IMG/VR virus record: IMGVR_UViG_3300007735_000717
Location: 1-39,787 of that record
Length of the DNA stretch: 39,787 nucleotides
Direction: 5' to 3' (one strand)
DNA from: a virus
The number at the start of each line of letters is the position of its first letter. The first letter of the stretch is position 1. The notes beneath the pieces are model-generated. The model worked only from the letters and a program-made list of their open reading frames with translations. It did no database searches and was not told the origin of the DNA. A program made the translations under genes and the position numbers. Below are positions 1 through 39,787 of this stretch, piece by piece.

Positions 1-48
1 GCCATCGCCAACGCTGCTTTGAAGATCAAGAAGAAGAAGGGCAAGTAA
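1..48 (+). CDS. 3' end of a 38-residue lysine-rich protein (partial)
   Basis: The first bases are the last 15 sense codons and stop of a small gene. Its complete copy lies at 39592-39708, because the two window ends overlap by 127 bases. The visible tail ends in a run of lysines (KIKKKKGK). Its stop TAA overlaps the ATG of the HNH gene, so the two are translationally coupled. See the complete copy for the description. Confidence 0.85.
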   Translation, partial: AIANAALKIKKKKGK

Positions 49-127
49 TGCCTCGAAACTACAAGCGTGAGTATGCTCTGTACCAGGGCCGGCCAGAGCA
101 GATCCGCAATCGAAGCAATCGAAACAA
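1..127. repeat. Terminal overlap of circular contig (copy 1)
   Basis: Bases 1-127 are identical to 39661-39787. The copy cuts through two genes and is exactly 127 bases, a common maximum assembler k-mer. It is best read as the overlap of a circularised assembly rather than the phage's physical terminal repeat. The unique genome length would be 39,660 bp. Confidence 0.93.
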
Positions 128-269
128 GGCTCGACGGGAGATGGTGAAGCGGTATGGCAAGGCAGCCTTGGATGGACATGACATCGACCACACTGACGGG
201 AACCCGATGAACAACTCCCTTCAGAATCTCAAAATCACCACCAAGAAGTACAACCGGAGTAAACACTGA
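48..269 (+). CDS. Small HNH-family protein, putative endonuclease
   Basis: A basic protein of 73 residues. The C-terminal half holds HDIDHTDGNPMNNSLQNL (about residues 44-61), which matches the DHxDGNxxNN core of HNH nucleases: the His-Asp-His segment followed by the Asn-rich turn. HNH proteins nick or cut double-stranded DNA with a divalent metal. In phages they act as homing nucleases, host-DNA degraders or packaging accessories, and the sequence does not say which. The N-terminal half is Arg/Lys-rich and probably contacts DNA. It sits between two small Lys-rich genes with overlapping stop/start codons (TAATG at its start, TGATG at its end), so it belongs to one operon with them. It lacks a separate DNA-recognition domain. 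Confidence 0.8.
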   Translation: MPRNYKREYALYQGRPEQIRNRSNRNKARREMVKRYGKAALDGHDIDHTDGNPMNNSLQNLKITTKKYNRSKH

Positions 270-424
270 TGAGCTCGGCTTACCAGAACAGCAACTACAA
301 GAAGATGAAGAAGATGGACAGCAGCAAGAAGGACGAGAAGGGTTCCTGCGGCTGCAATCACAAGAACGAGTTCATGCCCCTGATGGATCCGAATAACCTG
401 AAGATCAAGAAGGTGGGCAAGTAA
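269..424 (+). CDS. Hypothetical 51-residue Lys-rich protein with CGCNH motif
   Basis: This short gene reads MSSAYQNSNYKK... and ends at the TAA at 422-424. Its ATG overlaps the stop of the HNH gene, and its own stop overlaps the next ATG (424). The sequence is highly charged (KKMKKMDSSKKDEK) with a CGCNHK segment in the middle that could bind a metal, although two Cys and one His alone are not a full zinc site. The end, NLKIKKVGK, resembles the tail of the 38-residue protein just upstream (ALKIKKKKGK), so the two may be related or share a DNA- or RNA-binding role. No function is recognised. Tight overlap on both sides is the main support for it being a gene. Confidence 0.65.
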   Translation: MSSAYQNSNYKKMKKMDSSKKDEKGSCGCNHKNEFMPLMDPNNLKIKKVGK

Positions 425-777
425 TGCCTGCTGAGGGTGACCAGGGTGGACCTGATGTGGGCACTGGAGACGGAGGTACTCAGGATCCAGGTGCCCAGTT
501 AGATGTCATTGATCCTACTGGTGAACAGACGGACTTCATCAAGCATGGTTGGAATCGACTCCTGCTCAAGTTGCTGCTGAGTATCTTCCCTAGTCAAGAC
601 ATCAAATCGGAGCTTGCTGACCATGGCCTCAAAGCGGAACCAGGTACGCCGGAAGAAGTCCTCAAGTCTCCCGAGATGCAGAAACTCGCAGTCCGTCCGA
701 CGCAACTCCCGTTTGCCCAAGACAGTGTTGGTCCAGGGTATCAAGATCCCCGTCGTTCTCTCAGAGTGTCCCGATAA
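424..777 (+). CDS. Hypothetical protein, Gly/Asp-rich N-terminus (C-terminal extent uncertain)
   Basis: An ORF of 117 residues starting at the ATG that overlaps the preceding stop. Residues 1-35 are Gly/Asp-rich and acidic, likely disordered. Residues 38-65 (HGWNRLLLKLLLSIFPSQ...) look like an amphipathic helix. The codons look genuine to about residue 100, but the last 17 residues (PGYQDPRRSLRVSR) look like out-of-frame reading. The next gene occupies the adjacent frame and overlaps this one by about 155 bases. Either the genes truly overlap, the second starts later, or a frameshift (real or a sequencing error) joins the two into one protein with the HEVLE domain at its end. No function is recognised. 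Confidence 0.55.
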   Translation: MPAEGDQGGPDVGTGDGGTQDPGAQLDVIDPTGEQTDFIKHGWNRLLLKLLLSIFPSQDIKSELADHGLKAEPGTPEEVLKSPEMQKLAVRPTQLPFAQDSVGPGYQDPRRSLRVSR

Positions 778-1003
778 AGACGCCCTTGGGATGTTCGTCA
801 ACTTCCCTACTCCAGCCATCTACATCAACCCAGAGCAGCCTGAGGCCGAGCAGCGGTCTACCCTGTTCCACGAGGTGCTGGAAGCCATTGGAGTCGTCTA
901 CGGTCTTGAGTTGCCTGAGCATGTGATCTGTACCTTTGAACTCGCGTTGCGTGCGCTGTTCAAGGACAATCCAAGGCTCCGACTATTTGGTACAAAAATC
1001 TGA
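623..1003 (+). CDS. Putative zincin-like protein with HEVLEAI motif
   Basis: From the ATG at 623 (GGAG at 608-611) this is 126 residues; a TTG at 614 and a GTG at 725 are alternative starts. The convincing part begins near VLVQGIKIPVV and contains TLFHEVLEAIG followed by a long helix. This arrangement recalls small phage proteins related to the ImmA/IrrE-type zincin fold, in which a His-Glu helix carries the metal site. Here the third position of HExxH is Glu (HEVLE), so a standard metallopeptidase site is altered. Activity is therefore doubtful and a structural or regulatory role is possible. The first 35 residues are Arg/Ser-rich and may not be translated, given the overlap with the upstream ORF. 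Confidence 0.6.
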   Translation: MASKRNQVRRKKSSSLPRCRNSQSVRRNSRLPKTVLVQGIKIPVVLSECPDKDALGMFVNFPTPAIYINPEQPEAEQRSTLFHEVLEAIGVVYGLELPEHVICTFELALRALFKDNPRLRLFGTKI

Positions 1004-1136
1004 GCGGCAGTTGTGATTTGACAGTCGGGCGAAGTCCCCCGTGGCCCACCTCGTGTTGACCTGTGGCTAGCCAGTGGCGGCCCCGAGGTGACCATGGGCA
1101 GCCGGCACGGGCCTGGAGTTACCGGACGGGGCAAGG

Positions 1137-1152
1137 GTTTACCGTGGTAGAC
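1137..1152 (+). promoter_or_regulatory. Operator-like palindrome, site 1 (GTTTACCGTGGTAGAC)
   Basis: One of 15 full copies of GTHTACCRYGGTADAC. It lies 171 bases upstream of a perfect copy (site 2), both ahead of the 236-residue gene. The half-site GTTTACC is inverted around the centre with one change in the right arm. Two sites in tandem before one gene resemble a two-operator repressor region; the binding protein is unknown. Confidence 0.7.
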
Positions 1153-1242
1153 TGTGGGTGCGTGCTGCTGCTGGTCCTCGCGTGGGTGTGCGTGTGTGTG
1201 CGTGTTTTTTTGTGAATCCGCATACTTTCCTTCCCTATCGGG

Positions 1243-1271
1243 TTGACATGCGGGGCAGACTATGGGAGACT
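1243..1271 (+). promoter_or_regulatory. Possible host sigma-70-type promoter
   Basis: TTGACA at 1243-1248 is a perfect -35 hexamer. At 17-base spacing the -10 is GAGACT (1266-1271), a weak match. It lies about 75 bases before the gene at 1346 and just upstream of palindrome site 2, where a bound protein could block clearance. The -35 is clear but the -10 is poor. Confidence 0.4.
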
Positions 1272-1307
1272 CCACGCATGGATCGAGGATCCATCCGATG
1301 CCGCGCG

Positions 1308-1323
1308 GTTTACCGCGGTAAAC
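1308..1323 (+). promoter_or_regulatory. Operator-like perfect palindrome, site 2 (GTTTACCGCGGTAAAC)
   Basis: This is a perfect 16-base palindrome 22 bases before the start codon at 1346, followed by the CTCACAGGAAAG ribosome-binding stretch. The exact symmetry suggests a site for a homodimeric DNA-binding protein. Confidence 0.75.
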
Positions 1324-1345
1324 ACTCACAGGAAAGAGTTTCACC

Positions 1346-2056
1346 ATGGCAAAGAAGAACAAGAACGCGAAGAAGACCGATGCGCCTCTCACCGATGCCG
1401 CACGCAACGCCTTGTCGGCGTTCGCTGCAACGGCGGCCGATTGCATCAACACCATCGATACGGGCTCGCGTGAATTGGCGAAGATTGTGGGCAACGCGCA
1501 TGCGGAGTATGTCGCGAAGGGTGCGCGGGCCGCGAAGGGCTTCTACGCGGTGTGGTCCGCCATGTTCACTGCCGAAGTGGCCGCTACGCTCACAAAGGGC
1601 CGCGTGTCGCAATTGGTCGCGGCATCGCGGGCCATCGGGGCATTCGGCGACATGGGCGAACGCAAGGCACGCGATCTGATGCAAGCCCTGCGCGCCGCGA
1701 AGTTCAACACCGACGCCATCGGTCCCGACGCCAAGAAGGCTGTGGCGAAGGCGGGTGGCGTCGATGCCTATATCGCGGCCCATGCGAAGAAGGCGGCCGC
1801 AATCGCTGCGCGTGCCACCGCGGATAGCGGCAAGCCCGCGGTTTCCGATGCCGCCATGCGCGAGGATCCGATGGCATACCTGCACGATGTCGGGATGCGG
1901 ACCCTCGCATTTATCGGGTCCGATGCGGACATGTTGAAGGCTTGCGCCGAAGCCCTCGAAATGCTCGCGGCAGACTACCGCAAGGCGGCCACGCCGAAGG
2001 CGGAACCGAAGCCCTCCGCCGACGGCAAGGCGAAGAAGATTCCCGCGAAGGCTTGA
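1346..2056 (+). CDS. Ala/Lys-rich early protein with possible helix-turn-helix
   Basis: A protein of 236 residues, largely alpha-helical by composition, with Lys-rich termini (MAKKNKNAKK and AKKIPAKA). Residues about 71-100 contain TLTKGRVSQLVAASRAIG, which reads like the turn and recognition helix of a helix-turn-helix. The gene is a stand-alone unit: two palindromic sites and a TTGACA element precede it and a strong terminator follows 21 bases after its stop. Codon choice differs from the structural genes, with far more GCG, GCC and CGC, suggesting later acquisition or a different host-like bias. It could be a nucleoid-like or regulatory early protein and is the best local candidate for the factor binding the palindromes, but that is inference. 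No family is recognised with certainty. Confidence 0.75.
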   Translation: MAKKNKNAKKTDAPLTDAARNALSAFAATAADCINTIDTGSRELAKIVGNAHAEYVAKGARAAKGFYAVWSAMFTAEVAATLTKGRVSQLVAASRAIGAFGDMGERKARDLMQALRAAKFNTDAIGPDAKKAVAKAGGVDAYIAAHAKKAAAIAARATADSGKPAVSDAAMREDPMAYLHDVGMRTLAFIGSDADMLKACAEALEMLAADYRKAATPKAEPKPSADGKAKKIPAKA

Positions 2057-2076
2057 CGCGAGCCGACGCTAGACCG

Positions 2077-2111
2077 ACCCCGGCTACCGAAAGGTAGACC
2101 GGGGTTTTTTT
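2077..2111 (+). terminator. Rho-independent terminator after the 236-residue gene
   Basis: The stem ACCCCGGCTACC pairs with GGTAGACCGGGGT around a GAAA tetraloop, with one bulged A, followed by seven T (2105-2111). It ends the 1346-2056 transcription unit. Confidence 0.93.
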
Positions 2112-2164
2112 ATGTCCACACTTTCCAGCTGCGCTCGCCCCTGGGCCTTCGCGTGATAGTAGTT

Positions 2165-2354
2165 CTTGCATCAGGGCGCGACCATGGGCGCAGCCGTAGC
2201 CGGCCTGGAGTCGATCCCTTGCATCAGGGCGCGTGTATACCGTGGTATACCTTCGGATCGATCCTAGGGCATCCTACGCATTCACAGCGGCAGCAGGGGT
2301 GTGCCTCGAAGTGTGATCGCGCCGCCGTCATACACACCCTTGCATCAGGGGCGT
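2165..2354 (+). repeat. Three direct repeats of CTTGCATCAGGGCGCG
   Basis: Copies lie at 2165-2180 and 2218-2233 (identical, 16 bases) and at 2339-2354 (CTTGCATCAGGGGCGT). All three are in the noncoding stretch between the terminator at 2077 and the promoter at 2363. A degenerate fourth (CATCAGGGCATCG) occurs near 4516. Spacings of 53 and 121 bases are irregular. They could be protein-binding iterons, part of an origin, or phage RNA polymerase promoters; nothing in the sequence decides. Confidence 0.7.
2235..2250 (+). promoter_or_regulatory. Operator-like palindrome, site 3 (GTATACCGTGGTATAC)
   Basis: A full copy of the palindrome that begins right at the end of the second CATCAGGGCGCG repeat. 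It is 242 bases before the nearest start codon, upstream of the TTGACA promoter at 2363, so it could act as a distal operator. Confidence 0.7.
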
Positions 2355-2362
2355 ATACGGGC

Positions 2363-2390
2363 TTGACAAGGGATCTAGATCTGGTAGGAT
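2363..2390 (+). promoter_or_regulatory. Putative host sigma-70-type promoter
   Basis: TTGACA (2363-2368), 16 bases, then TAGGAT (2385-2390). The context CTTGACAAGG is repeated at the promoter near 4479. It would start transcription shortly before palindrome site 4 and drive the small early genes from 2477 onward. Confidence 0.6.
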
Positions 2391-2437
2391 ACATCATCGG
2401 CCAAGGAATGTCCGCGGCCGGCCACAGGAACCGAGCG

Positions 2438-2453
2438 GTATACCACGGTATAC
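2438..2453 (+). promoter_or_regulatory. Operator-like palindrome, site 4 (GTATACCACGGTATAC)
   Basis: Full copy 23 bases before the ATG at 2477. It is followed by ACTCACAGGAGTCAC, and the whole cassette is nearly the same as that at 4546-4587. Confidence 0.75.
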
Positions 2454-2476
2454 CCGCTCACTCACAGGAGTCACCC

Positions 2477-2641
2477 ATGTTTGAGACGCTCTTCTATGCG
2501 GCCTGCATTGCGCTGCCCGTCGTGTCCATGCTCGTCGTCGTTGCCATGGTCATCAACTGCACTCCGCAGGATCTGCACGACGCAGGCGTGCACCTCGACC
2601 GCAACACTCGTCCCTCCAAGGCTTTCCGTCGTAGTCGTTGA
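2477..2641 (+). CDS. Small membrane protein (54 residues)
   Basis: The ATG at 2477 follows a strong CACAGGAG ribosome-binding site at optimal spacing, with palindrome site 4 upstream. The protein starts MFETLFYAACIALPVV, giving one hydrophobic segment at about residues 5-27, followed by a polar, basic tail (DLHDAGVHLDRNTRPSKAFRRSR). A single transmembrane helix with a cytoplasmic basic tail is likely. Early phage membrane peptides of this sort often interfere with host functions or superinfection, but no family is recognised. Upstream in-frame sequence (from 2153) is open but holds promoter and operator elements, so it is not coding. Confidence 0.7.
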   Translation: MFETLFYAACIALPVVSMLVVVAMVINCTPQDLHDAGVHLDRNTRPSKAFRRSR

Positions 2642-2657
2642 GTTTACCGCGGTATAC
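2642..2657 (+). promoter_or_regulatory. Operator-like palindrome, site 5 (GTTTACCGCGGTATAC)
   Basis: It starts at the base after the stop of the membrane-protein gene and ends 15 bases before the next ATG. It occupies almost the whole gap between two genes and sits next to the AAGGAAG ribosome-binding site. Confidence 0.75.
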
Positions 2658-2672
2658 CGAAAGGAAGCACAA

Positions 2673-2942
2673 ATGGAATCCAAGTTCTACAAGCCAGTCG
2701 ATCACTCACAAGTCGTCTTGTACCGAGTCGTCTACACCATCCTCGGATTCGATCAGGAGTTTGCCGATGTGGTCATGGCTCTCGGCCCTGCCCATGCCGT
2801 CGAGGTGTCCTTCAGCCACCGGGAGAACAAGCACCCCGAGATCAACTGGGACTACATGTGCCACAGGTACGGCGCTGACATGGGCACTGCGGTCAAGCGC
2901 ATCGAAGAGTTCCGTTCCGACAAGACTCACTTCACTTGGTAA
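2673..2942 (+). CDS. Hypothetical early protein (89 residues)
   Basis: It begins MESKFYKPVDHSQ after AAGGAAGCACAA and palindrome site 5. The sequence is mixed alpha/beta, soluble and slightly acidic, with aromatic residues near the end (INWDYMCHRYG) and no signal peptide or membrane segment. The in-frame ORF extends upstream to 2481 but would overlap the membrane-protein gene; the ribosome-binding site supports the ATG at 2673. Function unknown. Confidence 0.7.
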   Translation: MESKFYKPVDHSQVVLYRVVYTILGFDQEFADVVMALGPAHAVEVSFSHRENKHPEINWDYMCHRYGADMGTAVKRIEEFRSDKTHFTW

Positions 2943-2964
2943 ACCACAAACACAGGAGAACACC

Positions 2965-3177
2965 ATGAACATCGACAACATCATCAACAATCTGCTACTG
3001 CTCCAGGGCTTCACTGCGTCAGCAGGCAAGCCCGAGACATCCAAGTTAGTCAGTGCAGCCATCTCTGCCCTGTGTCGCACGAGGAATCTGTTGGACATCA
3101 TCATCGATAACCACGAGGACGATGTGCCGAGCGTGTACAACGAGGCAAGCAACATTCTTTGCGAGGAGTTCCGCTGA
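2965..3177 (+). CDS. Hypothetical early protein (70 residues)
   Basis: The ATG at 2965 follows CACAGGAGAACACC, the ribosome-binding cassette used repeatedly in this region, here without a palindrome. The protein (MNIDNIINNLLLLQGF...) appears all-helical and acidic, with a Leu-rich N-terminal helix. Its stop overlaps the next start (TGATG), so the two genes are coupled. No family is recognised. Confidence 0.7.
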   Translation: MNIDNIINNLLLLQGFTASAGKPETSKLVSAAISALCRTRNLLDIIIDNHEDDVPSVYNEASNILCEEFR

Positions 3178-3677
3178 TGACATGGAGAGAGATCAAGCCT
3201 CATAGACTGGCAGTACGCTTCGGCAAACTGCTGCGTCAGAACATGACGGCCAAGGAGTACAGGCTCGCCATCCATCGGAACCTCACCGAGAAGGAGAACC
3301 TTGTATGCCATTCGCATGACTTCTGCGATTCCAACATGGTCATGTATGACGCCCTCGTTTCACTGGGCGTGGACCGTCGTGGTCTCAGCCGGCTCATGTG
3401 CGTGCCCGGCCCCATGAATGAGCTGTGGATGCAGGCGTGGAGTCTGTGGTTCAAGGATCCATGGATTGGCGTCAGTTACAGGAAGCATGAGCAGTACAAG
3501 TTCCGCATGAACCAATGGAACAATGCCTACTGGCATGCCATCCGTCTCATGGAGGTGCATCAGGACTTGGAACCCAGGTCTGCGTTCAAGTGCAGCGCGG
3601 ATGATGCGGTCATCCTTGGGTCGGACTGGCCGGCGTACATTGAATGGGCCGAAGGTCGGCTCATGTCGAAGGTCTAA
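3177..3677 (+). CDS. Hypothetical early protein with CHSHDFCDSN motif (166 residues)
   Basis: The ATG at 3177 overlaps the preceding TGA. The protein has a segment VCHSHDFCDSNMVMYDAL at about residues 43-60, a His/Cys/Asp-rich motif I recall from uncharacterised phage proteins, where it precedes a helix. Two Cys and two His within eight residues could bind a metal. The second half is Trp-rich (ELWMQAWSLWFKDPW, then GSDWPAYIEWAEGR). No signal peptide or transmembrane segment is seen. It is followed directly by palindrome site 6. Its function is unknown, and the motif gives no safe enzymatic assignment. Confidence 0.72.
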   Translation: MTWREIKPHRLAVRFGKLLRQNMTAKEYRLAIHRNLTEKENLVCHSHDFCDSNMVMYDALVSLGVDRRGLSRLMCVPGPMNELWMQAWSLWFKDPWIGVSYRKHEQYKFRMNQWNNAYWHAIRLMEVHQDLEPRSAFKCSADDAVILGSDWPAYIEWAEGRLMSKV

Positions 3678-3678
3678 T

Positions 3679-3694
3679 GTTTACCGCGGTATAC
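3679..3694 (+). promoter_or_regulatory. Operator-like palindrome, site 6 (GTTTACCGCGGTATAC)
   Basis: It begins two bases after the stop of the previous gene and lies 18 bases before the ATG at 3713, next to AAGGAG. The sequence is identical to sites 5 and 10. Confidence 0.75.
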
Positions 3695-3712
3695 ACCGCA
3701 AGGAGATTTACT

Positions 3713-4075
3713 ATGCCAGAACTCAACAAGTCAGCACCAATGGTCAAGCGTTTCATCTTCATGATCGAGGCAGAAGATCCGCAGGATGACGCCAAGGGCG
3801 TGCTCGGCGGCTACGGTATGCAGCGTCTCTTGGGGTCTCTTGGCGACCGCCTCGACGATGACCACATTCAGGGATACTGGGCACTCTGCTGCGAAGAAGA
3901 GCCGCTCATCCACGAGAAGTCCCGACTGGACCGCCCCGATCTTGAATACCTTGCACGCATGTGCTCGGCCTTGATGCGTCATTCCGTCGAGCGTGACGAG
4001 CGCAACGCAGAGCTCATCCGTCTGCGGGCGCAGGTCAAGAAGTTCAAGGAGATCCTCGAGGGAGGTGCAGCATGA
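3713..4075 (+). CDS. Hypothetical early protein (120 residues)
   Basis: It starts MPELNKSAPMVKRF after CAAGGAGATTTACT, ideal for ribosome binding. The protein is soluble and rich in charged residues. Residues 85-115 (ALMRHSVERDERNAELIRLR) form a probable coiled-coil helix ending in EILEGGAA. Its last four bases overlap the next start (ATGA). No domain is recognised; the C-terminal coiled coil suggests oligomerisation. Confidence 0.7.
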   Translation: MPELNKSAPMVKRFIFMIEAEDPQDDAKGVLGGYGMQRLLGSLGDRLDDDHIQGYWALCCEEEPLIHEKSRLDRPDLEYLARMCSALMRHSVERDERNAELIRLRAQVKKFKEILEGGAA

Positions 4076-4389
4076 GCGTCAGTGACTTCAGGTGGACCAA
4101 TCGCCGGCGCAAGATCGAGAAGGAGATCCTGCGTCACCATCAGATCATCCGTGTGCAGATGAATCAGGACGCTGATCCTCCACGCATGGAAGCGTGTGTG
4201 GTGGGGTCAGACCTGGCTGGCCGGCCGTACAACACCGCCTACCACATCATGGAGGCTCTGTTCATCGGCTTGGAGGCATGGGGTCAGGGCGACCTAATTC
4301 AGCGTGCTCTGCCGTTCATGTCCAAGGATGACCGAGAGTTCCTCGTGTCCAACATGTCTCCTGAAGACTGGAAGGGAGCCTTTGGATAA
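4072..4389 (+). CDS. Hypothetical early protein (105 residues)
   Basis: It overlaps the preceding gene by four bases (ATGA). The N-terminus is basic (RWTNRRRKIEKEILRHH) and the rest is mixed, ending MSPEDWKGAFG. There is no membrane segment. It is likely translated together with its neighbours. Function unknown. Confidence 0.7.
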   Translation: MSVSDFRWTNRRRKIEKEILRHHQIIRVQMNQDADPPRMEACVVGSDLAGRPYNTAYHIMEALFIGLEAWGQGDLIQRALPFMSKDDREFLVSNMSPEDWKGAFG

Positions 4390-4492
4390 TCTCAACCCCT
4401 TCTTCAGGGCGTGCATCTACGCCTACTGGAGCGTCGTTCTCATCGGCCTGCTGTGGTTCGCCACTGCTTACTTCAGGCTTGACAAGGACTAG
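4382..4492 (+). CDS. Tiny membrane protein, TTG start (36 residues)
   Basis: A TTG at 4382 overlaps the stop of the previous gene, with GGAG a few bases upstream. The product starts LDNLNPFFRACIYAYW and has one strong hydrophobic helix (YWSVVLIGLLWFATAYF) followed by RLDKD. One transmembrane segment is predicted. The overlap, the ribosome-binding site and the clean membrane helix support it, but it is short. The promoter at 4479 lies over its end. Confidence 0.55.
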   Translation: MDNLNPFFRACIYAYWSVVLIGLLWFATAYFRLDKD

Positions 4493-4507
4493 CGTTCATG
4501 GGATACT
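4479..4507 (+). promoter_or_regulatory. Putative host sigma-70-type promoter
   Basis: TTGACA (4479-4484), 17 bases, GATACT (4502-4507). The -35 is perfect and the -10 matches at four of six positions. It shares CTTGACAAGG with the promoter at 2363. It would drive the GP88-like gene, with palindrome site 7 just downstream at about +30. Confidence 0.6.
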
Positions 4508-4545
4508 GCGTACTCATCAGGGCATCGTAGCCCAACAACCCGTCG

Positions 4546-4561
4546 GTATACCACGGTATAC
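4546..4561 (+). promoter_or_regulatory. Operator-like palindrome, site 7 (GTATACCACGGTATAC)
   Basis: Full copy 23 bases before the ATG at 4585. The palindrome and the following ACTCACAGGAGTCAC ribosome-binding stretch repeat the cassette at 2438 almost exactly, indicating duplication of a whole leader. Confidence 0.75.
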
Positions 4562-4584
4562 CCCAACTCACAGGAGTCACTCAC

Positions 4585-5409
4585 ATGGAACCGTTTGCTT
4601 TGCCACAGGCACTGCCTGTCTCACCGTATGCACGCCTCAAGGGTGCATGGGATCGCCGCCTGCCTTACTCCGAGGCCATCCGCATTTGGCGCAGGCTCAG
4701 CGGCAGCCCACTGCTCACTGCTCCCGATGCCAACGCCAAGTTGGCCAAGGGCAAAGGCCGTGGGTGGAACACGATCAGTCTCTCGCTCGCACCTGCTGAC
4801 ATGTCGGGCATCAATGTGTGCCCGTGCTCGACGCAGGAGTGCCGCATGTCGTGCATCGGTCACTCGGCAGGCAATGCCCGTCGATACCCGGCTGTTGTGG
4901 AGTCCCGTGTCATGCGTACCAAGTTTCTGTTCACGCACCCCGAGGCTGCAATGGCCATCATCGAGCACGAGTTGCACAAGTGGAGCATCAAGCTTGGCAA
5001 GCGTGCCAAGAAGGCTCTCCGTCTCAACGCCTTCAGCGACATTGCGTGGGAGGTGCTGAACCCAGGTCTCCTCGAGTACGCCAAGTCCCTTGGCTTCCGT
5101 CTCTACGACTACACCAAGATCGCTGCTCGACTGGCTCGGCCATTCGATGGCTACGACCTGACGCTGTCGTACAGCGGGGAGAACTGGCACGAGTGCCTGG
5201 ATGTTCTCAAGGCAGGCGGCCGTGTGTCCATGGTCTTTGCGGGTTGGTTCCCTTCGGAGTTCCGCGGGTTTACCGTGGTAGACGGGGACGCCCATGACCT
5301 GCGCTTCCTTGACCCCAAGGGGTGCATCGTTGGTCTGAAGTTGAAGGGGGTCAAGCCTGAGACCGCAGGCTCCTTCGCGGTCAAGGAGGATTGCATGCAG
5401 AGTGCCTGA
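4585..5409 (+). CDS. GP88-like phage protein (gene 88 family)
   Basis: A protein of 274 residues. The Cys-rich stretch NVCPCSTQECRMSCIGHSAG (about residues 77-96), then a long helix with RVMRTKFLF, then RLNAFSDIAWEVL, match the layout I know from the actinophage gene 88 protein family. The function of that family is not established. The clustered cysteines suggest a metal or iron-sulphur site. The start at 4585 is set by CACAGGAG at proper spacing behind site 7. Palindrome site 8 lies inside the gene and encodes GFTVVDGD. The end overlaps the next gene by eight bases. Family membership is by pattern memory, so moderately sure. Confidence 0.7.
   Translation: MEPFALPQALPVSPYARLKGAWDRRLPYSEAIRIWRRLSGSPLLTAPDANAKLAKGKGRGWNTISLSLAPADMSGINVCPCSTQECRMSCIGHSAGNARRYPAVVESRVMRTKFLFTHPEAAMAIIEHELHKWSIKLGKRAKKALRLNAFSDIAWEVLNPGLLEYAKSLGFRLYDYTKIAARLARPFDGYDLTLSYSGENWHECLDVLKAGGRVSMVFAGWFPSEFRGFTVVDGDAHDLRFLDPKGCIVGLKLKGVKPETAGSFAVKEDCMQSA
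5268..5283 (+). promoter_or_regulatory. Operator-like palindrome inside a gene, site 8 (GTTTACCGTGGTAGAC)
   Basis: A full copy within the GP88-like coding region, identical to site 1. It could act as a roadblock (stoperator-like) or regulate the downstream small gene and methyltransferase. Confidence 0.6.
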
Positions 5410-5584
5410 ACCAGCCCCATATGAACCTCGTTTCGTGTCGTCCTATCTAGCGCGGCTTGTGATCCTTCGGGATGCAGGGAACTTCGGTGTCCTTGCACAC
5501 ATGCTGCCGCTACTAGAACGATTGGCTGAGGAGTACTGGCTCACAGACGAGGAGCAAGCGTTCATCGATTCACTCAAGGTTTAG
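5402..5584 (+). CDS. Hypothetical protein, GTG start (60 residues)
   Basis: A GTG at 5402 overlaps the stop of the GP88-like gene, with GGAGG 15-19 bases upstream. The product (MPEPAPYEPRFVSSYLARLV...) is a small helical acidic protein with FGVLAHMLPLLERLAEEYWL. No family is recognised. It is probably translated with the upstream gene. Confidence 0.6.
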   Translation: MPEPAPYEPRFVSSYLARLVILRDAGNFGVLAHMLPLLERLAEEYWLTDEEQAFIDSLKV

Positions 5585-5620
5585 CCAAACAGAGGGGCCG
5601 CGCATCTCTTACCTCACGCG

Positions 5621-5636
5621 GTTTACCACGGTATAC
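5621..5636 (+). promoter_or_regulatory. Operator-like palindrome, site 9 (GTTTACCACGGTATAC)
   Basis: Full copy ending 11 bases before the methyltransferase ATG (5648). It abuts the AGGAG ribosome-binding site, so a bound protein or the RNA fold could affect translation start as well as transcription. Confidence 0.75.
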
Positions 5637-5647
5637 AGGAGCAACAC

Positions 5648-6643
5648 ATGCGATACCTTTCAGTATGCAGCGGCATCGAAGCCGCATCAGTAGCGTGGCA
5701 CGACCTGGGTTGGACCCCAGTCGGATTCAGCGAGATCGAATCATTCCCCTGCTCCGTGTTGGCGCAGCGGTTTCCATCAGTCCCTAACTTCGGAGATCTA
5801 AATGAGCAAGCGTCGTGGCCACTCCAAGCAGGATCAGCAGACCTTGTGGTCGGAGGAACTCCCTGCCAGTCCTTCAGTGTCGCAGGGAAACGCGCCGGCC
5901 TCGCTGACCAAAGAGGCAGAGTTATGCTCTCGTACCTTGAGTTGGTTGAGCGTGTCCGACCGCGATGGGTTGTATGGGAGAATGTCCCTGGTGTTCTGTC
6001 CTCCTCAGAAGGACAGGATTTTGGCTGCTTCATCCAGTCGTTGGCCGACATGGGGTATTGGACTAACTGGCGGGTTCTTGACGCTCAATGGTTCGGAGTT
6101 CCCCAGAGACGCCGTCGTGTCTTTGTTGTCGCAAGTCTTGGAGACAACCGCGCAGCCCAAGTACTCTTTGAGCGCGAGAGCTGCGGCGGGAATCCTCCTG
6201 CGAGCGGAGCGTCGCGGCAAGGCAATAGTGGAGCCGTTGCGGACTGCGCTGCTACGGTCAGCAGCAAGTGGAGCAAAGGCACAGGAGGACCATCAGGAGA
6301 CGAGTGTCAGAACCTGACTGTCTTCCGCAAGTCCCGTCGTGCCCAGTCGTCAACCGATGACGAGACCTGGGTTCCGGCCACCGTGGCCAACACCCTCAAC
6401 CAGTTTGACACTGGTGAACGGGATACCCATGGTGTCGTCGAGGATCTCCATGTCCGCCGGCTCACGCCCATCGAGTGCGAGCGGCTGCAAGGATTCCCTG
6501 ACAACTGGACACTGGTGAATCACCGTAACAAGCCAGCCGCGGATGGTCCGCGGTACAAGGCACTAGGCAACAGCATGGCTGTCCCAGTCATGCGTTGGAT
6601 TGGCAAGCGCATCTTCGCGCTTGACAATTCACTGTCGGTCTGA
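5648..6643 (+). CDS. dcm: DNA cytosine-5 methyltransferase
   Basis: A protein of 331 residues with all the main C5-methyltransferase motifs: SAM-binding VCSGIEAASVA (residues 6-16), the catalytic loop GGTPCQSFSVAGKR (Cys73), ENVPG (111-115), GVPQRRRRVF (150-159), a variable target-recognition stretch (about 165-250), then RRLTPIECERLQGFPDNW and RYKALGNSMAVPV. It transfers a methyl group from SAM to C5 of cytosine in a target sequence. With no restriction partner nearby it is a solitary phage methyltransferase, probably shielding phage DNA from host restriction. The target is not deducible. It is preceded by palindrome site 9 and its 3' end contains a strong promoter. Confidence 0.95.
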   Translation: MRYLSVCSGIEAASVAWHDLGWTPVGFSEIESFPCSVLAQRFPSVPNFGDLNEQASWPLQAGSADLVVGGTPCQSFSVAGKRAGLADQRGRVMLSYLELVERVRPRWVVWENVPGVLSSSEGQDFGCFIQSLADMGYWTNWRVLDAQWFGVPQRRRRVFVVASLGDNRAAQVLFERESCGGNPPASGASRQGNSGAVADCAATVSSKWSKGTGGPSGDECQNLTVFRKSRRAQSSTDDETWVPATVANTLNQFDTGERDTHGVVEDLHVRRLTPIECERLQGFPDNWTLVNHRNKPAADGPRYKALGNSMAVPVMRWIGKRIFALDNSLSV

Positions 6644-6649
6644 TATATT
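6621..6649 (+). promoter_or_regulatory. Strong putative sigma-70-type promoter
   Basis: TTGACA (6621-6626), 17 bases, TATATT (6644-6649). This is the closest match to consensus in the window. It spans the last codons of the methyltransferase gene. Palindrome site 10 lies about 40 bases downstream of the expected start, positioned to block elongation. A second weaker pair (CTGACG 6684, TATACC 6707, 17 bases apart) overlaps site 10 itself. Confidence 0.72.
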
Positions 6650-6695
6650 GCGCTGATCAGTAGAGAACTCGGCTCACTGAGTGCTGACGGTAAGT

Positions 6696-6711
6696 GTTTA
6701 CCGCGGTATAC
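6696..6711 (+). promoter_or_regulatory. Operator-like palindrome, site 10 (GTTTACCGCGGTATAC)
   Basis: Full copy 24 bases before the ATG at 6736, followed by GACACAGGAGATAC. It is identical to sites 5 and 6. Confidence 0.75.
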
Positions 6712-6735
6712 CACCGAGACACAGGAGATACTGAC

Positions 6736-7122
6736 ATGACGATTGATGTGAACATTCCCGAGTCGGTGATTGATGACCTCGTCGAGAAGGTCGCGGAGCA
6801 GGTGAAGCAGGAGGCTGATCTGGACAAGATCGAAGACCTCGAGTCTCGCCTTGAGGACGCTGAGCGTCGGATCGAAGACATGCCCGACGACTTCGCATGC
6901 AACCGTGATCTCGAGAAGTTGGAAGATCGGATCAACGATCTTGAGGAAGCCGACTACCAGGATTTGAATAGCCGTATCTCAGACCTGGAGCGCAACAGCG
7001 ACAACAATCTCATGGCTGAGCTGCAAGAACTTCGTAATCACCACCGTGAGTTCAAGTCGGAGATGCTGACACTCGTCGAGTCGTTCCGCAAGGTGCTGAA
7101 TGACTTCGTCACTGCTCGCTAA
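6736..7122 (+). CDS. Coiled-coil early protein (128 residues)
   Basis: It begins MTIDVNIPESVIDDLVEKV after ACAGGAGATACTGAC. From residue 25 to 120 it is a nearly continuous, acidic heptad-like coiled coil (DKIEDLESRLEDAERRIED, then LEKLEDRINDLEEADYQDL). Enzymatic function is unlikely; it probably oligomerises or scaffolds a partner. It has the best promoter of the early region upstream plus palindrome site 10, so it may be highly and tightly expressed. It is followed by the DUF932-like gene after 22 bases. Confidence 0.75.
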   Translation: MTIDVNIPESVIDDLVEKVAEQVKQEADLDKIEDLESRLEDAERRIEDMPDDFACNRDLEKLEDRINDLEEADYQDLNSRISDLERNSDNNLMAELQELRNHHREFKSEMLTLVESFRKVLNDFVTAR

Positions 7123-7144
7123 CCCACACACAGGAGATACACCA

Positions 7145-7942
7145 ATGAATCCATTTTCCAATCAGACTCGTTCCGTCCCATCCAACCTACCTTGGGGATC
7201 TCGCGTCTCCATCGACGACATCTCCCGCATGCCTGTGCCGGAGGCCACCTCGTCGTACACCCCTGTCCGGCAGGACAACCTGTTCAACGCATGGACCGTC
7301 ACTCTCGAACGCTACGGTTATCAGATTGCACACGAGGAGCACTGGGTGACCAAGAGCCAGGATGTGTTCATCTCGAAGGTCCGAGTCATGGCTCCATGGC
7401 TGCCCACTGGCATGGGCTTCACATGGGAGACAGCCATGATCAACTCGTACAACAAGCAGGTGGCAGTCAAGAATGCAGTGGGCACTAGCGTGTTCGTCTG
7501 CACCAACGGATGCCTGTCTGCCGAGTACCTGATGCGTACCAAGCACACGACCAATGTGTGGGATCGCCTCAGGGTGTACATCGACCGCAGCGTGGTTACC
7601 TTGGAGAAGCGAGCTGCGTCGATCAACCAGTTGTTCCACTCGTTCCGCAACACGGACGCCAGCAGTCTGCGACAGGTTCACCATGTCGTCTGCCGTGCAT
7701 ACGATGAGAACATCATCCCGGCATCCGGCATCGGTCAGGTGCTGGATCACTGGAAGACCCCGGAGCACGCCGAGTTCAAGGATCGCAATGTGTGGTCCCT
7801 GTACAACGCCTTCACTTCCTACGACCGTGGTCGCAACCTGTTCGAGCGCAGCACGCGCACCAATCGTTTGCAGAACATCCTCAACGAGGAGTTCGGCATC
7901 AACGAGACTACTCCGCAGGAGACTGCGAACAACCTGGTGTAA
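7145..7942 (+). CDS. DUF932-like phage/plasmid protein
   Basis: A protein of 265 residues. The ATG at 7145 follows CACACAGGAGATACACCA. The middle contains SVFVCTNGCLSAEYLM, then a helix-rich region, and the end has VWSLYNAFTSYDRGRN. This series (a VxCxNG strand, followed about 115 residues later by an LYNAxT helix) is what I associate with DUF932, found in phages and plasmids and without a settled function. A hairpin and then a rho-independent terminator follow, so it closes the early operon. It could be an early DNA-metabolism accessory; that is inference. Confidence 0.65.
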   Translation: MNPFSNQTRSVPSNLPWGSRVSIDDISRMPVPEATSSYTPVRQDNLFNAWTVTLERYGYQIAHEEHWVTKSQDVFISKVRVMAPWLPTGMGFTWETAMINSYNKQVAVKNAVGTSVFVCTNGCLSAEYLMRTKHTTNVWDRLRVYIDRSVVTLEKRAASINQLFHSFRNTDASSLRQVHHVVCRAYDENIIPASGIGQVLDHWKTPEHAEFKDRNVWSLYNAFTSYDRGRNLFERSTRTNRLQNILNEEFGINETTPQETANNLV

Positions 7943-7958
7943 TCCCCCTGCACCCACA

Positions 7959-7989
7959 GTTGCCGTAGGTACGATGTGCCTACGGTAAC
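7959..7989 (+). other. Hairpin without T tract upstream of the terminator
   Basis: GTTGCCGTAGG (7959-7969) pairs with CCTACGGTAAC (7979-7989) around a nine-base loop, with a single G-U pair. It is not followed by T residues, so it is not itself a terminator. It could protect the 3' end of the early mRNA or be an RNase III-type processing site, as occur between T7 early genes. Confidence 0.7.
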
Positions 7990-8002
7990 TCTCCTGTGAG
8001 TG

Positions 8003-8038
8003 GCCCCTCCTATGCTTCGCGCTAGGGGGGGCTTTTTT
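8003..8038 (+). terminator. Rho-independent terminator between early genes and RNA polymerase
   Basis: GCCCCTCCTA pairs with TAGGGGGGGC (one wobble) across a loop containing TTCG, followed by six T. It separates the early operon from the RNA polymerase gene, so the polymerase needs read-through or its own promoter. Confidence 0.92.
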
Positions 8039-8049
8039 ATTTAGCGTTT

Positions 8050-8077
8050 TTGGCGTACCAGTATACCATGGTAGACT
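8050..8077 (+). promoter_or_regulatory. Putative promoter of the RNA polymerase gene
   Basis: TTGGCG (8050-8055), 16 bases, TAGACT (8072-8077); both hexamers match consensus at four of six positions. The palindromic site at 8061-8076 covers the spacer and most of the -10, so a bound protein would block it. Confidence 0.5.
8061..8076 (+). promoter_or_regulatory. Operator-like palindrome, site 11 (GTATACCATGGTAGAC)
   Basis: A full copy, the only one with centre CCATGG, between the terminator and the RNA polymerase gene, overlapping the putative promoter and 37 bases before the ATG. The placement suggests direct control of the switch to middle and late transcription. Confidence 0.72.
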
Positions 8078-8113
8078 GATTGTGTAGATCGCTGACTCTA
8101 TAGCAGGAGAAAT

Positions 8114-10531
8114 ATGAAGAAGGCCAAGACTCAGACGCAGATCAACAAGGACATGGTGGAGGATGGCAAGAACCGCCACTGGTCCAAGGTCCACAAGGCT
8201 CAGACGCTAGGCATTGAGTCCACCACGCCGGCTGGCTCCAGGCTGCTGTCCAAGGCCGTGCCCAATCTGTCTAGCCGGCTGAAGCGATGGCTGAAGGAGT
8301 GCGAGCACAAGCCTGGGCGACGACACCGAGCGCACCAGTACCTGACCATGCTGCCAACCGATGTGATCGCCGGCCTGACCTGCCAGTGCATCATTGACTG
8401 CATCAGTCAGAACCGAAAGATCACGGCAACGGCGTATCAAGTGGCCAAGTTGCTCGAAGATGAGGCCAAGTTCCGCCATATTCAGGACACTCAGCCTGCA
8501 ATGTGGAGCCACATCAAGCGCAACATCGACAAGGGATCGGCCTACAACACCAAGGCTAAGTTCATCAAGCGCACGGCCAAAGACACCCATGTGGACCTCC
8601 CCTCGTGGGACCGCAAAGACATGGTCCAGGTTGGACTTGTGTGTATCGAGCTGATGAGGGAGGCCACGGGCATCATCGAGGTAGTCACTCGTACCAATGT
8701 CATGGGCAAGGGCGTCACGCTCGTGCGCCCAACAGACGAAGTCATGCAGTGGATCAAGACTGCCCACAAGATGGGCGAGTTCATGAAGCCTGTGTACATG
8801 CCCATGGTCGAGAAGCCTGTGGACTGGACTGCACCAAACCTTGGAGGCTATCCGGCAGGAGCGTTCCGCACCAAGCCGTTGGTCAAGGGGCGGGACAAGA
8901 ACTGGATCTCCACGGTCACATCCACTGGCATGCCAATGGTGTACAAGGCCGTGAACACCCTTCAGTCAGTGCCCTTCATGATCAACTCCCGTGTGTACAA
9001 GGTCATGAAGGAGACTTGGGAATCGGGTCTCTCACTTGGCAGCCTGCCGGCTGTCAGTGACGATCCGCCACCGCCGTTGACCGAAGACATCAAGTCGGAT
9101 CCAGAGAAGTTGCGAGCCTGGAAGAAGGCAGCAGCTCGCCACTACTTCGAGCTTGAGCGGCAGACCAGTCGGCGTCTACAGGTGTCTAAACTCCTGTACC
9201 TTTGCGACAAGTTTGAAGCAAATGACCTCTACTTCCCGCGTCAGTTGGACTTTCGCGGACGCGAATACCCAGTGCCGTATTACCTCCAGCCGCAAGGCCC
9301 GGAGTGGGCGGCCTCGCTTCTCCTTTTCAAGAACGGTACGCCAATCAACGACAAGGTAGCGGAGCGTTGGCTTGCGATTCATGTGGCTAACTGTTGGGGT
9401 AACGACAAGGATTCATACGACGACCGCGTCAAGTGGACCCAGGATCACGAAAGCGTGATAGTAAGCATTGCATCAGACCCGCTGGCGTGTCGTGAATGGG
9501 TCAAAGCCGACAAGCCATGGAAGTTTTTGGCTGCTGCGTTCGAGTGGGCAGAGTTCAAGAAGCATGGCTACGGCTATGTTAGCCGACTCCCGATCAGCCA
9601 AGATGCAACAACGCAGGGCTTGCAGATTTACTCGATGCTGCTCAGGGACAAGGTCGCAGGCGTTGCCACCAATGTACTACCCCGTGCTACACCGAGTGAC
9701 ATCTACAGTGAGGTTGCATCAGCCGCGGTCAACAAGTTGACCACCGAGGATAGACCTGAGTTCACCGAATACGCGAAGAAATGGCTGAAGTTTGGCATCG
9801 ACCGCAAGTCCACCAAGCGTCAGACCATGACTCTCCCATACGGTTCAACCTTCTACTCCTGCCGTCAGTACACCGTCGAGTGGTTCTACGAGCAGATCAA
9901 GAAGAACGGCAAGGAGAATCCATTCGGCACTGAGACCTACAAGCCATGCAACTACTTGGCCGAGATCATCTGGGCTGCAATCGGTGATGTCGTCAGGTCA
10001 GCTCGAGTCGGCATGGACTGGTTCCAAGAGGTGGCCGATGTCTGCGTGAAGAACAAGATCAGCCCGAAGTGGTGGACTCCGTGCGGATTCCTGGTGGACA
10101 TGCAGTACGAGATGAGCACCAGCGTGCCCATCAAGACGGCCATCGGACGCACCATCAGGCAGCATGTGGTCCGCATTGGCAACGGAAAACTGGATGCGCG
10201 TAAGACTCACAACGGCATCGCTGCCAATGTGGTGCACTCCTTGGACGGCATCGGTGGGCTCTTGGGTCTGACCGTGAACAGCGGTGTACACTTCGGGGTT
10301 CAGAACTGGATGACCGTACACGACTCCTATGCGACGACAGCCGGCGAGTCCCAGGGTCTCTACGACTGTCTGCGTCAGGCCACCGTCTCAATCTTTTCTG
10401 AGAATTTCCTAGAAAGTTTCAAGAAGCAGATCGAGTCAATGCTACCATTGAACCAGAAGTTACCTGAGGTTCCTACTCAAGGAGACATGAATATCTCTGA
10501 AGTCATCAGAAGTCTCTACTACTTCTCTTGA
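8114..10531 (+). CDS. T7-type single-subunit DNA-directed RNA polymerase
   Basis: 805 residues (T7 gp1 has 883). Motifs seen: DFRGREYPV with catalytic Asp379 (T7 Asp537); QGLQIYSMLLRDKVAG; KSTKRQTMTLPYG with Lys568 and Tyr576 (T7 Lys631 and Tyr639, same spacing); HSLDGIGG; MTVHDSYAT with His736-Asp737 (T7 His811-Asp812). The C-terminus YYFS resembles the aromatic end needed in T7. It transcribes phage middle and late genes from its own promoters. The start follows GCAGGAGAAAT. It lies alone between the terminator at 8003 and the promoter at 10550, behind palindrome site 11, so its supply seems separately controlled. The last 150 bases and the following gap are richer in A+T than the gene body. 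Confidence 0.98.
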   Translation: MKKAKTQTQINKDMVEDGKNRHWSKVHKAQTLGIESTTPAGSRLLSKAVPNLSSRLKRWLKECEHKPGRRHRAHQYLTMLPTDVIAGLTCQCIIDCISQNRKITATAYQVAKLLEDEAKFRHIQDTQPAMWSHIKRNIDKGSAYNTKAKFIKRTAKDTHVDLPSWDRKDMVQVGLVCIELMREATGIIEVVTRTNVMGKGVTLVRPTDEVMQWIKTAHKMGEFMKPVYMPMVEKPVDWTAPNLGGYPAGAFRTKPLVKGRDKNWISTVTSTGMPMVYKAVNTLQSVPFMINSRVYKVMKETWESGLSLGSLPAVSDDPPPPLTEDIKSDPEKLRAWKKAAARHYFELERQTSRRLQVSKLLYLCDKFEANDLYFPRQLDFRGREYPVPYYLQPQGPEWAASLLLFKNGTPINDKVAERWLAIHVANCWGNDKDSYDDRVKWTQDHESVIVSIASDPLACREWVKADKPWKFLAAAFEWAEFKKHGYGYVSRLPISQDATTQGLQIYSMLLRDKVAGVATNVLPRATPSDIYSEVASAAVNKLTTEDRPEFTEYAKKWLKFGIDRKSTKRQTMTLPYGSTFYSCRQYTVEWFYEQIKKNGKENPFGTETYKPCNYLAEIIWAAIGDVVRSARVGMDWFQEVADVCVKNKISPKWWTPCGFLVDMQYEMSTSVPIKTAIGRTIRQHVVRIGNGKLDARKTHNGIAANVVHSLDGIGGLLGLTVNSGVHFGVQNWMTVHDSYATTAGESQGLYDCLRQATVSIFSENFLESFKKQIESMLPLNQKLPEVPTQGDMNISEVIRSLYYFS

Positions 10532-10549
10532 TTCCATTGCTATCCAAGG

Positions 10550-10577
10550 TTGACATAGTAAGAAGACTTAGTATTCT
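10550..10577 (+). promoter_or_regulatory. Putative sigma-70-type promoter of the replication operon
   Basis: TTGACA (10550-10555), 16 bases, TATTCT (10572-10577), in an AT-rich gap between the RNA polymerase and the SSB gene. Two palindrome variants lie at about +15 to +40, again at the head of a transcription unit. Confidence 0.55.
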
Positions 10578-10596
10578 TCTCTTACAGTAATACAAG

Positions 10597-10623
10597 GTAT
10601 ACACAGGGTATACCAAGGTAAAC
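10597..10623 (+). promoter_or_regulatory. Overlapping operator-like palindrome variants, site 12
   Basis: GTATACACAGGGTATAC (10597-10613, one base longer centre) overlaps GTATACCAAGGTAAAC (10608-10623, centre AA instead of RY). Three GTATAC/GTAAAC-type half-sites in a row suggest a degenerate or cooperative double operator. It lies 26 bases before the SSB start. Confidence 0.6.
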
Positions 10624-10649
10624 CTAACTCTTACTAGGAGATCACTACC

Positions 10650-11273
10650 GTGTCTAAGACCAAGTCTGTGCGTACTACTTCCCCTAAGGGCACTGCCGTC
10701 TACCCTTGGATCAACGAGCCTGATCGTCGGTTCGATGCTGCTGGTGTCTACTCCGTCTCCCTCCGAGTGCGGGGTGACGACAAGTCAGCCACTGAGTTCA
10801 TCGCTGGCATCAAGAAGGTGGCATCTGAGTTCTACGATGCAACCTGCAAGGAGACGAAGAAGAAGCCGAAGAAGGCTGATCTTCCGATCAAGGCAGTCCT
10901 CGACGAAGAGGGCAACGAGACTGGCGAACTCGACATCAAGTTCAAGCTCAAGAGCACTGGAGGCAGCGGAGAGAAGACCTGGACTCAGCGTCCTGCGATC
11001 TTCGACTCCAAGGGCAAGCCGATGTCTGAGCGCATTGGTGGCGGCTCGATCATCAAGGTTGGCTGCGAGATCAGCCCCTTCTTCAGTCCTACGGTTGGCG
11101 TGGGCGTGACTCTGCGACTGAAGGCAGTCCAGGTCATCGAACTCCGTGAGTTCAGCGCAGGTGGCGGCTCGTCGTCTTGGTTCAAGGAGGAAGATGGCTT
11201 CGTGTCGGACGGCGTGAAGCCGGCTGAAGAGGCCAGTCAGGACTCCGAGGAAACCGCCGACGCTGATTTCTGA
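10650..11273 (+). CDS. gp2.5-like single-stranded DNA-binding protein
   Basis: GTG start after ACTAGGAGATCACTACC; 207 residues (T7 gp2.5 has 232). The body (GTAVYPWINEPDRRFDAAGVYSV, then ...GGGSIIKVGCEISPFFSP, then LRLKAVQVIELREF) is an OB-fold-like beta protein of the kind found in T7-like SSBs. The tail is very acidic and ends DSEETADADF; an acidic tail with terminal Phe is the hallmark by which gp2.5 contacts DNA polymerase and helicase. It coats single-stranded DNA at the replication fork and promotes annealing. It is the first gene of the replication operon, and its TGA overlaps the next ATG. Confidence 0.9.
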   Translation: MSKTKSVRTTSPKGTAVYPWINEPDRRFDAAGVYSVSLRVRGDDKSATEFIAGIKKVASEFYDATCKETKKKPKKADLPIKAVLDEEGNETGELDIKFKLKSTGGSGEKTWTQRPAIFDSKGKPMSERIGGGSIIKVGCEISPFFSPTVGVGVTLRLKAVQVIELREFSAGGGSSSWFKEEDGFVSDGVKPAEEASQDSEETADADF

Positions 11274-11677
11274 TGACCCGGTTATTCATCAGACCTCACC
11301 CTTGCGGCCTCGATGTGTGGGCACAGATTGAACCTGTGCCTGCGAGCAGACCTCGAGTAACCCGATGGGGAACCTACTACGGAAAGCGGTACGCCAACTT
11401 TCGTAAGGAGTTTGCGGAGATCCTTGGGCAGACGGAATTGCCCAAGGGTCTCCCACTCCAAGGTAGGCTCAAGGCCATTGTGTCGTTCTTCGTGAGTAAG
11501 CCGAAGACCAGCAAGAGGGCTTGGCCTGTGGGGGACCTGGACAACTACCTGAAGACTCTCGATGTCTTCAACGGAGTTCTCTGGGCTGATGATGATCAGA
11601 TCTGCGAGTTCGACGCTGACAAGCGTTTCGTGGGTACTGACGAACCAGGCATCCTCATCTACTTGCGTAGAACCTAG
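11273..11677 (+). CDS. RusA-like Holliday junction resolvase
   Basis: A protein of 134 residues. The pattern EPVPASRPRVTRWGTYY near the N-terminus, then PVGDLDNYLKTLDVFNG and WADDDQICEF, carries the aspartates of RusA-family endonucleases (the GDLDN and DDD clusters). RusA-type enzymes cut Holliday junctions symmetrically as dimers. It takes the place of T7 gp3 endonuclease I, which lies between SSB and primase in T7 but belongs to another fold; this is a non-homologous replacement. Expected roles are resolving branched replication intermediates before packaging, and perhaps host-DNA breakdown. It overlaps the SSB stop by one base. Confidence 0.88.
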   Translation: MTRLFIRPHPCGLDVWAQIEPVPASRPRVTRWGTYYGKRYANFRKEFAEILGQTELPKGLPLQGRLKAIVSFFVSKPKTSKRAWPVGDLDNYLKTLDVFNGVLWADDDQICEFDADKRFVGTDEPGILIYLRRT

Positions 11678-11687
11678 GAAACCTAAA

Positions 11688-13289
11688 GTGGAATCGACAT
11701 TCTTGAGACATGAACCCTGCCCCAACTGTGGGTCGAAAGACAACTTGGGCAGGTATGACGATGGCCATGCCTATTGCTTTGGCTGTGGACATTTTGAAAA
11801 AGGAGATACCGTGATTACCGAAGAGACCACTGAAGCAGCGGACACCAGCCGCTTTCTTCAGTTCACCGTTGCCGGCCTGAACAAGCGAGGGATCTCTGAA
11901 GAGACCTGCCAGAAGTGGAAGTATGGCATTGGCTCGTATCAGGGCAGCCCCGTGCAGATCGCCAACTACTACAAGAACAGCGGCGTGCTCGTGGCTCAGA
12001 AGCTGCGGTTCCCCGACAAGTCCTTCCGCATCCTCGGCAACGCGGAGTTGATGGGGCTGTACGGGGCGCACCTGTGGAAGGACGGCGGCAAGCGCGTGGT
12101 GATCACTGAAGGGGAGATCGATGCTCTCTCCGTCAGTCAGATCACCAACAACTCGTGGCCTGTCGTGAGTGTGCCCAACGGTGCACTCAGCGCGGCCAAG
12201 TATGTCCGCAAGGAGATCGACTGGCTGGAGAAGTTCGAGACCGTGGTCTTCTGCTTCGACAGCGACGAGCCTGGACAGAAGGCGGCCAACGAGTGCGCCA
12301 TGCTGCTCAGCCCCGGTAAGGCACAGATCGCTTCGCTGCCCATGAAGGATGCGAATGAGATGCTGGTGGCAGGCAAGGTGAAGGAGCTGTCCAACGCCAT
12401 TTGGCAGGCCCGTTCGTTCCGGCCTGACGGTGTGGTGCTTGGAGAAGAACTGTGGGACATGGTGTCCACCGAGGATCAGTCGCCGTCAGTGCAGTACCCA
12501 TGGAAGGGACTGAACGACAAGCTGCTCGGCATCCGCGCTGGTGAACTGGTGACACTGTGCTCAGGCACGGGCATCGGCAAGTCCAGCATCTGCCGTGAAC
12601 TGGCGTACCACTTGGTGGCCAAGGGATCCAAGATCGGATACATCGCCCTCGAGGAAAGCGTGAAGCGCAGTGCTCAGGGCATCATGGCGGTCCACATGAA
12701 CTGCCCCCCTTTCAAGTGGACGGAAGAGAAGGTTTCAGTCAGCCGCATGAAGGACGCATTCGAGGCCACCTTGGGCACGGGTCGCGTGGTGCTGTACGAC
12801 CACTGGGGATCCTGCGAATCAGAGAACCTGATTGCACAGATCCGGTACATGGCCAAGGCCGCCGGCTGCACCCACATCTTCCTTGATCACCTGTCCATCG
12901 TTGTGTCTGGACTGGCCGATGGAGACGAGCGGCGCATCATCGACAACACCATGACCAAGTTGCGATCCCTCGTGGAGGAGACGGGTGTGGCCATGTTCCT
13001 CGTGAGTCACCTCAAGCGACCTGAGGGCCGCGGTCACGAGGAGGGCGCACAGACGAGCCTGAGCCATCTGCGTGGTAGCCACGCCATCTCTCAGCTGTCC
13101 GATGCGGTCATCGGCCTGGAGCGTGATCAGCAAGATCGTGAATCTGCTAACTTCACGACCATGCGTGTGCTGAAGAATCGCTACACCGGAGACACTGGTG
13201 TGGCGTGCCGGCTTGAGTACGACAAGAAGACTGGCCGACTTAGCGAGACAACCCTTCCTGATGAGTTCGACTTTGGAGGTGACGAATGA
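11688..13289 (+). CDS. DNA primase-helicase (T7 gp4-like)
   Basis: GTG start at 11688 after CTAGGAAACCTAAA; 533 residues (T7 gp4A has 566). The zinc finger is CPNC (Cys11, Cys14) with YCFGCG (Cys30, Cys33). TOPRIM primase motifs are VVITEGEIDALS (Glu141) and FCFDSDEPG (190-196). The RecA-like helicase has Walker A GTGIGKSS (293-300), the Walker B-like region IFLDHLSIV, and LRGSHAISQLSDAVIG with a downstream arginine finger. It unwinds DNA and lays primers at the fork with gp5-like polymerase and gp2.5-like SSB. The acidic tail (DEFDFGGDE) matches the polymerase-binding tail of T7 gp4. The open frame extends upstream to 11562 but lies within RusA, so GTG is chosen. Confidence 0.96.
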   Translation: MESTFLRHEPCPNCGSKDNLGRYDDGHAYCFGCGHFEKGDTVITEETTEAADTSRFLQFTVAGLNKRGISEETCQKWKYGIGSYQGSPVQIANYYKNSGVLVAQKLRFPDKSFRILGNAELMGLYGAHLWKDGGKRVVITEGEIDALSVSQITNNSWPVVSVPNGALSAAKYVRKEIDWLEKFETVVFCFDSDEPGQKAANECAMLLSPGKAQIASLPMKDANEMLVAGKVKELSNAIWQARSFRPDGVVLGEELWDMVSTEDQSPSVQYPWKGLNDKLLGIRAGELVTLCSGTGIGKSSICRELAYHLVAKGSKIGYIALEESVKRSAQGIMAVHMNCPPFKWTEEKVSVSRMKDAFEATLGTGRVVLYDHWGSCESENLIAQIRYMAKAAGCTHIFLDHLSIVVSGLADGDERRIIDNTMTKLRSLVEETGVAMFLVSHLKRPEGRGHEEGAQTSLSHLRGSHAISQLSDAVIGLERDQQDRESANFTTMRVLKNRYTGDTGVACRLEYDKKTGRLSETTLPDEFDFGGDE

Positions 13290-13642
13290 GTTACGATCCA
13301 GCAAGTCACGACGCATTCAAGTGGCAGTGCCGTAGGAGGCATGTGGAGTCTTTGCGTATCCCGTGGGAAGGCATGGGAGCAATGGCTAATACCGAGCGGA
13401 ATATTGCAGCCTTGATGATTGAGAACCTGATGGAGGAAGTCGAGGCGTTCCGACAGGCAATGCAGAAGGCCGACCGCGACATCATGCAACTTCGACAGCA
13501 GGTGACGGATTTGCTTGGAGAGCGCGACGAGGCGAGGCGTGAGGTATGCAGCATGAATGAAACTGGGCTGCGCATGAACGAGAGCGACAAGAAGCGCGAA
13601 GCCAAGAGGCGCAACTGGGACTGCTTCAAGGAGAAGCCATGA
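13286..13642 (+). CDS. Hypothetical coiled-coil protein between helicase and polymerase (118 residues)
   Basis: It overlaps both neighbours by four bases (ATGA), so it is translated with helicase and polymerase. Residues 40-100 form a charged coiled coil (ENLMEEVEAFRQAMQKADRD, then LRQQVTDLLGERDEARREV). The N-terminus has Trp and basic residues (KWQCRRRHVESLRIPWEG). An internal ATG (MGAMANTERN) could also start it. No family is recognised; a replication accessory is plausible from position only. Confidence 0.72.
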   Translation: MSYDPASHDAFKWQCRRRHVESLRIPWEGMGAMANTERNIAALMIENLMEEVEAFRQAMQKADRDIMQLRQQVTDLLGERDEARREVCSMNETGLRMNESDKKREAKRRNWDCFKEKP

Positions 13643-15360
13643 GTACCGTAATCTTCGACATTGAAACCAACGGCATTGAGGACTTCAAGCACCTCTCGGA
13701 TCTCAAGGTCGTGCACTGCATCGCTTTGGACGCTGGAGACGGCGTCAAGGTTTACCACGGTAAACACATCGCTGATGCGCTGGAGATCCTGAAGAAGGCC
13801 AAGAAGATTGTGGGCCACAACATCATGGGTTTTGATCTTCGGGCGTTGTCCAAGGTGTACGGCTACGAGCCGACTTGGGAGACATCCGTGGTGGACACCT
13901 TGGTGGCTGCTCGTCTGTGCTGGCCTGATGTGAAGGAAGACGATTTCATCAAGCTGGAGCGCGGCTTCCCGAAGCAGTTGATTGGCAAGCACAGTCTCGA
14001 AGCCTGGGGCCACCGCCTTGGGGTTCTCAAGGGGGACTTCAAGTCGAACAACTCGTTCGACAAGTTCACCGATGAGATGGCTGAGTACTGCGCCAAGGAT
14101 GTTGAGGTGACCAAGGCGTTGTACGCGAAGATCTTGGGCGAGGAGCCGACGCTGATGTCTATGGCCCTCGAGCACGACTTTGCGGCCATCATTCAGGAGC
14201 AGGAGCGCAGCGGCATCCCGTTCAACGAGCGTGCTGCTACGGATCTGTACACCACCCTGACAGCCGAGAAGGATGCGCTGTCTCGTCGTCTAGTCGATCT
14301 CTTCCCGCCCAAGGTCGTGCAGTTGAAGACCAAGAAGAAGTACATTCCATTCAACCCAGGCAGCAGGCTTCAGATTGCCGAGGGTCTGATGGCGAAGCAC
14401 AACTGGCGTCCTTCGGAGTTCACTCCCGATGGCCGGCCAAAGGTCGATGAGGAGGTGCTGTCCTCGCTGGAGTACGAGGAGGCCAAGTTGCTCAGTAAGT
14501 ACCTGCTCATCGAGAAGCGCATCGGTCAACTTGGGGATGGCAAGGAAGGCTGGATCAAGCTCTCAAAGAACGGGAAGATCTTTGGCCGGGTGAACACCAA
14601 CGGAGCCGTGACTGGCCGTTGCTCACACTCTGGTCCAAACATGGCCCAGGTTCCGAGCGTGAAGAGTCCCTATGGCAAGGAGTGCCGCGCTTTGTTCTAC
14701 GCTCCAGCCGGCTTCAAGATGGTCGGCGTGGACGCGAGCGGTTTGGAGTTGAGGTGCTTGGCCCACTACATGGCCAAGTACGACGATGGCGTCTATGCGA
14801 AGACCGTGGTCAGCGGGGACATCCACACGATGAACCAGCAGGCCGCGGGGTTGCAGACCAGAGATCAGGCCAAGGTGTTCATCTACGCGCTCGTGTATGG
14901 CGCAGGTGACGAGAAGATTGGCAAGATCATCGGAGGTAGTCGACAGGAAGGAAAGCGAGTCAAGGATCGATTCCTTTCCAAGGTTCCTGCGCTCAAGCGG
15001 CTCAAGGATGACATCGAGCGAGCCATGGAGACTCGTGGATACCTGATTGGACTGGATGGCCGCAAGTTGCGCCCACGGTCAAAGCACGCAGCCCTGAACA
15101 CCCTGCTTCAGTCTGCCGGAGCGATTCTCATGAAGCAGGCAACAGTCCTCGCTTGGCGTCGATTCAAGAAGGCCAAGATCGAGGTCACCCAGGTCGCGCA
15201 TGTGCACGACGAAATCCAGTACATTGTTAAGGAAGACAATGCAAAACAGACAGGTCAACTCTGCGTCGAATCCATCCGCCTATCCGGTGAGGTCTTCAAG
15301 TTCCGATGCCCGCTTGATGGCGAGTTCCGAATCGGAGGGAACTGGGCAGAGACGCATTGA
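13639..15360 (+). CDS. Family A DNA polymerase with 3'-5' exonuclease (T7 gp5-like)
   Basis: A protein of 573 residues. The exonuclease begins at once with VIFDIETNGIEDF (Asp7, Glu9), later VGHNIMGFDLRAL and YCAKDVEVTKAL. Polymerase motif A is VGVDASGLELRCLA (Asp365), motif B RDQAKVFIYALVYGAG (Arg408, Lys412), motif C HVHDEIQYIV (His523-Asp524-Glu525). It replicates the phage genome. T7 gp5 has 704 residues; the shorter length leaves little room for the thioredoxin-binding loop, so processivity is probably achieved another way (inference). Palindrome site 13 is inside the exonuclease part. A homing endonuclease gene overlaps its last 44 bases. Confidence 0.97.
   Translation: MSTVIFDIETNGIEDFKHLSDLKVVHCIALDAGDGVKVYHGKHIADALEILKKAKKIVGHNIMGFDLRALSKVYGYEPTWETSVVDTLVAARLCWPDVKEDDFIKLERGFPKQLIGKHSLEAWGHRLGVLKGDFKSNNSFDKFTDEMAEYCAKDVEVTKALYAKILGEEPTLMSMALEHDFAAIIQEQERSGIPFNERAATDLYTTLTAEKDALSRRLVDLFPPKVVQLKTKKKYIPFNPGSRLQIAEGLMAKHNWRPSEFTPDGRPKVDEEVLSSLEYEEAKLLSKYLLIEKRIGQLGDGKEGWIKLSKNGKIFGRVNTNGAVTGRCSHSGPNMAQVPSVKSPYGKECRALFYAPAGFKMVGVDASGLELRCLAHYMAKYDDGVYAKTVVSGDIHTMNQQAAGLQTRDQAKVFIYALVYGAGDEKIGKIIGGSRQEGKRVKDRFLSKVPALKRLKDDIERAMETRGYLIGLDGRKLRPRSKHAALNTLLQSAGAILMKQATVLAWRRFKKAKIEVTQVAHVHDEIQYIVKEDNAKQTGQLCVESIRLSGEVFKFRCPLDGEFRIGGNWAETH
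13750..13765 (+). promoter_or_regulatory. Operator-like perfect palindrome inside DNA polymerase, site 13
   Basis: GTTTACCACGGTAAAC lies within the 5' part of the polymerase gene (coding VYHGKH). Its arms are perfectly inverted, and only the central CA/CG step breaks symmetry. It could attenuate polymerase transcription if bound. Confidence 0.6.
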
Positions 15361-15733
15361 GCCGACTGAGGCCCAAGTGGCGTACATTGCTGGCTACCTC
15401 GATGGAGAGGGCTGTTTCACCTTCGTGAACACCCCGGTCATCGAGATCACCAACACATACCCACACACCCTCATGTGGATCAAGCAGTTCTTCGGTGGCA
15501 CAGTAAGCATGCGATCCAATACCCGAAATTCCGACAAGTGGCGCACCACCTATCGGTACAAGATCTGCGGATCAAATGCGCTACACATGTGCAGAAGTGT
15601 CTCCCCTTACATCCAAGAGAAGAAACTTCAGGTAGAGGCGGTGCTGGCCATGTCAAAACTTCCGAAGCAGAGCGAGGCTCGGAAGCAGTTACAGAAGGAA
15701 CTCTCCTCGCTGAAAGTGATCAACTATGTCTGA
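15317..15733 (+). CDS. LAGLIDADG homing endonuclease (138 residues)
   Basis: The ATG at 15317 lies within the last codons of DNA polymerase in another frame. The product starts MASSESEGTGQRRIEPTEAQ and then has AYIAGYLDGEGCFTF, a clear LAGLIDADG helix with the catalytic acidic residue (LDGEG). It is followed by beta strands (VIEITNTYP, TYRYKI) and EKKLQVEAVLAM, as in single-motif enzymes that work as homodimers. Such enzymes cut a long target in an uninvaded allele so that repair copies the gene. No intron or intein signs are seen, because the polymerase frame is uninterrupted, so this is a free-standing gene. The open frame reaches back to 15200, but only the polymerase overlap lies there. 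The stop overlaps the next start. Confidence 0.88.
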   Translation: MASSESEGTGQRRIEPTEAQVAYIAGYLDGEGCFTFVNTPVIEITNTYPHTLMWIKQFFGGTVSMRSNTRNSDKWRTTYRYKICGSNALHMCRSVSPYIQEKKLQVEAVLAMSKLPKQSEARKQLQKELSSLKVINYV

Positions 15734-15956
15734 ACCAAAGCAGCCACACCCACTCGAGTACTACCAGACCAAGGATCTGCTGAACGAACTCCGTAAGCGG
15801 TTCGATGACGCAGTGTTCATCGGGTATCAGGAGAAGACCAACACGCTGTCCGACTATGTCCTGTTTCTCCAGGGTTCACACCATGGAGTCTCCGGCCTGA
15901 TCGGAATGGCGTCCGCAGCTGCTGAAAGGAGCATCGATGAAGACTCTATTGATTGA
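15726..15956 (+). CDS. Hypothetical protein (76 residues)
   Basis: It starts MSEPKQPHPLEYYQTKDLLN, overlapping the homing endonuclease by eight bases, and its end overlaps the exonuclease start by 20 bases. A helical N-terminal region (TKDLLNELRKRFDDAVF) is followed by a beta segment (DYVLFLQGSHHGVSG) and a Ser/Asp-rich end. No family is recognised. Its upstream expression signals would have been disturbed by insertion of the homing gene, and its ATG now depends on coupling. Confidence 0.68.
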   Translation: MSEPKQPHPLEYYQTKDLLNELRKRFDDAVFIGYQEKTNTLSDYVLFLQGSHHGVSGLIGMASAAAERSIDEDSID

Positions 15957-16707
15957 CGGCGACATCGCCATCTACCAGATCGCCGTGGCTGTTGAAGAGC
16001 CAATCGACTGGGGCGACGATCTGTGGACCCTGCACGCTGACGCCTCCGAGGCCAAGCAGCGGCTGGACTACTGGATCAAGAACCTGATGGAGAAGTTCAA
16101 CGCAGGTCGGTGCATCTTCGCCTTGACCTCAGGCGACAACTGGCGCAACAAGGTGATGCCCTCGTACAAGGCCCACCGCAAGACCAACAGGAAGCCAGTG
16201 GTGTACTCGGCCCTGAAGGACTACATCAGGATGGCCTACCGTGTGTATGAGTCTCCGACGCTGGAGGCTGACGATGTGCTCGGTCTGCTGGCTACTGGGG
16301 CGTACCCAGGCATCCGAGATCCGATGATTGTGGTGTCCGCTGACAAGGATCTAAAGACAATTCCTTGCCGGCTGCACAACCCAAACGACGGATCTGAGCG
16401 TACAATTACGCTTCAAGAGGCCGACTACAACCACCTCTACCAGACACTGATTGGAGACACTTCTGACGGCTACCCCGGATGTCCCGGTGTTGGCCCGAAG
16501 ACCGCTGAGAAGTTGCTGGCAGAACACGGAGCCGTGTGGTCTACCGTGGTAAACGCATACATAAAGGCAGGACTCAACGAACATGAAGCACTACAACAAG
16601 CGCGAGTTGCTCGAATCCTTCGCAAAGGGGAGTATTCATTCCGAACCCACAAAGTCAAACTCTGGACTCCGACCCATGAATCGAGACCGACTGCTGGAAC
16701 TGCATAA
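15937..16707 (+). CDS. 5'-3' exonuclease (T7 gp6-like, FEN family)
   Basis: A protein of 256 residues. It begins MKTLLIDGDIAIYQIA with the metal-binding Asp. Then SYKAHRKTNRKP, ESPTLEADDVLGLLAT, MIVVSADKDLKTIP and GDTSDGYPGCPGVGPKTAEKLL match the acidic metal sites and the helix-hairpin-helix of flap/5' exonucleases. In T7, gp6 removes RNA primers and degrades host DNA for nucleotides. The C-terminus ARILRKGEYSF...VKLWTP is the usual end of this family, which supports the full length despite a 32-base overlap with the next gene. Palindrome site 14 is within it. Confidence 0.94.
   Translation: MKTLLIDGDIAIYQIAVAVEEPIDWGDDLWTLHADASEAKQRLDYWIKNLMEKFNAGRCIFALTSGDNWRNKVMPSYKAHRKTNRKPVVYSALKDYIRMAYRVYESPTLEADDVLGLLATGAYPGIRDPMIVVSADKDLKTIPCRLHNPNDGSERTITLQEADYNHLYQTLIGDTSDGYPGCPGVGPKTAEKLLAEHGAVWSTVVNAYIKAGLNEHEALQQARVARILRKGEYSFRTHKVKLWTPTHESRPTAGTA
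16539..16554 (+). promoter_or_regulatory. Operator-like palindrome inside exonuclease gene, site 14
   Basis: GTCTACCGTGGTAAAC, coding for STVVN. It is the only copy with GTCTACC as left half-site. It sits near the 3' end of the replication operon. Confidence 0.58.
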
Positions 16708-17026
16708 GACCGTTTGCACTGCTGCCTACGAGCTGATGAAGCGTAAGAACGCGGATTACAGCGGCGGGGCCAGTGGCGTCAATCCTTTCCTCAACTTCAC
16801 CCGGTGTGAGAACATGGGAATCTGCACGACTGAGCGCGGATTCCTGGTTCGACTGACCGACAAGATGAGCCGCCTTTCAACCTTCTGTGACACAGGTACT
16901 TTCCAAGTTGCCGACGAGAAACTCCATGACACCATCCAAGACATCATCAACTACTCCGTCCTCTTCCTCGCCTACACCACCTCAAAAGAGGATGGTCGGG
17001 ACTCTGTCTCTCCGTCCTTGGAATGA
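16676..17026 (+). CDS. DUF1599 / Nmad1-like protein
   Basis: From the ATG at 16676 this has 116 residues. LMKRKNADYSGG, NPFLNFTRCENMGI, RGFLVRLTDKMSRL and LHDTIQDIINYSVLFLAY match the order I know from DUF1599 (nucleotide modification associated domain 1), an all-helical fold related to NTP pyrophosphatases, with acidic residues for metal. A role in nucleotide handling or base modification is suggested by family name and by its place next to replication genes. An upstream ATG (16583) would add 31 residues inside the exonuclease gene and is less likely. Confidence 0.8.
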   Translation: MNRDRLLELHKTVCTAAYELMKRKNADYSGGASGVNPFLNFTRCENMGICTTERGFLVRLTDKMSRLSTFCDTGTFQVADEKLHDTIQDIINYSVLFLAYTTSKEDGRDSVSPSLE

Positions 17027-17174
17027 GGTGGTCGAGGAGTACAACAAGCGAGCCATCGCCTGTGGTCAACTTCCAGTCAGCGAGAGTGCCGCTAGGGCAG
17101 CAGCGTCTGATGCGCTGAACAAACTCAAGCGTCGTCTGCTGAAAGAACGCTACACCATGGACACATTTCGATGA
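16992..17174 (+). CDS. Hypothetical basic protein (60 residues)
   Basis: The ATG at 16992 follows AAAAGAGG inside the end of the DUF1599-like gene. The product, MVGTLSLRPWNEVVEEYNKR..., has two helices; SESAARAAASDALNKLKRRL could form a DNA-binding helical pair. It is predicted soluble and basic. It overlaps the next ATG by four bases. No family is recognised; the in-frame extension upstream (to 16887) is Ser/Thr-rich shadow sequence. Confidence 0.62.
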   Translation: MVGTLSLRPWNEVVEEYNKRAIACGQLPVSESAARAAASDALNKLKRRLLKERYTMDTFR

Positions 17175-17389
17175 CTATAAGGAACCGCGATACCCCGTTT
17201 CCGCCCATTCCTAAGGCATTGATGGATGAGTTGAATCTCAGGTTTCCTGAGAAGACTCCATTGATGACCGATACTGATCGGGAAATCTGGGCCAATGTGG
17301 GTCGTAGATCGGTCATTCAATTCCTGAACAAGGAGTTTGAACGGCAGAACGCGGTGGTAAAGGTGAGTCAAGAATTAGAAGACATGTGA
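17171..17389 (+). CDS. Hypothetical protein (72 residues)
   Basis: It starts MTIRNRDTPFPPIPKALMDE and contains TDREIWANVGRRSVIQFLN. It is soluble and mixed charge. It lies between the replication and head genes, where T7 has gp6.3-gp7 small genes. Its ATG lies immediately upstream of a sequence resembling a phage promoter (17174-17186). No family is recognised. Confidence 0.68.
   Translation: MTIRNRDTPFPPIPKALMDELNLRFPEKTPLMTDTDREIWANVGRRSVIQFLNKEFERQNAVVKVSQELEDM
17174..17186 (+). promoter_or_regulatory. Possible phage RNA polymerase promoter core (copy 1)
   Basis: ACTATAAGGAACC is exactly repeated at 34329-34341, upstream of the tail fibre gene. It resembles the CACTATAGGGA core of T7-class promoters and stands at the start of the structural block. 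The AAGGA part could also simply be a ribosome-binding site. Confidence 0.35.
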
Positions 17390-17396
17390 GGAACCC

Positions 17397-17696
17397 ATGC
17401 GCTGGAACGCTCCGCTATACGACTCACTTCCAATTCGACTTCGTGGCGGATTTGATCGAGTTCCAATGGGACCAAAAAGCCCACACGCGTTGGCTTATCC
17501 CAAAGGATACCTTGCTCGTTTTGCTGCTAAGTTTCCGCCGAAACCAACGGCTTTAGTTCCTTTCAGTCCTTCCATTACCATGCCTGAACCCATGGCTGGA
17601 TCCACTGACAACATCGATTTGATGGGTTCTCTTAGCAGTGCGGTGTCCCGACGGAGTAGGCGTAGAGGTCTCTCCGTCGGGCTCGGTACTTTCTGA
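17397..17696 (+). CDS. Hypothetical basic protein upstream of head genes (99 residues)
   Basis: It begins MRWNAPLYDSLPIRLRGGFD after GTGAGGAACCC. It is Pro/Arg-rich with a very basic segment near the end (SRRSRRRGLS). By position it corresponds to T7 gp6.7-gp7, small virion-associated proteins encoded just before the portal, and the Arg-rich tail would suit contact with DNA or the portal. No sequence family is recognised. Ten bases downstream, TATACGACTCACT resembles a T7 promoter but lies inside the gene. Confidence 0.62.
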   Translation: MRWNAPLYDSLPIRLRGGFDRVPMGPKSPHALAYPKGYLARFAAKFPPKPTALVPFSPSITMPEPMAGSTDNIDLMGSLSSAVSRRSRRRGLSVGLGTF

Positions 17697-17716
17697 TAAC
17701 AAACGAGGAAATCAAC

Positions 17717-17929
17717 ATGTGCTTCCCAGGTCTCTTTGGTGGTAACAAGGCTCCGGCCCCCGCGCCGCTCCCGGTGATTGAGTCGCTTCCGCCTCCCCCG
17801 GCTCCAGACATGAAGCAGCAGCAGGTTGCTGCTCCAGCCGGCGGCGGTACGGATGCTCAGTCCATGGTGAAGCGTCGGATGCGTAAGAATCTGACCATTG
17901 CTTCGACCCTTGGAACCCCAGGATTCTGA
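17717..17929 (+). CDS. Small Pro-rich virion-associated protein (70 residues)
   Basis: It starts MCFPGLFGGNKAPAPAPLPV; the middle is Pro/Ala-rich, then GGGTDAQSMVKRRMRKNLTI and TLGTPGF. This shape (short hydrophobic start, Pro/Ala linker, basic end) and the position just before the portal resemble T7 gp7.3, a tail/ejection protein. Sequence homology is not evident. The stop overlaps the portal start (TGATG). Confidence 0.65.
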   Translation: MCFPGLFGGNKAPAPAPLPVIESLPPPPAPDMKQQQVAAPAGGGTDAQSMVKRRMRKNLTIASTLGTPGF

Positions 17930-19482
17930 TGAACCGAGGAACCGCCGCTAGCGAGTACTCCAAGCTGGAGTCACTCCGATTTCCGTATCTTTCACGAGCA
18001 CGGGATTGCTCTCGACTGACGATCCCGACCGTGATGCCAGACGAGGGGTCCACGACGGACAAGCGTTTTGCAACGCCTTGGCAATCCGTCGGTGCACGAG
18101 GAGTGAACAATCTCTCCTCAGCCCTCCTTCTCTCCCTATTGCCACCCAATTCGCCTTTCTTCAGGCTCGTGGTGGATGAAGCGGCTATCCGCAAATTGCA
18201 GGGAGTGGACCCTCGAATCAAGTCCGAGATCGAACGCGCCATGTCTGAGCGCGAGCGTCTCGTCATGCGTGAAGTCGAGGTGCAGGCGGTTCGTGTGGCG
18301 GCTTTCGAGGCCATCAAGCAGCTGATCATCTGCGGCAATGCCGGCCTGTACTTCCCCGTGGAAGGCGGTCCTCTCCGCGTGATTCGCATGGATCGCTATG
18401 TGGTGAAGCGGGATCCCATGGGCCGCGTCAAGATGGTCATCATCAAGGAAGGCGTGGCCAAGTCCATGCTGCCTCCGGAGATGATGAGCATCCTTGAGGT
18501 TGGTGCACTGAGCAACTCCCACGAGAACAATGTGGACCTGTTCACCTGCATCCACACACTTCCCGGTGGAAAGGTCGAGATGTGGCAGGAGATCAAGGGC
18601 ATTGAAGTCCCCGGCTCCTACGGCATCTTCGATGAGACCAAGTCTCCGTTCCTCGCTCTGCGAATGATCCGAGTAGATGGAGAGGACTACGGTCGTGGCT
18701 ATGTGGAGCAGTACCTCGGAGACCTGAAGTCTCTCGAGGCTCTGACCCAGGTCATCGTCGAGGGCGCAGCGGCTGCATCCAAGGTGCTGTTCCTTGTGAA
18801 CCCCAACGGCACGACCAAGGCGTCCACGCTGGCCAAGGCTCCCAATGGCGCAATCCGCGAGGGCAGCGCAGGTGATGTCTCGGTGCTCCAGACTGGCAAG
18901 CAGGCCGACTTTGCTACGGCCCTGTCGGCCATCAATGCAATCTCCGAGCGTCTGTCTTACGCCTTCCTGCTGACTGAGGCCAGCATCCGCAATGCTGACC
19001 GAGTGACCGCTGAGGAAGTGCGTCTGGTGACCCAGAGCATCGAGCGTCAGCTCGGTGGCATCTACAGCCTGCTCTCGCAGGAGTTCCAGTTGCCGCTGGT
19101 CTACAAGATGATGGAGCAGATGGAGCGCGAGAAGCGTCTGCCCAAGGTTCCCAAGAAGTTCGTCACCCCCGCCATCGTCACGGGCATCGAAGCCTTGGGC
19201 CGAGGTAACGACCTGAGCCGGCTGGATGTGTATCTCCAAGGCATCGGCCAGATTCTTGGTCCTCAGGCCATCCAGCAGTATGTGGATGTCCGTGAGTACC
19301 TCACCCGCCGCGCTGCGGCTCTCGGAATCGAGACCAATGGACTGGTCAAGACCGAGGAACAACTGAATGCGGAACAGCAGGCGGCTGCATATAATCAGAC
19401 CATGCAGCAGACCATGCCGGCTCTTTCGTCGGCGGCTGCTCAGAGCATGATGCAGCGCGCCCAGGCCCAACAGGGCCAATAA
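17929..19482 (+). CDS. Head-tail connector (portal) protein, gp8-like
   Basis: 517 residues (T7 gp8: 536). It begins MNRGTAASEYSKLESLRFPY and contains ATPWQSVGARGVNNLSSALL, DRYVVKRDPMGRV and TAEEVRLVTQSIERQLGG, the sequence pattern of T7-type connectors, and ends in the usual Gln-rich tail (AEQQAAAYNQTMQQ, QAQQGQ). Twelve copies form the ring through which DNA enters and leaves the capsid. It is followed directly by the scaffold. Confidence 0.95.
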   Translation: MNRGTAASEYSKLESLRFPYLSRARDCSRLTIPTVMPDEGSTTDKRFATPWQSVGARGVNNLSSALLLSLLPPNSPFFRLVVDEAAIRKLQGVDPRIKSEIERAMSERERLVMREVEVQAVRVAAFEAIKQLIICGNAGLYFPVEGGPLRVIRMDRYVVKRDPMGRVKMVIIKEGVAKSMLPPEMMSILEVGALSNSHENNVDLFTCIHTLPGGKVEMWQEIKGIEVPGSYGIFDETKSPFLALRMIRVDGEDYGRGYVEQYLGDLKSLEALTQVIVEGAAAASKVLFLVNPNGTTKASTLAKAPNGAIREGSAGDVSVLQTGKQADFATALSAINAISERLSYAFLLTEASIRNADRVTAEEVRLVTQSIERQLGGIYSLLSQEFQLPLVYKMMEQMEREKRLPKVPKKFVTPAIVTGIEALGRGNDLSRLDVYLQGIGQILGPQAIQQYVDVREYLTRRAAALGIETNGLVKTEEQLNAEQQAAAYNQTMQQTMPALSSAAAQSMMQRAQAQQGQ

Positions 19483-19491
19483 GGATCATAT

Positions 19492-20250
19492 ATGGACCGA
19501 ATCGAAATCCGAAGCACCCCCGCCCCCGCTGAGGCTCCGACCGCCAATGCACAGTCACCCGCTGCTAACTCTCAGCCTGCCGTTCCAACGGCTGCCCCGA
19601 CCGACAGTGTTCGTCCTCAGTGGCTGCCTGAGAAGTTCCAAAGCCCAGAGGATCTCGCTAAGGCGTACTCCGAACTTGAGTCTCGGTTCACTCAGGCGAA
19701 GCAGTCGGATACGCAGGTGGAGAAGGCAGTCCAAGCCGCTGGCCTGACTCCCGAAGACATCGCTCCTATGAGCGAGGAGTTCGCCGCTACGGGCCAGTTG
19801 TCGGAGAAGAGTTACAAGCTCTTCGAGAGCCGTGGCATCCCTCGTCAGATGGTTGATGCCTTCGTGGCCGGCCAGAAGGCCGTGGCTGACGCTCAGGTGA
19901 GCCAGGTCTACTCGGCCACTGGTGGTCAGGAGCAGTATCAGGAGATGATCTCGTGGGCTGGTGAGAACCTCCCTCCCGATGAGATCGAGGCATTCGACAA
20001 CCTGATCGAGAGTGGCAACCAGGCTTCGATCCTGATGGCCGTGCGTGGCCTCCACGCTCGTTACTCGTCGGCCAATGGCCGTCCAAACCTTCTACAGGGG
20101 ACTTCGGCTACCACGGGATCCTCGGCTTACCGCTCGTTGGCCGAGTTGACCTCTGCCATGAAGGATCCCCGCTACAAGAGCGACCCCGCCTATCGTAAGG
20201 ATGTGGAAGATCGTCTCCGTGTCAGTGATGTCTTTGGAGGTGCACGATGA
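19492..20250 (+). CDS. Capsid assembly scaffolding protein, gp9-like
   Basis: 252 residues (T7 gp9: 307). The N-terminal 40 residues are Pro/Ala-rich (APAPAEAPTANAQSPAANSQ), then QWLPEKFQSPEDLAKAYSEL, the typical start of the ordered part in T7-like scaffolds. It ends DPAYRKDVEDRLRVSDVFGG. It lies in the T7 position between connector and capsid. It directs capsid assembly and then leaves the shell. ATG after AATAAGGATCATAT. Confidence 0.92.
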   Translation: MDRIEIRSTPAPAEAPTANAQSPAANSQPAVPTAAPTDSVRPQWLPEKFQSPEDLAKAYSELESRFTQAKQSDTQVEKAVQAAGLTPEDIAPMSEEFAATGQLSEKSYKLFESRGIPRQMVDAFVAGQKAVADAQVSQVYSATGGQEQYQEMISWAGENLPPDEIEAFDNLIESGNQASILMAVRGLHARYSSANGRPNLLQGTSATTGSSAYRSLAELTSAMKDPRYKSDPAYRKDVEDRLRVSDVFGGAR

Positions 20251-20435
20251 AGCCCGGATACAAGACAAGTGAGTTTTGGCTGTCCCTGTTTGCCTGCGCT
20301 ATTGGGGCCGTCCAGGCTTCTGGCCTCGTCCCCACAGAGAGCGTGTGGAATCAGATGATTGGTACTGCCGTGGTGGCTCTGGTTAGCCTTGGCTACACTG
20401 GTGCTCGCCTCAGCATGAAGAAGCCCACTGAGTGA
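20247..20435 (+). CDS. Small membrane protein, holin-like (62 residues)
   Basis: MKPGYKTSEFWLSLFACAIG, then a polar turn (VPTESVWNQ) and MIGTAVVALVSLGYTGARLS: two hydrophobic segments (about 9-25 and 37-53) with a basic tail. The GYKTSEFW...LGYTxxR pattern occurs in small phage membrane proteins often annotated as holins. If a holin, it would form holes for lysis. It overlaps the scaffold stop by four bases and the next GTG by four, and lies beside a lipoprotein gene, so this is a plausible lysis cassette placed between scaffold and capsid. Confidence 0.68.
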   Translation: MKPGYKTSEFWLSLFACAIGAVQASGLVPTESVWNQMIGTAVVALVSLGYTGARLSMKKPTE

Positions 20436-20599
20436 CCGGGCTTGTACCTGCTCTCTATGCTCTCTTCAAGGCGTTACTTGACGCTTGGATTGAGAACGCG
20501 AAGAAGCCCACTACGGCTTCCGAGTCTCCTCCTTTGCCTGATGACTGGCGTGAGCGGTTTGCTCGCGGCATGCAGCGGCTCAAAGGTGGTCCTCGTTGA
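20432..20599 (+). CDS. Hypothetical 55-residue protein overlapping the lipoprotein gene
   Basis: A GTG at 20432 overlaps the holin-like stop (GTGA). Residues 1-20 (TGLVPALYALFKALLDAWIE) are an amphipathic helix, then PPLPDDWRERFARGMQRLKG. There is no clear transmembrane helix, so it is not a standard i-spanin, but the way the next gene starts inside it is reminiscent of Rz/Rz1. Support is from tight coupling and sensible codon use. Confidence 0.55.
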   Translation: MTGLVPALYALFKALLDAWIENAKKPTTASESPPLPDDWRERFARGMQRLKGGPR

Positions 20600-20777
20600 A
20601 CCCTCAAGAACTCTCGTAAGGCTTGGCCCCGATGTACGGGGCCATGTCTATTACTGGGATGGATCCTCGTGGATCCTTTCCCAGAACGCTGTGACCCTGC
20701 CCGAAGGGTGGTATGCAGGGTCAGTCCCAGGTTTGGAAGATGAAGTGAACCCTCAGCCCGTTACGACGGACAACTGA
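20541..20777 (+). CDS. Lipoprotein of the lysis region, possible outer spanin (78 residues)
   Basis: The ATG at 20541 gives MTGVSGLLAACSGSKVVLVE, a short signal peptide with lipobox LAAC, so Cys11 would be lipidated. The mature part, VRLGPDVRGHVYYWDGSSWI and TLPEGWYAGSVPG, is a small beta-type domain seen in phage lipoproteins. It is encoded in a different frame starting inside the 55-residue ORF. It could act as the outer-membrane part of a spanin-like lysis system, which implies a diderm host. The frame opens further upstream (20442), but the lipobox fixes this start. Confidence 0.7.
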   Translation: MTGVSGLLAACSGSKVVLVEPSRTLVRLGPDVRGHVYYWDGSSWILSQNAVTLPEGWYAGSVPGLEDEVNPQPVTTDN

Positions 20778-20850
20778 TGCTCCAGTTCACGGCTATCTAG
20801 CAACCCTGAAATTCAACATCACCCACATCAATTTACTGGAGCACTGAAAA

Positions 20851-21939
20851 ATGGCATACATGGAAACTAGCCCGTCCCGTCTGGGACAGGTCAACCTCAC
20901 TGGCGGCTCTTACGCAAACGACAACGCTCTGTTCCTCAAGCAGTTCGCTGGCGAAGTTCTGACCACCTTCGAGGTGGAGAATGTGATGATGCCTCTGCAC
21001 ACCGTGCGTAGCATCAGCAGCGGTAAGTCGGCTCAGTTCCCGACCACCGGCATTGCAACCGCCGGCTACCACACTCCGGGTGAGTCGCTGATGATCACGG
21101 ATAACGGTGGTAGCCCCGCCGCTAGCAAGTACCTGTCGCGCATTCCGCACGCTGAGGTTGTGATCAGCATCGACGACATGCTGGTGTCTTCGGCCTTCAT
21201 CGCGAACATCGATGAAGCCAAGAATCACTACGATGTCCGTTCGATCTACTCGACGGAAATCGGTCGTCAGCTGGCGTATGTGGCCGACAAGAACCTGATC
21301 CGTTCGGTGATTGCTGGTGCTCGTGCAACGACTGATCGTTTCGGTACTCCCGCAACGACCAGCACCTACTACCTCGGCTCTTCGATTGAGTACAACGCTG
21401 AAGCGACTGCTGGTACGGCTCTTGAGGCCGAACTGGTTCAGCCGTTCTTCACCGCTGCTCAGAAGATGGATGAGCGTGGCGTCCCGAGCAGCGACCGTTA
21501 CGCTGTGGTTACTCCTGCGTTCTACTACCAGCTCATCAATGTCAACAAGGATGTGATCAGCCGCGATTTCAATCCTGAGGGCAACGGCAGCAAGGCTGGT
21601 GGCTACATCGTGCAGATCGCTGGCATCAAGATCATGAAGTCGAACAATGTTCCGACTGCCAACGAATCCAGCGCAACGAATGTCCACAACAACGGTGGCG
21701 TGGCTAACGATGTGTTTGGAAGCGGCGGCGTTGGCTACGGTGGTGCGAACTTCGCCAAGACCAAGGGCATCATCTTCCATCGCGAAGCGGTGGGCACTGT
21801 GAAGCTGATGGACCTGGGCGTGGAGAGCGATTACAGCATCGAGCGTCAGGGCACGCTGCTTGTGGCTAAGTACGCCATGGGCCACGGCGTCCTCCGCAAC
21901 GAGTGCTGCTACGAGATCAAGGACGACGCGACGGACTGA
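20851..21939 (+). CDS. Major capsid protein, gp10-like
   Basis: A protein of 362 residues. MAYMETSPSRLGQVNLTGGS, FLKQFAGEVLTTFE, HTVRSISSGKSAQFPTTGIA and RIPHAEVVISIDDMLVSSAF are the hallmark pattern of T7-type HK97-fold capsids. The C-terminus has YSIERQGTLLVAKYAMGHGV. T7 gp10A is 345. No downstream ORF suggests a frameshifted minor form. A terminator follows 22 bases after the stop, as in T7. Start after TACTGGAGCACTGAAAA. Confidence 0.97.
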   Translation: MAYMETSPSRLGQVNLTGGSYANDNALFLKQFAGEVLTTFEVENVMMPLHTVRSISSGKSAQFPTTGIATAGYHTPGESLMITDNGGSPAASKYLSRIPHAEVVISIDDMLVSSAFIANIDEAKNHYDVRSIYSTEIGRQLAYVADKNLIRSVIAGARATTDRFGTPATTSTYYLGSSIEYNAEATAGTALEAELVQPFFTAAQKMDERGVPSSDRYAVVTPAFYYQLINVNKDVISRDFNPEGNGSKAGGYIVQIAGIKIMKSNNVPTANESSATNVHNNGGVANDVFGSGGVGYGGANFAKTKGIIFHREAVGTVKLMDLGVESDYSIERQGTLLVAKYAMGHGVLRNECCYEIKDDATD

Positions 21940-21961
21940 TCGTCGCTAGTTAGTCAGACCC

Positions 21962-21997
21962 AAGGGGGTGGGCATCGAAAGGTGCTCACCCCTTTTT
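21962..21997 (+). terminator. Terminator after the capsid gene (T-phi equivalent)
   Basis: AAGGGGGTGGGCA pairs with TGCTCACCCC and the first of the following T residues (two wobbles), with the loop TCGAAAGG, then TTTTTC. Its position after the capsid gene equals that of T7 T-phi, which reduces expression of the downstream tail genes. Confidence 0.92.
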
Positions 21998-22010
21998 CAA
22001 AGGAGACACC

Positions 22011-22619
22011 ATGGCTCTTGGAAAGACCACTGAACTCGACGCTGTGAACACGATGCTCTCCATCATCGGAGAGCCCCCGGTAAACTCCATCTCCGGCACT
22101 GGCCGCGCTGATGCTCTCATTGCCACCAACATCCTGACCGAGGTCTCTCGGGAAGTCCAGGGTGCAGGGTGGCATTTTAATACCAACCGGGATGTGGAGA
22201 TGGTTCCTGACCAGTTCGGCAAGATCTACTTGGCCGACAACATCGTCCGTGTGGACACTGAAGAGCCCAATCAGACCCCGGACATCGATGTGGTTGTCCG
22301 TGGCTCTTACCTGTACAACCGCAAGGGGCTGACTGATGTGTTCTCCTCGTCGATCAAGGCCACGGTGATCTACCTGTTCGACTTCGGCGAACTGCCTGAG
22401 GCTGCTCGTCGCTACATCATGATCCGCGCTGGTCGCATCTTCGGTGACCGCATGGTCGGCTCTGAGAAGCACAACCGGTTTACCACGGTAGACGAGTACA
22501 AGGCTCTGGCCGACATGAAGGAGTACGAGTGCGACACTGGCAACTACTCCATCTTCGATAACTACGATATTGGCGTCATTGTGGATCGCACCAATGTGGC
22601 CCGTCGAGTCAACTACTGA
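22011..22619 (+). CDS. Tail tubular protein A, gp11-like
   Basis: 202 residues (T7 gp11: 196). ELDAVNTMLSIIGEPPVNSI, then LTEVSREVQGAGWHFNTNRD, then ARRYIMIRAGRIFGDRMVGS are typical of T7 tail tube A (gatekeeper). It forms a ring below the connector. Palindrome site 15 lies in it (coding RFTTVDE). The stop overlaps the next ATG by one base. Confidence 0.95.
   Translation: MALGKTTELDAVNTMLSIIGEPPVNSISGTGRADALIATNILTEVSREVQGAGWHFNTNRDVEMVPDQFGKIYLADNIVRVDTEEPNQTPDIDVVVRGSYLYNRKGLTDVFSSSIKATVIYLFDFGELPEAARRYIMIRAGRIFGDRMVGSEKHNRFTTVDEYKALADMKEYECDTGNYSIFDNYDIGVIVDRTNVARRVNY
22478..22493 (+). promoter_or_regulatory. Operator-like palindrome inside tail tube A gene, site 15
   Basis: GTTTACCACGGTAGAC, one of two copies in structural genes. 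It is the only site in the tail-tube block. Confidence 0.57.
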
Positions 22620-25330
22620 TGTCCCTAATCACCACCAGCGTTGCCAACCTTGTCGGGGGAGTCTCTCAGCAGCCCTCGTCCCTCCGTCTGCCTAACCAGT
22701 GCGAACGCCAGGAGAACGCAGTGGCATCGGCTTTCGAGGGTCTTATCAAGAGGCCGCCGGCTGAGCATGTGGCTGTCCTGAAGTCGAGTGGATCAGAGAT
22801 CACCTACGACTCGGCCTATGTTCACATGATCGACCGTGACGCTGCTGAGCGTTATGCGGTGGTCTTTGGTCGTACCAACAGTGGATCCTCGGCTTACATC
22901 AAAGTCTACGACATCAATGGCGTCGAGAAGACTGTGTCCACACCTGATGGCCTGGGGTACATCAACGAAGCAGACATTGATACCAAGTTGCGCTGCGTGA
23001 CTGTGGCTGATGTGACCTTTGTTCTCAACCGCAATAAGACCGTTCTGTCGTCTACCACAAAGTCGCCATACACCCGAGGGCTTACTGCGCCAACGGGGAC
23101 TAACGCACACCAGCAGGCACTTCTTTGGGTTAGGCAGACAAACTACGGAAGAGACTACAGTTTCACAATCATTGCCAACGGTGTTCCGTACAGTTACTTC
23201 TACACAACTGGATCGGCAGCGGCTGATGCGATTGGAACTGACCTGATTGCTACAAAGCTGGCTGCTGGATACTCGTATTCAGGAAACGGCCTCGCGAACG
23301 CCTCGTATTCAACTGGGGCAACGACCATTGTCATCAAGAGCCACACTGGTACTACACCCGCCGCAAATCATAAGTTGGCCGGCCAAGGTATTGCACCAGA
23401 GACGACTGTTCTCACGCTGTCCACCAACGCCGGCCTGCACACGGTAACACTGAGTAAACCCCTTATTGGACCGCTGGCAGTCGATGCCCCAGTCTTTGTC
23501 TGGCAGCCAACAGTAAATGTGCATCTCGGGTATGACGCAAATCCTATTGCGAATATCGGGGTGAAGACATCCAACAACATCTTGTGGGTGTACGCGGACA
23601 ACTACTCTCTTTCTTTCTCCATTCAGGTGTCTGATGACTTTGGTGGAGAGGCGTTGATCCTCAGCACTACCGAAGCCTCGTCTTTCGATAAACTTCCTAA
23701 TTCAGCCCCACATAACTACCTTGTAAAGGTGGTTGGATCTGGCGGCACAGCGGCGGATGATTATTGGGTAGTGTTCAAACAGACCGGGACTACGAGCACT
23801 ACTGAACTTCGCCCAGGATCTTGGCTGGAGTCCATGGCTCCAGGCCTGGAATACAAGCTGGACGACTCCACGATGCCCCATGTCTTGATCCGTCAGACTG
23901 ACGGTACATTCATGTTCAAGAAGGCCGATGGACTCAACGGCTATCCAGAGTTTGACTGGGAAGACCGAGTGGTCGGAGACGATGACTCAAGCCCCTTCCC
24001 GTCCTTCGTGGACTACAAGATCCGAGATATCAACTTCTTCAAGGATCGTCTTGTGATTCTGTCTGGTGAGTACATCACCCTGAGCGAGACTGGGAACCCA
24101 TTCAACTTCTGGATCAGCACGGTCCAGAACCTCGTAGACTCCGACTCAATCGAAGTCGGTTCGACTCAGCCGTCAGTCATGGATTTCAAGTCCAGCGTGG
24201 TCTTCAGCGACCGACTGGTTGCCTTTACGCCGCAGACCCAGTTGACCTTGAAGGGCGAGAACATCCTGAGTGCACGCACGGTGTCTCTTACGACCTCGGC
24301 TGCCTACGAGAACACTGACTGCCAGCCTGTGATCTCGGGAACCAACATCTTCTTTGCGTTCAACCGAGGCTCCTTTGCGGGCATCCGAGAGATGTTCATC
24401 TCCAACAGCTTGGATGTGCAGTTCGACGCTACAGATCTTACTGTGCAGGTTCCCCAGTATCTCCCCGGTAAGATCGTGAAGATCGCGGCTTCTACCCACG
24501 AGAACTTCTTGGTCACCTTGTGCAGCGGTGAGCGATCCACGCTGTTCGTCTACAAGTACTACAACCAAGGCGACCAGCGCATCCAGTCAGCATGGTGCAA
24601 GTTCACTTTCCGTGACGCCTACATCCTCGACATGCAGTTCTTGGATACCGTTCTCTACATCGTGATGAAGCGCGGGTCGTCCACGGTCATCGAGAAGATT
24701 CGTCTGGAGAGCGGCCTCAAGGACACCAACAGCACCTATGTGACGACATTGGACCGCCGGCTGGACCAGAGCGGAGTTACGGCCACCTACAACTCTGGGA
24801 CTGGCCTGACGACCTATGCTCTGCCGTACACCATTACGACCAATGCGTCCATGGCTGTGGTCACGAAGACGGGCCTGAGTCTGGCGACTACCCAGGCGTC
24901 TAGTACAACCCTGACTGTCCCCGGTAACTACACGACCAATGTCTGGATCGGCGACAAGTACACCATGGTGTACCAGTTCTCTGAGCCTACCCTGAAGACC
25001 CCAGTGCAGACCGGGGGCATCGCCACCATTGCTGCTGGTCGATACCAGTTGCGCTATGGAACGATCTCCTACGGCAACTCTGCGTTCTTCCAGGTCAAGG
25101 TTCAGGTGGACGCTGGCTCTACCTTCACCTACGACTTCACTGGCCGCAATGTGGGTGACATCAACAACCTGATTGGATCAGTCTCCATCGCCTCCGGCGA
25201 CTTCAGATTCCCCGTGTATTCTCGTAACACCCAGGTGAAGATCTCGGTAGAGAATGACTCCCCGTTGCCTAGTAACCTGTTGTCCGCTGAATACGAAGCC
25301 CTCTTCTCCGAGCGATCTACCCGTCGTTGA
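22619..25330 (+). CDS. Tail tubular protein B, gp12-like
   Basis: 903 residues (T7 gp12: 794). It starts MSLITTSVANLVGGVSQQPS, an almost invariant start of this family, and has QENAVASAFEGLIKRPPAEH and FFKDRLVILSGEYITLSETG. It forms the tail nozzle. The extra length compared with T7 lies in the first 450 residues. Part of it (about 23080-23790) is richer in A+T with TACTTC/ACA/GGA codons, suggesting a more variable or exchanged outer domain. Confidence 0.94.
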   Translation: MSLITTSVANLVGGVSQQPSSLRLPNQCERQENAVASAFEGLIKRPPAEHVAVLKSSGSEITYDSAYVHMIDRDAAERYAVVFGRTNSGSSAYIKVYDINGVEKTVSTPDGLGYINEADIDTKLRCVTVADVTFVLNRNKTVLSSTTKSPYTRGLTAPTGTNAHQQALLWVRQTNYGRDYSFTIIANGVPYSYFYTTGSAAADAIGTDLIATKLAAGYSYSGNGLANASYSTGATTIVIKSHTGTTPAANHKLAGQGIAPETTVLTLSTNAGLHTVTLSKPLIGPLAVDAPVFVWQPTVNVHLGYDANPIANIGVKTSNNILWVYADNYSLSFSIQVSDDFGGEALILSTTEASSFDKLPNSAPHNYLVKVVGSGGTAADDYWVVFKQTGTTSTTELRPGSWLESMAPGLEYKLDDSTMPHVLIRQTDGTFMFKKADGLNGYPEFDWEDRVVGDDDSSPFPSFVDYKIRDINFFKDRLVILSGEYITLSETGNPFNFWISTVQNLVDSDSIEVGSTQPSVMDFKSSVVFSDRLVAFTPQTQLTLKGENILSARTVSLTTSAAYENTDCQPVISGTNIFFAFNRGSFAGIREMFISNSLDVQFDATDLTVQVPQYLPGKIVKIAASTHENFLVTLCSGERSTLFVYKYYNQGDQRIQSAWCKFTFRDAYILDMQFLDTVLYIVMKRGSSTVIEKIRLESGLKDTNSTYVTTLDRRLDQSGVTATYNSGTGLTTYALPYTITTNASMAVVTKTGLSLATTQASSTTLTVPGNYTTNVWIGDKYTMVYQFSEPTLKTPVQTGGIATIAAGRYQLRYGTISYGNSAFFQVKVQVDAGSTFTYDFTGRNVGDINNLIGSVSIASGDFRFPVYSRNTQVKISVENDSPLPSNLLSAEYEALFSERSTRR

Positions 25331-25788
25331 GCCAGCTCATACAGAGATCCGCGACACTGATCGATTGCCACTATGTGGCCAATCACATTCGAGCCGAGGA
25401 CAGGGCTGAGGTGGCCTCATTGGGTAAGACTCCGTTGGACTCCATCTTGCAGGGGTACATCTACGGGGACAAGAAGTGGGCCTTGCTGATTGAGGATGAG
25501 CCAATCGCCATCTGCGGGACTGTTCCTATTACCAAGGACATCGGAGCGATCTGGCTTCTTGGTACGGACAAGTTGTTCACTCATAAGGTGGCCTTCATTC
25601 GGCGGAACAAGGAACTGCTATCCGCGGCTTCGGCTGGCTACGAGATGCTCTGTAACATCGTGGACTCGAGGAACGAACTCCATATCCGTTGGCTTCGTTG
25701 GCTCGGGTTCTCCTTCATTCGTTCGACGACCGAGAGGTCTGTCGATGGAACCCCTTTCTACGAGTTTGCAAAACTAACCCATGTGTGA
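25327..25788 (+). CDS. gp13-like internal virion-associated protein, GNAT-type
   Basis: TTG start overlapping the tail tube B stop; 153 residues (T7 gp13: 138). WALLIEDEPIAICGTVPIT, then GAIWLLGTDKLF and HIRWLRWLGFSFIRSTTERS have the shape of the phage gp13 family (DUF2833), related to GNAT acetyltransferases but without evident acetyl-CoA motif RxxGxG. In T7 gp13 is needed for assembly of the internal core. Overlaps the next gene by eight bases. Confidence 0.85.
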   Translation: MSQLIQRSATLIDCHYVANHIRAEDRAEVASLGKTPLDSILQGYIYGDKKWALLIEDEPIAICGTVPITKDIGAIWLLGTDKLFTHKVAFIRRNKELLSAASAGYEMLCNIVDSRNELHIRWLRWLGFSFIRSTTERSVDGTPFYEFAKLTHV

Positions 25789-26461
25789 CGCAATCGGAAT
25801 CGCTGCTGCCTCTCTTGGCGTCGGCCTCGCGTCGGCAGGAGCCGGCATTGTGGGCCAGAATCAGCAGTACAACGACGCCGTGGACGCTCGTAACGCTGCG
25901 GACGCCTTTGCTAAGCAGAGGTATCTGGAGAACGCCAAGGAGACTCAGCGGGATGTCTCTCAGCAGATTGACACCCTGCGCCTCCAGCACGAGCAGGTCC
26001 GCATGCAGACCGCGGCTCAGATCAAGGCCGTCTCTGACGACGCTCGCAAGGCCATCGGAGTTACCACAGCTCGTAACGCTGAGCGAGGTATCAAGGGTCG
26101 CTCTTCCATGGATCAGTTGGCCGAGTTCGAGCGTGACTTCACCGAGTTCGAGAACCTGCGTCTGGCTGAACTGAAGGACCGTGGATACCAGATGAACCTG
26201 GAGACCCTTGCTATCCGCAATCGTGGCCAAAGCATCATCAACTCCGGCATCCCACAGCCACTCCCGAGCATCAGTGCTCCTACTCCTCTTGTCCCCATCC
26301 TTCAGGGAGCCACGGCTGGTCTGGGTGTCGCAAGCAGCCTGACCACGATTGCTCAGAGCGACATGATCAAGGGACTGAACACCGCGTCCATCACCGACCC
26401 CGGAGCAGCCTCAGCAATGTCTCCCTCCACCAGTGCCTTCTACAAGGCTCCAGGAGCCTAA
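25781..26461 (+). CDS. Internal virion protein B, gp14-like
   Basis: 226 residues (T7 gp14: 196). MCDAIGIAAASLGVGLASAG has a hydrophobic N-terminal segment (about 3-25), then a long coiled coil rich in Gln/Arg (RDVSQQIDTLRLQHEQVRMQ) and the pattern VTTARNAERGIKGRSSMDQL. T7 gp14 is ejected into the host envelope to form the outer-membrane channel for DNA. Position between gp13- and gp15-like genes supports this. Confidence 0.88.
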   Translation: MCDAIGIAAASLGVGLASAGAGIVGQNQQYNDAVDARNAADAFAKQRYLENAKETQRDVSQQIDTLRLQHEQVRMQTAAQIKAVSDDARKAIGVTTARNAERGIKGRSSMDQLAEFERDFTEFENLRLAELKDRGYQMNLETLAIRNRGQSIINSGIPQPLPSISAPTPLVPILQGATAGLGVASSLTTIAQSDMIKGLNTASITDPGAASAMSPSTSAFYKAPGA

Positions 26462-26464
26462 GCC

Positions 26465-28753
26465 ATGTCACAGATCCCCAACGCCGCATACAACCCTACC
26501 GCAACGCCCGTCTCCAACTCGGTGTCGTTTGCCGGCTCGGCTCCAGTTCCTCAGCAGGTTCAGATTGGCGCAGGATGGGGAGACCTTGGTGCAGCCTTCT
26601 CTGCCTTCAGCCAGACCTTGGCCGGCGTCTACACCCAGGTCACCAAGATTGATCGCCAGAAGGCCATGGAGGAAGGCGAGCAGAAGATGCTGGCCAACCG
26701 GACCAACTACCGAAAGATGGTTGAGTCTGGTCAGATCGACCCGATTGAGAACCCTTGGGAAGCCCTTGGAGCCGCTTCTGCTGACGCCACGATGCACGCT
26801 GACCGATGGAAGGCCAAGGTGCGCGAGGAGTACCAGCAGCGCGTCATGACTGACCCAGGGTTCGCCACGAGCGTGGGGGCTGCTGAGGACTTCATTGATC
26901 AGCGCATGAAGACGGAACTGGAAAGCGGCTTGGACAATCCTGTGTGGCAGCGCACTTTCATGAAGGACACCTCGGCTTTCGTGACCAACCTGTCGATTGC
27001 ACACGCTGATGAGGTGGTCAAGAATCGCCGCCTCCGGGCCGAAGAGGGTTTGGTAACTGGAATTCTGTCTGACTACAAGGATTGGAAGGCGGTGAGCGGA
27101 GATACTCAGATCCCCCTGCATGAGCAGTTCAACACTCGCAAGGATGAGTACTACCAGACCTATGGATCTCAACTTACTCAATCCGCCCTGACGAAGGTGT
27201 TCATGAAGCTCCGAGAGGAGAGTGGGGATGATCCGGCAGTACTGGATGAACTGGACAAGGTGACTCTTGGTACTGGCCCATTCACTTCAACCGCCGCTTA
27301 CAAGGCCGCTGAGGTGGCGAATGCAGATGATCTATCCAGAGCGCGTCAGTCACGAGATGCCAAGGAAATGTCTGCTTGGGTATCTAATCAGCTCCTGTCT
27401 AATGGAGATGTAAGCCCAGAGGCGATGAAGAGGCAGCTCAAGGCTATTCGTCCCGGAATCGACGACGCTGAGGCTGCACAGGTTTCCGCTGCGGTAAGCA
27501 AGAGCATTGACCCCATGCGAACTCAGATCTACGATGGGTTTAGGTCGAATCTGGTCTCTGCCACTTCTAAGCAGATGCTCAAGGCGTACATGCCTGATGC
27601 CAATGGAAACATCCCTATGGATTTTGCCTCCATCAAGGCTAGGGATCCGAAGCAGACTGAGATTTCTCTTATGGGCCAACTCAACGCAACCAGGGCGCGC
27701 CTTGGTCTTCCGCTGTCTAAGGACGCCTCAGAGGAGCAGGCCAAGATTCTCCACACTCTTGCCGTTGTGTCCGCATCCGACGAGGTTCGTAAGGCGTCTA
27801 TGGGCCTCAAGGACCAGAACGGAAACCCGGATTACGCGGCTCGCGCTGGAATGAACACTACTTGGGCTGTCCAAGCTGGTACTCAGAATCCAGACATGCC
27901 TGAGATTGAAACGGCAGTTCAACTCTTCAGGCAAAGCCCTTCTCCAGAGGCGGCAAAGAGTTTCATCCCTTCGATGAATCTTGGTTGGCAGACCTATAGG
28001 GCTGCAAAGGCTCGAGGAGCTTCCCCTCAGTCCATTGGGATGACTGAAGAGACCGCCGCATTCTTTGAGTCCATGGACTCAACCCTGTCTAGCAACGGCA
28101 GCATCGAAGCAGGAATGATGAATGCTTCCTCTCAAGTTCCAAGGGGAACCCCTATTCCAACGATGATGACGCCGGATGACATTGCTACTTCGGCCGTTAC
28201 TCATTTCAACGGATACTGGACCAGCAAGGGCACGGCTGTTTGGCAGGCATCCCAAGTTCAAGAAGACTTGGTATCGCACATGTCCAGCAGCGCAAATCGC
28301 ATGCAGGGCAAGGACGCAAGGATCGCTGAGGTTGAGAAGTTCCTGACCAAGAATGCTCTTGTCCTAGACAACGGTACAGTCGTGATGAAACCCGAGTTTA
28401 CTACGGCGGCAACACAGTCTTTCGCAAGTGAAGGGCCGTGGAATACGCTCTCCTCCGCATACAAGAAGGTTCTGAGTCAGAAAGACCCGACTATTGAGGG
28501 CGTTCGATTTAGGTCTCTTGCCAATGGCAAGTACTATGTTCAGGTGTACCGAGCAGACAAGTCGTTTAGCGAACTCTCATCGGACGCCATTGCGGAACTG
28601 AATGCTAACGGCCTCAAGGCTTCGTTCTCTGTTGATGAAGCAAACGATGTGTACATCAAGAACAAGGTGAAGCAGCAAGATGCTGCGGAAGAGATTAGAA
28701 AGAACATCGATTTGATGAATCCGCAAATGATGCGGATTGGTGGACCCTTCTAA
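26465..28753 (+). CDS. Internal virion protein C, gp15-like
   Basis: 762 residues (T7 gp15: 747). It starts MSQIPNAAYNPTATPVSNSV, includes GWGDLGAAFSAFSQTLAGVY, is helix-rich throughout, and ends IDLMNPQMMRIGGPF. In T7 gp15 forms the periplasmic tunnel with gp16 during ejection. The second half (from about 27170) has more A+T in third positions than the first. The assignment rests on order, length and start pattern. Confidence 0.9.
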   Translation: MSQIPNAAYNPTATPVSNSVSFAGSAPVPQQVQIGAGWGDLGAAFSAFSQTLAGVYTQVTKIDRQKAMEEGEQKMLANRTNYRKMVESGQIDPIENPWEALGAASADATMHADRWKAKVREEYQQRVMTDPGFATSVGAAEDFIDQRMKTELESGLDNPVWQRTFMKDTSAFVTNLSIAHADEVVKNRRLRAEEGLVTGILSDYKDWKAVSGDTQIPLHEQFNTRKDEYYQTYGSQLTQSALTKVFMKLREESGDDPAVLDELDKVTLGTGPFTSTAAYKAAEVANADDLSRARQSRDAKEMSAWVSNQLLSNGDVSPEAMKRQLKAIRPGIDDAEAAQVSAAVSKSIDPMRTQIYDGFRSNLVSATSKQMLKAYMPDANGNIPMDFASIKARDPKQTEISLMGQLNATRARLGLPLSKDASEEQAKILHTLAVVSASDEVRKASMGLKDQNGNPDYAARAGMNTTWAVQAGTQNPDMPEIETAVQLFRQSPSPEAAKSFIPSMNLGWQTYRAAKARGASPQSIGMTEETAAFFESMDSTLSSNGSIEAGMMNASSQVPRGTPIPTMMTPDDIATSAVTHFNGYWTSKGTAVWQASQVQEDLVSHMSSSANRMQGKDARIAEVEKFLTKNALVLDNGTVVMKPEFTTAATQSFASEGPWNTLSSAYKKVLSQKDPTIEGVRFRSLANGKYYVQVYRADKSFSELSSDAIAELNANGLKASFSVDEANDVYIKNKVKQQDAAEEIRKNIDLMNPQMMRIGGPF

Positions 28754-28755
28754 AT

Positions 28756-31700
28756 ATGACCCAATTTCAATACGGACAGTCGGTCACCAGTGACCCGATG
28801 ATTCCTCCGTTCCAGGTTCCAAGCCCCGCACCTCTTCCACCCACCCCACTAACCGCTGATCAAGAGACTTCGGCAGCGATCAACGCTGAGAAGACTGGTC
28901 CAAATCTGTGGACCGCCCTCACTCAGGGAACGACTCTAAACGACATTGCGGACTGGGGCGTTCGCAAGTGGATGGGGGGAGAAACTGAACCTGGCTGGAG
29001 GCAGAAGCACGACATCAAGACGCTGTTCGAGGGGGTCGCTCCACAGTTTCACGATGATTTGCTGAGCGAAGCGTCGTACTTGGATGCGCTCCATGTCAAA
29101 GACTCCATTGCCATGAAGATGGCAGCCGCTGACAAGGTGGCTCAATACGGCGCAGCCGGAGCCTTTGCCCAGTTCGGTATGGGCATTGTTGAGTTTGCTC
29201 CGCTCATGTCGGTTCCCGGATCCGGGGCTGCCATGGCTTTCATGGCCGGAGGAACTGACGCTGTCTCGGTAAGCAACGCTGCCCGTGTCGCTCTGGCCTC
29301 TGGTCGAGCTGCGGAAGCCGCAAAGATCGCCAGTCGAATCGGAGTCCTTCGCCGGCTGGCTTACGGCGGCATCTCAGGCTCTGCTCAGGGTGTAGCGTTT
29401 ACCGCGGTAGACGGGGTGTTCAATCCGACCGTGGAAGGCGAGGATGTCCTTCATGCTGCCTACTGGGGTGCTGGTCTGGGCGGAGGGGTCAACGCATTCT
29501 TCGGCAAGGGCATTGTGCGGGACTACATGGTCAAGCACGCCCTGAAGTACGAGAAGCAACTTCAGACCGCTGGCAAGGAACTCGCTGTCCGCTTCAACGC
29601 GGACAATGTGCTTGAGCAGGTGGCTCAGCGATTCGGCATCGCGGAGGCTGACGCCAAGAACATCATCGTTGGTGCTCGTCTCCTTGAGAACCCCGTGGCT
29701 GGCACTGGCCTCGAGGTTGCCGTTGCTGGACCCAAGGCCCGCCTTCGTCGCGGTCAAGTGGTCATGGAAGAGACCATTATTACCGATGCGGCGGGCGTGG
29801 AGAAGGCCAAGGTTCAGCATCTGAATGACGGCAAGATCGTCATCCGTGCGCTGACTGAGTCCAAGAGTGGCGACTCCTTTGTCCGTAGCATGGCCGAGAC
29901 TCTGCGTGCCCGCATCTTCACTGAAGAGAACGGCCTGCTGAGTAACCGCGAAGTGTTGATCATGGATGCATTCACCCGTGGTGACCTGCCGGCTATCTCC
30001 CGTCTCGTCCCGGTTACCGAGACGGTTGAGGCCGGCATTGGTCCCCACCCCAAGGACATGCGTCTGGGCCTGAACCTCACCGACAGTGAGCGTCAGACTG
30101 TTACTCAATCACCCACCTTGGCGGCAGCCCGTCGTGATCTGGGCCGTGCACGGTCTCTCCTCCAGCAGGCCATCGAGAAGTTCCAGAATGTCATGGACGA
30201 CGCCAGTGCCATGCTTACCGAGGCTGAGACCGAGGAAGCCTTGGCTGCCCATGAGTTGGCCATGTCCAATACGCCGGAGTACAAGGCCGTCCTGAAGGCC
30301 AGTGCTCGGGCCAAGGACGCGGCTAAGAAGGTGGCTGAACTTGAGGTTCCCGAAGTCACAGAGAACATCAAGCGGATCATCGAGGCTCGCCGTGCGGTGC
30401 TGGAGAAGCTCCAGGCTCAGCAGAAGGCCACCCGTGGCTTCCAGAAGACCGAACGCATTGCCACGGCCACCTTGAATGAGGCCGAGGAAATGGTCCGTAA
30501 GGCCAAGGAGGCGATAGACAGTAAGGGACCGGAGACGCAAAACACTCCTTCAACAGTTGATGTTGTTGGCTCAAAAGGTGAGAGACTTCAGTGGGTTCGT
30601 GCATCAGATCCCGGACAGCAAGAACTTGTTTATCTCCTCAAGAGTGGAAAGGATACTGTCGGCTCTTTCCAGTTTATCTGGGACAGTAAAAACAGAGCTT
30701 TTAGACCGCAGGCCACTCTTGGTGTCAACATCCGTAAGCAATATCAAGGTCAAGGTCTCTACGGTAAGTTGCTAAAAGAACTGTCTAAGCATGTAGATCT
30801 AGGCTCCACATCTACTTCAGAAGCACTGGGTACACAGGTCAATGCTGTCAAAGTCTGGAAGAAACTTGGGGCATCAACAGAAAAGTTAAAGGGGAAAAAC
30901 AAGTTTGTTGATTCAGCGGGGAATGTGGAGGCTTTCTTCCTAAGAAGGACTTCTAGCCTTCAGAATGAACTTGCAGCCGCCGAGCAGGTGCTGAGTGAGT
31001 TCCGTTCTCGGGAACTGGTCCAGCAGTTGGGACAGGCGGCTCACGAGAAGCGGCAGGCTTATGGCCTCGCTAGGAAGGAACTCCAGGATCTCAATACCGC
31101 TGTCGCCGAGAGCAAGCGTCTCAAGCGTCGGATCAGCGCAGACATCAAGAAGAGCCTTCAGGAGGCCGCCGACAAGGAAGCGAAGGCCGCTGATGAGCTG
31201 GCCCAGGCTGAGGAGGCTCTGATCAAGGCTGACCGAGTGGCCAAGGAGGACGCCTACGCTGCTGCTCGCAAGCTGGCCAATAGCATCGAAGAGGATGCCG
31301 CCAGTTCGGCTCAGAATGCCAAGAACAGCGTGGCTGACGCCGAGGCCGCCTTGGCTGACGCTGAGATGGCTCTGGCCATGGCTGACCCCGAGTTCATGAT
31401 CAAGAAGCGCACGGCTCCCCTGAGCAACGAGGAGAAGACTCGGTTCCAGGATGCCTTCATCAACTGGCTGACCAAGAACGAGATTCCCGCTGAAGTCCCG
31501 GTGAACGCTCGTGCGGAGTTCCAGTCGGCCATGCAGAAGCTGAAGGAGACCCTGATGCGGGTCTATGCAGATGCAACCGATCCTCGCATCGGTGATGTTC
31601 CGGTCAGCCCTGAGGTTGACCTGTTCTTCCGAGAGATCTTCATCAAGCACTCCGAGATGAAGGCGAAGACTGTGATGGCGGCTGAGCAGACTTCGATGTA

Positions 31701-34320
31701 CGCACGGATTGCTGCCATTGCATCTGGAGCAGCTGTTCCTGAGAAGCCGGCTAAGGCTGAGGTTACTCCGAAGTCTCTGGACCCAGACTGGAAGGACAAC
31801 AACCGGGCCGATATCCGTCTGCTCGGTTTCGACATTACTCGTGCTCCGGGCATGCGGTTCCTGAACCAGGCTCTGGCCTCGATCAACTCCAAGATCGGTG
31901 CAGCCCAGTGGCTTGGTGAGCGCATGATGTGGTCCCGCATTGGCCTGATTGATCCCAACGGCAAGATGGTTCCTCAGCGGGCCACCATCAGCGAACTCTG
32001 GACTCGCATCCGTAACCCCATGGAACACCGCCTCAAGCGGGCGTTCGACAAGGGGTACAACGAGTACACGACTGGCAAGGAGTTCACCAAGATCAACCCG
32101 GCCGAGCGCACCAAGAACGCCTTCCAGCACAAGGCGAAGGAGAAGTTCAGCATTGAGGTCTACAACGAGATCCTCAAGCCCGGTTCCTCTGAGAGTGCAG
32201 CAGTCAAGACGACAGCCAAGGCGTTTGCTGAGCACTTTGACCGCATGCGGAAGATTGCGTTGGAGATGGAACTCCCAGGGTTCTCTGCTCTGGACACCAG
32301 CGTTGGCTACTTCCCCCGTATGTGGAAGTGGCAACTCCTCGACGACTTCCTCGCTAACAAGCAGAGCGTGGCTGATCTGACCAAGTTGATCAAGAAGTCC
32401 ATGACGATTGAGATTGTCGAGAGCGCGGATGATCCGCGAATCGCTCAGGGACTTGCCCTGACCGAGGACGGAGCATGGGCACTCGCTAATTACACGGCGG
32501 AACGCCTCAGGTCTCTGGCTCGCGGCGAGCAGAAGAACGCCTATCTGGACATGGATGAGATCATGCTTGCCGTGCTCAGGGAGCATGTTCCTCCTCCGCG
32601 ATCCTCTGCCGGCGTGAAGGGTACTCCTCACGGTAACCGTCGCATCCCGATGGATGTCACGATCAAGGTCAAGTTGGACGATGGTCGTATCGTATCGCTG
32701 TCCGACTTCGTCTCTAACGATGTCGTCCACGCAACCGAAACCTACAATCGTTCGGTCTTTGGCGCGATTGCTGAGAAGCAGTTGGTCGGAGAATTCCGTG
32801 ATCAGTTGATCGCCCGTGGAAAGATGACGGCTGAGGAGGCGGGGACGAAGATCACGAAGTGGAGCGATGTGATCACCTATGTGAAGTCCTCGGCTGAAGA
32901 GGGCCGCTATGTGACCACCAAGGAAGTCGAGCGAACCGTGGCCTCTCTTGAGGAGCTGTACGCACTTCTTCGCCATTCTCCGATGCCATCGATCTTGGGA
33001 GAAGTCTTCAGCCCCATGGCGGGTCGGCTCATGAAGCTTGGCTACCTCCAGAACGGGCAGGCGTTCGGCCTTGCTCAGTTCCTCGAGGTGTCCCGCATCA
33101 TTGGTCGAACCTCGGCTGCTTCGGTCATAAAGCAGATGCCCATCGTTCAGGAACTCGCTCAGGCTGCCCGTCGTGGTGAGATTCCCAAGGAGCAGTTCCC
33201 GCTGCTGCACTGGATCGATCAGGCTTTGGGAACGGGCGGTGATCGCCTGCGCCGAACGACCCTGTCCATGATTGACTCGCGTCTGGAGAAGTACTCCACG
33301 ACGACTCAGCAAGGCTGGTGGCGCAAGGCTGAGAACTGGTTCCGCAACTGGGTGGATCCGAACCTCAACGAAGCCTCTACCGTCTTCTCCGATGTCACTG
33401 GTCTGGCTCCGCTGACCACGGCCACTCAGCACCTGATCGCCACCTCGATCATTCAAGAGATGTACGACGGTGCTCTGCTTGGCAAGGCCATCTACTCCGA
33501 TGCACTGCTGGCTCAGTGGGGCGTGACTCGGGCTGAGTTCGAGATCATGGTGTCGTCGCTGCGTAAGACAGCTAAGGTGAACAAGGTAGGTCGAGTGATC
33601 GACTTTGATCACACGCTGTGGGACCAGAATATCTACGGTCGTTTCTTGGACTTCATGGAGCGTGGCGTTGTGTCCACCATCCAAGATCCTCCGACCCGCG
33701 GCGACTTTGCAAAGCCGCTGTGGAACGATCTTGGTCGCCTGTTCCTCCAGTTCCGCTCGTTCAACATCAAGGGCATCAACAACTTCTTGCTGACCTCGGT
33801 GCAGCGTCGAGATGCGCGTCTTGCCGTGGAGTACTCGGTGTCCATGGGCCTTGGCCTGATGACTCAGATGGCTCGCAAGGCCATCTATGCCCCAACCTAC
33901 AAGGACGAGAAGGATCAGAAGAAGTACTGGGAGACTTCATTCTCTCCCCAGGCTCTGACTGGCATGGCTCTGTCTGGCCCTACTGAGAACTGGCTCTTCC
34001 TCGCCACGCTGGATCCCATCGCCCAGTTCACCACGGGAAGTCCGATGTTCAGCCAGAGCGTTCGGTACTCAGACCGAGGTGGAAGCGTGCTGGATGTCAG
34101 CGCAACTCCGGCTGCCGGCGTGATCAAGTCTGTGTACGACTCTGTCTCTGCCCCAGTGCAGTCCCTGCTCATGGAAGATCGTCAGTACACCCAAAGCGAT
34201 CTCAACAATGTCACCTCCATGATCATCGGTCGTAAGTTCATGGGACTCAATCAGGGATTCAACTACATCGAGAAGTGGCTCGGCTCCGGTCTGCCCAAGG
34301 AAAAGAAGCCGAAGGACTGA
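28756..34320 (+). CDS. Giant internal virion protein D, gp16-like, with inserted domain
   Basis: 1854 residues, against 1318 for T7 gp16. The N-terminus (Pro-rich, then LWTALTQGTTLNDIADWGVR) shows no lysozyme-like transglycosylase motif such as T7 gp16 carries. Residues about 460-900 are long charged coiled coils, interrupted by a GNAT-like domain (about 592-733). The C-terminal half (from about 1010: DIRLLGFDITRAPGMRFLNQ, FSALDTSVGYFPRMWK, RLFLQFRSFNIKGINNFLLT) matches the ejection-protein core of this family. It forms the inner-membrane part of the DNA ejection conduit. Palindrome site 16 is inside (coding AFTAVDG). It ends 30 bases before the tail fibre gene. Confidence 0.9.
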   Translation: MTQFQYGQSVTSDPMIPPFQVPSPAPLPPTPLTADQETSAAINAEKTGPNLWTALTQGTTLNDIADWGVRKWMGGETEPGWRQKHDIKTLFEGVAPQFHDDLLSEASYLDALHVKDSIAMKMAAADKVAQYGAAGAFAQFGMGIVEFAPLMSVPGSGAAMAFMAGGTDAVSVSNAARVALASGRAAEAAKIASRIGVLRRLAYGGISGSAQGVAFTAVDGVFNPTVEGEDVLHAAYWGAGLGGGVNAFFGKGIVRDYMVKHALKYEKQLQTAGKELAVRFNADNVLEQVAQRFGIAEADAKNIIVGARLLENPVAGTGLEVAVAGPKARLRRGQVVMEETIITDAAGVEKAKVQHLNDGKIVIRALTESKSGDSFVRSMAETLRARIFTEENGLLSNREVLIMDAFTRGDLPAISRLVPVTETVEAGIGPHPKDMRLGLNLTDSERQTVTQSPTLAAARRDLGRARSLLQQAIEKFQNVMDDASAMLTEAETEEALAAHELAMSNTPEYKAVLKASARAKDAAKKVAELEVPEVTENIKRIIEARRAVLEKLQAQQKATRGFQKTERIATATLNEAEEMVRKAKEAIDSKGPETQNTPSTVDVVGSKGERLQWVRASDPGQQELVYLLKSGKDTVGSFQFIWDSKNRAFRPQATLGVNIRKQYQGQGLYGKLLKELSKHVDLGSTSTSEALGTQVNAVKVWKKLGASTEKLKGKNKFVDSAGNVEAFFLRRTSSLQNELAAAEQVLSEFRSRELVQQLGQAAHEKRQAYGLARKELQDLNTAVAESKRLKRRISADIKKSLQEAADKEAKAADELAQAEEALIKADRVAKEDAYAAARKLANSIEEDAASSAQNAKNSVADAEAALADAEMALAMADPEFMIKKRTAPLSNEEKTRFQDAFINWLTKNEIPAEVPVNARAEFQSAMQKLKETLMRVYADATDPRIGDVPVSPEVDLFFREIFIKHSEMKAKTVMAAEQTSMYARIAAIASGAAVPEKPAKAEVTPKSLDPDWKDNNRADIRLLGFDITRAPGMRFLNQALASINSKIGAAQWLGERMMWSRIGLIDPNGKMVPQRATISELWTRIRNPMEHRLKRAFDKGYNEYTTGKEFTKINPAERTKNAFQHKAKEKFSIEVYNEILKPGSSESAAVKTTAKAFAEHFDRMRKIALEMELPGFSALDTSVGYFPRMWKWQLLDDFLANKQSVADLTKLIKKSMTIEIVESADDPRIAQGLALTEDGAWALANYTAERLRSLARGEQKNAYLDMDEIMLAVLREHVPPPRSSAGVKGTPHGNRRIPMDVTIKVKLDDGRIVSLSDFVSNDVVHATETYNRSVFGAIAEKQLVGEFRDQLIARGKMTAEEAGTKITKWSDVITYVKSSAEEGRYVTTKEVERTVASLEELYALLRHSPMPSILGEVFSPMAGRLMKLGYLQNGQAFGLAQFLEVSRIIGRTSAASVIKQMPIVQELAQAARRGEIPKEQFPLLHWIDQALGTGGDRLRRTTLSMIDSRLEKYSTTTQQGWWRKAENWFRNWVDPNLNEASTVFSDVTGLAPLTTATQHLIATSIIQEMYDGALLGKAIYSDALLAQWGVTRAEFEIMVSSLRKTAKVNKVGRVIDFDHTLWDQNIYGRFLDFMERGVVSTIQDPPTRGDFAKPLWNDLGRLFLQFRSFNIKGINNFLLTSVQRRDARLAVEYSVSMGLGLMTQMARKAIYAPTYKDEKDQKKYWETSFSPQALTGMALSGPTENWLFLATLDPIAQFTTGSPMFSQSVRYSDRGGSVLDVSATPAAGVIKSVYDSVSAPVQSLLMEDRQYTQSDLNNVTSMIIGRKFMGLNQGFNYIEKWLGSGLPKEKKPKD
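29397..29412 (+). promoter_or_regulatory. Operator-like palindrome inside gp16-like gene, site 16
   Basis: GTTTACCGCGGTAGAC. The most downstream full copy in the window; no further full copies were seen between 29413 and the end. Confidence 0.57.
30530..30955 (+). other. GNAT-like domain inserted within the gp16-like protein
   Basis: Residues about 592-733 of the gp16-like protein. The segment changes from the GC-rich, charged coiled coil to AT-richer codons (AAA, TTA, AGA, GTT, GAA). It encodes a globular fold: LQWVRASDPGQQELVYLL, GSFQFIWDSKNRAFRP, LGVNIRKQYQGQGLYGKLLK (like GNAT motif A, Q/RxxGxG), then VKVWKKLGAS and AFFLRRTSS. The coiled coil resumes straight after (LQNELAAAEQVLSEFR). 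It looks like a recently acquired acetyltransferase-type module carried into the virion. Confidence 0.8.
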
Positions 34321-34328
34321 TCTCTCAC

Positions 34329-34341
34329 ACTATAAGGAACC
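34329..34341 (+). promoter_or_regulatory. Possible phage RNA polymerase promoter core (copy 2)
   Basis: ACTATAAGGAACC, preceded by CTCTCAC, giving CTCACACTATAAGGA, similar to the T7 promoter core CTCACTATAGGGA. It lies in the 30-base gap before the tail fibre gene. It also contains AAGGA that can serve as the ribosome-binding site. The same 13 bases occur at 17174. Confidence 0.42.
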
Positions 34342-34350
34342 TAAACCAAC

Positions 34351-36264
34351 ATGGCTCTTTCATACACCTCCTATACCGCAACCTCCGGCCAGACCGACTT
34401 CGCCTTCTCCTTCCCGTATCTGTCCACCAGTCATGTCAAGGTGCAGATCAACGGTACGGATACAAGCGCGTACACCGTGGTCACTTCGCCTTCTACCAAG
34501 GTGGTTCTGAATAGCGGTGCAACCTCCGGCCAGATCGTGAAGGTGTATCGACTGACCCCTGGTCGATCTGTGTCCCCGAACAATGTCAATCTCGTTGACT
34601 TCGTGAACGGCTCGGTGCTGTCTGAGGAGGATCTGGACAAGAACGCAAAGCAACTGCTCTACCTGATCCAGGAGTCCGATGACACTGGCGGTGGAGCCAT
34701 GCCTTACGATTCCACGATTGGAGCTTGGAACGCCAGTAATGGAGGCTCTTCAAAGAAGATCTCTAGCGTGGCCACTCCAACAACGGCCACCGATGCCGCC
34801 AATAAGTCGTATGTGGACACCAAGTTCACTACGGATGCCCTCATTCTCAACGGTGGGCAATGGGACGCAGAGAATCTCAAGATCCAGAATCTTGCTGCTC
34901 CGGCTGCCAACAGTGACGCGGCGACCAAGGCATATGTGGACACCAAGTTCACGACTGACGCACTGATTCTCAGCGGAGGTCTTTGGGATGCCGAGAATCT
35001 GAAGATTCAGAATGTTGCCACTCCGCAGAATGCCAATGATGCTGTTACCAAGGCATATGTAGATGCCCTCAGTCTCTACGGCGGCTCGGCCATTCAGCCT
35101 CAGTCTTGGACTTTCTCGATCAACGGAACTACTGATTGGACGGATCAGGGCGGCGGCGTGGATCCAGCAAGTCGGTATCGCTGCACAAAGCAACTTGCCG
35201 GCCTTTTGTCGTATGACGCCAACACTTTGATTGTGTCTTTTGGTGGAGTTCTTCAGACTCCTGGGCCGGCCTATACGCTCTCTAATGACAACCTGAGCCT
35301 GTACGCCGCTTCCGCAACTGCCGGAACGCTGACTGTTCGTAACTTTGGCGTCTCTCGTAGCGCGTTTGCCCCCGCAACCGCTTCGACTCTTGGCGCAGTA
35401 AAGATTGGCAGCAACATCACTGTTCAGCAGGATGGAACGATTAGCGGACCAAATCTGGCTACTGTTGCGACTAGCGGATCCTACGCTGATCTAACTAACA
35501 AGCCGACGATCTCCACTGCTGGAGCGAGCGGCTCGTATGCCGATCTGACGAACAAGCCTACCCTTGGAACTTCGGCTGCATTGGATGTGCCCGCAACCGG
35601 GAACGCAACGACTGCACAGGTTGTCAAGGGGACTGACACGCGGCTTACCGATGCCCGTACTCCAACGACTCATAGCCACGCTATTGCAGATGTCACGAAT
35701 CTTCAGACCACTCTGGATGCCAAGGCTGCGCTGGCTGGAGCCACTTTCAGTGGTGCTCCTAAGTATGCCGCTGATCCTGGAGATGCCAATACGCTAACGC
35801 GGAAGTCATATGTGGATGCGTTTGTAGGCTCAGCTATTGCGGCGCAAATTGAAGAAACTGTCTATACCGCAACAACTACAATTCAGGTAGAGAATTTGAC
35901 TGTAGGTAAATTGTACCTGTACATTGCAAAGCCAACAGCAGCAAATGGGGCTGGAAGTTCAACAACTGGTCCCGGAGCAGTCACTAATGTGACTCTTACA
36001 TTGTCGGCTCCGGGGTCCGCTGGATCTAGTGCAACCGCTTTCTACATGGGACGCACACACACTACTAATCAAGCTAATACTACCCCAAACGATGTTGGTC
36101 CAGCAATTCTTGGAGCATGGATTTACAACCAAGCCAGTGCGGGTACTGCTGGATATCCAAATCCAACAACTGTAACAATTGCTTCAACTGGTTTTTCCGT
36201 AGGAACAAACAACGCTGGTGTAAAACTTCATCCATCCTACGCATTGGTGATGCGCCTTACATAA
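34351..36264 (+). CDS. Tail fibre protein, gp17-like N-terminus
   Basis: 637 residues (T7 gp17: 553). Residues 1-115 (SYTSYTATSGQTDFAFSFPY, VYRLTPGRSVSPNNVNLVDF, EEDLDKNAKQLLYLIQE) match the T7 gp17 N-terminal tail-attachment domain. Then two 41-residue repeats, a collagen-free stem with repeated SYADLTNKPT motifs and LTDARTPTTHSHAIADV, typical of phage fibres. The last about 145 residues (from 35830) are Thr/Ala/Gly-rich with lower-GC codons, as expected for an exchangeable receptor-binding tip. It determines host attachment. Confidence 0.93.
   Translation: MALSYTSYTATSGQTDFAFSFPYLSTSHVKVQINGTDTSAYTVVTSPSTKVVLNSGATSGQIVKVYRLTPGRSVSPNNVNLVDFVNGSVLSEEDLDKNAKQLLYLIQESDDTGGGAMPYDSTIGAWNASNGGSSKKISSVATPTTATDAANKSYVDTKFTTDALILNGGQWDAENLKIQNLAAPAANSDAATKAYVDTKFTTDALILSGGLWDAENLKIQNVATPQNANDAVTKAYVDALSLYGGSAIQPQSWTFSINGTTDWTDQGGGVDPASRYRCTKQLAGLLSYDANTLIVSFGGVLQTPGPAYTLSNDNLSLYAASATAGTLTVRNFGVSRSAFAPATASTLGAVKIGSNITVQQDGTISGPNLATVATSGSYADLTNKPTISTAGASGSYADLTNKPTLGTSAALDVPATGNATTAQVVKGTDTRLTDARTPTTHSHAIADVTNLQTTLDAKAALAGATFSGAPKYAADPGDANTLTRKSYVDAFVGSAIAAQIEETVYTATTTIQVENLTVGKLYLYIAKPTAANGAGSSTTGPGAVTNVTLTLSAPGSAGSSATAFYMGRTHTTNQANTTPNDVGPAILGAWIYNQASAGTAGYPNPTTVTIASTGFSVGTNNAGVKLHPSYALVMRLT
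34810..35055 (+). repeat. Two tandem 123-base coding repeats in the tail fibre
   Basis: Two 41-residue units starting YVDTKFTTDALIL and containing WDAENLKIQN, at 34810-34932 and 34933-35055, with the start of a third (YVDA) at 35056. Both keep frame. They are probably trimeric beta-stem repeats. Confidence 0.9.
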
Positions 36265-36273
36265 GGAAATATT

Positions 36274-36798
36274 ATGCCACTCGACTTCATTCAACCTCAG
36301 ATGACCTCAGGCGTCCTGAAGACAGCCAACGCCCTCAGCGAGCTGGCCGGCGGTTCGACGACTGGCTACCAGAACCTTGGATACGGAACGCTGCCTGTTG
36401 GTGTGATCCTTCCGTTCCCTGGTGCAACCATTCCTACGGGGTGGGTGACTTGTCACGGACAGTCGCTGAGCCGTAGCGTCTACGCTGAACTGTTCGCCGT
36501 CATTGGTACTCAATACGGTTCAGCATCCGGTACGACCTTCAATGTCCCGGATCTCCGAGGTCGAGTGGCTGCTGGCCGAGACAACATGGGGGGTACTGCG
36601 GCTAACCGACTTTCTGAGGCGATTCTCGGTGAGAACCCAAACTCACTTGGAGCGGCTGGCGGTTTTGAATACATCGCCACTGTTGAAGCAAGCCTTGCTG
36701 GAAATGCGGATGTGATCAGCCAAGACGGCTCCAACCTCCAGCCAACAATCGTGTTGAACTACATCATCAAGGCCAATGTCAATGTGGTGGCCCTGTGA
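36274..36798 (+). CDS. Tail collar-domain protein, fibre-associated
   Basis: A protein of 174 residues. GVILPFPGATIPTGWVTCHG, AVIGTQYGSASGTTFNVPDL and RGRVAAGRDNMGG are the classic phage tail collar domain (PF07484). The end, QPTIVLNYIIKANVNVV, is the standard C-terminal strand. Being just after the fibre gene, it may be a second receptor-binding or fibre-tip protein. Starts after TAAGGAAATATT; overlaps the next GTG by four bases. Confidence 0.92.
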   Translation: MPLDFIQPQMTSGVLKTANALSELAGGSTTGYQNLGYGTLPVGVILPFPGATIPTGWVTCHGQSLSRSVYAELFAVIGTQYGSASGTTFNVPDLRGRVAAGRDNMGGTAANRLSEAILGENPNSLGAAGGFEYIATVEASLAGNADVISQDGSNLQPTIVLNYIIKANVNVVAL

Positions 36799-37010
36799 AC
36801 GACGAGTTGTTCCTCGCGCTTGGTCGTCTCGAGGGTAAGATGGATGCGCTTATCCAGATGCAACACATTCAGCAAGAAGAACTCAAGGCGCACGATGCGC
36901 GAATCAGGAGTCTCGAGCACGCTCGGGGAACATTTCTCGGAGCTGCTGCGGTCGTTGGAGCGGTCTCTGGAGGCGTACTTAACTTTGTACTGCGGAGCGT
37001 CCACCTATGA
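36795..37010 (+). CDS. XhlA-like membrane protein, possible holin (71 residues)
   Basis: GTG start overlapping the previous stop. Residues 1-45 form a coiled coil (LGRLEGKMDALIQMQHIQQE, DARIRSLE), then one hydrophobic segment FLGAAAVVGAVSGGVLNFVL and a short tail. This is the layout of XhlA-type haemolysin/holin-associated proteins. In T7 the holin (gp17.5) also lies between fibre and small terminase, so this is the positional holin candidate. It overlaps the terminase start by four bases. Confidence 0.75.
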   Translation: MNDELFLALGRLEGKMDALIQMQHIQQEELKAHDARIRSLEHARGTFLGAAAVVGAVSGGVLNFVLRSVHL

Positions 37011-37225
37011 GCAGCCTCGACAAGATCCTCGGATCCCTCCACACGGCTTTGGCCGCGGATCTTCTTCGGAGGATCCAGGAGGGATCCGCAACCGCTGCGG
37101 ATTTGTCTGTGGCTCGCCAGTTCTTGAAGGACAACGGTATTGACGCCTTGGCCAGCCAGAGCGAACCCTTGGCAAACCTGGCTCGTACCTTGCCGTTCGT
37201 GGCTCCTGAAGAGGAAGCTGCTTGA
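37007..37225 (+). CDS. Terminase small subunit, gp18-like
   Basis: 72 residues (T7 gp18: 89). SSLDKILGSLHTALAADLLR and GSATAADLSVARQFLKDNGI match the small terminases of T7-like phages, in T7 position ahead of the large subunit. It recognises concatemeric DNA for packaging. Three GGATCC-type sites lie in its first 90 bases. The stop overlaps the next TTG start. Confidence 0.9.
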   Translation: MSSLDKILGSLHTALAADLLRRIQEGSATAADLSVARQFLKDNGIDALASQSEPLANLARTLPFVAPEEEAA

Positions 37226-38895
37226 TCGATCCTCGGATCAAGGACTTTCGTAACTTTCTGTTCCTCTGTTGGGATCATCTGGGTCTCCCAGAGCCGACTG
37301 AGGTCCAGTATCAGATTGCGGACTACCTCCAGAACGGCCCGAAGCGTCGAATCATCGAGGCTTTCCGTGGCGTGGGTAAGAGTTGGATCACCTCGGCGTA
37401 TGTGGTTCACACCCTGCTGCTGGATCCCAACAAGAACATCCTGGTGGTCTCGGCCTCCAAGCAACGATCAGATGACTTCTCGACATTCACCCTGCGGCTC
37501 ATCGAAGAGATGCCCATGTTGCAGCACCTTCGACCCAAGGAGAACCAGCGCAACTCAAAGATCGCCTTTGATGTTGGGCCTGCCACGGCCAGTCATGCTC
37601 CGTCAGTGGTGTCGAAGGGGATCACGAGCCAGATCACGGGTAGTCGTGCGGACCTGATCATCGCCGACGATGTGGAGAGTCTCAACAACTCGGCCACCGT
37701 GAACCTGCGAGTCAAACTGTCGGAGACCATCAAGGAGTTTGAGGCTGTCGTCAAGCCCGGTGGTCACATTGTCTACCTGGGTACACCACAAACAGACCAG
37801 AGCATCTACAACCTGCTGCCTGAGAGAGGCTACGAGATCAAGGTCTGGCCGGCCCGATACCCGGACTCGAAGCAGAGGGTCGCGTATGGCTCTCGGTTGG
37901 CTACCCAGATCTCGAAGGCCATGGAGGCTCAGCCTGACCTCGAGGGAACCCCGGTCGATCCAAGGCGATTCGATGATCACGAACTCCGTGAACGCGAAGC
38001 GGCCTACGGACGGTCGGGGTTTAACCTTCAGTTCATGCTGGATACCAGCCTGTCTGACTTTGACAGGTATCCCCTCAAGCTGACTGACCTGATGGTCATG
38101 TCTCTGAACGGTGCGGATGGTCCTGAGAAGCCTGTATGGGCTGGTGATCCGTCTCTGGTATTATCGGATCTTCCATGTGTTGGATTCAACGGAGATCGCT
38201 ACTACCGCCCAATGGCGTTTATAGGCTCCTGGATGCCCTATACGGGCTCCGTGATGGCAATCGATCCCTCGGGCCGGGGAAGCGACGAAACGGCCTACGC
38301 GGTCGTAAAGATGCTTAACGGGTTCCTGTATGTAACGGCCTGTGGCGGCCTGCTAGGAGGCTATGGTTCTGAGACCTTGGGTCAACTGGCGGATATCGCC
38401 AAGGACCAGAAGGTGAACTTGGTCCTGATCGAGTCCAACTTCGGTGACGGCATGTTTGATGAGCTGCTGAAGCCGTACCTGATGAAGGTCCATCCAGTGA
38501 GCGTCGAAAATGTCCGTCATTCGGTGCAAAAAGAGCGGCGAATAATCGACACCCTTGAGCCTGTGATGAATCAGCACCGCCTGATCATCGACAGGAAGGT
38601 CATCGAGTCGGACTTCGAGTCCACCAAGCGTTACCCCACCGAGAAGGCTCTGGGTTACCAGTTGATGTTCCAGATGTCGAGGATCAGCAAGAGCCGGAAG
38701 GCTCTGGATCACGACGACAGACTGGATGTGCTCAGCATGGCGGTCAAATACTGGGTCGATCAGATGGCTCAGGATGCCGACAAGAAGATCCAAGAGCACA
38801 AAGAGCAGCGTCTGAACACTGAACTCGAGAAATTCATGGATTCGGCCATAGGTCGAAAGCCTGGAGGCAACCTGTGGACGAACTTCGACTTCTGA
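37222..38895 (+). CDS. Terminase large subunit, gp19-like
   Basis: TTG start; 557 residues (T7 gp19: 586). Walker A AFRGVGKSWITSAYVV (about residues 48-63), Walker B LIIADDVES (about 148-156), LYLGTP-like coupling motif (VYLGTPQTDQ), and the nuclease domain start MAIDPSGRGSDETAYAVVKM with further acids (LIESNFGDGMF, HDDRLDVLSMA). It translocates DNA into the prohead and cuts concatemers. The C-terminal 22 bases overlap the next gene. Confidence 0.97.
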   Translation: MIDPRIKDFRNFLFLCWDHLGLPEPTEVQYQIADYLQNGPKRRIIEAFRGVGKSWITSAYVVHTLLLDPNKNILVVSASKQRSDDFSTFTLRLIEEMPMLQHLRPKENQRNSKIAFDVGPATASHAPSVVSKGITSQITGSRADLIIADDVESLNNSATVNLRVKLSETIKEFEAVVKPGGHIVYLGTPQTDQSIYNLLPERGYEIKVWPARYPDSKQRVAYGSRLATQISKAMEAQPDLEGTPVDPRRFDDHELREREAAYGRSGFNLQFMLDTSLSDFDRYPLKLTDLMVMSLNGADGPEKPVWAGDPSLVLSDLPCVGFNGDRYYRPMAFIGSWMPYTGSVMAIDPSGRGSDETAYAVVKMLNGFLYVTACGGLLGGYGSETLGQLADIAKDQKVNLVLIESNFGDGMFDELLKPYLMKVHPVSVENVRHSVQKERRIIDTLEPVMNQHRLIIDRKVIESDFESTKRYPTEKALGYQLMFQMSRISKSRKALDHDDRLDVLSMAVKYWVDQMAQDADKKIQEHKEQRLNTELEKFMDSAIGRKPGGNLWTNFDF

Positions 38896-39089
38896 AAGAG
38901 CAGCTGGAGGCCGTCAAGAAGGCTTACCAGAAGTTGGCATGGAGGGCTTTGATGGCTCTTCAGGTCTACGAGGACTACCTGCTGGAGCAGAAGACGGCCA
39001 AGGATGCAGGTAAGCGCATGCGAGAACTCTTCGACGACATCCCTGATGTCATGGATGGGTTTGAATTCGGTGACTTTACGGAGCCATGA
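38874..39089 (+). CDS. Hypothetical protein after terminase (71 residues)
   Basis: A GTG at 38874 lies inside the terminase end. MDELRLLKEQLEAVKKAYQK gives a coiled coil, then LMALQVYEDYLLEQKTAKDA, and an acidic end (FDDIPDVMDGFEFGDF). Position matches T7 gp18.5-gp19.5 region, but it is not a spanin, with no membrane segment. No family is recognised. It is the last gene of the late block. Confidence 0.6.
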   Translation: MDELRLLKEQLEAVKKAYQKLAWRALMALQVYEDYLLEQKTAKDAGKRMRELFDDIPDVMDGFEFGDFTEP

Positions 39090-39131
39090 GGCTCTGGGGA
39101 ACTCATACGACTCAAGGTGACGCCTTAGACA

Positions 39132-39160
39132 CCCTTTATCCCTTTTTTGGGGGTAAGGGG
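39132..39160 (+). terminator. Probable late terminator hairpin
   Basis: CCCTTTATCCC pairs with GGGGGTAAGGG (nine of eleven, one wobble) around a T-rich loop. No long T tract follows, so efficiency is uncertain. It sits after the last late gene and before the promoter-like sequences of the next block. Confidence 0.6.
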
Positions 39161-39215
39161 GGAATCTTTACGATCTAAGGTGAATACAGGGTGTAGACTA
39201 ACCCTAGATAAACAC

Positions 39216-39236
39216 TGGTATGCTGTTCTGTATACC
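39216..39236 (+). promoter_or_regulatory. Extended -10 promoter with an adjoining operator half-site
   Basis: TGG followed by TATGCT (39216-39224) fits an extended -10 (TGnTATAAT) with a loose TAGACT 19 bases upstream. GTATACC at 39230-39236 is a single half-site of the palindrome family. It stands at the head of the 39298-1003 block across the circular junction. The 39090-39297 gap also has TACGACTCAAGGTGA (39106) and TACGATCTAAGGTGA (39169), two similar 15-mers of unknown role. Confidence 0.45.
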
Positions 39237-39297
39237 TAGTTGAATATCCATGTAGATGACTAATAGTCTTCTACTCCTAGTAATACCAAGGACAACC

Positions 39298-39564
39298 ATG
39301 GCTAACCGTAGTGATCTGAGGATCTCCTCAGCCTGCAAGGGTCATTCTTTGAACAAGCCCTTCCGTACTCCGGGTGGACCAAAGAAGTCCGCGGTGTGTG
39401 TGAAGGATGGGAACTCAGTCGTTGTGGTACGATTCGGTGATCCCAACATGAAGATCAAGAAGAACATCCCTGCTCGTCGCAAGAGTTTCAGGGCTCGACA
39501 CCACTGTGATACGAACCCTGGCCCGAAGACTGGTGCACGGTACTGGTCTTGTCGAGCCTGGTAG
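39298..39564 (+). CDS. Conserved phage hypothetical with FRARHHCDTNPGPKTGARYWSC motif region
   Basis: ATG at 39298; 88 residues. The C-terminal half (from VVVRFGDPNMKIKKN through RRKSFRARHHCDT to GARYWSCRAW) is a motif I recognise from many uncharacterised phage proteins, where a Cys and a final Trp-Ser-Cys are constant. The conserved Cys/His suggests metal binding. The protein is very basic. It lies next to small Lys-rich and HNH genes. Function unknown; the motif has no settled role that I can name. Confidence 0.75.
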   Translation: MANRSDLRISSACKGHSLNKPFRTPGGPKKSAVCVKDGNSVVVVRFGDPNMKIKKNIPARRKSFRARHHCDTNPGPKTGARYWSCRAW

Positions 39565-39591
39565 TTAAACTTCCACTTTGAGGAACTCAAG

Positions 39592-39708
39592 ATGCCCAAG
39601 AAGGTCCATGATCTTGCCAAGAAGCTCCAGAAGAAGGGCTACTCGGAGTCCTCGAGCTTTGCCATCGCCAACGCTGCTTTGAAGATCAAGAAGAAGAAGG
39701 GCAAGTAA
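39592..39708 (+). CDS. Small Lys-rich protein (38 residues), full copy
   Basis: MPKKVHDLAKKLQKKGYSES followed by SSFAIANAALKIKKKKGK. Starts after TGAGGAACTCAAG. A helical basic peptide with the pattern GYSESSSFAIANAAL common in small phage proteins found beside the FRARHHC-type gene, with which it forms an operon. Role unknown. Its stop overlaps the HNH start. Confidence 0.75.
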   Translation: MPKKVHDLAKKLQKKGYSESSSFAIANAALKIKKKKGK

Positions 39709-39787
39709 TGCCTCGAAACTACAAGCGTGAGTATGCTCTGTACCAGGGCCGGCCAGAGCAGATCCGCAATCGAAGCAATCGAAACAA
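39661..39787. repeat. Terminal overlap of circular contig (copy 2)
   Basis: Identical to 1-127. See copy 1 for interpretation. Confidence 0.93.
39708..39787 (+). CDS. 5' end of the HNH gene (partial, duplicate of 48-127)
   Basis: The first 26 codons and part of codon 27 of the HNH protein, cut by the window end. The complete copy is at 48-269. Confidence 0.85.
   Translation, partial: MPRNYKREYALYQGRPEQIRNRSNRN

Follow-up and report, generated by a model that had tools for sequence, protein, structure and literature searches.

Dispersed operator-like palindromes and a conserved RNA module upstream of the RNA polymerase gene of a T7-like phage

In T7, the host polymerase reads into gene 1, and textbooks present the T7-like phages as strictly lytic, with early transcription that is largely unregulated. 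Whether the polymerase gene is reached in the same manner was asked for a T7-like phage represented by virus record IMGVR_UViG_3300007735_000717 (the window, that is, the whole stretch of 39,787 bases analysed). Its RNA polymerase gene (8114-10531, plus strand) encodes a single-subunit T7-like enzyme (phrog_414, E 9e-218), and a T7-type primase-helicase, DNA polymerase and head-tail adaptor were found in the window along with T7-type tail fibre and terminase domains. With such a polymerase and gene set, the phage is assigned from its sequence to the Autographiviridae. The polymerases of the nearest named phages among the 40 matches listed (Pelagibacter phage HTVC031P, Pseudomonas phage LUZ100 and others) were approximately 32-37% identical to it.

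The last early gene ends at 7942 and is followed, before the polymerase gene, by a hairpin, a terminator and a promoter-like pair of hexamers with a palindrome:

7958-7990, plus strand: hairpin 1 of a 3' UTR RNA module (folding z -6.1; both-side changes in 7 of 8 pairs in 10 aligned sequences)
7988-8004, plus strand: linker with TCCTGTGA (7992-7999), complementary to early ribosome-binding sites (invariant CCTGTGA, complementarity tests)
8002-8038, plus strand: intrinsic terminator ending the early transcript before the polymerase gene (fold, T6 run, both-side changes in 5 of 9 helix-2 pairs)
8050-8077, plus strand: putative weak sigma70-like promoter, TTGGCG-16-TAGACT, with an extended -10 (8 of 12 consensus bases)
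8061-8076, unstranded: operator palindrome 11, GTATACCATGGTAGAC (palindrome at the same place in 10 of 11 relatives' leaders)

Hairpin 1 had a folding energy of -25.5 kcal/mol over 7940-8000 (z -6.1), which none of 200 shuffles equalled, and the terminator, with TTTTTT after it, one of -23.1 kcal/mol (z -3.1), equalled by one shuffle in 200. The hairpin and terminator noted in a preliminary description of this locus are thus real, both folding far better than shuffled sequences; a simple terminator scan did not report the terminator at 8002-8038, probably because its stem is interrupted. The same description had placed a moderate promoter beneath the palindrome, and here only the overlap was upheld. 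Site 11 covers most of the promoter spacer plus the -10, and is unusual among the operators in overlapping a -10-like hexamer, but the two hexamers (8050-8055 and 8072-8077, with TG before the -10) match 8 of 12 consensus bases, a score equalled by 7.7% of 300 shuffles of the 81-nt polymerase leader and below the threshold of a simple promoter scan. By its sequence this promoter is weak and not distinguishable from chance. Taken individually, the best promoters in the relatives' leaders were likewise no better than chance (shuffle fractions 0.07-0.76). A promoter of at least 10/12 was absent from all 11 polymerase leaders examined (the window and ten relatives), and those of L017 and L021 leave hardly any space for one between the terminator and the ribosome-binding site. 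The polymerase gene seems poorly served by the host polymerase, being insulated, weakly promoted or read through, and covered.

To follow this arrangement among relatives, viral contigs were searched with the polymerase, which returned 10 loci at first and then 13, eight of which had already been found. The polymerase leader was present in 11 relatives, and the terminator was followed by a palindrome in 10 of them (L001-L006, L008, L017, L020 and L021), counts that are not independent given the near-copies L004/L005/L006 and L017/L021. The palindrome is imperfect in L003, and the L020 leader has two; the sole miss, L019, has a leader that is simply the end of the upstream gene.

The window contains 15 exact 16-bp matches to GTNTACCRYGGTANAC, site 11 among them, whereas 300 dinucleotide shuffles contained none, so that the palindrome of the preliminary description is real as well. 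The other sites are listed below without strand, each an exact motif match unless otherwise stated:

1137-1152: operator 1, upstream of the regulator gene
1308-1323: operator 2, in the regulator leader, 22 nt before the start
2235-2250: operator 3
2438-2453: operator 4, 48 bp after promoter 2363-2390 (motif and promoter scan)
2642-2657: operator 5, approximately 16 nt before the next start
3679-3694: operator 6, 18 nt before the next start
4546-4561: operator 7, 39 bp after promoter 4479-4507 (motif and promoter scan)
5268-5283: operator 8, within gene 4585-5409
5621-5636: operator 9, before the methyltransferase gene
6696-6711: operator 10, 47 bp downstream of 6621-6649, the best promoter (11/12; motif and promoter scan)
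10608-10623: variant operator (15/16), 31 bp downstream of promoter 10550-10577 and ahead of the ssDNA-binding protein gene and the replication genes
13750-13765: operator within the DNA polymerase gene
16539-16554: operator within the exonuclease gene
22478-22493: operator within gene 22011-22619
29397-29412: operator within gene 28756-34320

A version of the palindrome with a free centre has 17 copies in the window. The sites are palindromic (15 forward and 15 reverse matches); ten of the 15 are intergenic and five lie within genes, and eight of the intergenic ones precede a start codon by 11-37 nt. Positions 3 and 14 change independently of each other (5 of 15 Watson-Crick pairs, 4.2 expected), which argues for the half-sites of a DNA-binding protein dimer and not for an RNA stem. 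At 10590-10623, downstream of a 10/12 promoter, the inverted repeats GGTATAC-N5-GTATACC and GTATACCAAGGTAAAC overlap; judging from their sequence, these repeats before the replication genes appear to be a second gate, comparable to the one at the polymerase gene. The DNA methyltransferase gene (5648-6643) has an operator of its own upstream (5621).

The position of the sites relative to promoters was examined at eight loci, with L002, L003, L005, L006, L017, L025, L027 and others left aside. Of 29 plus-strand promoters scoring at least 10/12, 23 have an operator 31-58 bp downstream, when approximately 2.0 would be expected; the minus strands of the same eight loci contain no promoter of at least 10/12. 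Within the first 12 kb, the four best plus-strand promoters (10-11/12) are each followed by an operator at 31-48 bp. The six strong promoters with no downstream operator include the regulators' own in L011 and L020, which carry an operator upstream instead. This fixed spacing after strong sigma70-like promoters suggests a transcription roadblock, and since the palindrome lies approximately 40 bp downstream of the promoter at most early units, roadblocking, including that of terminator read-through, fits better than promoter occlusion. The earlier proposal that a bound protein gates the polymerase gene is therefore retained in part: a conserved operator-like palindrome and a candidate binder are present, but the gate would act on elongation more readily than on a promoter.

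Operator sequence and spacing differ among the relatives. The operators of L002 and L020 are GTTTACCRTGGTAAAC-like, and those of L004, L005, L008, L017 and L021 are GTTTAC-N4-GTAAAC, with a Shine-Dalgarno AGGAG in the centre of most early operators of L004 and L008. In L001, the polymerase of which is 77% identical to that of the window, the sites are nevertheless of another form, TTTACA-N3-TGTAAA, 17 bp with the outer bases. Operators were found near the regulator gene in the window and in L014, L015, L011, L004, L020, L021 and L027.

The candidate operator-binding protein is encoded by the first early gene, which has operators in its own leader and its own terminator at approximately 2077-2111:

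1346-2056, plus strand: candidate operator-binding protein, 236 aa, helix-turn-helix-like (orthologs, co-occurrence, models)

Orthologs with 22-81% identity occupy the same position in L014, L011, L020, L004, L008 and L021 and share an R-V/F-SQ helix motif; L015 and L027 each contain a partial ortholog. A query of viral contigs with the single protein gave no match; alignment-based queries of the same kind of data did find homologs. The regulator and the sites tend to be found together: among 26 records the regulator profile matched five (G001, G004, G008, G011 and G013), with 11-18 sites each, whereas the T7-like record G012, whose polymerase is 49% identical, has neither a regulator match nor a site. 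Three fragments (G003, G005 and G031) contain sites with no regulator found in them, and in the remaining 17 records neither the polymerase nor the regulator was matched and no more than one site was present.

Profile searches placed the regulator in no Pfam or PDB-sequence family, and it had no match in plasmids or named phages. Its best PHROG match, to a tail-completion family (E 0.0017), was weak and was treated as chance. Foldseek gave no match at E <=0.001 against PDB and viral models. The DNA-binding half was modelled with a pLDDT of 90, and, with 54 chains aligned, eight of its 23 listed structural matches were ParB-family DNA-binding domains (SopB three times, ParB three times, VirB twice; Z 2.6-4.5, below the tool's own level for meaning), the absence of any other family from the VIA list being no evidence. 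The modelled fold thus weakly resembles these domains, which is a hint and not a proof; at E <=1, all seven regulator orthologs lack a ParB CTPase or ParB-type Pfam family. The product of 1346-2056 is probably a new, undescribed DNA-binding protein. Another conserved early protein could also be the operator binder; a DUF932-like neighbour was considered and is unlikely, as its homologs occur in phages devoid of sites. Just upstream of the regulator there is a sub-threshold match to Peptidase_M78 (IrrE/ImmA-like), at 614-1003 in the window and 2657-3031 in L008, the window copy reading HEVLE, without the second His, and the L008 copy HELLH. ImmA-type proteases can inactivate repressors.

From the sites, the terminator, their conservation, the co-occurrence of sites and regulator, and the promoter geometry, we infer that site 11 is probably one operator of a phage-wide network run by the protein of the first early gene, which would bind as a dimer and repress both the early units and the polymerase gene by roadblock. 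After phage entry, the host polymerase would transcribe the early units, and the first early gene, from its own promoter-terminator unit, would yield a dimeric DNA-binding protein with a ParB-like helix-turn-helix. This regulator would bind the 16-bp palindromes and autoregulate; on accumulating, it would sit approximately 30-50 bp past strong host promoters and stall the host RNA polymerase, its own unit included, and would also close the polymerase gene as well as the promoter located ahead of the replication genes (variant operator 10608). Three layers, namely the terminator, a promoter no better than weak and site 11, would keep polymerase expression low. Phage polymerase would thus be made only while the repressor is scarce, and host early transcription would be shut as the repressor accumulates. 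The polymerase made before closure would run the remaining programme. The outcome would be an early shut-off timer, and a repressor that wins early would also give a stay-or-go switch; we regard a lytic timer as likely as such a switch.

A possible but rather doubtful alternative is that the same repressor network serves as an immunity or dormancy system, with the phage persisting, perhaps without integration. In its favor, the regulator gene comes first among the early genes and has a terminator and operators of its own, an operator also lies before the replication genes (10608), and the sub-threshold M78/IrrE-like peptidase gene is situated just upstream of the regulator. Operator specificity drifts among close relatives, as is described for the heteroimmune L5-clade phages (PMC6550527), and gating of the polymerase by a MarR protein has been proposed for LUZ100 (PMC10134795). 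On the other hand, integrase and resolvase (PF00589, PF00239) and ParA-type (PF13614) genes were detected in none of six records, window included, and a scan of bacterial genomes with the polymerase alignment gave 38 pattern matches, none of them a relative; it is on these two results that our low estimate is based, and they also leave the stay-or-go switch of the preliminary description with no independent support. The regulator itself has no plasmid or named-phage match, and the window peptidase lacks its second His. T7-like polymerases on plasmid records were only distant (four records, 23-34% identity).

A second alternative, which we find unlikely, is that a phage-type promoter, TCGCTGACTCTATA (8089-8102), is the main driver of the polymerase gene, in the manner of LUZ100 phi1, with site 11 as a modulator. 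LUZ100 indeed has a terminator (T4) and then the phage promoter phi1 before its polymerase gene, and the tail-fibre gene is preceded by a similar, conserved CACACTATAAGGA (34327; L016 2311). However, the exact motif occurs once in the window, its eight matches at up to three mismatches compare with 6.3 expected, and it is absent from the leaders of L003-L006, L008, L017, L020 and L021; a set of phage RNA polymerase promoters could not be defined in the window. It is quite improbable that a host regulator binds the sites or that they have a partition (centromere-like) function: 16-bp palindromes and a weakly ParB-like fold would suit such a role, but the site sequence differs between related phages, the spacing to promoters is fixed, and the six records contain no ParA-type gene. 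That the palindromes are RNA hairpins acting as processing or translation signals is rejected as very improbable, for although eight of 15 lie shortly before start codons and those of L004 and L008 contain AGGAG, positions 3 and 14 do not covary, leader 8044-8116 folds no better than shuffles (z +0.53), and some sites are inside genes and others upstream of promoters.

The repressor network that we favor has partial parallels. KorB operators sit at many promoters; as in the KorB/ParB systems, the operators here are palindromic and dispersed, and the model of the candidate DNA-binding domain weakly resembles SopB, VirB and ParB. The difference lies in the ParB CTPase domain, which Pfam did not detect here, and in the ParA-type partner (PF13614), found in none of the six records. 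KorB of plasmid RK2 is described as binding palindromic operators, and as sliding and working with KorA (PMC11790492). For temperate T7-like phages, descriptions already exist of a terminator ahead of the polymerase gene and of a regulator proposed to act beside its promoter: in LUZ100 a MarR-like regulator is proposed to act on sites by the polymerase promoter (PMC10134795), and the record annotations list a MarR-like protein with an integrase for LUZ100 and an HTH protein with an integrase for Pasto. The window resembles both in its T7-like genome and in the terminator upstream of the polymerase gene (T4 in LUZ100; 8823-8857 in Pasto). It differs in that an integrase gene near the polymerase gene characterizes the LUZ100-type group, whereas PF00589 and PF00239 are absent from the six records here, in its regulator, and in a network of 11-18 sites spread across the early units. 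No MarR match was found among 10 early proteins in Pfam at E <=1, and no comparable dispersed palindrome in the stretches of LUZ100, Pasto and HTVC031P that were examined.

The nearest working analogue appears to be the stoperators of the L5 clade, described as one repressor site repeated over the genome, mostly outside promoters, which blocks elongation and is phage-specific (PMC6550527). The window also has many repeated sites mostly away from promoter cores (15 sites; 31-58 bp after promoters). L5 sites are reported as 13-bp, asymmetric and oriented (PMC6550527; PMC9283540), and because the window sites are palindromic, membership of this class fails while the analogy may hold; the sites of the window and its relatives are 16-17-bp palindromes at a fixed distance after promoters, in an unrelated phage type. 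In the literature searched, on temperate T7-like phages, stoperators, ParB/KorB and phage small RNAs, we found no description of this operator network or of the RNA module described below. A lineage with cognate operators at nearly every early promoter and at the polymerase gene, and with drifting specificity, would be a clean natural set for repressor-operator coevolution, and would strengthen the doubts recently raised as to whether the Autographiviridae are strictly lytic.

The hairpin and terminator also appear, from alignment, to be a conserved RNA module in their own right, with a nearly invariant UCCUGUGA linker, a feature missed by the preliminary description. Compensatory changes were observed in both helices across 10 sequences (12 of 17 pairs, 82.8% of cells paired); none of 500 shuffles reached this level, in a control that ignores relatedness, and slid controls were far lower. 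Within the linker, CCTGTGA is invariant in all 11 aligned sequences (alignment A7), and TCCTGTGA, which occurs once in the window, is complete in 10 of them, L020 having an extra C. The complement, TCACAGGA, has three plus-strand copies in the window, all within early ribosome-binding regions. Leaders of 12 early starts (the doubtful 4384 being left out) were compared with those of 23 later starts, with the polymerase gene, the starts at 48, 269 and 424, and the ambiguous starts at 614, 11562, 15200, 16583, 17386, 17397, 20432, 25327 and 37222 set aside. The match to the linker complement averaged 7.8 nt (up to 12) in early leaders versus 4.6 nt in later genes (p 1.3e-4, window), although the leaders at 2438 and 4546 are alike around the operator and may not count as independent. 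Predicted linker-leader duplexes reached -24.9 kcal/mol, and none of 2000 linkers with shuffled flanks did as well.

In the relatives, their own linkers also match early leaders, but with fewer matches, and sense linkers often showed no excess over antisense (G004 4/4, G008 6/7, G005 4/8). The available stretch of L019 lacks TCCTGTGA and yet has three ACAGGAGA leaders. Predicted pairing between linker and leaders is thus well supported for the window and weaker for the group, and RNA carrying the UCCUGUGA linker is a possible second, RNA-level brake on the early genes. The combined proposal is a two-layer brake in a lineage with no detectable integrase, in which roadblock by a new ParB-fold repressor would be joined by a regulatory RNA from the 3' end of the early transcript (hairpin, linker and terminator) that pairs with the ribosome-binding sites of the repressor and other early genes; we regard it as speculative. 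If true, the terminator insulating the polymerase would also be the source of an RNA that shuts off translation of early genes. Both the operator-regulator pairs and the conserved RNA directed against ribosome-binding sites lend themselves to direct testing with reporters in laboratory strains.

The one Rfam match, to anti-hemB, was sub-threshold (16.5 bits versus 49.5, E 0.2) and was treated as chance. The loop of hairpin 1 (7968-7982) contains a -10-like hexamer, TACGAT in the window, TATACT or TATAAT in eight relatives and TAAACT in L017 and L021; transcription starting there would yield an RNA with the linker at its 5' end.

Both ends of the window share 127 identical bases (1-127 and 39661-39787). 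This length is typical of a k-mer assembly overlap rather than of a measured terminal repeat, and the repeat may be the assembly overlap of a circular or redundant genome. Before the tail-fibre gene, CTCACACTATAAGGA (34320-34335; L016 2306-2321) is kept in the record of L001 and resembles a T7-type phage promoter, and a looser version of it lies at 8089-8107, before the polymerase gene. The tail-fibre gene itself contains, at 34792-35084, direct repeats of approximately 111 nt spaced 123 nt.

What the first reader, a model, noticed from the sequence alone, without database searches (positions are those of the whole stretch)
30530..30955. GNAT-like domain spliced into the ejection protein
Base composition and codon use change sharply at both borders, and a globular sequence with an acetyl-CoA loop pattern (YQGQGLYGKLL) interrupts a coiled coil that then resumes. 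The phage may inject an acetyltransferase into the host with its DNA, an early effector that could modify host transcription or defence proteins. The domain gives part of the extra length over T7 gp16.
Basis: partly seen in the sequence, partly recalled or inferred. Interest (0 to 1): 0.8.

Follow-up and report, generated by a model that had tools for sequence, protein, structure and literature searches.

The report
Acetyltransferase-like domain inside phage ejection protein
A T7-like phage has recently gained an acetyltransferase-like module in the middle of the protein it injects with its DNA, and a 92% identical sister protein still shows the empty site; the phage may therefore deliver an enzyme into the cell at the moment of infection, although activity is unproven.

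Summary
Confirmed as a real, in-frame, lineage-specific domain insertion. ORF 28756-34320 (1854 aa) is a T7 gp16-type ejection protein. At 30521-30957 it holds 437 nt that a 92%-identical homologue (L001) lacks, having 35 nt there; three more distinct homologues (43-44% identical) also lack it. The segment is the lowest-GC stretch of the coding sequence examined (45% against 58±2% in the rest of the gene), with codon usage about 7 SD outside the gene's range. It matches GNAT acetyltransferases: leading Pfam, NCBIfam, PHROG and Foldseek-PDB matches are GNATs, and the profile-profile score is 29.9 against at most 17.3 in 150 shuffles. All family scores stay below curated cut-offs, and the structure model has low confidence. 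AlphaFold places the domain between long helices. On T7 gp16 it maps to the gp16-C region that a published model puts in the host cytoplasm, where acetyl-CoA is available. Two motif positions are unusual, so catalysis is uncertain. Most likely it is an injected effector domain; target unknown; no donor found. An unrelated phage contig carries a methyltransferase-like insert at a comparable place, hinting at a cargo site. New variant of a known kind (injected, "polyvalent" phage proteins).

The parts
28756..34320 (+). gp16-type internal virion / ejection protein, 1854 aa
   Evidence: phrog_342 'internal virion protein with endolysin domain' E 2e-51 over residues 858-1818; gene order nozzle, gp13-like, gp14, gp15-position ORF, gp16, tail fibre as in T7
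29149..29253 (+). hydrophobic stretch, residues 132-166, candidate for the TMH-I region of T7 gp16
   Evidence: Kyte-Doolittle scan; a similar stretch stands out in L001, L008, L012 and L013
30073..30520 (+). helical region before the insert (last long helix about residues 507-589)
   Evidence: AF2 model with four homologues; conserved with L001
30521..30957 (+). insert: 437 nt in place of 35 nt in L001, in frame at both ends
   Evidence: blastn and protein alignment with L001; absent also from L008, L012 (= L018) and L013; low GC and foreign codon usage
30562..30942 (+). GNAT-like domain proper, about residues 603-729
   Evidence: Pfam Acetyltransf_10/7, NCBIfam rimI, PHROG acetyltransferase, Foldseek PDB, hhalign
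30745..30762 (+). motif A (pyrophosphate loop) Q-G-Q-G-L-Y, residues 664-669; the last position is Tyr where GNATs usually have Gly/Ala
   Evidence: sequence; profile alignment; comparison with bacterial GNATs
30841..30873 (+). motif B-like N-A-V-K-V-W-K-K-L-G-A, residues 696-706; Trp701 where GNATs usually have Tyr
   Evidence: hhalign register 61-110 of the domain; comparison
30958..31455 (+). helical region after the insert (helices from about residue 722 to 876)
   Evidence: AF2 model; alignment with L001
25327..25788 (+). gp13-like ORF (phrog_308; family described elsewhere as GNAT-like); not a source of the insert
   Evidence: PF11090 E 7e-4, phrog_308 E 1e-36; no BLASTP similarity to the insert

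Best explanation
A GNAT-fold domain of about 125-135 aa was recently inserted, in frame, into the length-variable helical region of this phage's gp16-type ejection protein. Shown: the insertion, its foreign composition, its absence from relatives, its GNAT-type sequence. Inferred: gp16 is packaged in the head and ejected with the DNA as its T7 relative is; the domain threads through with it, refolds in the cytoplasm as part of the gp16-C hub, and uses host acetyl-CoA to acetylate a protein or other amine near the entering DNA before any phage gene is expressed. The target is unknown. A host protein such as a defence factor or RNA polymerase is plausible but untested.
For: Empty-site sister at 92% identity and three further distinct homologues without the segment. 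GC, GC3 and codon shift confined to the segment. GNAT families head the lists in Pfam (16.7 bits), NCBIfam (rimI) and PHROGs. hhalign against a profile of Pseudomonadota GNATs scores 29.9 (P 1e-4), against at most 17.3 for 150 shuffles, in the right register over motifs A and B. Foldseek of the single-sequence model returns mostly acetyltransferases in the PDB, led by lysine acetyltransferase Rv0998 at E 0.012. AF2 with homologues shows helix, alpha/beta domain, helix. The site maps to T7 gp16 residues ~500-558, inside gp16-C 411-1118, which PMC8954989 models as the cytoplasmic hub. A parallel methyltransferase-like insert lies at a comparable place in another ejection protein. GNATs are already described in phage proteins predicted to be co-injected (PMC5512222).
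Against: All family scores lie below the curated cut-offs; the model has low confidence (pLDDT 45). Motif A lacks the usual last Gly/Ala (36 of 42 sampled GNATs have G/A, none Tyr) and the usual Tyr is Trp (27 of 27 sampled have Tyr). Only one sequence carries the insert, so selection cannot be tested. Injection rests on homology to T7; the T7 mapping is at low identity, and the cytoplasmic placement of gp16-C is itself a model.
Confidence: 0.55

Rival explanations
1. The domain has a GNAT fold but is catalytically dead, serving as a bulky structural or binding module of the ejection protein or riding along neutrally in a tolerant helical linker.
For: Motif A and the usual Tyr position are both altered. 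The helical region is length-variable among relatives. The gp13-like protein encoded nearby, from a family linked to GNATs in the literature, shows no recognisable CoA loop in its sequence, so inactive GNAT-like folds may already be used in such phages.
Against: The CoA-loop core Q-x-x-G and the motif B region are retained; phage GNAT-like proteins with the same Tyr in the loop exist as separate genes next to terminase (YQGKGFYKKL in L021/L022).
Confidence: 0.27
2. The enzyme is active but acts late, in the producing cell or inside the particle, acetylating gp14/gp15/gp16 or other phage proteins during core assembly.
For: gp16-type proteins are made late and pass through the cytoplasm before packaging (general knowledge of T7); stand-alone GNATs occur in the structural modules of related phages (PMC10142737 ORF39; PMC6775973).
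Against: A late enzyme need not be fused to an ejected protein; the sister phage has an intact gene without it.
Confidence: 0.12
3. The segment is a metagenome assembly chimera.
For: The window is an IMG/VR record, and no second copy of the insert was found.
Against: Both joins are in frame, the 437 nt have no stop, the flanks align cleanly to L001, and the joins leave a whole GNAT-like domain between two helices.
Confidence: 0.03
4. The segment is foreign but not a GNAT; the resemblance is chance.
For: No score over a curated cut-off; the HMMER score against the small home-made profile (6.7) only narrowly exceeds the best of 1000 shuffles (5.5).
Against: Independent libraries and the fold search all put GNATs first; hhalign score far above shuffles.
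Confidence: 0.03

Closest known systems
T7 gp16 and Autographiviridae internal virion protein D
   Same: Gene order, C-terminal homology (phrog_342), hydrophobic region before the central part, expected ejection with the DNA
   Different: Here 1854 aa against 1318; no transglycosylase domain detected at the N terminus; long helical region; the GNAT insert
GNATs of phage 'polyvalent' proteins (Iyer et al. 2017, PMC5512222)
   Same: GNAT domain inside a larger phage protein predicted to enter the host with the DNA
   Different: Those GNATs occur with ART or other domains or in T4SS-borne proteins; here a single GNAT interrupts a T7-type gp16 and the empty site is known. Family identity with those GNATs was not tested
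T7 gp13-like proteins (PF11090 / phrog_308; SIO1 pc40 in PMC6775973; G11 ORF39 in PMC10142737)
   Same: GNAT-like protein of the structural module of T7-like phages; this phage has a gp13-like ORF at 25327-25788
   Different: Stand-alone gene; no sequence similarity to the insert
Methyltransferase-bearing ejection protein in L066 (and partly L053)
   Same: Enzyme-like domain inserted at a comparable place of a gp16-position protein, lower GC than its surroundings, absent from relatives
   Different: Another phage lineage and another enzyme class (PF13489-like)

Membership tests
GNAT superfamily | Sequence profile match at curated threshold | tested here: not met
   PF13673 16.7 bits (cut-off 23.6), PF13508 15.0 (27), rimI 14.1 (86.4)
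GNAT superfamily | Homology above chance to GNATs | tested here: met
   hhalign 29.9 against at most 17.3 in 150 shuffles; GNATs first in Pfam, NCBIfam and PHROGs
GNAT superfamily | Motif A Q/R-x-x-G-x-G/A | tested here: inconclusive
   Q-G-Q-G-L-Y: first and fourth positions kept, sixth is Tyr
GNAT superfamily | Fold (mixed sheet split by the CoA site) | tested here: inconclusive
   pLDDT 45 model, but Foldseek PDB hits are mostly GNATs, best E 0.012, probability 1.00; strands and helix in plausible order in a second model
GNAT superfamily | Acetyl-CoA binding and acyl transfer | not testable with these tools
   needs biochemistry
T7 gp16 ejection proteins | Homology of the C-terminal part and gene position | tested here: met
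   phrog_342 E 2e-51; between the gp15-position ORF and the tail fibre
T7 gp16 ejection proteins | N-terminal lytic transglycosylase domain (present in T7, not in all relatives) | tested here: not met
   no SLT match in the window protein; SLT was found in 2 of 33 compared proteins
T7 gp16 ejection proteins | Packaged in the head and ejected into the host | not testable with these tools
   inferred from T7 (PMC8954989)
Phage polyvalent proteins | Several disparate effector domains in one injected polypeptide | tested here: not met
   only one effector-like domain found in the 1854 aa
Polyvalent-protein GNAT families of Iyer et al. | Membership in one of their two RimI-like families | not tested
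   their alignments were not available; rimI is the weak top NCBIfam match

The most novel reading that the evidence does not exclude
The start of gp16-C in short-tailed phages is a cargo site: unrelated enzyme domains (GNAT here, methyltransferase in L066) are inserted at comparable positions, so that the ejection machine doubles as a delivery vehicle for interchangeable early effectors placed beside the entering DNA.
Probability: 0.3. Interest if true: 0.82.

Novelty: new variant of a known kind. Interest (0 to 1): 0.6.

Why it matters
If the domain is active, this phage delivers an acetyltransferase with one of the first proteins that reach the cytoplasm, earlier than any expressed counter-defence gene. 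The 92%-identical sister without the domain makes a clean natural comparison, and the position gives a testable claim about which part of gp16 faces the cytoplasm. The parallel methyltransferase insert suggests that ejection proteins should be scanned generally for inserted enzymes.

Tried and rejected
Donor search: no relative of the domain in 50,697 phage records (E<0.1; only chance-level hits at E<10), in plasmids, by pattern scans of viral and genome contigs, or in about 785 Pseudomonadota genomes at E<=1e-3. L003 was a false hit, on the strand opposite to the predicted genes. A two-motif DNA pattern scan of genome contigs gave 12 chance matches, none a GNAT. L021/L022 are phage GNAT-like genes with a similar loop but no close relation. 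Origin from the phage's own gp13-like gene: rejected, no similarity. Tandem or direct repeats at the borders: none. The first GNAT profile was built with some loci on the wrong strand and was redone. Searches by gp15 and by the gp16 alignment added no further carrier. Of the 33 long proteins scanned from the gp16 region, only the window's matched PF13673; the tally listed only the first 25 of 45 families.

Full report
Observation. The window is a 39.8-kb virus record with the gene order of a T7-like phage. ORF 28756-34320 encodes 1854 aa whose C-terminal half matches phrog_342, 'internal virion protein with endolysin domain', at E 2e-51; it lies after a nozzle protein, a gp13-like ORF, a gp14-like ORF and the ORF in the gp15 position, and before a T7-type tail fibre. 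GC falls from about 60% to 44% at 30500-30950 and rises again. In 435-nt windows the segment has GC 0.453 against 0.584±0.017 in the rest of the gene (minimum 0.552), GC3 0.40 against 0.706±0.045, and a codon score about 7 SD lower; it is lower in GC than any of 684 other windows in 20 genes of the phage.

Empty site. A contig in the viral collection, L001, encodes a homologue of 1720 aa that is 92% identical and lacks the segment. The DNA aligns up to window 30520 and again from 30958; 437 nt in the window face 35 nt in L001. Homologues L008, L012 (identical to L018) and L013, 43-44% identical, also lack it. On a tree the window and L001 are sisters, so one gain in the window's lineage is the simplest history, and the foreign composition agrees with a recent gain. 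The helical region around the site varies in length among relatives, which suggests it tolerates change. No direct repeats flank the insert.

Identity of the insert. Scanned on its own, residues 597-736 give Acetyltransf_10 (E 0.007), Acetyltransf_7 (0.03), Acetyltransf_3 and FR47 in Pfam, rimI in NCBIfam (0.04) and two acetyltransferase families in PHROGs (0.07 and 0.13). Each is below its cut-off where one exists, but the leading matches are of one kind. In a single-genome search PF13673 has E 2e-4 at this place and matches nothing else in the record. A profile made from GNATs of 31 Pseudomonadota genomes matches the insert by hhalign with score 29.9 (P 1e-4), over motifs A and B in the right order; the best of 150 shuffled inserts scores 17.3. 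The plain HMMER score against the same profile is weaker evidence: 6.7 against 5.5 for the best of 1000 shuffles. AlphaFold of the domain alone is of low confidence (pLDDT 45), yet Foldseek against the PDB returns mostly acetyltransferases, led by the lysine acetyltransferase Rv0998 (E 0.012, probability 1.00); the best viral matches are also annotated N-acetyltransferases. A second model, made with four homologues, shows a long helix to residue 589, strands and helices at 601-679, and helices resuming at about 722. I take the GNAT assignment as about 90% likely.

Active site. The loop reads Y-Q-G-Q-G-L-Y-G-K-L-L. The Q-x-x-G core is kept; the last position of Q/R-x-x-G-x-G/A is Tyr, whereas 36 of 42 sampled GNATs have Gly or Ala there and none Tyr. 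In N-A-V-K-V-W-K-K-L-G-A a Trp stands where 27 of 27 sampled GNATs with a recognisable motif have Tyr. Phage GNAT-like genes next to terminase in L021 and L022 share the loop Tyr. Activity is therefore plausible but not safe to assume.

Where it would act. In T7, gp16 is ejected with the DNA; its N-terminal part lies in the periplasm, residues 411-1118 are modelled as a ring in the cytoplasm, and two putative membrane regions flank that part (PMC8954989). Alignments through intermediates place the insert at T7 residues about 500-558, i.e. within the modelled cytoplasmic part. This matters because acetyl-CoA is found in the cytoplasm. The alignment is at low identity and the T7 topology is itself partly a model, so this step is inference. 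Unlike T7 gp16, this protein shows no transglycosylase domain.

Comparison with what is known. GNATs inside phage proteins predicted to be co-injected were described by Iyer and colleagues (PMC5512222). Stand-alone GNAT-like proteins occur beside the internal virion genes of T7-like phages (PMC6775973, PMC10142737), and this phage has a gp13-like ORF at 25327-25788, unrelated in sequence to the insert. The papers I searched and read did not describe a GNAT spliced into a T7-type gp16. A parallel appeared in the comparison set: the gp16-position protein in L066 carries a methyltransferase-like insert at about residues 470-690 (PF13489 E 1e-5 on the piece) that its relatives L058, L063 and L095 lack, with lower GC (0.373 against 0.431±0.021), mapping to T7 residues about 464-481. 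Its relatives in phages include a protein encoded near the portal gene of CRP-738. Two cases do not prove a cargo site but make it worth testing.

Verdict.

Noticed in passing
L066:4666-9693 (residues ~470-690); L053:3-401: Methyltransferase-like domain inserted in a gp16-position ejection protein, lower GC than its surroundings and absent from relatives L058, L063, L095.
   Followed up: partly
window 35640-36200: 3' part of the tail-fibre gene is also unusually low in GC and GC3 (down to 0.46 and 0.30), as expected for exchange of the receptor-binding part.
   Followed up: no
window 25327-25788: gp13-like ORF (phrog_308), TTG start overlapping the nozzle gene; its family has been linked to GNATs in the literature, but no CoA-loop motif is evident.
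   Followed up: partly
window 28756-34320, N terminus: No transglycosylase (SLT) domain detected in this gp16, and no Pfam match to one in the ORF at the gp15 position (26465-28753); how peptidoglycan is opened is unclear.
   Followed up: no
L021:318-833 (-); L022:11235-11750 (-): Phage GNAT-like genes beside the terminase gene with the loop YQGKGFYKKL, sharing the unusual Tyr of the window's domain.
   Followed up: partly
window 30940-33684 (-): A 914-aa open frame on the opposite strand of the gp16 gene; probably a by-product of high GC at third codon positions, not examined further.
   Followed up: no
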